NCBI RefSeq assembly: GCF_032854445.1
Contig: NC_088305.1
Location: 24,771,400-24,835,399 of the forward strand
DNA from: Liolophura sinensis
Taxonomy: Eukaryota > Mollusca > Polyplacophora > Chitonida > Chitonidae
DNA: 64,000 bases
Direction: 5' to 3'
How positions within the stretch are numbered: the stretch's first letter is position 1; every line of letters starts with the position of its first letter. The translations under genes were made by a program, and so were the position numbers. The notes beneath the pieces were generated by a model that was given only the letters and a program-made list of their open reading frames with translations, did not search any database and had not been told where the DNA came from. Below, piece after piece: positions 1-64,000 of the stretch.

Positions 1-49
1 TAGAGCAAACGATTCTATTTCTATTTTCCCTTTATTCTACATGTGCAGA

Positions 50-91
50 ATTCCACAACTGAAGGTGAGGAGTGGAGTAGGATAACTATGG
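50..91 (+). CDS. possible internal exon, unknown gene
   Basis: A pyrimidine-rich stretch ending in CAG (about 29-49) is followed by 42 open nucleotides and then GTATGT, which could be a splice donor. The 14 residues (starting NSTTEGEE) match nothing I recognise. The window edge hides any upstream context and no partner exon was found. It may be chance. Confidence 0.2.
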
Positions 92-255
92 TATGTGTAG
101 GCTGCTTTGTAACATATGCTAACGGATTAGTAAACGTACAAGTTCCAGAATACAAATTTTATCCATACATTCACTGCGCATGCGTTCAAAATGATAGTAT
201 GGTAATAAAATTTTATTCGTTGAATTATACTGAGATAGATTTCTTAAACGTATGT

Positions 256-667
256 TTATAAATTATTTATGGCATAAAATAAAATAAGCATTAAATATTT
301 CACGAATACTACCCACTTTTTGCGTATCTTCTGTTTCGTAACACAGTTTAACGTACTGTTTTTTTTTTCAGTTTTGTTTTTCCATAAACGTTTCCGGGTT
401 GTATTTACAGTGGAGTAGATCTACGGGTCAGAACAGGATGTTACTACATCGGACATCCGGATCCAGGATAAATGATGTGTTAGTCTGTTGTCCATTGCAG
501 ATTATTCAACCAAATACAGCACACTTATTTTGTTAATTCAACATAAATACTGTACCGGTATAAGATATCATGTGAAACATGAAAATGAAACAGTATTATG
601 TTATTAAAACGGAAGACACTCTATCATCACTCCATCATAGACTTTTTAAAGAGATCATTTTGTGTGT

Positions 668-699
<32 letters not shown>

Positions 700-1090
700 T
701 ACAGAAAACGGGACATGCATACATGTTTTTTTTTTCAAACCAGCAAGAAAGCGATCTATTAATGCTTTAGAATTCTTCAACTAGTCATGGTTTCCTGGGT
801 CGACCGGATGTGCATACAAAATTCTTCAGATATCCAATAATGTCGGTAATATATGGTTTGCCTAGCCTACCATACTTCTATGAGATGAACTTTTGAACTT
901 ACCCACAGGGCATTCAAGAAAGCAAAACATGACCATAGTATCAGGAGCACTAAATGCATGACGTAACACATTTACCCTTTACGTGAATTTTTACGTATTT
1001 TCATTACTTTTCCGGTATTCTATCATCTGAGCAAAATTTAGATCGACATACACGGGAAATTGGAAAGGTGATATTTTCAACAACAGTATT
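256..1090. other. no gene seen; GT microsatellite
   Basis: AT-rich non-coding sequence. A (GT)n run with one interruption lies at 661-699. Nothing else is recognisable. Confidence 0.6.
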
Positions 1091-1094
1091 TGGC

Positions 1095-1225
1095 TCCACA
1101 CGTTCACGGGCCGCCTTGTGACGAGGAGGCTAGCAGGAGCTGGATTCGAACTCACACCGACCGCATTGGTGGGAGGCTCCTGAGTCATTACATCGCGCTG
1201 GCGTCCTAACTCCCCGGCCAAGATC
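1095..1225 (-). mobile_element. SINE fragment (tRNA-like head)
   Basis: Reverse-strand copy of the dominant SINE of this window. It retains the B-box-like GGATTCGAACTC segment and the 'accgcattggtgggaggctcctgagtcatta' region up to the A-box end. The tail half is diverged or missing. Confidence 0.7.
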
Positions 1226-2545
1226 CCCCATCTCTCCCTATATCAAAAGGTAAGATGTCAAAAATCTGACTTAACGACCTAGCTGCAACTAAGACAGGCA
1301 GATCGAGTTATAAATACTGCTGGTTACACCTAATGAATACGACTCAGAGTCCACTCTGTCGTAGACTTGCTTCTTACATTCATACAAGAGTAACTGGGAA
1401 TATATGCTGCATTTCCCAAAAAGTGGATGACGTGTTTCACTCAAGCCTGCCGTGTCACATTCTGAAGGATAAGATGTCAATAATTCGATCCACTTACAAA
1501 CCAGTCTACAGAGTGACTTTAATACAGGGCTGCTTAGCACACATAAAATGTAAAGTACACATGTTTGTGTTACAAAAAAAATAAAACACAAACAAGATTT
1601 TGTGTGAATTCAACACAAGATGGAGTTGTTTAAATGTGACACAAGACTTTTATTGGATCTATACAGCTTAAGTGTTCAAAGATGTTAATTTATTACGGAC
1701 TGGCTGGTGTCGTTATCTTTGGTACTGGCGATACATTTCTGTGAAAATCTTTACTCCTCAATAGGTGGATATATTAAATTATATTTTAAAGTATACTATT
1801 TTATATCCATTTATAGGAATTGATAAGCAGGTTGATATTCTAACAAAAATGCTGCTACCAAAAGTTTTTTTACACCTAATAACTACAGCTTTCACCTCAA
1901 AGTCGGGGGACCCTGATCAAACCCGGGTAGGGGAATACCAAAGATTTGAAAATGGTACATGCTGGTGATTCGCTTGGCGCTCAGCACGGAGAGGTTAGAG
2001 CATGAATCAGGACTGGCTGGCCCGGTTTCAGTACAATGCGACAGGGTGGGGTGTCATGTGTAGTGTCTTTAGCATAATATTTCAGCATCAGGTCACCCGG
2101 TCAGCTTACAGAACCCAGGGGTTAGACCTGCGGGATCTCCAAGAAGGTAAGGAGATCTTAGACCCTCGAAAAAATTTACGGTCGCTGAACAAAGGTGCCA
2201 TGTTTGCCTGATTGGGAAGTGTCAATGGAGGGTTTGGAGGGAGGGAACAACTACTCTAAGGAAGGGATGGAAATGCGAACCGGGGAAGAAGCCTTCACAT
2301 AGGGCCATTTTTATTTCGTTAAGGTATTCTTTACATTTTATAATGTTATATCGTTTAACTCTTATATTTATTTTGGGTACATGTTTTTTGTAATTTCGGT
2401 GACGATTAAATCAATTTTGTTGAAAGTCATTATCCGTGTGACCTATACTCTCTCTTTTTGTTTCCTTGTTTCTCTGGTGAGTAACTCCTGTACTTGCGGC
2501 CCGGTTTCCTTGAGATCCTTGACAAACCTGGTCAGGGCGACTATT
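1226..2545. other. no gene seen; second tRNA-like repeat family inside
   Basis: No supportable coding region. About 1964-2095 carries a repeat with a tRNA-like start (CTTGGCGCTCAGC... GGTTAGAGC). Its head reappears at about 3078-3160 and 6729-6815, so a second SINE-like family distinct from the main one is likely. Confidence 0.45.
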
Positions 2546-2548
2546 TAC

Positions 2549-3160
2549 ACTGCCGTTCTATTACACATCCATAATCGAAATATTCATTGAAACACAGATC
2601 CGACGGATTTTGCTAAACGAATCTGACGTCTTTAATGAGATCGAACTGATCCAGTCGACCCCATGGTTGCTCTTTTATGTAAAGAACCGTGTACTTTACA
2701 CGTCCATACAACATTTGCAGAGGAATTATCTACTATGCAAGGGATGTAACTCTGGCGTGGAGTTTGTTAAGTGAAATAGAATAGATGTTTACAACCTTGA
2801 TCATAAAGCAGGATGTCGGCTTTGACGATAGGCGTTTTGTTGGTGAGTTATACAAAATGTTTTTAATTTCGTCCCATATTTAGGTTATTTGGTCGAGTAT
2901 ATGTAGACCAATCTACATCGGTTGATCATATGCGTATGTAAGGCTATGTAAAAATGTTGTCCACATATTTAATTTGTTTTCAAACAATGTCAGTTCACTT
3001 GTGGGAGTGCTTTCAGAACGATCTGCACTAAAGCACCCAGGTTAATTCATGTCAAAGGCTTTAAAAAGCGTATACTTGTTTACTCGCTTGGCGGTTAGCG
3101 CTGAGAGGTTAGAGCAAGGAAATAGGGGTGGTTGGCATGGACTCGCAGTACCACGATATC
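2549..3160 (+). repeat. duplicated segment, copy 1
   Basis: About 610 bp nearly identical to 6202-6815 in direct orientation, with scattered substitutions and 1-bp indels. It includes the 'agatccgacggatttgct' motif, which in copy 2 is one arm of an inverted repeat. Homology stops abruptly at 3160, where SINE-tail sequence follows. Confidence 0.85.
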
Positions 3161-3163
3161 CGC

Positions 3164-3215
3164 ACAATATTGTTGAGTATACGGCGTGAAACACACCAAT
3201 CAAATGCACAAATAA
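3164..3215 (+). mobile_element. SINE 3' tail fragment
   Basis: Only the terminal portion (GAGTATACGGCGTGAAACAC) and a degraded AAAT tail remain, directly abutting the end of the duplicated segment. Confidence 0.6.
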
Positions 3216-3776
3216 TTAATTAATTCAGTTTAACGGAATTAAATTCACTGCAGCATCACAAATGGCATAAAGCAGTTGACACGTCACACATATATCGATA
3301 TATCGGTTGACCAAGCCTTTAAACAATTACTTCTTGAACTCATCTCCAATTATTGATTGTAATTATATTAAGGTTATATTTTATTTCGGATTCGTTTAAC
3401 TTTGATTTGATTTGAATAAACTGTCGTATTAACACCGGACACAAGCATTGACAGAAGTGTAAATAAAGCTGCTGACAAACTTTGACCTCGTGTAACGCTC
3501 CTATATGTATGTCATATAATTGCGCTAAGATGGTGAAGTAGTGGTTAGTTTGCGAATGTTAGAAGGCGCAAACGGTCACATGAACGGCGCTCACTGTTAT
3601 TATTTTATTCTCCTCTTTATTTATCCTCTGCTTAAACCAGGACTGAACCCGCATCTCGTGTGACTGTGTGAACCACTCACCTTACACCTTAATTTTAAAT
3701 ATTGACTAGTTTTATCTTTATGTTACCCTAGAGTACAAGAACTTGTAGCCTACGTCCCACGGGGTTAGGATTTTGT

Positions 3777-4016
3777 TTATTTGATTTGATTTGTGTTTTA
3801 CGCTGTACTCAAGAATATTTCACTTAAGCGACGGCGGCCAGAATTATGGTGGGTGGAAACCGGGCAGAGCCCGGGAGAACCTACGACCATCCGCAGGTTG
3901 CTGTTAGACCCTCCCACGTTCGGCCGGAGATGAAGCCAGCATGAGCTTGACTTGAACTCAATGGCTCTTGGGTTATTACGCTGCAGTAGCACGCTAACCA
4001 ACTGAGCCACGACGGG
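3777..4016 (-). mobile_element. SINE, nearly full length
   Basis: Reverse-strand SINE: tail (tttgatttgatttgtg), the conserved 'tactcaagaatatttcactta' block, the GGGCAGAGCCCGGG core, and a tRNA-like head ending in 'gctaaccaactgagccacg', the complement of an A box. Confidence 0.85.
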
Positions 4017-4678
4017 GTTAGGACAAGGTCTGTATAGGATAATTAGAGCATATAGCAAAATCGCGCTCATTAACGTTAATTCAAAATGAAACGTCTGACA
4101 AATGACCACCAGCCTATTCGATAACCTGCAAATCTCGCTCTAAAGCGTGATTTCGCTGTGATTGATTCGGCTGCCATTTAAGTCGAATATTCTTGAATGC
4201 CCTAGAATACATGCCGTTTAATGTGAGCAGCGAGATTCATGGATTACGCACAAACACCCGGAACAATGAAGTACCGAACCTCGGTATGAAAGTGAACAAT
4301 CCCGGATCTAAACCCGAAGCCGGGTTAATATCCTGGTAACACGGCGATAATAACATGTCTCCAAACATGCGTCAATCAGTCCGCGCTGTATGTAGTGCTT
4401 CGCATGCGCCATTGTCATCCGCCTGTCAAAGCATGATGCTTTTATTCATAGCCTGTAGTGAATTTGTCACGTCCTCAGACCATAAGTCCCTCGCTAGGGC
4501 AAAACAATAAGGAGAAAAAAACAAGCATCTTTCTTTTAAATAGAAGCATCTTTTGGATAGAAGCATGCTTGGGCGAGGACGTGCTTTTTGTGGAGCTCCG
4601 GCAGTGCCCTGCAGTGCCCAGCAATGTTCAGTGAACAGTTACCTTAGCCAAACATATTGGGACCTGCTTTATACCACC

Positions 4679-4881
4679 ATGCCCCCATAGCCTCAGAAAT
4701 CGGACAACAACAACAAAAGACTTAGAACTACAACAAGAACCACCATCATGCCCCCAAAGCCTCAGAAATCGGACAACCCCAACAAGTCTTAGAACTACAA
4801 CAAGAACCACCACCATGCCCCCAAAGCCTCAGAAATGGGACAACCCCAACAAGTCTTAGAACTACAACAAGAACCACCCCC
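4679..4881 (+). repeat. LINE 5' monomers, 3 units of 66-69 bp plus the ORF1 start
   Basis: ATGCCCCCA(A/T) recurs at 4679, 4748, 4814 and 4882. Each unit contains ATG CCC CCA followed by CCTCAGAAATCGGACAAC. The last copy is the start of the ORF1 reading frame. The earlier ones reach a stop (for example AAGTCTTAG) after about 15 codons. Confidence 0.8.
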
Positions 4882-5643
4882 ATGCCCCCAAAGCCTCAGA
4901 AATCGGACAACCCTAACAAAAGTCTCAGATCTACAACAAGAAGGCAATCCAAAGGTCTAAACTGCAGTAATCCTGGCGACGAGGGAGAGGTGATAGTTGA
5001 ACGGTCATTGAACAACCCGATGAAGACAAAAATGTTCCGTGATTTTATGATGAATTCGGTGAGTTCCATTCAACAAACTCTTTACAAGGTCCATGCAACT
5101 CAGCAAAGTTCACTCGATCGCCTCTCTCTCGTCCAAATCATGGACAAAGTGCAGAAGAGTCACGCCGAGGACATCAAAAAAAATTAAATCCAATATGCAA
5201 GCACTTACTGTGGTAAACCGTGACCTTCAGGAACAAATCCTTGACCAGGAACATTCTAGTCGAGGATATAATTTACGTTTCGGAGGAACTCATGAAAAAT
5301 CTGATGAAAATGCTTTCCAGGTTGTAAAGTCTGTTACTGAAGACAAGCTAGAACTGACGGACATCAATATTGAAAACGCACACCGTGTGGGAAAACAAAG
5401 AGAGGGTCAAAAATCGCCATATTTTGGCTAAATTCTTGTACCGTCCCCAGCGAACAGAAGTTTTATTTAAAGCCAAGAAACTCTGAAAAATTTATCTTTA
5501 TTTGTAACTGAAAATCTGGCTCCCGTCGAAAGAACAATGCTAGGGATCTGATGAACAGATACTATATGGAAGGGAAAAAGGTGCGTTTTGCTCGAGGGAA
5601 ACTGTTTGTTGACAATAAGGAAGTGTCTATCCCCGAGAACTAG
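4882..5643 (+). pseudogene. LINE ORF1-like protein (L1 ORF1p-type), frameshifted
   Basis: The N-terminus (MPPKPQKSDN) starts at the last monomer ATG. After a basic stretch and a helical, probably coiled-coil segment, the frame shifts at about 5180. Family-typical pieces follow in order: YNLRFGG, IENAHRVGK, a KFLYRP.RTEVLFKAKKL segment after a frameshift near 5425, then EGKKVRFARGKLFVDN near 5570-5620 and a stop by 5643. These match the RRM/C-terminal region of L1-type ORF1 nucleic-acid chaperones. Non-functional because of at least two frameshifts and in-frame stops. Confidence 0.7.
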
Positions 5644-5834
5644 CGATTCGCTCGCTGAGTATTCAAACATGTGCCCCCTCACTTCGTTTCTCAATTGGTA
5701 ACTGTAGACAATGTGCCGCTGCATGTTAATCAGCATATACTGGATAAGGCGTAGCTGCATGTTATATGCACATACCATGTTCTAATTTTAACACTTGTTT
5801 TAAACAGCATATTTTCTGTGTATATTTTATCTTA

Positions 5835-5838
<4 letters not shown>

Positions 5839-5882
<44 letters not shown>
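5839..5882. repeat. (TA)n microsatellite
   Basis: About 22 uninterrupted TA units directly downstream of the ORF1 remnant. Confidence 0.95.
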
Positions 5883-5884
<2 letters not shown>

Positions 5885-6201
5885 CATGTAATGGAGGTAT
5901 ATACATGCAGAACTACCCTGATGTAAGCTAGTCTATGTGTACCAATGAACGCCTGTTGCATTACCTGGTGGTATAGGGTAGCTGTCGGTAGCTCCCTCAA
6001 TATAGCACACCACACTTGCCTAAAACTAGCCTGCATGCACGCTGCTTTCGTGCTCCTTTCACAAGTTCTTACTGAAAGACTCTGTACAATGAAAACCGGT
6101 CTGACCCTTTATGAATTGTGCCATGACACTGCTCGTGACCCCCGTGTCGTAGCTACAATGCGTGCACGCTTTTCAACCCACAGCATCTTATCATTATATC
6201 C

Positions 6202-6815
6202 ACCCACATTGCCGTTCTGTTACACATCCATAATCGAAATATTCATTGAAACACAGATCCGACGGATTTGCTAAACGAATCTGAGGTCTTTGATGAGATT
6301 GAACTGATCCAGTTAACCCCATGGTTGCTCTTTCAAGTAAAGAACCATGTACTTCACACGTCCATACAACATTTGCAGAGAAATAATCTACTATGCAAGG
6401 GATGTAACTCTGGCGTGGAGTTTGTTAAGTGAACTAGAACAGATGTTTACAACCTTGATCATAAAGCAGGATGTCGGCTTTGACGATAGGCGTTTTGTTG
6501 GTGAGTTATACAAAATGTTTTTAATTTCTTCCCATATTTATGTTATTTGGTCGAGTATATGAAGACCAATCTACATCGGTTGATCATATGCGTATGTAAG
6601 GCTATGTAAAAATGTTGTCCACATATTTAATTTGTTTTCAAACAATGTCAGTTTACTTGTGGGAGTGCTTTCAGAACGATCTGCACTAAAGCACCCAGGT
6701 TAATTCATGTCAAAGACTTTAAAAAGCGTATACTTGTTTACTCGCTTGGCGGTTAGCGCTGAGAGGTTAGAGCAGGGAAATAGGGCTGGTTGGCATGGAC
6801 TCGCAGTACCACAAT
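6202..6815 (+). repeat. duplicated segment, copy 2
   Basis: Direct duplicate of 2549-3160. This copy lies between LINE ORF1 and ORF2, so it was inserted into the LINE or the LINE was rearranged around it. Confidence 0.85.
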
Positions 6816-6920
6816 ATCGCGCAAAATCGCAAATCGCGAATATAGCAAAATCGCGCTCATCAACGTTAATTCAAAATGAAACGTCTGACAAGAGATTCGT
6901 CTAGCAAATCCGTCGGATCT
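6255..6920. mobile_element. candidate non-autonomous DNA element with 28-bp inverted ends
   Basis: 6255-6282 and 6893-6920 are inverted repeats of 28 bp with one mismatch (AGATCCGACGGATTTGCT and its complement). The interior includes the duplicated segment and a 52-bp stretch (6842-6893) that recurs at 4050-4102. No transposase. Homology to copy 1 extends about 50 bp outside the left arm, so the arms may be subterminal. Confidence 0.45.
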
Positions 6921-7138
6921 ACTAAACTTTGATGGATAATGACATAGACTCTTTTATGCCTGTTCCACCTCACAAATCGTTCTCCCACCTGTCATTCCAT
7001 GCTGTTCCCTACATAACACCTACCTCATCATCAACTGCCTGGTCCACCATCCCAACATATAATCTTGACATTATTGACCAGATGTGCTTCAATCCAATTG
7101 AACTGAATGACTATAATACATCTAGAACTCATTGATAA

Positions 7139-7669
7139 CAACGAACATGAAATTGCCTATTGGGGTAATTTAGACTCTTACCTGTCCAACCACTATAGCC
7201 CTAAAAGTTTTACTCAACACCTAGAAATTCTCGATTATGATAATCAAAATCAGTTTTCAACCTTTCACTTAAATGGGTGTAGCTTAGCAAAAACTTTTGA
7301 CGAAATTACATGTTTTATCCATACTCTCAATCTTAACTTTTCAGTCCTTGGATTTTCGGAAAGTTGGCTCAGCCCGTTAACCGAATGCTTATATTCTATG
7401 CCAGGCTACACTTTATATTCTGCCCCCCGAGGTAAACGGAAGGGAGGAGGTGTCACTCTATATGTTAATAGCTATGTTGAGTCTTGCAAGATACGCGATG
7501 ATTCTTCTTCTTTCGATAAGATTGTGAATATTTGTCTTTATTTATATGCTCCGTCAAATGTCTATGCTGCCCTCCAGGAAAAAACGTGTGTCTTTGTAAT
7601 TAAAAACTATGCACAGCCCTTCGTAATATACCCGCAATCAAAAAATGTAATATCTTCAATGTATACTTA
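7139..7669 (+). pseudogene. LINE ORF2, endonuclease N-terminal part
   Basis: The frame contains FHLNGCSLAKTFDEI, then FSVLGFSESWLSP, then a PGYTLYSAPRGKRKGGGVTLYV block, which is the usual order of the endonuclease/exonuclease/phosphatase fold of LINE ORF2 (family: N..SL, .SE.W, ..R..GGGV..Y). The canonical asparagine-initiated motif and ESWL are present. The frame decays around 7580 and is cut by the SINE at 7670. A related upstream frame (6929-7135) is probably the ORF2 leader. Confidence 0.8.
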
Positions 7670-7852
7670 GGGGCCCCCGTGGATCAGTTGGTTAGCGCGC
7701 TAGCGCAGCGTAATGACCCAGGAGGCTCTCACCAATGCGGTCGCTGTGAGTTCATGTCCAGCTCATGCTGGCTTCCTCTCCGGCCGTCGTCGTATAAGTG
7801 AAATATTCTTGAGTACGGCGTAAAACACCAATCAAACAAATAAATAAATAAA
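7670..7852 (+). mobile_element. SINE inserted in the LINE, with target-site duplication
   Basis: Plus-strand SINE with intact tRNA-like head (GGATCAGTTGGTTAGCGCGC; B box GAGTTCATGTCC), a deleted central core, and an AAAT tail. It is flanked by 14-bp duplications (TCAATGTA-ACTTA, one mismatch) at 7656-7669 and 7853-7866. It therefore inserted after the LINE. Confidence 0.9.
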
Positions 7853-7910
7853 TCAATGTAGACTTATTCAAGTATGATAGCCATTTATCATCAAAAGATT
7901 TTTTGAACTA

Positions 7911-8694
7911 ATGAAGTGTCATTACCTTTTTCCTTCCATTACAAAACCCACTCGAGTATGTTCTCGCTCTGCTACCCTTATAGATAACATCTTCACAAAC
8001 TTGCATGCTCAACGCAATTTCTGCGGTATATTTTTAACAGTTATATCTGACCATTTCCCTACATTCGTTATCTTCTCGACTAATGCTTTTTCGAAAGAAA
8101 CATCAGCTTACTCTTTTCGAAAAAAGACTCCAGAACAAATCAGTCTGTTTAAAGAAAATGTTCAAAATATAGACTGGCATGACGTTCTATCATCGGATAG
8201 TGTTAATGAGGCTTTATCCTGTTTTACTGGAAAATTATCCATAACATACGACACATGCTTTCCTGTTGTGACCATAGACAGCCCATCGAAACATGCTCGC
8301 AAACCTTGGGTCACACGAGGTATTTTACGGTATGTATTCGAGAAGAACAAACTTTATCGCAAGTATTTGAAATCTACTGATATACCGATTCGCGTCAAAT
8401 ATAGGACATATAGGAACAAACTGAACAACTTGATCCCTTTTTCGCGAAAGTATTACTTCGCAAAAAAAAAAACAAGAACTAAATCACAATATAAAAGGAA
8501 CTTGGAAAGTATTGAATGATCTGATGGGACGTGGTAAATGCAAGAACATGCCTAAATGTTTTAATATTGATGGGTTATCTGTTTCAGATAAAAGTGTCAT
8601 TTCCAATAGATTTAATGACTTTTTTTCGACTATTGCTTCCAGTCTTGATGCTAAGATACCCCCAAGTCCTAAACATGTTTTTCAGATTTTCTAG
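7911..8694 (+). pseudogene. LINE ORF2, endonuclease C-terminal part and linker
   Basis: Continues the endonuclease: FPSITKPTRVCSRSATLIDNIF, then the catalytic SDHFP motif (about 8046-8060), then a basic linker (KPWVTRGILR.. LYRKYLK) and a lead-in to RT (NRFNDFFSTIAS). An A-run at 8461-8472 shifts the frame near 8515. Confidence 0.85.
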
Positions 8695-8733
8695 GTGAGC
8701 CTGTAGAAAAAAATTTTCAGTTTTTTTCCTGTC

Positions 8734-9377
8734 TTGCCTGGTCTTGTTGAATCCACCATACACTGTCTAAAGTCATCAGCTCCAGGCTTAGATGACATCT
8801 GCATGTCTGATGTCAAATTTGTTACAAAAGATATTTCAACTCCCCTTGCACATATAGTTAATTTGTTCCTTATATCGGGTTGTATGCCGTCTTCGTTGAA
8901 ATCTGCAAAAATTACCCCCATTTTTAAATGTGGTGACGCCAATGACATCACAACCTACCGTCCTATCTCGGTATTACCTAGTCTGAGCAAATTAATGGAG
9001 AAAATAGTTGTAAACATGATGAATGATTTTCTCACAGCCAATGACATCATTTCGCCCAGGCAATTTGGGTTTAAAACTGGGCACTCTACTACCCACGCGG
9101 CGTGCACACTATACAATTACCTCGTACATTATGTCTTTCCTTGACACTGTCAACCACAAAACCCTTCTACAAAAACTCGAATACTATGGGCTCCATTCTC
9201 GGTCCTATATTATTTTTATTGTACATTGTCATCACAGCATCATCAGATATTCTGGGTTTTACATTATTTGCTGATAATACAAGTGTCTGCACTTTTGCGC
9301 CTACAAGCGCCGAGGCTGTATCCACTATGTCTGTAGAGTTGCACAAAATTTTCGATTGGCCGACAGCTAAAGGCTAG
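8734..9377 (+). pseudogene. LINE ORF2, reverse transcriptase with deletions
   Basis: RT blocks in order: SSAPGLDDI, SLKSAKITPIFK, TTYRPISVLPSLSKLMEKI, SPRQFGFKTGHSTTHAA, then a deletion before LDTVNHKTLLQKLEYYG, another deletion before GSILGPILFLLYI, and LFADNTS where the family has F/YADD. The lost segments and the FADD to FADN change make it catalytically dead. Confidence 0.9.
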
Positions 9378-9404
9378 TCCCTTAATATTAGTAAAACAAA
9401 ATGC

Positions 9405-9990
9405 ATGCACATAAATGTATCCGAAAATAAGGCACTTCCGCTATCGGTATATTTGCATGGCGTTGAAATAGCCAGCCTTCAAGAACACAAGTTCTTGGGA
9501 GTTTATTTTAATTCAAGCCTGTCTTGGACATCTCACATTAGCTTTATTAGTAAGAAGGTATCCAGAAATATTTGCATCATCAACCACATTCTAGCAAATG
9601 TCAACAAAAAAAACACTGCTTATTTTGTACTACTCTCTGATGTTCCCTTATCTTTCCTATGCAAATGTTTATAAGGTAACACATACATCTCCATCTCTTA
9701 GTCATTCTTCAGAAAGGCATCATCCGCCTCACCACTTTCTCACAAAGACTGGATCATGTGGCTCCAATATTTAAAAACCTCAAAGTCCTCCCACTTGCAC
9801 AAATACATAAATACTCATCCTTGCTATTCGCACATAAATTCACTCACCAATCACCCTCTCTTCTCTTTACAAATTTCAACAGCTGTTCAAAAGACAATCT
9901 GACGTTCACATTTACCCAACCAGATCCTATTCTTTCAATCTCCATGTACCTTTTCTAACTTCAAATCTATCCACAAATTTCATCAGATCA
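9405..9990 (+). pseudogene. LINE ORF2, C-terminal thumb/connection remnant
   Basis: EHKFLGVYFNSSLSWTSHI is the conserved post-RT motif (FLGV..D..L.W..HI). After a frameshift, a degraded tail (about 9700-10130) includes RLDHVAPIFKNLKVLPL-type sequence. It ends in non-coding 3' UTR with an A-rich run near 10391-10428. Confidence 0.75.
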
Positions 9991-10429
9991 TCAGCCCCAA
10001 GGGAATGGCAAAGGCTTCCTCCAAGCCTCAAAGTAATCAATGCCACGTCTTTATTCAAATCCAGGTTAAAGATTTTTAAATTAACAATATTTGATCCACA
10101 TTACTCATACAATCTACGAGACAGAAGGTGCCACGCAAAATATTATTTACACTATTGTATAGTTAACTTAGGTTTTTGTAGCGTTACATTTCTATGTGAG
10201 TTTTTTTCCCAAGTAAATCTGTTTTTTGTTAATACCATTGTTCAATAATTATCGCTGCTCACCAAGCATGTATTGTTATTATTTGTTAATAATGAGTCTG
10301 GGACAGAACAAGTCCCTCGGACTTTATTCCCACCATTTACGAGATATGTAATTATACATATATTTACGTATGGTGAATAAACATTCAATTAAAAAAAAAA
10401 ACAAAAAAACAAACAAACAAACCAAACCT

Positions 10430-11270
10430 TGTTAAGTCCATTATAGATGAAAATTGGGAAATACATACAATTATTTACCACTTTTCTTTTCAGGTGTGTT
10501 TCATTGGCGGAGCTGTGGTAACGTATACATCTTTTCATGTTCGACTTTTCCTTGTTTTCGTAATGCATAGATTACTTCCCTTTGCATGGATTACCCTCCC
10601 TGGACGATAGGTATCGGTTCAACTCACCAATGCTAGCATTAGTCCCCTACCTAGACCTTGTTACCTCCCCTGATCTGACAACATAGGGTCTAGTACTGAC
10701 TACCGCCATTACTCAATTGGCTGTTGTTTAACTGGCTGAGATATATTCTCCAGACATTGGCGCTACTTTACAAATTTAAGACTGCCAGGGAGGGCAATAG
10801 CCTGAGAATTCTCCCGACAGAAGCATTGCTGCCCTATAATACCACCTCTACAAGGAGAGTGCGTCTCGTTTTCACAGTGAGGAAATGCCTTCTTGGTTCG
10901 ACACTTGTGACGGATATGTAGGCTTACGTGAACATGACGGGCAACATAACCATGGCGACCCCACGAAATAAAACTGAGGCAGATTTTCCTTTTTCAGATA
11001 GAGAATAATTTCGAAAATGAGAGATTTTCGCTATCCCGTCCGTTGGCAAATATGTGCAGCGCAAAATTATCCAAACGCACCTTTAAACAATCCGCCCATG
11101 TGGGTTGAAGGGAATTAAATTCTGCGTTTCATACTTTTTTAATGCACCGCAGATTTATTTTAGTGTTTTTGGACAGATGTTGAGTCACGGGTGGATGAAT
11201 CTGATAAAAATGATACCGATAGTTGTGCACCGTACGGCGCTATGTCAGTGAGGGATTCCCCAAAGCCCTC
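10430..11270. other. no gene seen
   Basis: AT-rich unique-looking sequence. A pyrimidine tract plus CAG at about 10475-10494 resembles a splice acceptor but no coherent exon follows. Confidence 0.4.
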
Positions 11271-11273
11271 ATC

Positions 11274-11282
11274 TATAAATAG
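11274..11282 (+). promoter_or_regulatory. TATA-box candidate
   Basis: TATAAATAG lies 81-89 bases upstream of an ATG (11363) that opens a signal-peptide-like reading frame. Spacing fits a core promoter, but no transcript evidence is available. Confidence 0.35.
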
Positions 11283-11362
11283 ATGACCTGTCTGCGAAAA
11301 CGAGGCTGTGATGATTTAAACAGAGATTTGCCAACAGCCAATCAGAAACTACCTCTAAAGCA

Positions 11363-11467
11363 ATGGCTTTGGTGTCTACTTGGCCCTACATGTCAATCTT
11401 ATCAAGTGTCTGGACTCTGCTAGCATTTGGACTTTCTGGAGTGATGGAATTTAAACAAGGGCAGTGA
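11363..11467 (+). CDS. short ORF with hydrophobic N-terminus, possible first exon
   Basis: A 34-codon frame from ATG to TGA begins MALVSTWPYM and carries a hydrophobic run (VWTLLAFGLSG), as in a secretory signal. It could be the missing first exon of the Cys-rich peptide gene at 12945-14842. However, no GT donor in the phase that exon needs (phase 1) follows the hydrophobic core, so the link is only positional. Confidence 0.25.
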   Translation: MALVSTWPYMSILSSVWTLLAFGLSGVMEFKQGQ

Positions 11468-12944
11468 TTAACTTTGACAAATTCACCTGTGAAATTTCTT
11501 GTAACGCTAACTACTTCTGAATAATTTCCATTTGCTTCTGTGCATTGAAAAACTGAAAAAGTATTAATATTTTTCATAGTCCCATATACTTTAATACTGA
11601 AATAAAGGACAGACACCTACCGTCAAGGGAGGTAAATCACGGAAAAGGGAGAATACTTAGCTTACACATCAACGTAATGCTTCACCTAGAATGGAACTGC
11701 GTTCCAGATAACTCACGTAAGGTTGAAACATGTTCCACACTGGTCATGCCATGCAGTAATGTTCAACGTGTAATACGATAATACTTCTCATGAAGTGGAA
11801 CATAAACTACAGAAGTAATGGTTCACATACAATAAGGTAGTGCTAAGCCTAAAATGGAACAGGCTTAACTTGTGCACGGTTGTCTTGTCTTGCATAAGAT
11901 ATGCATATAAAAAATGTGTGAAATGAATATATAAATAAATAAACAAACAAACGACTGTTTTTATATGTGCGATCTGGAGGAGATATATTATCCAGACACA
12001 TGGCTTTTATATCACTTGTCTGCTCTTCATTTTGTTTTTTACTGATTGACAGGGTAAAGGGTGTCTTCACTCGCTCCAGTGTGCGCAGGACACGTGTTGT
12101 AGAAGCAGTTCCGGTGCGGTCCTGAGCAGTGATCAGGAGGGACATTTTGGGCCGTTCGGGCCGTTGGTAGACAACTCACGTGAGTATCAGAAAAGGATTT
12201 ACCGGAAAAGTGTTTACTGGAAAAGGGTTGTAAGATTATCGTAATCAGTTTTCTGTGTGAATAAAGTATTTGTCCGAGAAGGAAACATTTGCAATTCCAA
12301 AACAATATGGGTTGCAATAACACCCATGCAGTCCATGACGATCCATCTAATAGGCACATTTCACAACAGTACATGACAGGATGATCGCATCCCTCAAATA
12401 ACGCTGTTCATAAAGACAGGTTTTCATGGCATCCTACTAGATTACGTCATGTTCACAGAAGTTCTAGCCTGATCAGTAATATAACACAAATAATAGCGAC
12501 TATGCAGTTTATTTATTACCGAAACCTTTTTAAATACACCGGTGTCTATTTCTTTCACAGTCATACGTGCAAGCCGTTGTGTAAACACAACCCGGTTAAT
12601 CAGCATGAAATATTCATTTTCATGTAACTCGTTTACAGTTGTAAACTTTTAAACGGCTTTAATATTTTTTCATCTGATATTTCCCCACTGTGATTGGGGA
12701 TATTTCTCGTAGAGACAAACCTTGCTAATTTTTCTTTTATTTGTTTTAAAATGCATTTGGCTTTAGTTTGAGATCAGATGATGTATGTAATCAATTTGTA
12801 ATAGCCTTGCATCTGGCCAAGTCTTTTACTAGTATATAACAGACAGGCGTATATATGCCCCTACAGGCCCACGTATAAGTGAAATTATCTTGAATACAGC
12901 TTTAATGAAACGGCAGTGACATAAATAAAATATATTTTATCCAG

Positions 12945-13019
12945 AATCTGGCGGCAGCTGCACCCCAGGAAAGGCTCAACAGGGAGAGAACTGCGATAGT
13001 CACTGTAAATGTGATACTG
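12945..13019 (+). CDS. exon of a small secreted Cys-rich peptide gene
   Basis: The exon lies between a TTTTATCCAG acceptor and a GTAAGT donor. It is 75 nt, phase 1 at both ends. It encodes a SGGSCTPGKAQQGENC... segment with spacing C-x10-C-x3-C-x-C. It joins in frame to the exon at 14712 by the split glycine codon G|GT. The C..G..Q.GE.C...C.C..GL.C pattern recalls EB-type or colipase/Dickkopf-like small disulfide modules, but I cannot assign a family. The upstream exon with the signal peptide was not identified securely. Confidence 0.65.
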
Positions 13020-13529
13020 GTAAGTGCACAAAACGACGGTTCATTTTTGACATATACGATTTTCTCCTCCAGTCTCGGAGATACTTGCCAATTTAGTATT
13101 TTCGAAGGCAGGAGACCTGGCAGCAAACCCGGGTCGGGTATACAAATGGCACACTATGGTCAGAATGCCGAGAATCTCTGGGATTTCATAACCGTGACTA
13201 ATTCCGCTTAAACCGGCGCCAGGGGCCTGATGTGTTGTGTCGGGTATATGACCAGTTGCAATCGAAGCGCAACTGAGATACATAGGCTATTTTGATTATC
13301 GATAACTTATGATCTAACACAAAACACGACTTCGGCACCGCACTGATTCAGTCATTCACCTACAGAACATTCGCTTCCGTCATCAGTGGAAACTGCTGAC
13401 TACTTTTCTCTGCGTGAATCGGGCCCAATTTCTTACTTTTATATACTTTCTTGGTCCTTGTCTGGTGGTTACTGACCAGGCAACTCCACGCCAGAAGACC
13501 TGAGGTGGCGAACCATAAGTGATATACAT

Positions 13530-13790
13530 GTACTACACTCCAAAAAATAATCTGTTAAATTTAACAGAAAGTCTGTCATCTGAGTCATGATAGAATGTAT
13601 TCTGTTATTCCAAGAGATTATTCTGTTAAATGTGGCACACATATTCTGTTAATTCAACTTAATTAGACAACAGTGTATTATGTTAAATATGACATAATAT
13701 TGTCTTATAATAACAGAATACATTCTAGAAAACCAACTTTCTGTTCTGTTAATTTTAAGAGACTAATTTTTTGAGTGTACTCAACATATT
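13530..13790. mobile_element. MITE-like element with inverted ends, copy A
   Basis: The left end (ACACTCCAAAAAATAATCTG) and right end (its imperfect complement, ...TTTTTTGAGTGTA) flank an interior rich in TCTGTTAA / TAACAGA motifs. A second copy lies at 58318-58545 and a fragment at 25757-25826. No coding capacity. Confidence 0.65.
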
Positions 13791-13944
13791 GATGGCGGAC
13801 AAGTGGTCTTGAATGAACGTTATCTCGTACAAATGGCCATACGTCGTCGAAAACTTGCCACTAATTAAAGGCCCCACGAGGAGTGCAAGCGAGGTAATGT
13901 GGAAATTCTCTGTCCAAGGCCATCCTCACAACCGATTTGTCCTG

Positions 13945-14060
13945 AAGAGTTATGCGTGGCCTAGTGGTTTGCCTGCTCACGCAGCACAGTATCCCAGGAG
14001 CTATCACCCATGCGACCGCTTTGAGTTCAAGTTCTTCTAACGCTGACTTTATCCCCAATC
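13945..14060 (+). mobile_element. SINE head fragment
   Basis: Degenerate tRNA-like head (GTGGCCTAGTGGTTTGCCTG) and B-box region (TGAGTTCAAGTTC), without core or tail. Confidence 0.6.
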
Positions 14061-14477
14061 GTAGGTAGAAAGGTCTTCTAAATATAAAAAAGCGTCCAGT
14101 ATCTCTGGCAGTCTTCTTCATGATTGTCTTCTTCAATTTATTCATCGTGTTTAATGAGACCGTCACCTTGGATATATGAATATTTTGAATGAAAGTGCAA
14201 CGGAGATACATATTTTATTATCGACAGCTTATATGGTCCACGAAACGAACACTGATTTCACCCATTCGCCTATAACATACCTTTTCCAGCATCAGTGAAA
14301 CCAGTTGACTGCTACTCTTTGCATGCTTGCCTCCTAATGAGGTACATTATATACTTTCTTACTTCTTTGGCGGTTTGTGTTCGACATCGTTTTGGAAACT
14401 GGCCTTGCCATTGGCCCTAAAACGTCCGTATTAATTGAAGGCTGGCGTACGAATGTCAGTTTCGACGCATAGATTCC

Positions 14478-14595
14478 AACAGCTTACGGATGGTCTTGGG
14501 TTTCCCCCAGGCTCTGCACTGTTTCCTCCCACCTTCATGCTTCATGCTGGCCGCCGTCGTATAAGTAAAATATTCTTTAGTATTGAATAAAGCGC
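14478..14595 (+). mobile_element. SINE core/tail fragment
   Basis: The GGTCTTGGGTTTCCCCCAGG core, CCGCCGTCGTATAAGTAAAA and the AATATTCTTTAGTA tail region are present. The head is missing. Confidence 0.7.
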
Positions 14596-14711
14596 AAAGT
14601 CTTGCAAAACTTACCTGGGCTTACCAGCTGTCACATTATCCATATTGTTTTAGTCAGAAGATTTGTTTAACGGGCAGGTGTAACCCCATTTGTTATGTCT
14701 TGTGTCCACAG

Positions 14712-14842
14712 GTCTAGAGTGCTATCGCCCCATTAGTGGTGCATGTTGTCCCCCACATCGCTGTTATGATGCTGTCTGGGTGCAACAACAACGAGACTAT
14801 TGGGCTAACTGTCACCCACCTACATGCTACTTCCCCGCTTAA
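14712..14842 (+). CDS. terminal exon of the small Cys-rich peptide gene
   Basis: Acceptor TGTGTCCACAG, then an open frame continuing G|GT CTA GAG TGC and ending at TAA 14840-14842. The 43 residues contain seven cysteines, including an adjacent pair (GACCPPHRC), and a tail ending CHPPTCYFPA. With the preceding exon the mature part has 11 cysteines in about 68 residues, typical of extracellular disulfide-rich peptides. Function unknown: it could be an inhibitor, an antimicrobial or another secreted peptide. A poly(A) signal follows 82 bases downstream, supporting a real gene end. Confidence 0.7.
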
Positions 14843-14924
14843 CATGTACAGTCGAGCAAGAACAAGTAACCGCGGACAACGACTGACTGTACCGTTTAAA
14901 AATTTGTAAAAGGCTTTCCAGTTG

Positions 14925-14930
14925 AATAAA
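14925..14930 (+). terminator. poly(A) signal AATAAA
   Basis: Canonical hexamer 82 nt after the stop codon of the Cys-rich peptide gene. Confidence 0.65.
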
Positions 14931-15111
14931 ATGACTTTATGTCGTTAGTTTCATTCTATTACGTCTTTTTAAATATTTTCGTCACTTTTCCAGAAAGGTC
15001 GCACTCCTGGTAAATATATATAAACGTATATAAAAAATGAAAATGTTCAAGCTTTCTGAACAAAATATGCTAGTAATGGGTGTATGTGCACGCGCTGTAA
15101 GTACTATGATT

Positions 15112-15221
15112 TCCCCCGGGCCCTGCCCGTTTTCCTCCCACCATAATGCTGGCCACCGTCGTATAAGTGGAATATTCTTGAGTACGGCGTAAAACACCAA
15201 TCAAATAAATAAATAAATAAA
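15112..15221 (+). mobile_element. 5'-truncated SINE with target-site duplication
   Basis: Starts inside the core (TTTCCCCCGGG...) and ends in (AAAT)n. It is flanked by perfect 10-bp repeats TACTATGATT at 15102-15111 and 15222-15231. Truncation plus duplication is the hallmark of target-primed reverse transcription. Confidence 0.9.
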
Positions 15222-15349
15222 TACTATGATTCTTCAACTCACCTTCGGCGAAGACAGACTTTCGCTTCAAATTAGCATACGGCTTTCCTTTACACTTATA
15301 TCTTTTATATGGGAGCATAAGTTATTGGTCGCAAATCAATGCTCTGCAT

Positions 15350-16040
15350 GTATGTAAATGTAGTAAATCGTCCTATGGACAATTTTTGAAGGCGTGCATG
15401 ACCTGTGTTTTTAGCACAGCTCAGCAATTTTCAGTAAGCCTATACAGTACATGTGTAGCCCATTTAACGCAGCGATTTTCACTTGTGCAACTGTAACAGT
15501 TTCCTGTCATGTGATCTGCAAAAACGGCGGAAATTGCGGTTTTTCGCAATTTGATACCAATTTGCGACAGAAGTATACATTGCAGGAAAGAAAGAAAGCG
15601 AGATTCGTGATCAGGACGTCAATCTAAGTCGAGTGGCATGCTTAATTATTTGCCTAGGCTGAATATTTCTACATTCATCCTAGGCACAAATTGTATATTG
15701 TATAATACAACGTATACTTACACATGTGCCAAAGTACAGTAAATCGGTCTGTTGTCAACTTTTCAAGCCCTGTACATCTTGTATTTATTAAGACAGCTCA
15801 TAGATCTTCAGCAAACATACACTTCATATCTAGTCCGTTCCACTCCGTAATTATGAACTTTACACCTAAATCACATTTCTGTCACGTGACCTACAAATAT
15901 GTGAGAAAATTGGGAATTTCCGATTTTCGAACGCAATCTGCAATATAAGTACACTCCACAGGCAAAAAAAGGCCAGATTCGTGATCAGAACATTAAGTTA
16001 CGTCACATAGCATATTTTTAATATTGAAATTCAGAAATTT
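15350..16040 (+). repeat. diverged tandem duplication (about 330 bp x 2)
   Basis: 15350-15680 and 15732-16040 share an ordered series of blocks (AGTAAATCG, GACAGCTCA/AGCACAGCTCA, TTTCTGTCACGTGA/TTTCCTGTCATGTGA, AGATTCGTGATCAG). They diverge strongly between blocks. Confidence 0.55.
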
Positions 16041-16969
16041 TTTTTTTACGTGACATCACTTCGGTTGCATCATCTAAAACCTAATTTACCCAAACATTGG
16101 ATTCTTTTTCTTTCTAAATAGTATCAGAGAGACGCTTGTAACGTGTGCTAAATTTTCAAGTCAATCGAACATGGGACTCGGGAGAAAAGAACTCTCAAAC
16201 ATTTTCATATCAACCTTAGGTGACCTCCGAATGTTTACTCGCAAGATCACACCTCTGGGTCTGGTTTCCGATTTTGAGGATGCCGCTTCCCGTTTTGCAA
16301 AAATGCCATTTTCGAAATAAGGATCCAAAACTGCATCAGAGAAGACCTATTTGCTGGATATCATCTGTGGAGGTTTAGAAATTATGAACCAAAAACTTTT
16401 TTGGTCACATGACATTTTCACCCAATAGCGAGGTTGTACAATTTACAACGGAGAAAGTACGCATTATCATCCTAAATGTGGCTAGATTTTGTGCAACTGC
16501 AGTTTAAACTTCAGTTCAATAACATTAGCCATTTTGGAGAAAGTTTTTTGGCTTCGCACAAAATTAAACATTGCCGCTAATTCACGCAACGTAATGTTTC
16601 CAAAAGGCATAAAAGCACAACTCAAGGTCCTTTCCTAAAACATACTGAAGTTTCAGCCGTTTTTCATAAAATGCATCACAAAACTGCCGAGAATTTTTAA
16701 TAATAATAACCCTAACAATTTCAATAGGGGTTTAAGCCTGAATGGCTCGAACCCCTAAAAAGTACATTGATGTTATAATTGCAATTTATTGGATGCCACT
16801 GGTCCAGAAATAATCAAACTGCTGTGTTGTCATAACATTTAGCAAACAATCGCGTTAAAACAATGTAAACCGACAAGACCTCTGGAACTAGTAGCCCACC
16901 ACTGGAATACAAAAACAAAAATCCATTACATAAGTACGACCTGCGTTAAATCCAGTCTAAAGTCTATAG
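16041..16969. other. no gene seen
   Basis: Non-coding AT-rich sequence with no repeat or exon signature I can support. Confidence 0.5.
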
Positions 16970-17165
16970 CTTACACATGCGCAATTCGGGCAACTGGGTC
17001 CAAGTCTTGCCTCCGAGTTGAAGTGTGAAGGAACACTGATTGGATAATATTGCCACTGAGACATTTTAGGTTGTTGAGAGACTAAATTTCTGCACTGTTA
17101 TTTTGCATCCAGTTAAAATATGTCAGAATTTTGTTTTCAATAGAACTGAAAACTTTTCGCTCAGT
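16970..17165 (+). repeat. dispersed repeat, copy 1
   Basis: Matches 19640-19825 in direct orientation (GCGCAATTC, CTTGCCTCCGAG, AGTTAAAATAT, AGAACTGAAAACTTTT). Confidence 0.7.
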
Positions 17166-17169
17166 GTTT

Positions 17170-19245
17170 TACCCACCCCTAAATGACTGATTTTTGATAC
17201 GTTGTAGAGAAAAGAGCAATCTGCATGTGAAGGTATGGCATTCAACCAGGCGAAAGTTAGGGGATATACATTTTCCAGGTTGAAGATGACAAGTTTACTA
17301 CATAAATAAAAAGGGAAATCAACGTGCTCGTGTGACCTATAAAATCACGGTTATATCGAGGTATCTTGCAACACAAAAAACGTTCACTGCAATCAGTTCC
17401 AGGTGAATTAAACATATGTATAAGCTCATTTATCATATACCTATGGCCCTTGCCCAGCCGATATAAAGGTATCCTATATTTTTCCGTGTAGGATGGTTCG
17501 TATATGTATCCTCTGAAACAGGGACTACTTTCAATGTTTACATTCAAAGCGCACTCTAGCGGGGAAAGCCCTGAACTAATATCGGAATTTGATGAGACGT
17601 AACTACAACAACATCATTAAATTGTAAAGAAAGCACATTTAATGGTCTTCTTTTTAGCGCATAAAGAAACGACAAGCATGTTCCCTACAGCCTGGGGGGA
17701 AAAATGTAACTTTCAAGAGCAAAACTGCCCAAACTTTGATCGCGGCTCCCAAATTAACTTGTTCTACGCATCAAACATGGTTAACACCGCGGCGTTTATT
17801 AAAGCTCAGTGAAACTATGACTCACCTTCTTGGTGAAAATCCTTAACTTTGCCCCCTAAGCAACCTAAATACAAGGTCGCGCAGAAAAATATACATATGT
17901 TGATCAATCTCATACAGTTGGTGATCTCATCTCGTTTCACTCAGAGTCGAATAAATTTTGTCACATGAATCCGAAATTCAGGCCTACCGTTTCCATGAAC
18001 CCGTCGTCTTTTGTCTTCCCATCTTCTGAATGTAAACAGTAAAAACTGCAACAGCGTTTACACGATAACGACAGTGGTCAATAGCTTCATCATTAAGTCC
18101 AGTCATCATCATATACTGTAGCCGTTCGTTCCAAACCAGATGTGATTTTAAACCATACGGCACGTTGAAATTGTGGCTAGCCTAACCCAAGTCTCTCTAA
18201 CGTGACGACAGAGCGTGAGGGGATTCCCGTGGCGGAGGGATTTGACCACGTTTCGTGAACCAGCCACCTTGTAATAGTCTAAGCTCACTACAGTGTATTT
18301 TGATTTCTTTTAAATAGTTTGCAATTGAAACATAAATTTAAAGAACATAATCATATTCGAGCTGAAGAAATGGTGCTCATTTATAGATGAACTGCATTTT
18401 ATCGGTGCAGTTGTAGCAAGTCGGTCTACTGATTGATGAAAAACCGTGTGGGTTTTGACCACTCGTTACGCAAATATAAAGGTATATGATAAAAAGATCA
18501 TCGTGAAAGTACGTGTTCCGCGTTGTTGTGTCAGATCTTGTTGTCTGTGGTCGGCCTGTCGCATCAGCCTCACTCTTCGGGCTCACGTTATATACCAGGC
18601 TGACCTCAGACAACTCTAGCTAAAAGTAATCAAGGGTCACGCACTGTTATGATAATAAAATATATAGAACCTCTATATAAAAGTTTTGAACACAGCGTTC
18701 ATACTGCACTGTGTCATGCTTGGAAGATATCCAGGTTACAGTTAAGTTGAATAACATACACTAACAAATCGAAATACAAAACGATCTATGTAAGTTACTG
18801 CACGTATAACGCCAATTATATATGGATACACGTATACGAGCATGTACACATGTATATGAAAACGTACACGTGCACGTATACATACATGTACGACGTATTA
18901 TAGCGCTTGAAATATCCATAATATATAAACAAATTTGTGTCAGACGACTTAACTGACTTGTACTTTCTCTGTTTGGCTTTTCCAATTGCGATTGCTAATT
19001 TGGGAACGGCTTTATCAAATTAAGAATAAAAAGTATTTGTTTATGCAACATTCGCAACATTTTTTTAAATAATTGTTTAATCACATGTTAACTCCGAGAA
19101 TCAGTGGGGTTTTTTTGCATAACAGTGTGAAAGTAAGAAATCCTTACACAAAAGGGGAAACCAAATCTTAATAAACTTTTAAATAACTAAAAGAAATTAT
19201 CGTACGTGAATATATTAATCTTGTATTGGGGGTGGGGGGGGGGAG
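17170..19245. other. no gene seen
   Basis: No supportable exon. 18820-18900 holds a degenerate ACGTATAC/ATGTACAC-rich stretch. Otherwise featureless. Confidence 0.45.
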
Positions 19246-19251
19246 GTGGGG

Positions 19252-19456
19252 AGCTCCGTGCCCCAGAACGCCAGCTGTGAGTTCAAGTCCAGCTCATGGT
19301 CTACCTCCCCTGTCGTACGTGGGAAGGTCTCGGCAACCTGTGGATGGTCGTGAGTTTCCCTCGGGCACTGTCCGGTTTTCTCCCATCATAATGTTGGCCA
19401 CTGTCGTATAAGTCAAATATTCTTGAACACGGCGTAAAAAATCCAGTGAAATACAC
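19252..19456 (+). mobile_element. SINE, 5' part degraded
   Basis: B-box segment GTGAGTTCAAGTCCAGCTCA, core and tail (TAAGTCAAATATTCTTGAAC) recognisable. The head is replaced by a G-rich run. Confidence 0.8.
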
Positions 19457-19639
19457 AATCTTGTATTGCATAATCTAAACCTACAGTATTTGAATACCGA
19501 AATACGATGCGCTGGCCAGTGATGGTATGAAAACCTGAGTTGAATAGGTTAAATCTAATATCCAACAGATTCCGCAAAACTGACTTTATGTATGTTTTTT
19601 GACGAAGTCTGCGTTAAACAACAATGGCCGTTCATGCAT

Positions 19640-19825
19640 TTTAAGGTTACAGGTGCGCAATTCAGACAGTTGGATCTTGCCTCCGAGCTGAAGAGTGAAA
19701 GAGCACTGATTGGGTAATACTGCCAACAAACAGTTTAGGTTTTCTGCTCTATAAGATTGCACCTAGTTAAAATATATCAGAATTTTGTCTGTTTTGGATA
19801 GAACTGAAAACTTTTTGCCAGAACG
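19640..19825 (+). repeat. dispersed repeat, copy 2
   Basis: Direct-orientation relative of 16970-17165, about three quarters identical by eye. Confidence 0.7.
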
Positions 19826-20199
19826 CAAGGGAGGTAAGTGGGCTTGGATTTTGCCTAAATGAACCACGGAAAGTAATACAACCTGGACTATAAAGACAGT
19901 TGCCTTCAACTTTGTTGGTGCGCATTTTAGCCAAGTCTTTTGAACGTATAAGATGTGTTAGAAGTTTAATTGTTCTAATAATACGGTTACAGATCGGTGT
20001 AATACGATCGTAGTAATACGGTTTCATTCATACCTTTGAACATTTTTTCTCATTTCACAATGATTTCGATTTTTTACTATTAGAATTTATCAGTAAGAAG
20101 TTGTTAACACACACACGCAGAAACATATAAGAAATAAAGTGATAATTATTAGATACAACTAAAACAATTAAGGAAACAAACTTTTTTCTCCTGGGACCA

Positions 20200-20445
20200 A
20201 AGTGGTTATCGTGACAGCACGGCGCATTGGCCCATATGCCTCTCACGAATGCAGTCGCTGTGAGTTCAACTCCACCTCATGCTGGCTTTCTCTCCGGTCG
20301 TACAAGGGAAGGGCTTCCAGCCACCTGCGGATGGTCGTGGGTTTCCCCCGAACTCTGCTCGGTTCCTGTCACCATGGCCTCCATGGTACAAGTAAAATAT
20401 TCTTGATTACGGTGAAATACACCAATGAAATAAATAAATGAATTG
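20200..20445 (+). mobile_element. SINE, near full length
   Basis: Diverged head, B box (GTGAGTTCAACTCC), complete core and AAATAAATAAAT tail. Confidence 0.8.
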
Positions 20446-20638
20446 CAAATTTCATTCTTTATGCTCTCTACTGGTCGGACCTGTTGTGGTATAGCCGAAA
20501 TGGATAGGCTCACAAGACGACCGATTGCGGCGGAATCATTCTCAGTTTAAATATAGGATATTGCTGTGGTATTGATGTGGCATTTAAGTAAGGAAGCACT
20601 AATAATACGGGCTATGTTAACAATGAGATCGGTCTTCA

Positions 20639-20690
20639 TGAATTTATTTATTCATTTATTTATTTATTTATTTGATTGGTGTTATATTAC
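20639..20690 (-). mobile_element. SINE tail fragment
   Basis: (ATTT)n followed by GATTGGTGTTATA, a severely 5'-truncated reverse-strand copy. Confidence 0.6.
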
Positions 20691-20699
20691 TGATTCTGT

Positions 20700-21885
20700 C
20701 GGACAGCCTGTGCAGTTACTGGCTTATACTTCTCTAATCATACGTGCCAGCCGACCCAAGTTCAAACACCTGGTTTGCCAGCTCATTTGGCTCGGAACGT
20801 CTGGCTTCGTTTCTATGGGAAAGGACAACTAGTCTATATGAGCCAGAGAATTTATTTGCCCATATTTAAAAAAAGGAATTGTTATTTGAGGATGAAACAT
20901 ACATGTTGGAATGACAGCTAACACTTATGATTGGATCTACGAAAGTTAACAATTAATAACATTCCACTGAACTGTATGCCTAATTGAACAACAAAGACTT
21001 GCTTGTTTGTAAAACGTTTTAAATGTCACGTCTTTTGCGTGAGCTCTATGCTGCCACACCGTTGTTACCATCCCAGATGCTTTGTCTTAACAATGCAAAC
21101 CGACAGCCCTCTGGCCATCTTTGATGATAACCATTGCCCAACAACAACTTCAGTGATTCACAACAACAGAGATGACGTCGACATGGCCTCTACCAATCAA
21201 CGCCTTGCTGGAAAGAAAAATTGCAACAGGCCGTCCTTGTTTACCGAGTTTCGTGACCTCATCCACAGAGGTCAACATCAAGGAAGGGCATTCACACTCA
21301 CTTGCTCTATATATCAAATGACCCACATACACGCATAGTCTTCACCGGGGAGCATGTACCAAAGACACAGAGATCGTTTTTTGAGTAATTCTGGACCAGT
21401 GACGTCTAATAAATTGTAGGTAACATCACTGCATTTTCTTTACCTAATTGTCTGTGAGCAATGGTCCGGGGTTGAGGGTGGTGATGGAGGGTGCAATTAG
21501 CTACTGTTTGATTTTTTAGCATTTACATGAACAGTATGAAAGAATCCCTAAATGAGGTAAATTGACAAGAGGCCAAGTTTGACCGGATGCCTGTCACCAT
21601 TTGCCTATTATTACACTTTTCTCAGACACATCATCTCTTTACGCATAACCACCTGCATTACAAGTGAATTAAAGCCATCACCATCCAGTGAACCATTTGA
21701 ATCCGAGCTGAATCGCATTCTATGCGAGTGAGAAATTCAAATACGCCGACATGCTAATGTTTCCATTATATGTTAAGAACCCCTGGGACAATACTTTTAG
21801 CTGTTCTGAAAAATAAAGTAAATTCAAGTTTTTTTTAGCTCTTATTATTTTCTTGTAAAGGGTGGGGCCTGGGCTGTTTGGGTAT
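20700..21885. other. no gene seen
   Basis: A 111-codon open frame at 21003-21338 shows no family motif, splice context or cysteine pattern and is treated as chance. Confidence 0.45.
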
Positions 21886-21995
21886 GGGGTTTCGTGGCGA
21901 AGTGGTTAGCATGCTAGCGCAGCACAATGACCCAGGAACCTCTCACTTATACGAATGTTGTGAGTTCAAGTCCAATTCATGCTGGCTTCATGACT
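21886..21995 (+). mobile_element. SINE head fragment
   Basis: GTGGCGAAGTGGTTAGCATG (A-box region) and GTGAGTTCAAGTCC (B box) are clear. The copy stops after GCTGGCTTCATG. Confidence 0.75.
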
Positions 21996-22224
21996 AATGG
22001 AGATTGTTTGCGATGATTTTTCCAACCCAAGATATATGAAGGTTGCCTTCCATTTTTCGTTCGCAGGTTGTCTTGAACAATGCTTGTAAATGTATGGTTA
22101 TAAGGAAAATAAAAAAAAAACAAAAGGAGAATAAAGTTTCAATTTTGAGGCATATTTTATAATTTTATAGCCTCTCTATTCTATGTTCGCATGGTTTTAG
22201 TGAATGGTCGGGAATATTCGGAAA

Positions 22225-24690
22225 TGGCGTCATGGATGAACAGGCTGGAATGATGAACAGGCTGGGAATGATGGACAGGCTAGAAACTATGAACAAACAA
22301 GGAAAGATGAACAGCCTGGGTACGATAAATAGGGCGGGAACGATAAACAGGCCGGGAATGATGAACAGGCTGGGAACGATGCATTGGCTGGGAACGAGAA
22401 ACAGGGCGGGAACGATGAGCAGGCAGGGAACGATGAACAGGCCGGGAACGGTGAACAGACTGGGAACTGTGAACAGGCAGGGAACGATGGACAGGCTAGG
22501 AACTATGAAGAGACCGGGAACTATGAACAGGTCCGGAACTATGAACAGACCGGGAACGATGAACATACTGGGAACGATAAACAGGGCGGGAACGATCAAC
22601 AGGCCGGGAACGATCAATAGGCTGGGAACGATCAAAAGGCTGGGAATGATGGGCAGGCTAGGAACTATGAACAGGCAGGGAACCATGAACAGGCTGGGAA
22701 TGATTAACAGGCTAGGGACTATGAACAGGCAGGGAACGATGAACAGGCTGGGAACGATAAACAGGGTGGGAACGATCAACCGGCTGGGAACGATCAACCG
22801 GCTGGGAACGATCAACAGGCTGGGAATGATGGACAGGCTAAGAACTATAAACAGGCAGGGAACGATGAACAGGCCGGGAACGATGAACAGACTGGGAACT
22901 GTGAACAGGCAGGGAACGATGGACAGGCTGGGAACTATGAAGAGACCGGGAACTATGGACAGGCCCGGAACGATGAACAGACCGGGAACGATGAACATAC
23001 TGGGAACGATGAACAGGCTGGGAACGACAACTGGCTGGAATGATGAACATACTGGGAACGATGAACAGGCTGGGAACGATGAACAGGCTGGGAACGATGG
23101 ACAGGCTGGGAACGATGGACAGGCTGGGAATGATAATTGCCTGGAACGATGGACAGGCTTGGAACTATGAAGAGACAGGGAACGATGGACAGACCGGGAA
23201 CGATGAACAGACCGGGAACGATAAACAGGGTGGGGACGATGTACAGGCCGGAAACGATGAGCAGGCTGGGGACGGTGAACAGGCTTTGAACGATGAACAG
23301 GCAGGGAACGATGGACAGGCTGGAATGATGAGCAGGCTGGGAATGATGGACAGGCTAGGAACTATGAACAAACAGGGAACGATGAACAGCCTGGGTACGA
23401 TAAACAGGGCAGGTACGATGAACAGGCCGGGAACGATCAACAGGCTGGGAACGATCAACAGGCTGGGAACGATGGACAGGCTAGGGACTATGAACATACC
23501 GGGAACGATTGACAGGCTGGGAATGATGGACAGGCTGGAATGATGAACACGCTGGGAATGATGAACAGGCTGGAATGATGAACAGGCTGGGAATGAGGAA
23601 CAGGCTGGAATGATGGACAGGCTGGAATGATGGACAGGCTGGGAGTGATGGACAGGCTAGGAACTATGAACAAACAGGGAACGATGAACAGCCTGGGTAC
23701 AATAAATAGAGCGGGAACGATGAACAGGCCGGGAATGATGAACAGGCTGGGAACGATGTATTGGCTGGGAACGAGAAACAGGGCGGGAACGATGAGAAGG
23801 CTGGGAATGATGAACCGGCTAGGGACTATGAACAGGCAGGGATCGATGAACAGGCTAGGAACGATAAACAGGGCGGGTACGATGAGCGGGCCGGGAACGA
23901 TCAACAGGCTGGGAACAATCAACAGGCTGGGAATGATGGACAGGCTAGGAACTATGAACAGGCAGGGAACGATGAACAGGCTGGGAACGATAAACAGGGC
24001 GGGTACGATGAGCAGGCCGGGAACGATCAACAGGCTGGGAACGATCAACAGGCTGGGAATGATTGACAGGCTAGGAACTATGAACAGGCAGGGAACGATG
24101 AACAGGCTGGGAACGATAAACAGGGCGGGAACGATGAGCACACCGGGAACGATGAACAGGCTAGGAGCTATGAACAGGCCGGGAACCATGAACAAGCTGG
24201 GAACGAGAAACAGGGCGGGAACGATGAACAGGCCGAGAACGATCAACAGGCTGGGAACGATGGACAGGCTGGGAACTATGAAGAGACAGGGAACGATGAA
24301 CAGACCAGGAGCGATGAACATACTGGGAACGATAAACAGGGTGGGGACGATGAACAGGCTGGGAACGATGAGCAGGCTTGGAACGGTGAACAGGCTTGAA
24401 CGATGTACAGGCTGAGAACGATGAACAGACCGGGAACGATGAACAGGCTGGGAATGATAACTGCCTGGAATGATGGACAGGCTGGGAACTATGAAGAGAC
24501 AGGGAACGATGAACAGACCGGGAACGATGAACATACTGTGAACGATAAACAGGGTGGGGACGATGAACAGGCCGGGAACGATGAGCAGACCGGGAATGGT
24601 GAACAGGCTTTGAACGATGTACAGGCTGAGAACGATGAACAGACCGGGAACGATGAACAGGCCGGGAACGATGAACAGGCTGGGAACGCT
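22225..24690 (+). repeat. 18-bp minisatellite array, about 2.45 kb
   Basis: The unit is roughly GGGAACGATGAACAGGCT with recurrent variants (AACTAT, AATGAT, GGACAG, GAGCAG, GCCGGG, GCAGGG), about 135 units. Because 18 is a multiple of three and the unit lacks stops in several frames, long open frames appear on both strands (MNRLGT, NDEQAG and IVPSLF hexapeptide repeats). These are by-products, not genes. Higher-order structure is visible: the block at about 22307-22420 recurs at about 23686-23800, and partly at 23383. Confidence 0.97.
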
Positions 24691-24993
24691 TGACCAGCTC
24701 AGCACCCTCAAGTCGAGGCATTTCCCCAATGAAGCTGACGTTACCACAGCGGGGTGCTTAATTTCCATAGGGAAATTATAGTTTTTAGACATTTTTTTAC
24801 TCCCAATTACAAGAAAGCTGAGAAGACTTCTTATACGGTAATATATTAGACTACATCCTAAACTCCCTTAACAAGTCGTAAATCTAGGTGCGACGGAACA
24901 GTCTTTTCTATTTGATGCAATTATTAAAAAGGGTAAGTTGGACTATACATGTGTATAAATTTAGACCAAAACCCCAAAGCCATTTGTTATTTT

Positions 24994-25117
24994 AATTGGT
25001 GTTTTATATGCTGTACTCAAGGGTATTTCACCTATACCACGGCGGCCAGCGTTATGGTGGGAGGAAACTGGACAGGGCCCTGGGGAAACCCACGACTATC
25101 CGCAGCTTTCTGACAGA
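24994..25117 (-). mobile_element. SINE, 5'-truncated
   Basis: Tail-side half on the reverse strand: ATTGGTGTTTTA, TACTCAAGGGTATTTCACCT, CCAGCGTTATGGTGGGAGG, then the core to CCGCAGC. Confidence 0.8.
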
Positions 25118-25119
25118 TG

Positions 25120-25755
25120 GGCCCAGTTCGCTTTGTGAAAAGGGTAGATTTGCATGCGGCTTTCCAGTGCGGTAGCAAACGTCTTTACCATGCCGGCCAA
25201 GGACCGGTCTCCTGTAGGCAGACAAGGCCGTGATAAGGCCCAACGAAACAATAAAAAAATAAACTATTAAAAAAAAAACATTTACGTTGTATATTCTTTT
25301 ATAATGTGTGAACATTTTCTAAGTGATAAAATGAGACATCAGAATAAATGCTGTAAACGTGAGTGCCGGCATCTAAAATGTTATACACTGGTAAAGTCTA
25401 ATTGGTGTTGGGGTTTGTAGCATAATGTTACATTACAGGATTTTTTTTTATTTCCAAAACATCTATAAAGTGTATATTTTATGCGTGTTAAATCACAAAC
25501 ACTCTCTAGTCACGTGTTAAGTTTAGTAAGAAAATGTTCACATGACATTAAAAATACTTTTCTTGATCGTTACCAAATACTGTATTTTACATTATATACC
25601 ATTTTAGTTTCGGGAGTATATTCGATCAACAGTTATATTCCAACTCGCCTATAGCCTCGCTTGCTCACTTAGCAAAATCGATTTTAGCAAACATAGTCGA
25701 TCGGCATCTGACCAGTGAGGTCCCAGGCTTGTGCAGCTGTCTCGACAGGCCAACT
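25120..25755. other. no gene seen
   Basis: Non-coding, AT-rich. Nothing recognisable. Confidence 0.45.
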
Positions 25756-25756
25756 C

Positions 25757-25826
25757 TAAACTCTGGTAAACTTAGCAGAATGTCCGTTATTTGAGTGATG
25801 CTTGAATGTATTCTATTATTACTTTT
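25757..25826 (+). mobile_element. MITE-like element fragment, copy C
   Basis: About 70 bp aligned with the interior left part of copy A (AGCAGAATGTCCGTTATTTG.. GAATGTATTCTATTATT). Confidence 0.5.
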
Positions 25827-25849
25827 AACAAAAGCCAGCAACCAACACA

Positions 25850-26653
25850 GATGTACAGAGATCAGATGGAACAGCAGGCCCAGGGATTACGAAGCAATCT
25901 TAGACGTAAGTCAAAATTTCAAATCACTTTAAAATTCTTGTTTCCTGTATTACAAGATCTATATTCTGCTTGAAAACGTACATTCTGGGTAAGTTATTGT
26001 ACAACGCATTTGAGCTAAAACAACAGAAGGGGCACATACCAAATTTAATGACTCTCTTCGTTACCCCACTAGTTTCATTTCATGTTTAATATACTTTTTA
26101 CAAGGTTATTTTTGGGCCAAGTTCAAACCTGAAGACTTGGCTGAGAGTTAAATCCGGCATTAAGTCCTAGGGCAGTTTTGAACAACCGGCTGCTGAGCGT
26201 TTTGGATATAACTGCAATGTTAAGATACAAATTAGGCTGCATTCGCTATCAATTCCGCAATGTATCTATATACTGGCCTTAGATCGTACCAAGCTCTGAG
26301 GCTTCTGCAGCTTGTGACGTCATTTATGGAGACACGGCTTGTCCAATCAGAACGCTTGATGGACCTAATCTAATTAGAATTCAAGTGGTATAGTCATGAG
26401 TTTATGGCGCATCAAAACATTGTTGTTTATAAGATGTGACAAACAAGGGACAATTAATACTCATAATTAGACGCAAGGCACATATTTTATTAAACGTTTT
26501 CGTTTTATTCAGCGACATATGTCATCGGGTGCTTTCAAAGAAGGATATCAAATCAAGACTTAATTGGAGGAGTAGTCTGTTTCATCCGGGAACAAGGCGC
26601 CCTAAAATCACTTCACGCATGACTTATTTTTCAGATGTCTCTACCTTGCACTG
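25850..26653 (+). CDS. possible two-exon gene end, unknown
   Basis: An open stretch beginning near 25850 (SQQPTQMYRDQMEQQAQGLR-like) ends at a strong GTAAGT donor (25906). Downstream, CTTATTTTTCAG (26622-26633) is a fair acceptor. Joining in phase 1 gives a short tail and TGA at 26651-26653, with AATAAA about 40 nt later (26693-26698). Each signal is common by chance and the protein is unrecognised. Confidence 0.2.
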
Positions 26654-27488
26654 AATGGAAAAGGTGAGCAGTAAAAATGTACTTTATGGGACAAATAAAG
26701 GATTGTGAGATTCAGTCGTGACTTTGAGAGAGAAAAAAAGGCCGCAAATGCGCATTTCGATACCCACCACAAACGAGCCTCTGCACAATATTTAAACCCA
26801 TTGTCTTTACATGTCTAAAGACAAAACGCGATCCGTAGTTCCAGGCGTGACGAAGTGTAAAGAGAGACAGACAGACAGACTTATACCTGAACACAGGTAG
26901 GTTACAATAAGGCTCTCCTGTCCCACTTGATAACCAGTTGGGACTGTATTATTATTTTTCCTAAAAAGATCTCAAAGGAAAAGTTAGGAATCCTGAGAGA
27001 ATATTCCTATACGCAGTAAGTCATGTACACGTATATCATACTCTTGCAGTTTATAATTATTTATTTTATAATTTTATAACACTGCACTTCGCAAGTTGTT
27101 GGGTTAGATTTCAACGTAAGTGTTTTTTGTGTGTTGTTTAATGCCACACTTCTCACTTTTATTGTGGCGGTCAGCTTTTATGGCTGGACAAAACTGGAGT
27201 GACCAGGATTGAAGCGCTGACCTTAGGCACGTTACGGACGGACTTTCCCTTATATGACGAACATATGTGCGCACCATGTTATTGGAAGACACATGTTGGA
27301 TTGCACAAACGTACACACGAGCGTATTCACCCGCTTATTGTCATCTTCAGTGAGAGTATGGAAATGTACAAATTCTGATTCTCAAAAAGAGTTTGATAAA
27401 ATTGTTTTAGTACATCCTTTGGACAATCGCTGACTCATTGACCAAAAGCGTACTGCTCGCCGCAGCACGGTGATCATTTGTAGGTTGG

Positions 27489-27605
27489 AGCGGATGGTCG
27501 AGGGTTTCCACCCACCATAATGCTGGCCGCCGTCGTATAGGTGAAATATTCTTGAGTACAGCGTAAAACACCAATCAAATAAATAAATAAATAAATGAAT
27601 AAATA
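27489..27605 (+). mobile_element. 5'-truncated SINE with target-site duplication
   Basis: Core and tail only. Flanked by ATTTG(T/C)AGGTTGGA on both sides (left from about 27475, right from about 27605). Confidence 0.85.
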
Positions 27606-27619
27606 AATTTGCAGGTTGG

Positions 27620-29035
27620 AATTCAGGGCCCGGCTGTTCAAAACTAGTTTAAGACTTAATGCCAGATTTAACTTTAAATCAGATTTTCAATTTTTAACTT
27701 ATGGTAAAAGACTGTGTAACATCCTATTAAATATGAACCAAACTGCTGTTGTTATACTTTCACTTTGGAGAACTGTATTGGCTGCTGAGGTTGGTTAAGA
27801 ATTTAAATATAAATTATGAGTTAATACCAGTATTAGCTCATACACTTTCGAACAACTGGACCCAGGTCTAGCTGTGTCTACTGCTGTATTAAGTCAGGGT
27901 GTTTGTCACCTATCCGGCAAAATGCGGTAAATTCTCTCAGACTATTCATATATAAACGGAATAAATATACAACCACGCCCTCAGTGTTAGGATCGCGACC
28001 ATATGACTGCAGTACTGCCGAAGTGGCTCTAAGCAATAATCATTCATTTATGCTGTGAATTTAGTTTATAAAATTGCTCTGATGCGACACAGATGTCCAA
28101 TAAACACTTAACCACACACACACCGCTTAAAAGAGATTGACGCTGATACCTGTGTTCGTATCTTGGGTTAAGACAATAAATGGTATTGTTAGACTAGGCT
28201 AGTCTAGTTTAACATGTTTTGTAAGATTTTTTAGGTTTGGGTTGTTGTAGTTGTATGTATAACAAAAGTTAACGCCTAACCACTTTCTGCTTCATTTCTT
28301 ATACTGCCCCACCCTCTCCCACGTTTAACTTCTAAACGCATGATAAAACTTCTCTTTGCAACAAATATTAAACGTGCATAATACTTAATTGCAACATGTT
28401 TAAAACTTAAACACTTAAACAAACTGATAATAAGACCGCTTTATAATGTTGTATTTAATGTAGATACATTACAAATAAATACAAATAAATGTAAGTATTT
28501 ATAAAATACTAATGTATTTACAAAATAAATCCAAGTATTTATGAAACAATCGCGTGTATTTTAAAAGATAAACACACGTTTAATATGTTAAATGTTAGGA
28601 GTTATTACAGCGTACCGAGAGACAACCCATACACACGTAGGCCTACCATACACTGTGCCTTTATTATTTCTTTCATTGTCGTTAAACTCAAAAACATTTA
28701 ACTTAAAATATATGACGACAGTCAGGTTTATGGGTGAAAGATACATAGAGTGATCGTGATAAATCATTGCCCTTCGCTAGGTACCTGTCACCTTTTTTGC
28801 CAATTGTTTGGGAGAAATTTTTCCTAGGTCTTCTGTATCCCAGTGTTGTATTTCGTATTAACCAGTGACAATATCATTTCTGGAAACATTTATCAGAAAA
28901 TCAATGAAAAGTTAACAGTTATGGCGTATCCTTCGCGTCGTATCTTTAAAAAAGGATTACTTTCGTGTGTTTATTTATTTCATTTATGTTTAATGACGTC
29001 TCAAGAATGTTTGACCTATATAACCGCACCCAAGG
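27620..29035. other. no gene seen; dispersed-repeat fragments
   Basis: 27620-27710 (GTTCAAAAC... AAGACTTAATGCCAGA) resembles stretches near 26110, 32990 and 40095, so a further old repeat family is present. A GCCGAAGTGGCTCTAAGCAA fragment near 28018 resembles ones near 35035, 46425 and 51530. Confidence 0.4.
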
Positions 29036-29040
29036 TTAAT

Positions 29041-30088
29041 GGGAAGCGATGTGACGTCAACTTCACATTAGAGCGATGTGAAATCTACATCACACGATAG
29101 CGACCTGACCTGCACTTATGCAACAGTGACGTGACATCCACATCACACGATAGCGATGTGAAGCCCATGTCACGCGATAGCGATGTGAAGTTCACTTTAC
29201 ACGGCAGCGACGTCAAGTCCGCATGATAGCGATGTCCAGGCCACTTCACACGATAGCGATGTGAAGTCCATACGATAGCGATGTCAAGGCCACTTCCCAA
29301 GAATAGCGATGTCTAGTCCACTTCACACGATAGCGATGTCTAGTCCACTTCACACGATAGCGATTTTAAATCCACTTCACACGATAGCGATGTTAAATCC
29401 GCTTCACACGATAGCGATGTTAAATCCACTTCACGCGATAGCGATGTTAAATCCGCTTCACACGATAGCGATGTTAAATCCACTCCACGCGATAGCGATG
29501 TTAAATCCACTTCACACGATAGCGATGTTAAATCCACTTCACACGATAGCGATGTTAAATCCACTTCACACGATAGCGATGCTAAATCCACTTCACACGA
29601 TAGCGATGTCTAGTCCACTTCACACGATAGCGATGTTAAATCCACTCCACGCGATAGCGATGTTAAATCCACTTCACACGATAGCGATGTTAAATCCACT
29701 CCACGCGATAGCGATGTTAAATCCACTCCACGCGATAGCGATGCTAAATCCACTTCACACGATAGCGATGTCTAGTCCACTTCACACGATAGCGATGTTA
29801 AATCCACTCCACGCGATAGCGATGTTAAATCCACTTCACACGATAGCGATGTTAAATCCACTTGACACGATAGCGATGCTAAATCCACTTCACACGATAG
29901 CGATGTCTAGTCCACTTCACACGATAGCGATGTCCAGGCCACTCCACACGATAGCGATGTTAAATTCACTTCACACGATAGCGATGTGAAATCCATTTCA
30001 CACGATAGCGATGTCTTGTCCACTTCACACGATAGCGATGTTAAATCCACTTCACACGATAGCGATGTTAAATCTTCTTCACACGATA
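29041..30088 (+). repeat. 27-bp minisatellite array, about 1.05 kb
   Basis: The unit GATAGCGATGTTAAATCCAC + TTCACAC recurs about 38 times. The first 250 bp are more diverged (GCGATGTGAAGTCC forms). A variant with GATGTCTAGTCC recurs at intervals, giving longer-range periodicity. Open frames in the array (LHTIAMLNP repeat and its reverse) are shadows. Confidence 0.97.
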
Positions 30089-30394
30089 CCAGTGATACTG
30101 TATGGTATTCATACAGCATATAAAACAACCTGCTAATCTGTGTTAAGTGAAGTTCTGCAAGCCCTGGCGTGTCAAAATGACATCAAGGTTTACATCAAAT
30201 AAAAAACTAAAAAGCTATAGACAAGAGAAGAATTGTCTCGGTTTCTAGATACAGACAGAAAGTCACGAAGATGACAAGTGCGTGTGAAATGTCTGGATGT
30301 ATTTAACACGAGTCAAACTTGTCAAACCTCCTTTTATCGGGCCTTTACTTTATCTTCATTGGATTGAGTTACGCTTAGGTAAGCTTAACGGTAG

Positions 30395-31345
30395 CTTGTG
30401 GACGGAGGAGACTGGACGTCGTGGTAGTGACAAACTTTCTGGCGTAAAGCCGTAGCCACAGGAGTCCGGACGTGGTGGTAGTGACAGAGCTCCTGGTGCA
30501 AAGTCGTAGCTAGAGGAATCCGGACTTGGTGGTAGTCACACACCTGCTGGTGTAACGCCGTACCTAGGGAAGTACGGGCGTGGTAGTAGTGACAAACCTC
30601 CTGACGTAATGCTATAGCTAGAGGAGTTCGGACATGGTGGTAGTGACAAACCCCCTGGCTCAAACCGTAGTTAGAGGAATCCGGCGTGGTGACAGGGACA
30701 AACCTCCTGGCGTAATGCTGTAGCTAGAGGTGTCCGGACGTGGTGGCAGTGACAAACCTCCTGACGTAATGCTGTAGCTAGACAAAACCCCCTGACTCAA
30801 ACCGTAGTTAGAGGAATCCGGGCGTGGTGGCAGTGACAAACCCCCTGGTGTAATGCTGTAGCTAGAGGTGTCCGGACGTGGTGCCAGTGACAAACCTCCT
30901 GACGTAATGCTGTAACTAGAGGAGTTCGGACGTGGTGGTAGAGACAACCCCCCTGGTTCAAACCGTAGTAAGAGGAATCCGGGCGTGGTGGTAGTGACAA
31001 ACCTCCTGACATAATGCTGTAGCTAGAGGAATCCGGGCGTGGTGGCAGTGACACACCTGCTGGTGTAAAGCCGTAGCTAGAGGAATCCAGGCGTGGTGGC
31101 CGTGACACACCTGCTGGTGTGAAGGCGCGTAGCTAGAGGAGCCCGGACGTGTTGGTAGTGACAAACCTCCTGACGTTATTCTTTAGCTAGAGGAATCCGG
31201 GCGTGGCGGCAGTGAGAAACCTCCTTACGTAATGCTGTAGATAGAGGAGTCCGGGCGTGGCGGCAGTGACAAACCTCCTTACGTAATGCTGTAGCTAGAG
31301 GAGTCCGGACGTGGTGGTAGTGACACACTTGCTGGCGTAAAGCCG
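30395..31345 (+). repeat. 54-bp minisatellite array, about 0.95 kb
   Basis: The unit starts GTAGCTAGAGGAATCCGGGC and continues GTGGTGGCAGTGACAAACCT; about 18 copies with substitutions and some partial units. It begins about 300 bp after the 27-bp array. Confidence 0.95.
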
Positions 31346-31573
31346 AGGTCATGTGATATGATGGATATGGAATGAACTTATATCTGTTTAAATTGTATAT
31401 GTATATGTATAAATATCTCAATCTTTCATTATACTGTTAAAGAGACAGTCACATGTACATGCCATGTAAAGGTAATTCTCGAAGCGAAATGGTAAAATAA
31501 TTAAAGCCATATTTACAAATATAATGTCTTTATCTTTTCTACCCTTTAATTGCCGAAACTTTGCTGCTGAAAT

Positions 31574-31920
31574 GTATTGGTATATATGCTTACATGTAAA
31601 TATGCTTACATGTATATATGCTTTCATGTATATACGTAAATATTTATTTATTTATTTATTTCATTGTTGTTTTACGCCGTACTCAAGAATATTTCACTTA
31701 TACGACGGCGGCCAGCATTATGGTGGGAGCAAACTGGGCAGAATCCGGAGGGAAACCCACGACCATCCGCAGGTTACACGTAAATATGCTTACATGTATA
31801 TATGCTTACATGCAAATATGCTTACATGTATATATATGCTTACATGTATATATGCTTACATGCAAATATGCTTACATGTATATATATGCTTACATGTAAA
31901 TATACTTACATGTATATATG
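31574..31920 (+). repeat. TGCTTACATGTA(T/A)ATA array, split by a SINE
   Basis: Short unit of about 14-16 bp alternating TTACATGTAAATATGC and TTACATGTATATATGC. A SINE at 31645-31774 interrupts it. Confidence 0.9.
31645..31774 (-). mobile_element. SINE, 5'-truncated, inserted in the array
   Basis: Tail (ATTT)n, then the reverse core, stopping at CCGCAGGTT. Flanking ACGTAAATAT occurs at 31635-31644 and again at about 31777-31786, a probable target-site duplication. Confidence 0.85.
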
Positions 31921-31974
31921 CGACATTCTCTGTTCTGTGTTTCAGTGGGTCATACCAGCTCGGAACACTTAGCT

Positions 31975-32014
31975 ATGGGGCCAATCCCTGTTGTGTTTTT
32001 CGTGCTTTTTGGAG
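31975..32014 (+). CDS. inhibitor gene exon 1: signal peptide start
   Basis: ATG at 31975 opens MGPIPVVFFVLFG, a hydrophobic secretory leader, and ends at a perfect GTAAGT donor (32015) in phase 1 (GGA G|gt). An acceptor (TGTGTTTCAG, to 31945) precedes the 5' leader, so an upstream non-coding exon is likely. The paralogue at 57646 begins the same way, with the same GGA G|gtaag junction, which supports this start. Confidence 0.75.
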
Positions 32015-32306
32015 GTAAGTTGGCCCTAATCTGTCGAACAATCTTTAACACGCAGCAGATCTGTTTCCGAAGCTTATAATATCAAACCAGTTTTGTGGTC
32101 AAAAAATTTATTTCGATTAAGTGTTAATATTCAGTTGATTCAAATTATCACTAAATGCATTTAAATAGAGATTTAAATTAGAAGCTATGTACCATTCTTT
32201 ATTGTATATCTGCTTAAGGTTTTTAGGGCCTAAGGTCAGTTTACATACAAACAAATAAGTACAGTAAACCAGTAAAATAACAAGAGTCTCTTTTTCGATT
32301 TTTCAG

Positions 32307-32321
32307 GTGTTTTCTCTCAAG
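32307..32321 (+). CDS. inhibitor gene exon 2: 15-nt microexon
   Basis: Acceptor CGATTTTTCAG, then 15 nt, then GTAAGT. It enters and leaves in phase 1 and adds G-V-F-S-Q to complete the signal peptide. The paralogue has a 33-nt exon (59005-59037) in the equivalent position that also starts GTGTTT. Confidence 0.65.
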
Positions 32322-32392
32322 GTAAGTTATAGTGTAGCCTCTTTTTTATCTCATAAAATATAACCTACCTCCACAGAGACGGTATTCCATAT

Positions 32393-32630
32393 TTATTTAT
32401 TTGATTGGTGTTTTACGCCGTACTCAAGAATATTTCACTTATACGATGGCGGCCAGCATTATGGTGGGAGGAAACCGGGCAGAAGCCGGAGGGAAACCCC
32501 CTGCCGGAAGGCAGACCTTCTCACGTACTGCTGGAGAGGAAGCCAGCATGAACTGGACTTGAACTCACAGCGATCGCATTGGTGAGAGGCTCCGGGTCAT
32601 TACGCTACCCTAGCGGGCTAACCAACTGGA
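32393..32630 (-). mobile_element. SINE with perfect 9-bp target-site duplication
   Basis: Almost full length in an intron of the inhibitor gene. ATTCCATAT at 32384-32392 and 32631-32639 brackets it. The head end reads GGCTAACCAACT (A-box complement). Confidence 0.95.
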
Positions 32631-32639
32631 ATTCCATAT

Positions 32640-34630
32640 GTATACAGATTTGTGTATAAGTATGACCACGTATACCAACGGTCGCTTCTTTTCAGTCCTT
32701 GTGCTCCACCCTGTGTGAATTTCCCTTTAGCTCAGGATTTTGTTTATTAATAGGCCCGAGTTAAAATCCAAGTGTTAACGACTGAGTAAATCTTTTGCCC
32801 TGAGTTACGGTCTCATTAACATTACAATATACCTGAATATATAGGTACACCAATCAGTGCCGCAGATACATATAAGAAAATGCACCAATTAGGGTTATGG
32901 ATTTATATAACAAATTGCTGCAGGAACAGGACCATCGCCCTCTGCTTCACCAATCAACCCCTCCAACTTATCACGCGGCAGCGAAGTCAAAAGTGTATTA
33001 ATAGTTAAGCCAGGCTTAAATCTTAACACCAGTCTTGACCTAATGACCTAATGGGCCCGTTTTCTTTTACCTGCCTTCTTTTTTCAGTTATCCGCAGTAA
33101 TACCACCCATACTCACTGTCGAAACTGCCTTTAGTCGGTGATATGTAACATCAACTGCCCTACATACGGATATACTGGAAGTTTCTATCAATGCAGATAA
33201 AATGCCCTTCGAATACGTTTTCTAATTAGAACACTATAATGCTGTTCACGAGGCAAAAAGCTCATTACCTCGGTGAGGTCATAATTGAAAAAGAAGTGGC
33301 ATTTGTTATCTTAAAGGGAATCAGTTCTGATTGGTTGACGCGCGAGATAGGCGGGTCCAAGCTATGCCTTGCCTAGGCTAAATTTTAGGTATTGTATATT
33401 TATTCAAGCGTGACCAAGGCTGCAAGATTTAACCTAGCAAACCTTATCTCCTCTGTCAGTACATCGACATCGATTCAGTGTTCCTTTAATATTTGGGTGG
33501 TGGTGATTTGTGCTGGTGGTAATCTATTTCTGAGTCAAGTCTTATCCATTCTACACTGAAGTGGAACTTGCGAACGGCTCGGGTAGTACAAATTCTTGCA
33601 ACTTTTCTTTAATATAAATGTTTTTATCGGAAAAAAATTATTTGTCCTTTCGAAGTGTGAACTGTTAACGGAGAACCGCGAACCAAAATACAAATTGTAG
33701 AGATACTAATCCGACCTTGTGACCAGGTCGGCACAGGGAATTTGTGTATTCGTCTGCTCTCACTAGAGTCAATAAGCCGTTGTCTTCGATCACCAGGACG
33801 TTTGGGTAGTTGTTAAGACCACATGCTGGTCTACTATCTATGACGTAAATCTGACGTATCCTGAAATACATAATGTATGTCATCAAACGATACAATCAGG
33901 GACTGATTCCAAACCCGTTTCTGACAAAATTTCAAGTCAAAATTTGAAATTCTATCATAAAGCTTATTTCACGGCTTTAGAAATCAAAATTGTGTTCGCC
34001 TTATCAGTACTGTCTTAACACAAGTATGTACCCAAATTCCAACTTCCAGCACCAAAAACTATGCATTATGATGCGATTTTTAAATTTTGACTTTCTGGAA
34101 TCGGCCCCAGGTGATTGAACTCCACCTTCATGTTGTTTTGTCAGAGAGATATTGATTGATTTCAACGAAATCATGACATTGCTTTAACTAGTGTTAGTTT
34201 ATGACTTTTATGGAAAGTAATATTCTTATTGAGATTCAATTAGTTCTAACATACCCCAGTACTAATTGCAATAGGGGATTATACAATTTCTTTTAAACAT
34301 CCTTGTGAAAAGTGATTGCCATTTTAAATTTTGCAAAAATGTTTCCTTGTGTTTCTTTTTTGCGCTGAGTTATCAGTACCCTCGCACCACAAACCCAAAT
34401 ACAGACAATTTCTTGAAAATGAATGTTCATGTATATTAATTTAATATGCTCATTTATTTTCATCTTTCGCATCAAACAGATTTTCTTTTACTTCCAGGAA
34501 ATATAGTCATTTTGGACGCCTCTATTTTCATTCATTACACATAATAATGTATAACGACTATATCAAACAGGTGGATTAGTAACTTAGTGAAAACAAAACA
34601 TGAATAGTTCTGATGTCTTTTTACTGTTGT
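32640..34630. other. intron sequence, no gene seen
   Basis: Large intron of the inhibitor gene. No other exon with matching phase and cysteine content was found. Confidence 0.5.
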
Positions 34631-34638
34631 TATTCCAG

Positions 34639-34720
34639 CCTGCCCGCCCGATAAGCCCTTCACACAGTGCCCTTATCACCCTTGTATAGCTGCTACCTGT
34701 GCCATAGGGACAAGATGTGT
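34639..34720 (+). CDS. inhibitor gene exon 3: Cys-rich module, first half
   Basis: 82 nt, acceptor TGTTATTCCAG, donor GTAAGT; phase 1 in, phase 2 out. It encodes CPPDKPFTQCPYHPC then AATCAIGTRCV, a C-x8-C-x4-C-x4-C-x5-C pattern. The paralogous exon at 60358-60439 is also exactly 82 nt with the same cysteines (CPPDQPPANC, AYCPAGTTCV). This 'CP.GT.CV.. .CGGC' module is seen in many secreted invertebrate extracellular and shell-associated proteins; its own function is unknown to me. Confidence 0.85.
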
Positions 34721-35110
34721 GTAAGTAAACGTAGTCAAGTATGAACTTGGACTGTTCCATGTAAGCTAAAGATACAAAGCCTCGCCAAGAATGAACTTTG
34801 ACTGTGTAATTTCTGTTATTTCTGGAATGTTTTCTTAAAAATTTGAAATCGTTGGTTTAGTTCTGAGCCCGGCTGCATGGATGTGTCTTTTTACGAGAGT
34901 AGTTGTGTGGGGCGCTGTTGTTAAAGCTGACCCTCGTTGTATACGGGAATGCAGCCGAGAATGAAAAAAACTTTCAGTGCAGATAAATAGGTGTGGTTTA
35001 GGAAGGAGACCTTCTCTGGCATGTCGCAACTATATGGCCGAAATATTGCCGATGTAGCGTTAAGCAACAATCGTTCATTCATTTATTCCAGGGTTACACC
35101 CAGTTAAAAG

Positions 35111-35224
<114 letters not shown>

Positions 35225-35511
35225 TACTGGTAATTTACCAAACGAGCAGAACATAGTAACATTTTCATTACAAACTTTCTTCTTGCCTAACAAGGTTACA
35301 AGTGTGAAAATGAAGTGTTTTTCAAATTGCACAGATGTAGCTTTGCACGTCTGCGTGACATTGCTGTGTGTTGAATGACAAGCTGGCAGCCTCGACTAGA
35401 CAAGAATGGATATTATCCAAAAACACTAAACCAGAAACTAACTTTTCCATGTAGATGAATACAATTAATGATTTATATCTGCTGAGCTGGTGTTTCGTTA
35501 TTTCGTTACAG

Positions 35512-35564
35512 AGCTGATCAATGTGGAGGGTGCTTTATCAAATGTTTACCCCTGGAAAGTACAT
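35512..35564 (+). CDS. inhibitor gene exon 4: Cys-rich module, second half
   Basis: Acceptor CGTTACAG, donor GTAAGT, 53 nt, phase 2 in and phase 1 out. Completes V-A-D-Q-C-G-G-C then FIKCLPLEST. The CGGC motif matches the paralogue's FCGGCRHEC (61698 exon). It links directly to the pacifastin array through a split TCA codon. Confidence 0.8.
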
Positions 35565-35621
35565 GTAAGTAACAAGGGATATGAGTGATATGTTCATTAT
35601 GTCCAGATTTTAAACTGCCTT

Positions 35622-35873
35622 GGGGGCCCTTCGTGGCCCTTCGTGGCCGAGGTGGTTTAGCACGTCAACGCGGCGCAACATTCCAGGCGTCCCTCACCAA
35701 TTCGGACGCTGTAAGTTCAAGTCCATCTGATGCTGGCCTCAACTCTGGCCCTACGTGGGAAGGTCTGCCAGCAACCTGGGGATGTCCGTAGCTTTATAAT
35801 GCTAGCCACCATCATATAAGTAAAATATTCTTCAGTACGGCGTATAATGCCAATGAAATAAATAAATAAATAA
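35622..35873 (+). mobile_element. SINE, full length, diverged
   Basis: Head TCGTGGCCGAGGTGGTTTAG, B box GTAAGTTCAAGTCC, core, and tail TTCAGTACGGCGTATAATGC plus (AAAT)n. A short AAACTGC flank on both sides suggests a target duplication. Confidence 0.85.
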
Positions 35874-36284
35874 ACTGCTCTCTCTTTGCTTATTTCTGTA
35901 TGCTAAATTGTCTCGCTCTCATTTTTGGTCTATCCTATTGTAAATCCTAAATAAAACCTGTCATCACAGACTTTTCTGTCCAGGATTCCTCTAATCAGGA
36001 AAAGATAGCCGCTTGCGCAATTTTTCTCATACCACGCATGAATATAACCCGCAGGCGAGCGTCGGTGGCTTACTCTGGGCAGTTCCGTCCAGTGAACAAG
36101 GTCACCGTCATAGACAGTGAAAAACCTACATTAATCGGCCTATCGATCAATCAATCAAGCTATCAATCAGTCAGCTTAAACGCTCTTCCGTTAATCTGCA
36201 ATCGATATTAACAATAAATTATCAGAAGGATAAATGTTCCATCAAACGGTAAAATGTAAAATTTATATATTTTTCTGTTGCCAG

Positions 36285-39200
36285 CAAAGAAGTGTACCGA
36301 AAACGGAAAAACTTACAATGCTGGGGAAACATTTACAGCATCGGACGGCTGCAACACGTGTAGGTGTACCGAGACCGGAGTTGCAGCTTGTACACTAAGG
36401 GCATGTGTACCACCAAAGCAGTGTACCGAAAACGGAAAAACTTACAATGTTGGGGATACATTCACAGCATCGGACGGATGCAACACGTGTAGGTGTACTG
36501 AGACCGGAATAGCAGCCTGTACACTGAAGGCCTGTGTGCCACCAAAACAGTGTACTGTAAACGGAAAAACTTACAATGCTGGGGATACATTCACAGCATC
36601 GGACGGATGCAACACGTGTAGATGTACCGAGACTGGAGTTGTAGCCTGTACACTAATGGCATGCTTGCAACAGAAGCAGTGTACCGAAAACGGAAAAACC
36701 TACAATGCTGGGGATACATTCACAGCATCGGACGGATGCAACACGTGTAGGTGTACCGAGACTGGGGCTGTAGCTTGTACACTAAAGGCCTGTGTGCAAC
36801 AGAAGCAGTGTACCGAAAACGGAAAATCCTACAATGTTGGGGATACATTCACAGCATCGGACGGATGCAACACGTGTAGGTGTACCGAGACTGGAGCGGT
36901 AGCATGCACACTAAAAGCATGTGTGCAACAGAAGCAGTGTACCGAAAAGGGAAAAACTTACAATGTTGGGGATACATTTACAGCATCGGACGGATGCAAC
37001 ACGTGTAGGTGTACCGAGACCGGAGTTGCAGCTTGTACACTGAAGGCCTGTGTGCCACCAAAACAATGTACTGTAAACGGAAAAACTTACAATGCTGGGG
37101 ATACATTCACAGCATCGGACGGATGCAACACGTGTAGGTGTACCGAGACTGGAGTTGCAGCTTGTACACTGAAGGCCTGTGTGCCACCAAAACAGTGTAC
37201 TGTAAACGGAAAAACTTACAATGCTGGGGATACATTCACAGCATCGGACGGATGCAACACGTGTAGGTGTACCGAGACTGCGGCTGTAGCCTGCACACTA
37301 GTGGCATGTGTGCAACAGAAGCAGTGTACCGAAAACGGAAAAACCTACAATGCTGGGGATACATTCACAGCATCGGACGGATGCAACACGTGTAGGTGTA
37401 CCGAGACTGGGGCTGTAGCCTGCACACTAGTGGCATGTGTGCAACAGAAGCAGTGTACCGAAAACGGAAAAACCTACAATGCTGGGGATACATTCACAGC
37501 ATCGGACGGGTGCAACACGTGTAGGTGTACCGAGACTGGGGCTGTAGCCTGCACACTAAAAGCATGTGTGCAACAGAAGCAGTGTACCGAAAACGGAAAA
37601 TCCTACAATGCTGGGGATACATTCACAGCATCGGACGGATGCAACATGTGTAGGTGTACCGAGACTGGAGCTGTAGCCTGCACTCGAAAGGCCTGTGTGC
37701 AACAGAAGCAATGTACTGTAAACGGAAAAACCTACAATGTTGGGGATACATTTACAGCATCGGACGGGTGCAACACGTGTAGGTGTACCGAGGCCGGAAT
37801 TGCAGCCTGTACACTGAAGGCCTGTGTTCCACCAAAACAGTGTACTGTAAACGGAAAAACTTACAATGCTGGGGATACATTCACAGCATCGGACGGGTGC
37901 AACACGTGTAGGTGTACCGAGACTGGAGTTGCAGCTTGTACACTGAAGGCCTGTGTGCCACCAAAACAGTGTACTGTAAACGGAAAAACTTACAATGCTG
38001 GGGATACATTCACAGCATCGGACGGCTGCAACACGTGTAGGTGTACCGAGACTGGAGTTGCAGCTTGTACACTGAAGGCCTGTGTGCCACCAAAACAATG
38101 TACTGTAAACGGAAAAACTTACAATGCTGGGGATACATTCACAGCATCGGACGGATGCAACACGTGTAGGTGTACCCAGACTGGAGCTGTAGCTTGCACG
38201 CTAGTGGCATGTGTGCAACAGAAGCAGTGTACCGAAAACGGAAAAACCTACAATGCTGGTGATACATTCACAGCATCGGACGGATGCAACACGTGTAGGT
38301 GTACCGAGACTGGAGCTGTAGCCTGCACACTAGTGGCATGTGTGCAACAGAAGCAGTGTACCGAAAACGGAAAAACCTACAATGTTGGGGATACATTCAC
38401 AGCATCGGACGGATGCAACACGTGTAGGTGTACCGAGACTGGAGCGGTAGCATGCACACTAAAAGCATGTCTGCAACAGAAGCAGTGTACCGAAAACGGA
38501 AAAACTTACAATGTTGGGGATACATTTACAGCATCGGACGGATGCAACACGTGTAGGTGTACCGAGACCGGAGTTGCAGCTTGTACACTAAAGGCCTGTG
38601 TGCCACCAAAACAATGTACTGTAAACGGAAAAACTTACAATGCTGGGGATACATTCACAGCATCGGACGGATGCAACACGTGTAGGTGTACCGAGACTGG
38701 ATTTGCAGCTTGTACACTGAAGGCCTGTGTGCCACCAAAACAGTGTACTGTAAACGGAAAAACTTACAACGCTGGGGATACATTCACAGCATCGGACGGA
38801 TGCAACACGTGTAGGTGTACCGAGACTGGAGCTGTAGCCTGCACACTAGTGGCATGTGTGCAACAGAAGCAATGTACCGAAAACGGAAAAACCTACAATG
38901 CTGGGGATACATTCACAGCATCGGACGGGTGCAACACGTGTAGGTGTACCGAGACTGGGGCTGTAGCCTGCACAGTAAAAGCATGTGTGCAACAGAAGCA
39001 GTGTACCGAAAACGGAAAAACCTACAATGCTGGGGATACATTCACAGCATCGGACGGATGCAACACGTGTAGGTGTACCGAGACTGGAGTTACAGTTTGT
39101 ACACTGAAGGCCTGTGTGCCACCAAAACAATGTACTGTAAACGGAAAAACTTACAATGCTGGGGATACATTCACAGCATCGGATGGATGCAACACGTGTA

Positions 39201-39775
39201 GGTGTACCCAGACTGGAGCTGTAGCTTGCACACTAGTGGCATGTGTGCAACAGAAGCAGTGTACCGAAAACGGAAAAACCTACAATGCTGGGGATACATT
39301 CACAGCATCGGACGGATGCAACACGTGTAGGTGTACCGAGACTGGAGCTGTAGCCTGCACACTAAAAGCATGTGTGCAACAGAAGCAGTGTACGGAAAAC
39401 GGAAAATCCTACAATGCTGGGGATACATTCACAGCATCGGACGGGTGCAACACGTGTAGGTGTACTGAGACTGGAGCTGTAGCCTGCACTCGAATGGCCT
39501 GTGTGCAACAGAAGCAATGTACTGTAAACGGAAAAACCTACAATGCTGGGGATACATTTACAGCATCGGACGGGTGCAACACGTGTAGGTGTACCGAGAC
39601 CGGAATTGCAGCTTGTACACTGAAGGCCTGTGTGCCAGCAAAACAGTGCACTGAAAATGGAAAAACCTACAATGTTGGGGATACATTCACAGCATCGGAC
39701 GGGTGCAACACGTGTAGGTGTACTGAGACCGGAATAGCAGCCTGTACACTAAAGGCCTGTGTGCCACCAAAATAG
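36285..39775 (+). CDS. inhibitor gene exon 5: 27 tandem pacifastin-type domains, ending at an in-frame TAG
   Basis: The exon begins after TTTTCTGTTGCCAG; no ATG is needed because it splices from exon 4. It encodes 27 domains of exactly 43 residues (129 bp). Each carries six cysteines as C-x18-C-N-T-C-R-C-T-E-T-G-x3-C-T-x-x-x-C and a linker ending PP or QQ before KQC. The C-N-x-C-x-C..G..xC-T-x3-C half matches the pacifastin family of small serine-protease inhibitors, best known from arthropods. Their reactive bond lies between the two residues after C-T. Here P1 is Leu in 24 domains, Arg in domains 11 and 25, and Val in domain 21; P1' is Lys, Val, Met or Arg. The first loop (18 residues) is longer than the usual 9-12, and the front half (NGK.YN.GDTF) also recalls half a VWC domain. 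The array is very homogeneous, implying recent expansion or gene conversion. Confidence 0.9.
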
Positions 39776-39995
39776 TGTACTGAAAATGGAAAAACCTACA
39801 ATGCTGAGGATACATTCACAGCATCGGACGGCTGTAACACGTGTAGGTGTATCGAGACTGGAGCTGTAGCCTGCACACTAGTGGCATGTGTGCAACAGAA
39901 GCAGTGTACCGAAAACGGAAAAACTTACAATGTTGGGGATATATTTACAATATCGGACGGATGCAACACGTGTAGGGCCTGCACACTTAAGGCCT
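39773..39995 (+). pseudogene. domains 28-29 beyond the stop, in frame, ending at a splice donor
   Basis: The CAG that starts every other 'KQC' is TAG here. The same frame continues through domain 28 (GDT changed to EDT, RCTE to RCIE) and domain 29 (GDTFTAS changed to GDIFTIS, and 21 nt lost between RC and AC). It ends GCC T|gtgagt at 39996. That donor is phase 1, like the other junctions, and the split T|GT restores the last cysteine when joined to the exon at 47170. Confidence 0.75.
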
Positions 39996-40439
39996 GTGAG
40001 TTATCTGATTTGATCTGATTTGATCACTTACTTTGGGTAATATTTTACTTATGGTGCTAACTGCATAAATCCGAGTTTATATTTCTCTCCTTAACTCAGT
40101 CAAATCGTGCTCTGTAAGAGTTAATACCAAATTTAACTTCAAGCCAGGACTTCAGTTTTGTCCTTGGCCCGAAAATAATTATGTAACAGGATATGAAATA
40201 TGAAATAAACCTTGTTCCATTTGCTCTCTGTGCCTCTGCATTAGTTCCTGGGTTTTGTTAAAATCATAAAAGCATGTTTATTGTTTGATATAATACCGTT
40301 TTTCTGTTCTAATACCCTAAGCTCAAACAAACACAAAAGATTTGTCATCTCACAACACAGGTTTTATTACAGAAATGCCAGCCTCGTCTCCACAGACAAA
40401 AAATAATAAGTACGAGAAAAGTATATGAAAGGAAACCCT

Positions 40440-41104
40440 TTACAGTATAGAATTCTGAATGCTTGCAACAGAATCGGGTCTTAAATGCCCAAACCGAAAT
40501 TCTTCGATAACATACTGTACACCTCCTCTCACGTATCCGCCCTGAGCATTCTCCGACTTGCCGTGCTTTTTAAATAGTCTCTCCGAAATTCGATAATTGG
40601 CTGCTCGAGTTGCTCCACCTGACCTTAAACTGTGCAAACCGAAAATTTTTAGATTCAAACATAAAGCCGTCTGTTTCTCCAAAACGACTTCGCCAGTTCT
40701 TGTAAACGAAATCCATTTACGTCCTCTCCACTTATACTGACCCAACGATGTCTAAGGTCACCAGATACAAGTAACGTTTCAGCATTGTGAATGGACAAAT
40801 AGAATTACCCGTTCTGCCAATAGTAATTGTTTCTCTAGTTAGAAATGAAAAATGTAAAATAATTCGGAAAAAAAACGGTTCAGTTCCGTCTGAAATTAGC
40901 CATCAACCGGAGAGTCCGGCAAATCCGACCCAACACATAGCAACGACTCTGATATCATTCAACCCCGCGGTCAGCTTGGCGAAACGTGAAACCAGTGACC
41001 GGATAGCTGACCTACTCCAACACTCTGTCCACAACTTACGAATGAAATTTATTTCAGCGTACTGTTGGAGCGACTGGACCTCATTAAAGTGGGCAGATGT
41101 TTAA
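40440..41104 (-). pseudogene. DIRS tyrosine recombinase, degraded
   Basis: The C-terminal piece (40440-40745) contains GLHSLRSGGATRAAN.. ERLFKKHG and SENAQGGYV, the H-x-x-R box and surroundings of tyrosine recombinases of DIRS/Ngaro type. On the same strand 40750-41100 gives pieces such as CWVGFAG and GRTGNSICP in other frames, matching the family N-terminal half. Stops and frameshifts make it inactive. Confidence 0.85.
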
Positions 41105-41291
41105 CCAAACTCGAAAGCTCTGAATTATGGCTACTGGAAATCCTTCATTTCAAGCCAAACGCCAGAATTAAAATAAAATGTAAAATCACAATAAATACTA
41201 AAAACATGCAATGCGTTTAATTTTTTATCATTGATAAACATAACCACATATACATGTATGTATTATCACAAATAAACTTTCCATAAAATAT

Positions 41292-41625
41292 ACATCCGTA
41301 ATGTCATTAAACCACCCAGAAGCCAGATCAATCCGGATATTCGTGCAAATACGTGCACACCAAAATATAACGACACATCAAAATACACTCGACACAATAT
41401 ACAGTACATCCGTAATGTCATTAAACCACCCAGAAGCCAGATCAATCCTGACACCCGTCCAAATAAGGGAACACCAAAGTATAACGACACATCAGAATAC
41501 ACTTGACACAATATACAGTACATCCGTAATGTCATTAAACCACCCAGGTGCCAGATCCATCTAGACATTCGTGCTAATACGTGCACACCAAAATGTACAC
41601 ATGAACATATCACTGATCAAGCAAA
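41292..41625. repeat. 114-bp tandem repeat, about 3 copies
   Basis: ACATCCGTAATGTCATTAAA starts at 41292, 41406 and 41520. It lies within the DIRS fossil between recombinase and RNase H. Confidence 0.9.
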
Positions 41626-41674
41626 CGGCATACATGCTCTCAATACATTGAATAGACATATTAATATGCTTGGG

Positions 41675-41925
41675 GCTTCCGTGGCGCAGGGAGGTAGCAC
41701 GCCATCACGGCCTGGCTGACCCAGGAGCCTCTCACCAATGCGGTCGCTATGAGTTCAAGTCCAGTTCATACTGGCTTCCTGTCCGGCCGTAAATGGGAAG
41801 GTTTGCAAGCAACCTGCGGATGATCGTGGGTTTCCCCCGGGCTCTTGTCCGGTTTCTTCCCACCATAAGCGAAATATTCTTCAGTAGGGCGTAAAACACC
41901 AATCAAATAAATACAAATATGCCTT
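41675..41925 (+). mobile_element. SINE nested in the DIRS fossil
   Basis: Full head (TTCCGTGGCGCAGGGAGG..), B box GAGTTCAAGTCC, core and tail. Possible short target duplication AATATGC on both sides. Confidence 0.9.
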
Positions 41926-42239
41926 CCTTTAACAAGTAAGCCTGTGATAATGACATTCCAGGGGCATCTAACAGCAATAACAGACCTCACAAATCCATCA
42001 GAACCCAATAAAGCTCCCTTGTTAATACCGTACTGAAAAGTGCTATTGTTGTCTCTATGACATCTAACACATATCTGTGCCACACCACTTTGGACTGAAA
42101 AATAAAACGGCCAATATGGAGCGGAAGGCCTTTTTTGGTATAATAAGAGTTGCCTTCGCTTTACAAGCTATAACAACATCTCTAAATCTAAAATTAAACC
42201 TCGATAATTTGGTATTTTCAAATCTGTCAATAGTATAAG

Positions 42240-42735
42240 GCCCACCACAAATGATCCGTGAAATGAAAAAACTCCCTAGTCACTAGCCAACCATCAAAAT
42301 CATACATCTTACATAATTCATCTGCAGTTCGATTCCTGTCTCTAGGAATCCACGCAAGCTCAAGATCAAAGTTGTACAGACAACATACAAAATAAATGTT
42401 ATCAGCTAGCACGTGTAAACATATATTCCTGCCACCTGAATGCACGACGGTGACGCATTTCTGACTGCCCGTATACCATTTAACGGACTTTCCTATTAAA
42501 ACAGAACCACAAAGGTAACAGGGAATTGGACGACTTTCAGTTCTCTCCAAGTAGAGCTTTCTCAATCGACCAAAACTTGTAAAAAATATTGTCTGGGATG
42601 GCTGTAGCTGTTGTAAATGCTTCAGATGCAATATCCGACGCATCATACGCCAACAAAACTGGTGTAGAGTTATGACACAAATTAAATCCATTCAAATCAT
42701 GGCAGTTATCTTTCCAAAACAGAAGTTCTTGTATT
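42240..42735 (-). pseudogene. DIRS RNase H domain, frameshifted
   Basis: Minus-strand pieces: ELLFWKDNCHDLNGFNL, AYDASDIASEAF, a WRELK segment after a frameshift, GKSVKWYTGSQ, then LAWIPRDRNRTADELCKMYDFDGW. These correspond to the E..FW..N...LNG / DAS / WRELKA / V.WYTDN / WIPR..N..AD / D.DDW landmarks of DIRS RNase H. Confidence 0.85.
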
Positions 42736-42779
42736 GCATCTGGTTAGTTCTTTAAGGTAAAAAGTTGATTCCAACTACC

Positions 42780-42981
42780 AGTGGTAAAAATAGCAAAATA
42801 AAAAATAAATGGTTTTTATTCTGGTAATATTTCCAAGGACTGGATACACAGAAACAACCATGACGCTTACCCTTGCTAGCTGCCTGGCGGTTACAGTGTT
42901 GAACTTTTTAAGAGTGTGCTCTGTTGCCCAGTGTATATCCTCCAGGCTTCGGTCAGTGATACGGAGATTTGTGTCCCACAC
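42780..42981 (-). pseudogene. DIRS RT-RNase H connection
   Basis: TARQLARVSVMVVSVYPVLGNITRIKT matches the conserved connection segment of DIRS elements (A..LA...G.I.S....LG....L.TR). Confidence 0.75.
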
Positions 42982-43039
42982 AAAATGAAGCCATTCTAAA
43001 ACGGTAACAGCGAAAGAGACACGTTTAGATAAGCGTTAA

Positions 43040-43272
43040 AACACAAAGTGTCATCTAAATTAACCACCAACTTAACGAAATCTCCAATACTTTACTCGAG
43101 GACGAATACATTTTGTAAACACATATAGCGCACAAGTCAGCCCAAATGGAAGAACAGTGGACGAATAATACGTCTGTACTTCGTTACAGACCAAAGAAAA
43201 ACCCAAATAATTTTGCCCGTCCTCACAAATGTCGATATGGTGATATCCATTTTTGATTTAAAATCAAATTCA
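43040..43272 (-). pseudogene. DIRS reverse transcriptase fragment
   Basis: Read on the minus strand: K-NGYHHIDICEDGQNYLGF, then TVLPFGLTCALYVFTKCIRP, then KYWRF and a VVNLDDT catalytic Asp pair. This is the DLKSGYHH / LPFGL..AP.+FTK / LDD signature of DIRS RT. A frameshift precedes GYHH. Confidence 0.85.
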
Positions 43273-43575
43273 ACCTCCAAGATCTACGTGTTGTATGGCG
43301 AATCTTCAATTTTAACAGATTTACGGGTAACAAACTGATTGACATAACGTAAATCTAAGATTAAGTGCTTATCATTATTTGATTGTTCATTTTCATTGCT
43401 GGAGGACACCTGCTTCTGGGTCTCCATGAAGTTTGTGTAGACACTGACCTCCAGAAGGGAATAGTTATCGAATCTGACGCCTCGGAAACACTGGCCGTTG
43501 CTGGACGTCCGGACTTGAAAATCGCCAGGCTTTGTTTAGTTGTTGGAAAGGACGAAAGGAACATCTCCCACCGAA

Positions 43576-43769
43576 TTTTATTTATTTATTTATTTGATTG
43601 GTGTTTTACGCCGTACTCAAGGATATTTCACTTATACGACGGCGGCCAGCATTATGGTGGGTGGAAACCGGGCACAGCCCGGACGAACTCACAGCGACCG
43701 CACTGGTGAGAGACTCTTCAGTCATTACGCTGCGCTAGCGCGCTAACCAACTGAGCCACGGAGACCCCC
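43576..43769 (-). mobile_element. SINE with perfect 11-bp target-site duplication
   Basis: Internally deleted copy (the core jumps from GCACAGCCCGG to the B-box region). CTCCCACCGAA at 43565-43575 and 43770-43780. Confidence 0.95.
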
Positions 43770-43780
43770 CTCCCACCGAA

Positions 43781-45370
43781 AGATCCACCGGAAACTACAA
43801 CTGCGTTATCGTTGGCGCCTTCGCTGTGACATTGACGTCGTCGCTGTCTTTACGAGGTTACGCCTTTTGATTGGGATAACCTCATCTTTCAAAACTCGAC
43901 TTTCAAATCTTTCCGTTGTCTATCAAAAATGTTCAAAATTTTTCAAGGAAGGCCTCCGATAATTCACCAGGAATTTATTTCTGAGAAACTCTGGACCTAG
44001 AATCAGTTTGTGAACCTTCCATGATAATTTGTGAAACAGATTATGAGGCCAAATTAACATAAATAAGCGCGGTCATTCTTCTGCGTCTGGAGCTCGATGG
44101 CCGCGGTGAACCATTGTAGCCTACTCATAGGTTTCTGGCCTCAGGCTCTAATTAATTTTCCATAAGCGACAATGTGAACGTCTACTGCTGCATCTCAGTG
44201 CAAAACATTCCGTAGCCAATAACCTTTGGTGCATACCTGGCCCAGCCTGTGAGAAAGCAGCCATGAATATCTTGACAGTAGTTGACCGTCAAAATTGGCC
44301 GTCAAAATCTGGACCTTTCTATACCGGCAGCTGGGAGGGGTGCCTAGCAACGCCAAAGGGACGTCACTCGCAGCCTCATCACCACCTGTCTCCTTGTGTC
44401 CTCTCGCCCAGAGTTTCAAACTTTCATCATTAAAACTCATACTTGCCTATAGCTTAGACAATTTCCATCATGTAGCAAAAACGACAACAATCAGATCAAA
44501 TAATAATATCTAAAAATATGTCCTGCTGGAAATACAAAGGACTCCGACTGGTTCATGGCAGCCGGAAAAAATACTGCCAGGTTATCTAGGAATGTGGACC
44601 AACTGGCGTTTATTTTACTGACATTTTCACGATTCTGTTGATTTGTGATTACAGACTGTTCTTGTTAGTTCAACAGAGTTCTTTTACAAGAGGCAATTTG
44701 TCATGACAGTACTGATGGGTATGCACGCTAATCTCTTGCTTGCATGTAAGTGAAAAAGTCGCGGAGATTGTCGTCGTTGTCTCACAGACCAGTGTAGAAC
44801 CTCGGATACAGACCACAGTCATCCTGCAAAAGCTAGATATAAAGATTTCTCTGCGAAGCTTCTGTCCCAGGTGACATGCAGAACAACGGGATTTTACAGA
44901 TCTTGATTTGGCCCGAAAACAGATAATTAAAATTGCAGACATTGCTTTCATCTTAATTCTGTCGACTTTTCTTTGCCTTACGAATTACAACTAACCCAGC
45001 TTGGCAAGCCATTTATTTGTGTCTAGTTTACACACGTTCATATTTTCCCTTGTGAATTGGTTGCCCATATTTCCATTAACGTCTACCAATACTTTGACCT
45101 ACAAGCTGTAGTGATAACGTGGTGTGTATGCCTTCAGACTATTCAAGACTATCTTTTGGTAGAACTTTGTTACCTCAAACTTCGAGATCATGTTAAACTA
45201 AGAACACCACCAGCACCTGTCACAGTTGTCATTTCTACCTGCACACCAAGAAACGTCATTTAGATGCAGTATGCTAGAATAGAATCTGCAACTGTCCTCA
45301 TTCATCATGTGCCACGAGATTATAAACGCAGCTTGTCTGCTTTCCTAGGTTGATTACTGCTGGAAGTAAG
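43781..45370. other. intron sequence, no secure gene
   Basis: The minus-strand 93-codon frame at 44670-44951 has many cysteines but no recognisable domain or splice partner. Left uncalled. Confidence 0.4.
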
Positions 45371-45377
45371 TAGTTAC

Positions 45378-45740
45378 CTGTCCGTGTCTGGGATGAGTGA
45401 TATGAGGCCTTTTAGGAAAGGTTCTGTGGGGTCCAGGAAAGCTGATTTGGTCTCTGCTAGAGTTTCTCCCCGACCAATGTCCTTTAAGTAATCTTCAATG
45501 ATCTGTGTGACATCTTTCTCAGTTTTCCACTGTATCTCGGTCGGCAATATTGTAAATGGGTTGATCAAGAGGGTTGACTTGGCGGCCATGGCCATGACAG
45601 GCGGCCCAGCACACGTTGCCATTAGAAACGTCATCAAGTGTTCCATTACCTTCCATTGAATTTAGCTGTGTGATTTCTATCTTTAAAGCCTTTATGGCAG
45701 CAATTTCTTTGGGATGAGTAACATATGTCGACTTTAACAT
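45378..45740 (-). pseudogene. possible exon remnant, unknown protein
   Basis: Two overlapping minus-strand frames look protein-like (YVTHPKEIAAIKALKIEI and QIIEDYLKDIGRGETLAE) and end at GACAG|gtaact near 45378. A frameshift would be needed to join them. It may be a decayed exon of another gene on the opposite strand inside this intron. No family recognised. Confidence 0.25.
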
Positions 45741-45830
45741 AATTTGATGTATGGCTTTGAACGATTCAGGGAGCTCAGCTTATTGTTCTGTGTGTGGTGA
45801 GGGTTTAGGACAGACGATTCCTCTCTGTAT

Positions 45831-45852
45831 AGCCCCCCCCCCCCCCACCCCC
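45831..45852. repeat. poly(C) run
   Basis: About 15 consecutive C bases then CACCCCCCAC, a G-quadruplex-capable strand on the complement. Confidence 0.8.
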
Positions 45853-46237
45853 CACACCACTTCCATTCCTCGATCAGTTGGGTGCTTGATCAGTGAGATT
45901 CTCATCCCGTGAAATTACCTGGAAGCACGTGCTGTCGACGGCTTCTGTGATAAACATGTTAGACGAGCGCAGACATTTACTGATCAATCCTTTGTTCTCG
46001 ATAGTAATACTCACACACTCACACACACGGATGCCCAGGGGTGTGATGATGTTCAATACCACATCCTATGATATGGACAACATAAGTTTCTAAAAGACCT
46101 CTTCCTGTTGTAAATTATAAGTCTTCCGCCATCTGGCAGCACATTCTCTGCTCTTAACGTGCCGGGAATTAGTGTTTGCATTGTATCGCCGTTGTGGCTG
46201 TTGCAACGATGACAGTGTTTCAAATTCTCGGTTTCTT

Positions 46238-46298
46238 CCATATTTTACTATGATGCCATTTAGAACAACGTTCTAAATGGCATCATAGTAAAATATGG
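46238..46298. repeat. perfect inverted repeat (29-nt arms, 3-nt loop)
   Basis: The left arm 46238-46266 (CCATATTTTACTATGATGCC...) is the exact reverse complement of 46270-46298, with AAC between. No known gene overlaps it. Confidence 0.97.
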
Positions 46299-46347
46299 AC
46301 GATCAAACCATGGATACAGAGTTACCAAATCTCGTTCGTATAAGGAA

Positions 46348-46880
46348 ATAAAACAAATACATAATGGTGGAAACAATATGGCTGCCGGTATCGAAAGAGG
46401 TCCTTTATATGGCCACAATGCGGCTGAAACATTGCCGATGTGGTGTTAAGCCTTAATCATTGTCATATTGTTCAAGGGGCACCAATAAGAACTATTTTCT
46501 TTAAGAACTTCCCAAGTTCATAAATATTCAAACAAATGTTTCTCAGTTGTCCGGATCATTCATCGTATATATAAATTTCTTTTCGTAAGACACCTATGTT
46601 ACAGAAAATGGGGTCCAGAAAGAGTTGCTAAACATTTTTATAGGTCACTTGATACATTTTTCGGACCTTTTTACCATTACCGATGAACGAGTTTCAAAGC
46701 GTGCAAGAATTTTTTTATGACGGAATCTTGAAGTCTGCAAGTAAGTTTTATCTTTAAAATTCTTTCCAACATTTATTACCTCGAGTATCACAGATCACAT
46801 ACAGTCGATCCAGATATCTTCAAAGTAAAAGAGCGGACTTGTATAATGGCGGAAACAAAATGGCTGCCGGTATTGAAAGA
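46348..46880 (+). repeat. locally duplicated segments
   Basis: GGAAACAATATGGCTGCCGG (46364 region) recurs as GGAAACAAAATGGCTGCCGG near 46850. The stretch 46697-46860 (GCGTGCAAGAATTTTTTT..GTAAGTTTTATC..CATTTATTACCTC) recurs at about 51658-51785. Confidence 0.75.
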
Positions 46881-47169
46881 GGTTATTTTTGTAATGGCTC
46901 TGCATCTGAAAATGTTCAGACAGAGATAATCTGGAAGTTTCATGCTTTTATGATAAAATGCACACCTGCCTTCATATTTTACACGCATCGCCTTGACTAC
47001 GACACAGCACATCAAATGAAAACCAATAGGCCATCCAAACTGCATATCACAATCTCGTAAGTTACGATAACAAATACATGTAGCTAATACGGTTATGAAC
47101 AACTGGGCTCTGTCTATTCAAACGTTTCACAAATAAGTAAAATAAAAACGTCATATTTCTTACTTCCAG

Positions 47170-47265
47170 GTCAGCGGTGCCCTCTGCACAAATGTAGACC
47201 CTGCACCACCGGACATGTGTACGATACGAACGGCTGTAAGACGTGCCAGTGCCAGGATCCCTCCT
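47170..47265 (+). CDS. inhibitor gene exon 6: antistasin-like domain
   Basis: 96 nt between ATTTCTTACTTCCAG and a GTGAGG donor, phase 1 at both ends. It encodes CPLHKCRPCTTGHVYDTNGC then KTCQCQDPS and a final split cysteine. The C-x4-C-x2-C-x2-G-x3-D-x-N-G-C-x2-C-x-C pattern is that of antistasin-type serine-protease inhibitor domains. Its presence beside pacifastin domains supports a multi-inhibitor role. Confidence 0.8.
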
Positions 47266-47630
47266 GTGAGGCGAGTGGCTGGACAAGGGGATGTGTCTCG
47301 GTGGTGGGACAAGGAGATGTGTCATGGTGGTGGGACTCCGGGGTAAGGCACGGTGTGGGACACGGGGGTTTGGCACAGGTTTTTGTCACGAGGATATGAC
47401 ACAGAGATTGGGCAAGGAAATGGGGCACGGGGATTTAACACTGTGAGTGAGTGAGTGCTTGTGTTTAACGTCGTACTCAACAATTTCTCAGTCATATGAA
47501 AGGGTGTATGTAATGTGCCTCCTTGTTTCATTTATATAGTCTTTATTTTGTAATCTTTGGTACCATGATAAACCATGACTTATACTGTGACCCATTTGGT
47601 GAATACAACAACTTGACAGATAGATAAATG

Positions 47631-47712
<82 letters not shown>

Positions 47713-47722
47713 CATTTATCTG

Positions 47723-47775
<53 letters not shown>
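47631..47775. repeat. (TA)n with inverted GCATTTATCTGTC flank
   Basis: Two TA runs (47631-47711 and 47725-47775) are separated by AGCATTTATCTGTC. This is the complement, with a 4-bp gap, of the GACAGATAGATAAATGCT that precedes the first run. Confidence 0.9.
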
Positions 47776-47780
<5 letters not shown>

Positions 47781-48179
47781 TAATCAGACTAGCGAATTAC
47801 ATGTGGAGGAGAAAGTGCTTTTGGTGAAAACGTGCACGATGGACGATATCATATAGACATGTGGTTGAATAAATAGGAACATCGACAGATATCTAAGAAC
47901 AATATTTTGGAAAATTTCCTGAAATTATACAGCTAAATATGCAAATAGGATTACAGATGATTTTGTCTCTCGGAGTAAAGCCTGAGACTGATGGTATAAA
48001 TACATACTGCTTAATTAAATCTCCGACTCTCATTAATAAAGCAACCCACATGTATAATTATTTCATTAAATTTTGCCGGAAATGTCATATACCCAAAAAG
48101 TAACGTAACAGGCGTAATAACACCAGTATAACCCGACGCCGTAACACCATCCATCAGTTTTACAGATCATACAGATGAC

Positions 48180-49274
48180 ATTTTAACATGACATTTTAAT
48201 GTTCAGTATTTTCATACTTGTGGCCACAAGCACAATTTTGGAGGATCAGAAAGGAAGTTGTCAAATGGATCGCCATTGAGATTACTGCAGCCATTTCGAA
48301 GTCGGCGTCTTAAAATGTTTGTCAATCTAGATTCTGGGTAGTACCATGGAGGTGGTCTTGTCGACTGAAACAATAAATTGAGCTTAGATTTAAAATGGGC
48401 TGGATCACTGAGTTGTTTCACATGAGGTGGGGCGGGGGGAGAGCATTCCAATCTGGAACAGTGCGAGAGAAGGATGAATTTCTGAACTGTTGTGTCCGGC
48501 AGAATATAAGGGTAATTGCTCCAACAGAGCGCAACGGATAGGGATTTCTATTAGAAGAAAAGTCTGGGATAAGACTATTTAGAACATGAGTTGGTGTTTG
48601 AAAAACTATTTTATGGAAAAGTGTAAGTCTGTGGATTTGACGCCTTTTTGCTAAAGGCGAGAACCCAGATTCCTCATACAACAGTGCCGCTGTACTACTT
48701 CTTGTGAGACCAGTTATAGTTCTCAAGTCGTCTTTTTGAAGCATTTCAATTCGATTTATTTGTTGTTCCGTGAGGTTATCCCAGACTACATCAGCATACT
48801 CAAGGGAAGGTCTAACAAAGGTTTCTACATAATTTCTAAACTTTTCCTGTCCAGTATATATTCAAGACTTTTAAAGATTCCTTTCTTTTTACATGAACCA
48901 GAAATCATATTGTCGATATGCTCGTTCCAAGTGCCATTTTCTGATAGAGTCATACCCAGATGTTGGGATGTTTTAATTGTGACTGAGTTGAAGGTAGGGG
49001 TTAGAATGGATGGTGTTTTGCGTCGGAACGCAATTAAAGCATTTGTTTTGTCAGAATTAAATTTAACGAGCCATTTTTTGGACCACTCCTCAATATTCTG
49101 TAAATCTTTCTGAAGGCTATGAACAACAAGGGGATGGTAGAGGGACCCAAGAACCGAACCCTGGGGTACCCCTGCTTGTAGAGTGCTTATTTCTGAGTGC
49201 TGGCCATGTGCCGGACGGAATTCCACTGCTCTTTTATCTAGTGCTGCTCCACTGAGACGACTTACCGATGTCAA
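48180..49274 (-). mobile_element. 5'-truncated LINE fragment with RT remnant
   Basis: Minus-strand pieces in order: LQAGVPQGSVLGSL, a jump (the FADD block is deleted) to LQNIEEWSKKWLVKFNSDKT, LGMTLSENGTWNEHID, a frameshift near 48845, then ETFVRPSLEYADVVWDNL, GFSPLAKRRQIHRL, WNALP, a frameshift near 48420, and CSNLNGDPFDNF. This is a Jockey-superfamily ORF2 C-terminus. It differs from the LINE at 4.5-10.4 kb, so two LINE families are present. Dead. Confidence 0.9.
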
Positions 49275-49399
49275 GTAAGCTGCATGCCCGAGCCATTATA
49301 CTGATACGGGTCAAGCAGTCATTGCACTATTCCCTTCACGCTGAACGCCAAGCGACGAAGTTGCAACGTCCTCTTTTAAAGTCTTAAGTGTGACTTGAC

Positions 49400-49458
49400 T
49401 GAACCTGGATCTACAGCTCCCGAAGAGGATGCTCTGCCAACTGTGCTATCCGGGTCGC
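49400..49458 (-). repeat. tRNA-like sequence, SINE head of another family
   Basis: On the minus strand: ATAGCACAGTTGGCAGAGCA (A-box-like), then CTCTTCGGGAGCTGTAGATC and CCAGGTTCAGTC (B-box-like). It lacks a credible full cloverleaf, so it is better read as a tRNA-derived repeat than a tRNA gene. Confidence 0.45.
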
Positions 49459-50213
49459 TTTTAACACTACGATGTAAGACGGCTATGTATTGTGGGGCAA
49501 GGAGATGTGGCACAGCGGTGGGGGACGAGAGTGTGATGTGGCTGTTTGTCATGTGTCACAAGGGTGGGGCGGATTTTGTGTGGCACGGGAGTGGGACACA
49601 GGGTCACAGAGATCTAGCACGGGAATGTAACATGGGGATGTGTAAAGGGGAGGGGTAACGGGAGGGTTTCAAATATTGTATTTAAAAATGTAGAAATGAT
49701 CATTAATTAGATTGCGTATATTGTTATATCTGCACAGGGAGTGACGTGTGGCAAGGGCTTTTTCTGTTCAAACTCATATTGTGAGTGCTTTTACCTGCAC
49801 ATGAATAATCTCTATTGTCGTGCATATTTAGCAGAAAGTATTTGTGAAACTAAAGGCTTACAGAATAAATGTCCTGTAAACGCGTTCGAAAATACTATTC
49901 ACCACTGCATGATTTCAACAGAAGTTTCCAAAAATACATCGCTGAATTAAATTTCTGATATAGTGCTTTAATTTAAATCCTTTTCCTCGCAGCATTTGTA
50001 CATCAAATTTCATTTGTATTAAATATTTTTTGAACAACGGTAAATTAAACAATTACCGTCAAATTGCAGGCTCTCAGTAGTATATCGTTGACAACATGGG
50101 CATACTGTGTATGAAAAAACAACATTATTTTTTATACTGACACTCATTGTTTTTTACTGACCTTATAATTCCCAAACGTTTCTAACATGACATGAATAAC
50201 TGCTGCATTTCAG

Positions 50214-50292
50214 GTTGTCCAGATAGGGTTAAAATGATACAGTGTGCTGATCCGTGTGCATATAGACAGTGCGGTATCTTCAAAGTATGCAG
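50214..50292 (+). CDS. inhibitor gene exon 7: C-terminal Cys-rich module, first half
   Basis: Acceptor TGCTGCATTTCAG, donor GTAAGT, 79 nt, phase 1 in and 2 out, like exon 3. It encodes CPDRVKMIQCADPC then AYRQCGIFKVC, the same C-x8-C-x3/4-C-x4-C pattern as exon 3. The module therefore brackets the inhibitor array on both sides. Confidence 0.8.
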
Positions 50293-50374
50293 GTAAGTTT
50301 TCAATGCAGTATCTGTAAAGAGTGCTCGTAATGTTATTTTGTATACTTTTAAGTATGCAAATTTGGCAGAGTGT

Positions 50375-50765
50375 GAATTATCTTCAGAATATGCGAAACT
50401 TGATTTTACAGTGGCAAAGTTTGTGCAGTATGTTCAAATTGTGGGAAACTTGATTTTACAGTGGCAAAGTGTGTGCAGTATGTTCAAATTGTGGGAAACT
50501 TGATGTTACTGTGGCAAAGTGTGTGTACTATGTTCAAATTGTGGGAAACTTGATTTTACTGTGGCAAAGTGTGTAGTATGTTGAAAATGTGAGAAGCTTG
50601 ATTTTACTGTGGCAAAGTGTGTGTACTATGTTCAGATTGTGGGAAACTTGATTTTACTGTGGCAAACTGTGTGCAGTATGTCCAAAATGTGGGAAACTTG
50701 ATTTTACTGTGGCAAAGTGTGTGCAGTATGTCCAAAATGTGGGAAACTTTTACTGCAGTAAAATG
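50375..50765 (+). repeat. 50-bp tandem repeat, about 8 copies
   Basis: GTGGGAAACTTGATTTTACT repeats with spacing about 50 (50441, 50491, 50541, 50590 and on). It sits just inside the intron after exon 7. Confidence 0.95.
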
Positions 50766-50849
50766 TTTAGGTATATCTCTAAATTGCGGAATTAAGCTCC
50801 ATAGCGCGGTGCAGTGAAAAATAATTTGTTTACGGCGGCATCTTCAACG

Positions 50850-50990
50850 CGTGAAAGCCTGCGGATGGTCGTGGGTTTCCCCCGGGCTCTGCCCGGTTTC
50901 CTCTCCCCATAATGCTGGCCGCCGTCGTATAAGTGAAATATTATTGAGTACGACGTAAAACACCAATGAAATAAATAAATAAAAAAAAAA
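50850..50990 (+). mobile_element. 5'-truncated SINE
   Basis: Begins at GCCTGCGGATGGTCGTGGGT, then the full core and tail, ending AATAAATAAATAAAAAAAAA. Confidence 0.85.
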
Positions 50991-51269
50991 TCAGCGTGTG
51001 GGAAGTTTGAAAGTAAGTTTTTTTATACGGTTTTTTCAAGTTCGGAGAAGGTTATATTTAGATTTCCTGTGTCGATGCAAGCTTTGCACTGTGATATTTC
51101 CTGCTTTCCTGCTGCATCTCTTAAGCACTAAAACTGGTTTGAAGCAGTTATTTTATAAGTCTGCAATGGTGAGGGGATGTTATTTTATAAGGATAGATCG
51201 CGCTCCGCTCAATCGTATCACATGCAGACTATAAAATAACTGCTTTTGCCGTTAAAGGTGAAAACAGTC

Positions 51270-51530
51270 CTACTGTACGATGTGATCTGTAAAAACAATT
51301 AGGCAACCTTTGTTGGCATTACTTTACCCGGTAACCTGTCCTACCGTGTTCTTTCGCCACGATTTGACCTGTGAAAACAATTAGGCAACCTTTGTTGGCA
51401 TTACTTTACCCGGTAACCTGTCCTACCGTATTCCTTCGCCACGATGTGACCTGTGAAAACAATTAGGCAACCTTTGTTGGCATTACTTTACCCGGTAACC
51501 TGTCCTACCGTGTTCCTTTACCACGATATG
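51270..51530 (+). repeat. 82-bp tandem repeat, 3 copies
   Basis: CAATTAGGCAACCTTTGTTG begins at 51296, 51378 and 51460, an exact 82-bp period. Copies are nearly identical. Confidence 0.95.
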
Positions 51531-51944
51531 GTTGAAATATTGTCGATGTGATGTTAAGCCATACACTTCCACTGTCACCGTGAACCAGAGGCACAAATGA
51601 CACCTCTTTTCTTTAAGAACTTCCCAAGACCCCTATAGTTGCAGCGTTATTGTTAAAGCGTGCAAGAATTTTTTGGTAAGTTTTACCTTTCAAATCCTTT
51701 CCTACATTTATTACCTCAATTGTCACAGATCCCATATAATCGATCCAGATATGTCCAAAGTAGATGAGGGGACTTGATAAAGGGAGATAAACCATACAGA
51801 TAAAGTGAGCACCAGTAGAATACCACTTAAAACAGTGTGTCAAAATATCTGTACTTATTTTTTTCTTTTAGATTTTCTTTTTCACAGGATCAAATATTTT
51901 AATATTTTAAATGTACTTTGGACTTTATCGAACACAATGACATT

Positions 51945-52105
51945 CTTGAGTACGGTGTAAAACACCAATCGAATAAATAAATAATGAAATAGAGAAAGAA
52001 ATAAATAATTTTATTTATTTATTTGATTGGTGTTTTACGCTGTACTCAAGAATATTTCACTTAAATGACGGTGGCCAAATAAATAAATAAATAAACAAAC
52101 AAATA
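51945..52105. mobile_element. head-to-tail pair of SINE tail fragments in opposite orientation
   Basis: A plus-strand tail (CTTGAGTACGGTGTAAAACA..(AAAT)n) at 51945-51985 is followed by a minus-strand copy (ATTGGTGTTTTACGCTGTAC.. ACGGTGGCCA) at 52011-52078, then another AAAT run. Confidence 0.8.
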
Positions 52106-52489
52106 AACACAATGATAAAGTCTGCGGCCACTTTTAAATCAGCACTTGTAACAATGTTATTCTTTCTTGCCTGAGATTGCTTTCCATTCGACTGCGCAAG
52201 TCCACTGTAAATTGGTACAAAGTCAAGTTTGGACTTATTTCATTTGGGCGCCATTGTTACCGAGGGACGTTTAAACAGCGAGAACAATATGGTACAAGAA
52301 GAAATGACAATCAATCAATCAATTATTCATTCAATCAGTCAGTCATTCGGTGAGGCAGTAGTACGTGGGTCAGTTAGTTAAGCCTTTAATCAAGCAAATA
52401 AAAAAGAAAAAAAATCAATAACATATAATCGATTAAAGAAATAATAATATTACAGTATGTAATGACTCATTATTGTTTCTACGTTTCAG

Positions 52490-52541
52490 GCCATACTGTG
52501 GCTGGTTTGAGGACTGTGTGTGGCGGTTCCTGGCCAAGTAA
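52490..52541 (+). CDS. inhibitor gene exon 8: C-terminal module end and stop
   Basis: Acceptor TTTCTACGTTTCAG, phase 2, completing AG|G. It encodes PYCGWFEDCVWRFLAK and TAA at 52539-52541. PYCGWFEDC is the counterpart of ADQCGGCFIKC in exon 4. The stop lies inside the first unit of the 53-bp minisatellite that follows. Confidence 0.8.
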
Positions 52542-53421
52542 ACATGTTGGCGGGAATCAGGAAAACAGATGGTTCCTGGTTAAGTAAACTCCTAGAGTGT
52601 TGACGGGAATCAGGGACACATATGGTTCCTAGTCATGTAAACTCCTAAAATGTTGGCGTTAATCAGGGATACATATGTTTTCTGGTCAAGTAAACTCCTA
52701 AAATGTTGGCGGGAATCAGGGATACAGATGGTTCCTGGTCAAGTAAACTCCTAAAATGTTGGCGGGAATCAGGGATACAGATGGTCCCTGGTCAAGTAAA
52801 CTCCTAAAATGTTGGCGGGAATCAGGGACACATATGGTTCCTAGTCATGTAAACTCCTAAAATGTTGGCGGGAATCAGGCATACAGATGTTTCCTGGTCA
52901 AGTAAACTCCTAAAATGTTGGCGGGAATCAGGGACACATATGGTTCCTAGTCATGTAAACTCCTAAAATGTTGGCGTTAATCAGGGATGCATATGTTTTC
53001 TGGTCAAGTAAACTCCTAAAATGTTGGCGGGAATCAGGGACACATATGGTTCCTGGTCAAGTAAACTCCTAAAATGTTGGCGGGAATCAGGGATACATAT
53101 GTTTTCTGGTCAAGTAAACTCCTAAAATGTTGGCGGGAATCAGGGATACAGATGGTTCCTGGTCAAGTAAACTCCTAAAATGTTGGCGGGAATCAGGGAC
53201 ACATATGGTTCCTAGTCATGTAAACTCCTAAAATGTTGGCGGGAATCAGGCATACAGATGTTTCCTGGTCAAGTAAACTCCTAAAATGTTGGCGGGAATC
53301 AGGGACACATATGGTTCCTAGTCATGTAAACCCCTAAAATGTTGGCGGGAATCAGGGATACAAATGGTTCCTGGCCAAGTAAACTCCTATAATGCTGGCG
53401 GGAATAAGGGATACAGATTTA
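52524..53421 (+). repeat. 53-bp minisatellite, 17 units, starting in the last codons
   Basis: The unit GGTTCCTGGTCAAGTAAACT + CCTAAAATGTTGGCGGGAAT + CAGGGATACAGAT repeats from 52524. Each unit repeats the gene's terminal TTCCTGG.CAAGTAA. Two groups of units (from about 52813 and about 53186) share the same order of variants. Confidence 0.97.
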
Positions 53422-53506
53422 CCTTGTTATAAAGGTGTCAACGCAATAACCATTCAAGGACATATCTCAAAAAACTTTTCTTTATTTTTCATGATATTTC
53501 TGTTGC

Positions 53507-53512
53507 AATAAA
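53507..53512 (+). terminator. poly(A) signal AATAAA for the inhibitor gene
   Basis: First canonical hexamer after the stop codon, just past the minisatellite. It would place the array in the 3' UTR (about 0.98 kb). Confidence 0.5.
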
Positions 53513-54119
53513 AATATTTTAATGTAATATGTTATCTTTCCTAGGGTAATACAGTACTTGCAAGCAAACCTTGTCTCTGTAATCGTGATAAGAATATATT
53601 GTAATGTTTATGTATTTAAATTAAAAAATAATCTTTCACAATGCCCAATTGCATCCCTGTGATAGAATTCTTTTCTTTAATTTAGTTTAATGTTTCAACG
53701 AAAGCATGGTAATGTTTAAAGATTAACGTAGGTACAAATTAAGCTACCATAATCCAGTGTCTTTGAACAAGATACAACAGTCTGTTCCTGGACGCAGTAT
53801 CCTACAGTCGAAATTGTTGCAGAGGAAATATGGTAGATGATTACCATACGATCTGGAACTCATTCATGGACTACGAATTTGAACTTTGATATGGAAGATC
53901 ATGCCTGAAATATCCACTGTCTGCCCCGCATCATTGAAAACTGATGACCGCTTCTCTCTTCTGTGTTACCGGCTTTATTTCTTATTTGTATAACTTCTTA
54001 CATACCTTTGTCTTTGGGAGCTAGTGTCGGACGTGACGCTTATATTTACATTAGTTAAAACTTCTGCTGATGCATATAGGATCTGGCAGTCTATCTGATG
54101 CAAAGTATATTGTCGAGGA

Positions 54120-54470
54120 ACCGAGTCTCATAGACAAGAGGTCAATAGGAAATCGGATCTTATTCACAATGTAGCACTAAGTATTCGAGTTTCAGGCACA
54201 AGAGGTCAACAGGCACTCGAGTCTCATGTTCCATATATGGCTACGTATTCAACTCCCATGCACAAAACTACGGATATAATATGGGCACTCGGATTCATGC
54301 ACAATGTATCTCTGAGGATTCGAGTTTCCGACACAAGAGATCAACAGTCACTCGAGTCTCATGAACAAAATATATCGCTACGTATTCGAGTTTCTCGCAC
54401 AAATGTGCATGTATAGTGTTGATTGTCATGCTCCATATGTCGCTAGAGATTCAAGGGTACAGGTATAGTA
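54120..54470 (+). repeat. degenerate repeat of about 66 bp
   Basis: ATTCGAGTTTC / CACAAGAGGTCAACAG / ACTCGAGTCTCATG motifs recur at roughly 66-bp spacing (near 54183, 54249, 54313, 54378). Confidence 0.7.
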
Positions 54471-54534
54471 TAGACGGTCGATACTCATGCTTGGTATATG
54501 GCTAATGATTTGAATGAATAATAACCTCACCTCA

Positions 54535-55785
54535 TCTAAGACCTGACAAACCTCACCTCAGCATATACCGGACAAACTTCACTTCGCCAGGTACCGGACA
54601 AACCTCATCTCATCAGATACCTAACAAACCTCACCTTCCCAGGTACCGGAAAAACCTCACCTCCCCAGGTACGACAAACCTCACCTCATCTGATACCTGA
54701 CAAACCTCACCTCACCTCAGCAGATACCTGACAAACCTCACCTCAGCAGATACCTGACAAACCTCACCCCAGCAGATACATGACAAACCTCACCCCAGCA
54801 GATACATGACAAACCTCACTTCGCCAGGTACCAAACAAACCTCACCCCAGCAGATACATGACAAACCTCACTTCGCCAGGTACCAAACAAACTTCACCTC
54901 ATCAGATACCTGACAAACCTCACCTCAGCAGATACCTGACAAACCTCACCTCACCTCACCAGATACATGACAAACCTCACTTCGCCAGGTACCAAATAAA
55001 CCTCACCTCAGCAGATACATGACAAACCTCACTTCGCCAGGTACCAAACAAACCTCACCTCAGCAGATACATGACAAACCTCACTTCGCCAGGTACCAAA
55101 CAAACCTCACCTCAGCAGATACATGACAAACCTCATTTCGCCAGGTACCAAACAAACCTCACCCCAGCAGATACATGACAAACCTCACCCCAGCAGATAC
55201 CTAACAAACCTCACCTCAGCAGATACATTACAAACCTCACTTCGCCAGGTACCAAACAAACCTCACCCCAGCAGATACATGACAAACCTCACTTCACCAG
55301 GTACCAAACAAACCTCACCCCAGCAGATACATTACAAACCTCACTTCGCCAGGTACCAAACAAACCTCACCCCAGCAGCTACATGACAAACCTCACTTCG
55401 CCAGGTACCAAACAAACCTCACCTCATCTGATACCTGACAAACCTCACCTCAGCAGATACATGACAAACCTCACCTCAGCAGATACCTGACAAACCTCAC
55501 CTCATCTGATACCTGACAAACCTCACCTCATCTGATACCTGACAAACCTCACCTCCGCAGATACCTGACAAACCTCACCTCAGCAGATACCTGACAAACC
55601 TCACCTCATCTGATACCTGACAAACCTCACCTCAGCAGATACCTGACAAACCTCACCTCAGCAGATACCTGACAAACCTCACCCCAGCAGATACATGACA
55701 AACCTCACTTCGCCAGGTACCAAACAAACCTCACCTCATCTGATACCTGACAAATCTCACCTCAGCAGATACCTGACAAACTCCA
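54535..55785 (+). repeat. 26-bp minisatellite array, about 48 units
   Basis: Two unit types interleave: ACAAACCTCACCTCAGCAGA + TACCTG and ACAAACCTCACTTCGCCAGG + TACCAA, often alternating to give a 52-bp period. The short open frame inside is a shadow. Confidence 0.97.
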
Positions 55786-55799
55786 ACGTGACAAGCATC

Positions 55800-57625
55800 A
55801 CCTTTCCTTACACCGGAGAAACGGTTTCATTTATAGCTTGAGCTAAACCGTAATACAGAGAAAAAAGAAAAAAATAGTATTAAACTAAGTTTGTCTGAAC
55901 ACGGTGATGTGATTTTTTATCACCTTTTTCATAAATTTTATCGTTAAACTTCTGACATTATTTTAGTATTATAATCTAAATATGATGATTAATCTGAGCC
56001 TCTACTGATTAATCAATTACCGTCTTCCTTTTTTTTTGCAACCACGGATAGAACCACAGCCATCATGGTCACAGTCAGAGTCCTTAAGTAGGAAGGTTTG
56101 AAGAAAAGGGACGGTCGAGAGTCGTAAGGGAAACCATTTGATGAGAACCAATTCCCTATGTGTTGTGAAGACTTTGAGCTGCTTGAACAGAAGGATGTGA
56201 CCTTGTGATTTGTATTCTTAACAGGAAGCAGGAGCAGGTATTGGGATTAAGCTACGTCAGAGCCAATCAGCTTCCACCGAGTTGCGGTAAGAATACAAAA
56301 CATCCTGTTTTGTCTGCATGCATTTTTGTGGTACTTTTTTTATCCCTAAAGGCATATTGTCAAATAGAGGACAGTGGTTTACGTCAGCAGAACCCCGTGG
56401 GCCTATACACTGTTTTCCTCGCCCACAAGGATGAAAGAGAGATGAATATTCATAAGTCATTCTCAAATACATGCTGGTAAAATTTTTCACTGTCGGTAAA
56501 GAGGCGAAGCTTTCAAGACGTTACTACTAAGAGCGCAAAGGTAAGACATTTCACGCATTTGAAAACGTGTCTTTTAATTCATAAACAGTTTCGAACGTGA
56601 ATGGAAATACTTGAGTTTTTAAGTTTTATACTGAACAGTTTGCTCAGAAGACATTTTCAGGTGTTCTGTTTCTTTGTTGGATATAATTCTCCCACAGTCA
56701 TACATCCGTGTGTATTTTGACAACAACGTGTTCATTTATAAATACAGTGTTTGTGGTGTCAAGATCATTGTTGAACGTCCATGTTATTGCGAAGAAAATG
56801 CAGTTAGAGTACTTTTTTCCAATTCATAATGTGAACCTCCATAGGCTTGTTTTCGACACGAAGATGCCATGCTGAATAACGAGCAGATTCTGGAATGTTT
56901 TGACGGAGAGAGACACGAGTGCCTTGGACTGCTATTCAATTCCCCCTAAACCAGGTTTTCTGATACTGCCATGTTTGACATTGGTTAAGGTTAACGGCTT
57001 AATGTTGTCTGTGTAGCTGCCGGGAGTTTGTTCGAACCGCATGTTTGCGCAGCCGTTGTAAAATAAATTACTCTCCATGCCCATTGTCGAGCATGTCACT
57101 TATTTTTGAATAGTTTTGACGAGACCAGGTTTATGGAAGAGAACTCTAACTGTATTTTCTTTGCAATAATATGGGCGTGTAATATATCGAGGAGTGGAGA
57201 CTGTGGTGCTACATGTCTTTAATTAAAGGCAATTTTGGCAGCAAGTATGACTGATTTTACAGATACCAAGATTGACCATTGGAGCCTTTGTGGCGTTTAC
57301 TCTGGTGTCTTTTGTCAGCATTCATGAATAAAAATGTTCCAAAATGTTGGTTAGAAATAAAATTGTGTATTCTTTAGATGAAGAAAATGTGTGTGTATGA
57401 CGTATTGTTAGAAACATTTTTAGTTTTTTATGTTTTCTGACATGACTTCCTGCCCCGGTGACCCTCGGGCTTATTCAAGATTTCTGTATAAATTTTAGTA
57501 CTTGTTGCAGTGATGTGAAGCGAACGTAGATACTGGCACATGCGCTGCACAAGGATTGTGCATGGATTGGGAGAGTTATGTAGCTAATTGTTTCGTCAGT
57601 TTATATCAATTGCCTTTACTCCGCT
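55800..57625. other. no gene seen
   Basis: Intergenic spacer between the two paralogues, presumably containing the second gene's promoter. No TATA box at a convincing position was identified. Confidence 0.4.
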
Positions 57626-57645
57626 GCAGCCACACGTGACAAATC

Positions 57646-57688
57646 ATGGCCCTACTTCGTGTTGTTCTGGCTGTGCTCGTACTCGGAG
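57646..57688 (+). CDS. paralogous inhibitor-like gene exon 1: signal peptide
   Basis: ATG at 57646, preceded by CCGCTGCAG (possible acceptor to 57629), opens MALLRVVLAVLVLG, a typical secretory leader. It ends GGA G|gtaaga, the same phase-1 junction as exon 1 of the gene at 31975. Confidence 0.75.
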
Positions 57689-58317
57689 GTAAGATTACGT
57701 ACGTATGTATAGGACTGCAAAAAGTAGCGCATAAGTAAAGTATCACGTGATAAATCTTCTTTAGCTCATAGTGGGACAGTTCCTTTAACACTCTGTAGCC
57801 ACATTCGTGTCTCTTTTTCGGGAATTAAAGGCCAAGCTCAAAAATTGTCCACAGATATGACTGTGATGAGGTTTATGGCTGAAAGAAACCTGGCAAGCAG
57901 CCTGATTTAAAACCGCAGGCGAATCAGTGTGTCCTGGATTCGAGCTCGCGCCCTCATTCTTTGGTCACGTGCTGGTCACTTTTGACTGGGGCAACGCTTG
58001 AAGTGTAATAAGCTAGTAATGTAGCGTAAGAGATAACGTGTTAAAAAAGATATCGTTACTAAAAAGGTCGACTGAAGCGGCGACTGGAATATTTTCTCAC
58101 TAAAATATTACTTACTAATCGCTGGTAAGATTAATATTCTTGGCGTGACTTAATAATATGTTCCTTCTTACTGATGACTGAATTATCTAATTAACTCTTT
58201 TGCCTGCCCTTATGCGGCTTGAAAGCGTCAATAACACGTCTGCTAAAACATGGCGGCAGGTTGTACCTGGAAGCTAAATAAAACTGGCCCGGTCTGTTAG
58301 GGGAATTCTCAGTCATT

Positions 58318-58545
58318 ATTACACTCAAAAAATTAATCTGTTCATTTTATCAGAAAGTCTGTTGTCTGTGTGATGCTAGAATTCTGTTATTGCAGCAGAT
58401 TGTTCTGTTAATAAATATAACACACATATTCTGTTAATTCAACTGATTAATTAAAAGAATCTATTAGATTAAAAGGATATTATGTTGAATATAACAGAAT
58501 ATTATTAACAGGCTTTCCTGGTAAGATTAACAGATTAATATATAT
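58318..58545. mobile_element. MITE-like element, copy B
   Basis: Starts ACACTCAAAAAATTAATCTG like copy A and shares the ATTCTGTTAATTCAACT interior. The right end is eroded (GATTAACAGATTAATATATA). Lies in intron 1 of the paralogue. Confidence 0.65.
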
Positions 58546-58709
58546 TTCAACCAGGCATTCAGAAAACATTATTATTTTTTATTCATTATTCGTGTGATCT
58601 CTTGTTATTGAAGCTATACATATTCCATGTTTAGAAATAATGGTGCATATATTTATTTGCACGATTTCACAACTTCTTGTATCTATAGTAGATGATTCAT
58701 TTGTTAACT

Positions 58710-58895
58710 GTGTGAAACCAATAATAGCCAGTGTGAAACCAATCATAACCGGTAAGAAAATAATAACAGTCAATGGTAAATCAATGATAACCAGTGTGAA
58801 ACCAGTAATAGCCAGTGAGAAACCAATGATAGCCAGTGGGAAACCAATGATAGCCAGTGGTAAACCATGATAGGCAGTGGGTAACTAATCATAGC
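58710..58895 (+). repeat. 21-bp tandem repeat, about 8 copies
   Basis: GTGAAACCAATGATAGCCAG-type units with variants, in an intron of the paralogue. Confidence 0.9.
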
Positions 58896-59004
58896 CAGGT
58901 TTGCTATGTCAACTTTTAGATTAAATCTTTTATTGTTAGGTTGATTTGAGCAAAAGATTTATTCCGGGTGTTTTCTCACTCAACTTGTGTCCTCTTGGTT
59001 TCAG

Positions 59005-59037
59005 GTGTTTGCTCGTGGTCTTTTGCTACAAAGCCAG
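59005..59037 (+). CDS. paralogous gene exon 2: 33-nt microexon
   Basis: Acceptor CTTGGTTTCAG, donor GTGTGT, phase 1 in and out. Adds G-V-C-S-W-S-F-A-T-K-P. It starts with GTGTTT, as the 15-nt exon of the first gene does. Confidence 0.6.
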
Positions 59038-59271
59038 GTGTGTAATAATAATCAAGGGTGCATGAAAAACAAATTACCTGGTCCAGCATGTAATAAAAAT
59101 TTCAACATTTTCTAAAGTCCCTTGAAGGCCTTTTCTCATATAAAAGGAGAATTTCACTGAATTTTTAGTAGAAATGTTTTACTTGATTAGTATTTATTAT
59201 TTTATCGAAACTAAAAATCTATACCATATTTTAAACACCGTTGATTTAATACCAGCCTTACTTTTGATCTG

Positions 59272-59542
59272 GAGGCTTCCGTGGCCGAGGTGATTTGCGT
59301 TTGGTGATTTGCAATTACCCGGGAACAAAAATCATCAATGCGGTAACGGTGAGTTCAAATTCGGATCATGCTCGGTTCCTCTCCGGCCATACGTGGGAGG
59401 GTCCATCAGCATCCTGCGTATGGTTGTGGGTTTCCATCGGGCTCTGCCCGGTTTCCTCCCAGCCTAAATTGTTACCGCCGTTGTGCAAGTGAAATATTCT
59501 TGAGTATAGCGTAAAACACCTATCAAATAAATAAATAAATAC
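59272..59542 (+). mobile_element. SINE, full length
   Basis: Head CTTCCGTGGCCGAGGTGATT, B box GAGTTCAAATTC, core TGGGTTTCCATCGGG, tail CTTGAGTATAGCGTAAAACA and (AAAT)n. Confidence 0.9.
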
Positions 59543-59607
59543 TTTTGCTCTGTTACTCTCTCCATTTCTCTGTAAATTACTCTGTCCATTCCGGTTTCCT
59601 CTGTCTT

Positions 59608-59865
59608 ATTTATTTATTTATTTATTTATTTGATTGGTGTTCAAGAATATTTCACTTATACGTCGGCGGCCAGCATTATGGTGGGAGGTCACCGGGCAGA
59701 GCCCGGGGGAAACCCACGACCATCCGCAGGTTGCTGCCAGACCTTCCAACGTACAGACGGAGAGGAAGCCAGCATGAGCTGGACTTGAACTCATCGCGAC
59801 CGCATTGGTGAGAGGCCCCTGGGTCATCACGCTGCGCCAGTGCGCTAACCAACTGAGCTGTCTTA
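59608..59865 (-). mobile_element. SINE, full length
   Basis: Reverse copy with a small deletion in the tail block. CTGTCTTA on both sides suggests a target duplication. Confidence 0.9.
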
Positions 59866-59914
59866 GATAATACCCATGTAAGTGAATATTCTATGGCGTT
59901 ATAATCTCATTCTA

Positions 59915-60215
59915 GTCAGTCAGACAACCAAGAAGACAGACAATCAGTCAAACAATCAAACAAGCAGACAACCAGAAAGACAGGGTATCAGTCAACCAAT
60001 CAAACAACCAGACAGACAGACAATCAGTCATCGAATCAAACAAGCAGACAAGCATATACATAGGCAATCAGTCAACCAATCAAACAAACAGACAACCAGA
60101 AAGATTGATAATCAATCAACCAGACAAACAGCCAGACAACCAGACAGATAGATAATCAGTCGACCAGTCAAACAAACAGACAACCTGAAAGACAGGCAAC
60201 CAATCAACCAAACAA
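59915..60215 (+). repeat. degenerate CAATCAAACAA/CAGACAACCAGA repeat
   Basis: Irregular period of about 44-48 bp built from AATCAGTCAACCAATCAAAC and AGACAACCAGAAAGACAG blocks. Confidence 0.85.
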
Positions 60216-60357
60216 TCACTAATTCAAAAAACATCAAAGGGATATTCAAGAGTAAAATATAGAAGAATACAATAGAAACTAATGATAACTTTTGTTTAGA
60301 GCAACTAATCTGGTGTAAAGAGTATTTTCCATTTTTCCATATTTTCATCGATCCTAG

Positions 60358-60439
60358 ATTGTCCACCTGACCAGCCTCCCGCCAACTGCCCTATTAACCC
60401 GTGTTTCCTTGCATATTGCCCAGCGGGGACGACCTGTGT
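60358..60439 (+). CDS. paralogous gene exon 3: Cys-rich module, first half
   Basis: 82 nt, acceptor TCATCGATCCTAG, donor GTAAGT, phase 1 in and 2 out, exactly as exon 3 of the first gene. It encodes CPPDQPPANCPINPC then LAYCPAGTTCV. Conserved length, phase and cysteines establish paralogy. Confidence 0.85.
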
Positions 60440-61059
60440 GTAAGTAACTTGAGGTATCAATTCAATTTTACAAAGGCACAGACTTTAAGTTTATTGTAAT
60501 CTGACCGCCTTGGGCGTTGTGTTACACACCAGCAAACCAAACCAGTGATAAAGGATATTGCACAGTGAAGGTGAATACCACAAATATTGTTCCAGCAAGA
60601 GGTGGAAATGATACTCTAGATGTATATACATGTGTATCAGTTTATCTGTTGCATCCGTGAAAAAAATAAGCAATGTGCCATGTTCGTCGTATTTCAGATT
60701 CTATTCATACGCGCTGCAATTTTGTTCACGTCCGCGCTCACAAAACCTTTTTACAGTTTTAAACGCTCTATGTAGTAATTATCCGTTCTACAAAGGTGCT
60801 TAATGCTAATGCAATATAAGTTTTTACGTAAATTAAGCACATGAGGAATTTTTACCTCTTGTTTTGGCGAGCTATATATTGCGCGGAAGTGAAAGGCCTT
60901 GTGATGCCGTCCACGAAGATTTCACGGTCTCCAGCAATGTAATAGGAAAATGTAATAACAAAAGCGATATCTAATTAGTGAAGATATCATTTTTATCAGT
61001 GAAGGAAATACTGGGATTTCACTGATGTATAAATAATAAAGTCTTTAACTTATTTTATA

Positions 61060-61320
61060 TATTTATTTATTTGATTGGTGTTTTACGCCATACTCAGCAA
61101 TATTTCACTTGTACGACGGCGGTTAGCGTTATGGTAGAGGAAACCGGGCGGAGCCCAGGGTAAACCCACGGTCGACCACAGATTGCTGTTAGACCTTCCC
61201 ACCTACGATTTGAGAGAAAGCCAGCATGAATTGGACTTGAACTTACAGCGACCCAATTGTTGAGAGGCTCCTGTGTCATTGCGCCGTGCTGGCGTGCTAT
61301 TCGTCTTGGTCCCGGAGACC
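61060..61320 (-). mobile_element. SINE, full length, diverged
   Basis: (ATTT)n, ATTGGTGTTTTACGCCATAC, core, B-box complement GGACTTGAACTT, then a degraded head end (TCCCGGAGACCCC). Confidence 0.85.
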
Positions 61321-61697
61321 CCAGTGTGTCATAAGAATAGCTATTAAACTGTATGTAGATGTACCGTAGATATCGAAGTATAGGTCCTATCGAGTGTACA
61401 AGCCAAATGTATCGATGCATACATGTATGGATATGTCACATACCCACATTTAGGGGATACATAATACGCTTGTTTTTCTCTCCTTAGAACAGAGTATATG
61501 ATATGGCTTAACAAACGTAAAAATGGCTTTATATTGTAGTTTTTCTAACGTCCCGGAGGTTAGCCCGGAAATGCATCTTCTAAGTCATATCCATACACGT
61601 CATGCGTTAAAATTTCTCCTTTGTGATGTACATTTCGTCGTTTGTAACATTTCTTCTTTCCCAAACTCTCACCTTGTGTGACTGCATTTCTCCACAG

Positions 61698-61739
61698 ACC
61701 TCGTTTTTGCGGGGGATGTCGGCATGAGTGTAGAAAAAG
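61698..61739 (+). CDS. paralogous gene exon 4: Cys-rich module, second half
   Basis: Acceptor ATTTCTCCACAG, donor GTAAGT, phase 2 in. Encodes (V)PRFCGGCRHECRK, the CGGC counterpart of exon 4 in the first gene. It leaves in phase 2, unlike its paralogue (phase 1), so the next exon must differ. No later exon was found before the window edge. Confidence 0.8.
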
Positions 61740-61759
61740 GTAAGTTTTAATTCTTTTCC

Positions 61760-62540
61760 CACTCACAGATCACATCAGCTAGATTATAATTTCAAGAAGA
61801 GGGACTAAACATTGCTACTGACAAAAACATATAAAGCAGATCGATATTAAAGGCAAAGAACACACTAGCATGAAGTACATATCGAAAAAAAAACACATTA
61901 AATGCTGTCCGGGACAAAAGATTTATATAGTTTTCAGACTATCTCCCCCCAGCAGCTCAAGGAAGGCGGAGGCTGGCCTGGCTACCAGGTGTCGCCTGTG
62001 TCTATAGCTTCTGGGAATCCCCGCTGTTGCTATGAATCATTAAATCAAAAAACAAAAGGTTTATACCTTGTTAAGTTTTAAGCAAATCTATATTCTGCAA
62101 TGATCGCACTTTCCAATTAGCCTAACCCGTTATCAGTTTGCCACAGCAGCACTAGGAATAATACATGAGGGTACCCGGTACGTCTCTTTTTTCATTACGA
62201 TCATCATTTCATTGAAACAACAACAGCATCCAAAGTTCACGACATTGCATATTTGGGTACACGTGTGCAGAATATAGGATTAAATGGATTTGCTTAATTA
62301 CATTTAGTTAATTCAAGATGGTGATTTATACAACGAACATATAAGTAAGCATAGCACACATACGTAACCTGGCAGGAGCCGTTTAAAGAAGTGTGTATCA
62401 TGTAAGGGGAGTAACTGGTGTATTTAATTGTCACAACAAACGAGAATACGCGTATATTTTCTTTCAATTTTGCCGAGCAGAACCTGAAATAAGTATGCCT
62501 TCAGCTTTTGCATACCATTAGAGAACTGTTAAATATTCTG
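61760..62540. other. no exon seen
   Basis: Presumed intron of the paralogue. No exon with the required phase and cysteines was recognised. Confidence 0.4.
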
Positions 62541-62544
62541 AAAT

Positions 62545-62738
62545 GTTCAAGTCCAGCTCATGCTGGCTTCCTCTCCGGTCGTAAGTAGGAAGGTCTCCAG
62601 CAACCTGCGGATGGTCGTGGGTTTCCCCCGGGCTTTGCCCGGTTCCCTCCCACCATAATGCTGGCCGCCGTCGTATAAGTGAAATATTCTTGAGTATGGC
62701 GTAAAACACCAGTCAAATAAATAAATAAATAAATAAAT
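62545..62738 (+). mobile_element. 5'-truncated SINE with target-site duplication
   Basis: Begins at the B box (GTTCAAGTCCAGCTC), with complete core and tail. Flanked by ATATT(C/A)TGAAATG on both sides. Confidence 0.92.
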
Positions 62739-63369
62739 ATTATGAAATGATCAGCCCGTAACAAAAATAATCAAGGAGATAATGACTACGGAAATTGGAT
62801 ATATTTCTGACAGGCTAATTTGCACCATCCTGCGTACATTTGTTAAATACAAAATCCAGATAAAATTAAGAGAGTTTTAGTTACCATAGCAACCGTCAAT
62901 ATGAGCGATGCGCAGTGGTCAGGTTTATATCATTACTACAAAGTTATTGGACAAGTTTATGCAAATTATGTAAAATGGCCTAGACGGCGGCCTTGAGCTG
63001 CTGGAGATTTTTCGACCTAGTAAAATGCATTTAAAACTTTGGATTCTGCTGTGGCCCTTTCTGACCATATTAGGACCAGTGAAGTCACTTCAGCTTTTCG
63101 CCACTTGACACACATAGATTGCTATATTTCAGCATTCAAAAAGCATATGCATTTAGAGCTAAGAATGAATTCAACAAATTTACTTTGAAGCCAACTATTT
63201 CAACTGAAAAATATTGCTCTGACGTCACTGATACCCTGTGGGTCCTAACAGACAACCACAGAATCCTATGTTTTGAATGCATTCAGTAAGCTAGAAAGAT
63301 TAAAAAAAACATAAATCAAACTATTTTTCTGGACATCGTTTAATGGTGTTTCGCGTTAATCATATGATA

Positions 63370-64000
63370 GGAATAAAACCTTAAGTACAGTGATGTCACA
63401 ATGACTATTCATCATATGATAGGAGTGAAACCTTAAGCACAGTGATGTCACTTTGACTATTCATTATATTGTAGGAGTAAAACCTTAAGCACAGTGATGT
63501 CACAATGACTATTCATCATATGATAGGAGTAAAACCTTAAGCACAGTGATGTCACTTTTACTATTCATTATATTGTAGGAGTAAAACCTTAAGCACAGTG
63601 ATGTCACTTTGACTATTCATCATATGATAGGAGTAAAACCTTAAGTACAGTGATGTCACTTTGACTATTCATCATATGATAGGAGTGAAACCTTAAGCAC
63701 AGTGATGTCACTTTGACTATTCATTATATTGTAGGAGTAAAACCTTAAGCACAGTGATGTCACGATTACTATTCATCATATGATAGGAGTAAAACCTTAA
63801 GCACAGTGATGTCACTTTTACTATTCATCATATGATAGGAGTAAAACCTTAAGCACAGTGACGTCACATTGACTACTCATCATATGATAGGAGTAAAACC
63901 TTCAGCACAGTGATGTCACTTTGACTATTCATCATATTGTAGGAGTAAAACCTTAAGCACAGTGACGTCACATTGACTATTCATAATATGATAGGAGTAA
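63370..64000 (+). repeat. 52-bp array running off the right edge
   Basis: The unit TGATGTCACTTTGACTATTC + ATCATATGATAGGAGTAAAA + CCTTAAGCACAG repeats about 12 times. Variants ATTATATTGTAGG and ATCATATGATAGG alternate. Some units contain TGACGTCA. Confidence 0.97.

Follow-up and report, generated by a model that had tools for sequence, protein, structure and literature searches.

What is encoded by a chiton exon of 3.7 kb in which a six-cysteine unit recurs in tandem, by what route did the exon reach that length, and does its gene still yield a working product? The window considered here, i.e. the whole stretch of 64,000 nucleotides that was analysed (positions 24,771,400 to 24,835,399 of NC_088305.1, assembly GCF_032854445.1), is from Liolophura sinensis, whose assembly was first published as that of L. 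japonica (PMC11068029), the species being corrected later (PMC12441733). An earlier note, made from the letters alone, had proposed a long run of pacifastin-type inhibitor domains in a probable mollusc, and a chiton is indeed the host. Its gene could encode an inhibitor with many heads, or decay of the gene could be setting in.

The array exon and its neighbors

The array of 29 units within one exon is real, and 27 of the units keep the frame. TRF gives a tandem repeat of period 129 at 36287-39976 (28.6 copies, 90% matches, 0% indels), and the open reading frame call is of a single frame of 1171 codons at 36260-39775. All 27 intact units are in register, with 43 codons and six cysteines each, just as the earlier note had it (a unit repeated 27 times with no change of length); at the DNA level every one of them is distinct, and at the protein level there are 20 distinct sequences. 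The single exon and the ends assigned to it also stand, the latter being splice-exact: the acceptor is gttgccag/CA at 36284/36285 and the donor GCCT/gtgagt at 39995/39996, both in phase 1. A corresponding exon of two units in three paralogous loci, dealt with below, has its acceptor AG at the identical place and the same donor in 3/3 loci. The final Cys codon of the array exon is split by the donor and would be completed by exon D, both in the window and in the one paralogue examined. The number of domains, previously given as 27-29, conceals an interruption, a TAG opening unit 28 and unit 29 being without Cys4; the in-frame TAG and the damage downstream of it had been missed, leaving the description of the end of the array incomplete.

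Table 1. Features of the array gene, in window coordinates
Feature	Position	Strand	Evidence or remark
Exon A, first half of a Cys-rich module (CPPDKPFTQCPYHPC...GTRCV)	34639..34720	+	Splice sites tattccag/CC ... GT/gtaagt; no Pfam match
Exon B, second half of the module begun in exon A (ADQCGGCFIKCLPLES)	35512..35564	+	gttacag/A ... T/gtaagt; colinear in paralogues
Array exon, 29 units of 129 nt, unit 29 being shorter	36285..39995	+	Phase 1-1
Intact pacifastin-like units, n=27, 43 residues each, in frame	36290..39772	+	PF05375, 615.7 bits, 27 stretches
In-frame TAG, first codon of unit 28	39773..39775	+	Other units: CAG, CAA, or AAG (unit 1)
Unit 29, 21-nt in-frame deletion taking out Cys4	39902..39995	+	In-register unit comparison
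AATAAA, first one 3' of TAG; weak candidate for a polyadenylation signal, should the array exon be the last	40204..40209	+	
Exon D, antistasin module, GC donor	47170..47270	+	PF02822, 22.3 bits
Exon E, short, Cys-containing (GVTCGKGFFCSNSY)	49738..49780	+	Splice sites; colinear in paralogues
Exon F, CPDRVKMIQCADPC... module	50214..50292	+	Splice sites; colinear in paralogues
Exon G, module A type, second copy	60358..60439	+	Splice sites; paralogue comparison
Exon H, module B type, second copy (RFCGGCRHECRK)	61698..61739	+	Splice sites; paralogue comparison

Among the neighboring exons, exon D exceeds the cut-off of the antistasin profile PF02822 (22.3 against 21.2 bits), in keeping with the inhibitor-like flanking module postulated earlier, and exon A is also present upstream of the two-unit exon in the three paralogous loci. 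For a signal-peptide exon 5' of exon A, two crude searches of 15001-34640, run without a positive control and uninformative, gave no candidate. The Cys-rich module spread over two exons (C-P-x-D-x-P ... C-V / ... C-G-G-C), at 34639-35564 and again at 60358-61739, is matched by no Pfam profile in the two copies tested and by none from NCBIfam in the one copy tested, and occurs at 14 places in the genome at E <= 0.01, all on chromosome C11. Elsewhere in the window, 22235-24688 is occupied by an 18-bp minisatellite (137 copies), both strands of which have long open frames, and at 7107-10248 there are fragments, with endonuclease and reverse-transcriptase parts, that resemble a broken LINE.

Family of the unit and its predicted targets

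In profile searches the pacifastin-type identity proposed for the unit was borne out, with PF05375 over its cut-off of 27.9 bits in both single window units tested (39.0 and 33.8 bits) and scoring 615.7 bits, in 27 stretches, on the whole array. VWC (PF00093) is just under its cut-off of 27.6 bits in two window units (26.5 and 27.5 bits), its alignment there covering only positions 1-38 of 57, and is absent from the whole-array profile matches at E up to 10; as the family of the unit it was set aside, being below the cut-off in both tested units, though close. Among paralogue units, scores of 22.7 and 26.9 bits fall short of the PF05375 cut-off, and a unit at 28.5 bits exceeds that of VWC. The TILa, VWC2L, FnI_RECK and Fn1_2 profiles (PF12714, PF23333, PF23334, PF25028, PF23003) pass when summed over the 27 units (74-217 bits), each being below its own cut-off in 2/2 single window units, and VWC2L_1st passes on the two-unit paralogue exon (35.3 bits). 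An NCBIfam search gave one chance match only, at 45.4 bits against a cut-off of 200. With a unit profile built from 27 sequences (6 window units and 21 from paralogous places), the best locust pacifastin in the PDB (30.9 bits) and MUC5AC (31 bits) are matched about equally; MUC5AC is the top match both for this profile and for a two-unit query, VWF modules also match the profile, and pacifastin chains, PMP-C included, are matched by both queries. The AACTLKAC of PMP-C is identical to the loop in many window units.

Pacifastins (PF05375 / I19) are defined in part by the disulfides C1-C4, C2-C6 and C3-C5 and the fold, and by inhibition of serine peptidases. At the level of primary structure, all six Cys, the Asn that follows Cys2 and one Gly of the first loop are invariant in 27/27 aligned units (6 from the window). 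The family formula from Cys2 to Cys6, as given in PMC2689174, C2-N-x-C3-x-C4-x2-3-G-x3-6-C5-T-x3-C6, fits 26 of the 27 window units (unit 8 has Ala for Gly), and C5-T-x-x-A-C6 is retained in all of them. The C1-C2 loop is of 18 residues in every unit, which is outside the conventional C1-x9-12-C2 spacing but within the 13-20 residues of the 'Ancestral' pacifastin architecture of a 2026 survey (PMC13388995, Rodriguez-Aguilar et al. 2026), so that membership is claimed for the Ancestral class only; the idea that a long first loop marks a distinct subfamily is supported by this correspondence. Less clear-cut is the alternative once posed between a pacifastin and a relative of half a VWC domain: pacifastin is the best by profile, but because VWC is a close second the two readings do not separate cleanly. 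The chiton unit has in common with VWF and mucin modules an N-terminal-half pattern, C-x-x-N-G-x-x-Y-x-x-G-x-x-F-...-C-x-x-C-x-C, this half being VWC subdomain 1. From the profile scores we would place the unit where pacifastins meet the first VWC subdomain, nearer to pacifastins, and the family call was largely right.

Each unit would be expected to fold as a pacifastin domain and to offer its canonical loop, C5-T-P1-P1'-A-C6, to serine peptidases, where P1, the second residue of the C5-C6 loop, mainly determines the target (PMC2689174, PMC13388995). P1-P1' in the 27 units is LK in 16, LV in 6, and LR, LM, RK, RM and VK in one each, i.e. P1 is Leu in 24, Arg in 2 and Val in 1, for which the predicted heads would be of chymotrypsin class, trypsin class and elastase class, respectively. 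The linkers between units, [VL]-[PQ]-[PQA]-K, have no dibasic site (the sole dibasic pairs are a KK where the array begins and an RK within one reactive loop), so the predicted array product, of about 120 kDa with 162 Cys, is expected as one many-headed inhibitor and not as single domains cut from it. The 27 domains encoded by the gene as assembled are probably those of a many-headed chymotrypsin-class inhibitor, or of a decaying paralogue.

Probable growth of the array, and its damaged end

At C11:23.47-23.59 Mb, 1.2 Mb from the window and on the minus strand, three closely similar loci in tandem, spaced about 46-48 kb, have a two-unit version of the exon, flanked by A and B before and by D, E and F after, with order and phases as in the window. 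Four units from two-unit exons have 64-79% identity to a window unit. The presence of a two-unit exon between the same flanking exons establishes where the splice sites are and points to expansion of the array within the exon. Within units 1-28, runs of similar unit pairs (at least 3 pairs, with at most 6 differences) occur at lags 7, 8, 12, 14 and 15, their total length being 18 as against a mean of 1.5 in shuffled unit order, with 0/5000 shuffles as high. Comparison of the units thus shows marks of block duplication, in multi-unit stretches, in the 29-unit array. The simplest reading is of growth within one exon via multi-unit block exchange, by which the exon appears to have gone from about two to 29 units, unequal exchange being the presumed agent.

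The same kind of comparison shows the 29 units to bear marks of selection on the coding sequence. Distinct single-base variants in the 27 units comprise 31 synonymous, 26 nonsynonymous and 0 stop, when the synonymous share expected without selection is ~25% (binomial P = 1e-5, tested against 27%). The among-unit pN/pS is 0.22, that of the array is 0.17 versus paralogue unit 2 and 0.39 versus paralogue unit 1, and, over few codons and against one paralogue, that of exons A+B is 0.18 and that of exons D-H 0.42, with the one-to-one pairing of G/H less sure. Variants seen in just one of units 1-27 (14 nonsynonymous, 10 synonymous) are close to neutral and only weakly constrained, which counts against function. 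The two reactive-site codons (P1 and P1') hold 5 of 25 amino-acid alleles, 1.2 being expected (P = 0.005).

In the assembled sequence translation stops after unit 27, so the antistasin exon and later exons are not reached, and the consequence would be a truncated yet working inhibitor or else the first step of decay. The three paralogues, unlike the window copy, have two units per exon, no TAG, and GT as the donor of exon D in 3/3 (GC, at 47271, in the window); their first AATAAA is >1.1 kb further on than that in the window. Further on, outside the window, a pacifastin-like exon is interrupted by a TGA and its Cys1 is gone, its counterparts in the paralogues being terminal as judged by their own stop. 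Frame, cysteines and splice sites are all retained in exons A, B, E, F, G and H. Decay of at least the 3' half is indicated by the TAG, by the loss of Cys4 from unit 29, by the GC donor in exon D and by the TGA and missing Cys1 downstream. Faster decay of units 28-29 than of units 1-27 was considered and found no support, private nonsynonymous or stop changes being 6/8 versus 14/24 (Fisher P = 0.68); this lack of a difference across the TAG likewise counts against function. As a separate observation, 7/8 private single-base changes in units 28-29 (39773-39995) are C>T or G>A, the figure for units 1-27 being 6/24.

The window copy may be a decaying paralogue with its function lost, the frame being open from recent loss or from homogenizing exchange between units, and this we regard as a possibility to be taken seriously while still falling short of probable. 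A stop codon upstream of introns provides a context for nonsense-mediated decay, and the TAG has introns downstream; the 21 nt missing from unit 29, the GC at the donor site of exon D, the broken downstream exon, the ratio of private changes (14 nonsynonymous to 10 synonymous) and the lack of a 5' end in the crude, uncontrolled searches are all consistent with it. However, 27 units without stop or frameshift, an overall synonymous excess (31 versus 26), the intactness of exons A, B, E, F, G and H, and a pN/pS versus a paralogue of 0.18 (A+B) and 0.42 (D-H) argue against it.

Two other readings concern the nature of the product and of the sequence itself. It is unlikely that the units, as VWC-like modules, bind matrix or mineral and not peptidases, e.g. 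as part of a protein of shell or cuticle: in both window units tested PF05375 is the Pfam profile that matches best, C5-T-x-x-A-C6 is present in 27/27, and amino-acid changes fall on the P1 and P1' codons more often than expected, even though VWC scores come near the cut-off (26.5 and 27.5 against 27.6 bits), MUC5AC and VWF modules match the profile, the Lottia shell matrix contains a VWC/pacifastin-domain protein (PMC4094399) and adhesion modules are linked to Ancestral pacifastins (PMC13388995). Near-identity of tandem units at a read depth of 14X could in principle have misled the assembler as to copy number or the stop codon, but an artefact is very improbable given that all 27 units differ in their DNA and that, from the published read statistics, HiFi reads (mean 8,347 bp) are longer than the 3.7-kb exon (PMC11068029). 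On balance we lean to an expanded exon of a multi-domain, Cys-rich, secreted-type chiton gene, with units of the 'Ancestral' pacifastin class and with a product that is a truncated but working inhibitor or a first step of decay. Considerably more tentative, and rather doubtful, is the proposal of a coding minisatellite in which unequal exchange within the exon would set the number of heads, copy number and P1 spectrum would vary among individuals or chiton species, and the TAG would mark one shortened allele of an inhibitor that is functional and changes rapidly.

Relation to other pacifastin arrays

Conventional arthropod pacifastins (MEROPS I19, PMC2689174; PMP-C/LCMI-II, SGPI, crayfish pacifastin light chain) likewise have six Cys with C2-N-x-C3-x-C4, the Gly in the C4-C5 loop as in 26/27 chiton units, and C5-T-x3-C6. 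Their first loop is of 9-12 residues as against 18, and they mostly have 1-5 domains (PMC2689174), whereas the chiton array has 27 and no dibasic linkers. Closer are the Ancestral pacifastin-like domains as described in PMC13388995, whose first loop has 13-20 residues and is rich in G and Y/F and which occur in a multi-domain context with few processing sites, but the chiton array, unlike those described there, sits inside one exon. Mollusca contribute 109 of the 394 pacifastin-like proteins of that survey, so that such proteins had been described from molluscs before. The 27 domains are neither beyond known counts nor a candidate for the record, as Trichoplax TAPP-1, also a long non-arthropod array with almost no dibasic sites, is reported to have 42 (PMC2689174). 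The same source gives it a gene of 88 exons, two per domain, with 30/42 domains predicted to be of trypsin type and none of chymotrypsin type, the prediction for the chiton being mainly chymotrypsin-class. No pacifastin array this long in a single exon was found in a literature search limited to open-licence papers and their available portions.

PF05375 has at least 117 places in the chiton genome (a lower bound, 150/203 candidates having been scored), and all but five of those listed are on C11. Attention is drawn to C11:14242567-14290922, minus strand, where 67 distinct pacifastin-like domains each occupy an exon of their own, the splice sites being of phase 1 and exon blocks being tandemly duplicated. 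The acceptor is 2 nt before the C1 codon in 66/67, the first donor in phase follows the C6 codon by 1 nt in 62/67, and P1 is Glu, Gln, Thr or Asn in 52/62 listed domains. If it is one gene, it would exceed the published 42 of Trichoplax (PMC2689174).

The window exon provides a clear case of a two-domain exon that apparently grew to 27-29 domains through internal exchange, and since paralogues without the expansion persist on that chromosome, the expansion step is datable and comparable across chitons. Its mostly Leu P1 is found in a mollusc, the phylum for which the 2026 survey reports the highest relative use of Lys-type P1, that of Leu being highest in arthropods (PMC13388995), so that the array departs from the pattern of its phylum at P1. 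With a second route, that of 67 single-domain exons at one locus, on the same chromosome, one animal offers both growth modes of an inhibitor family.
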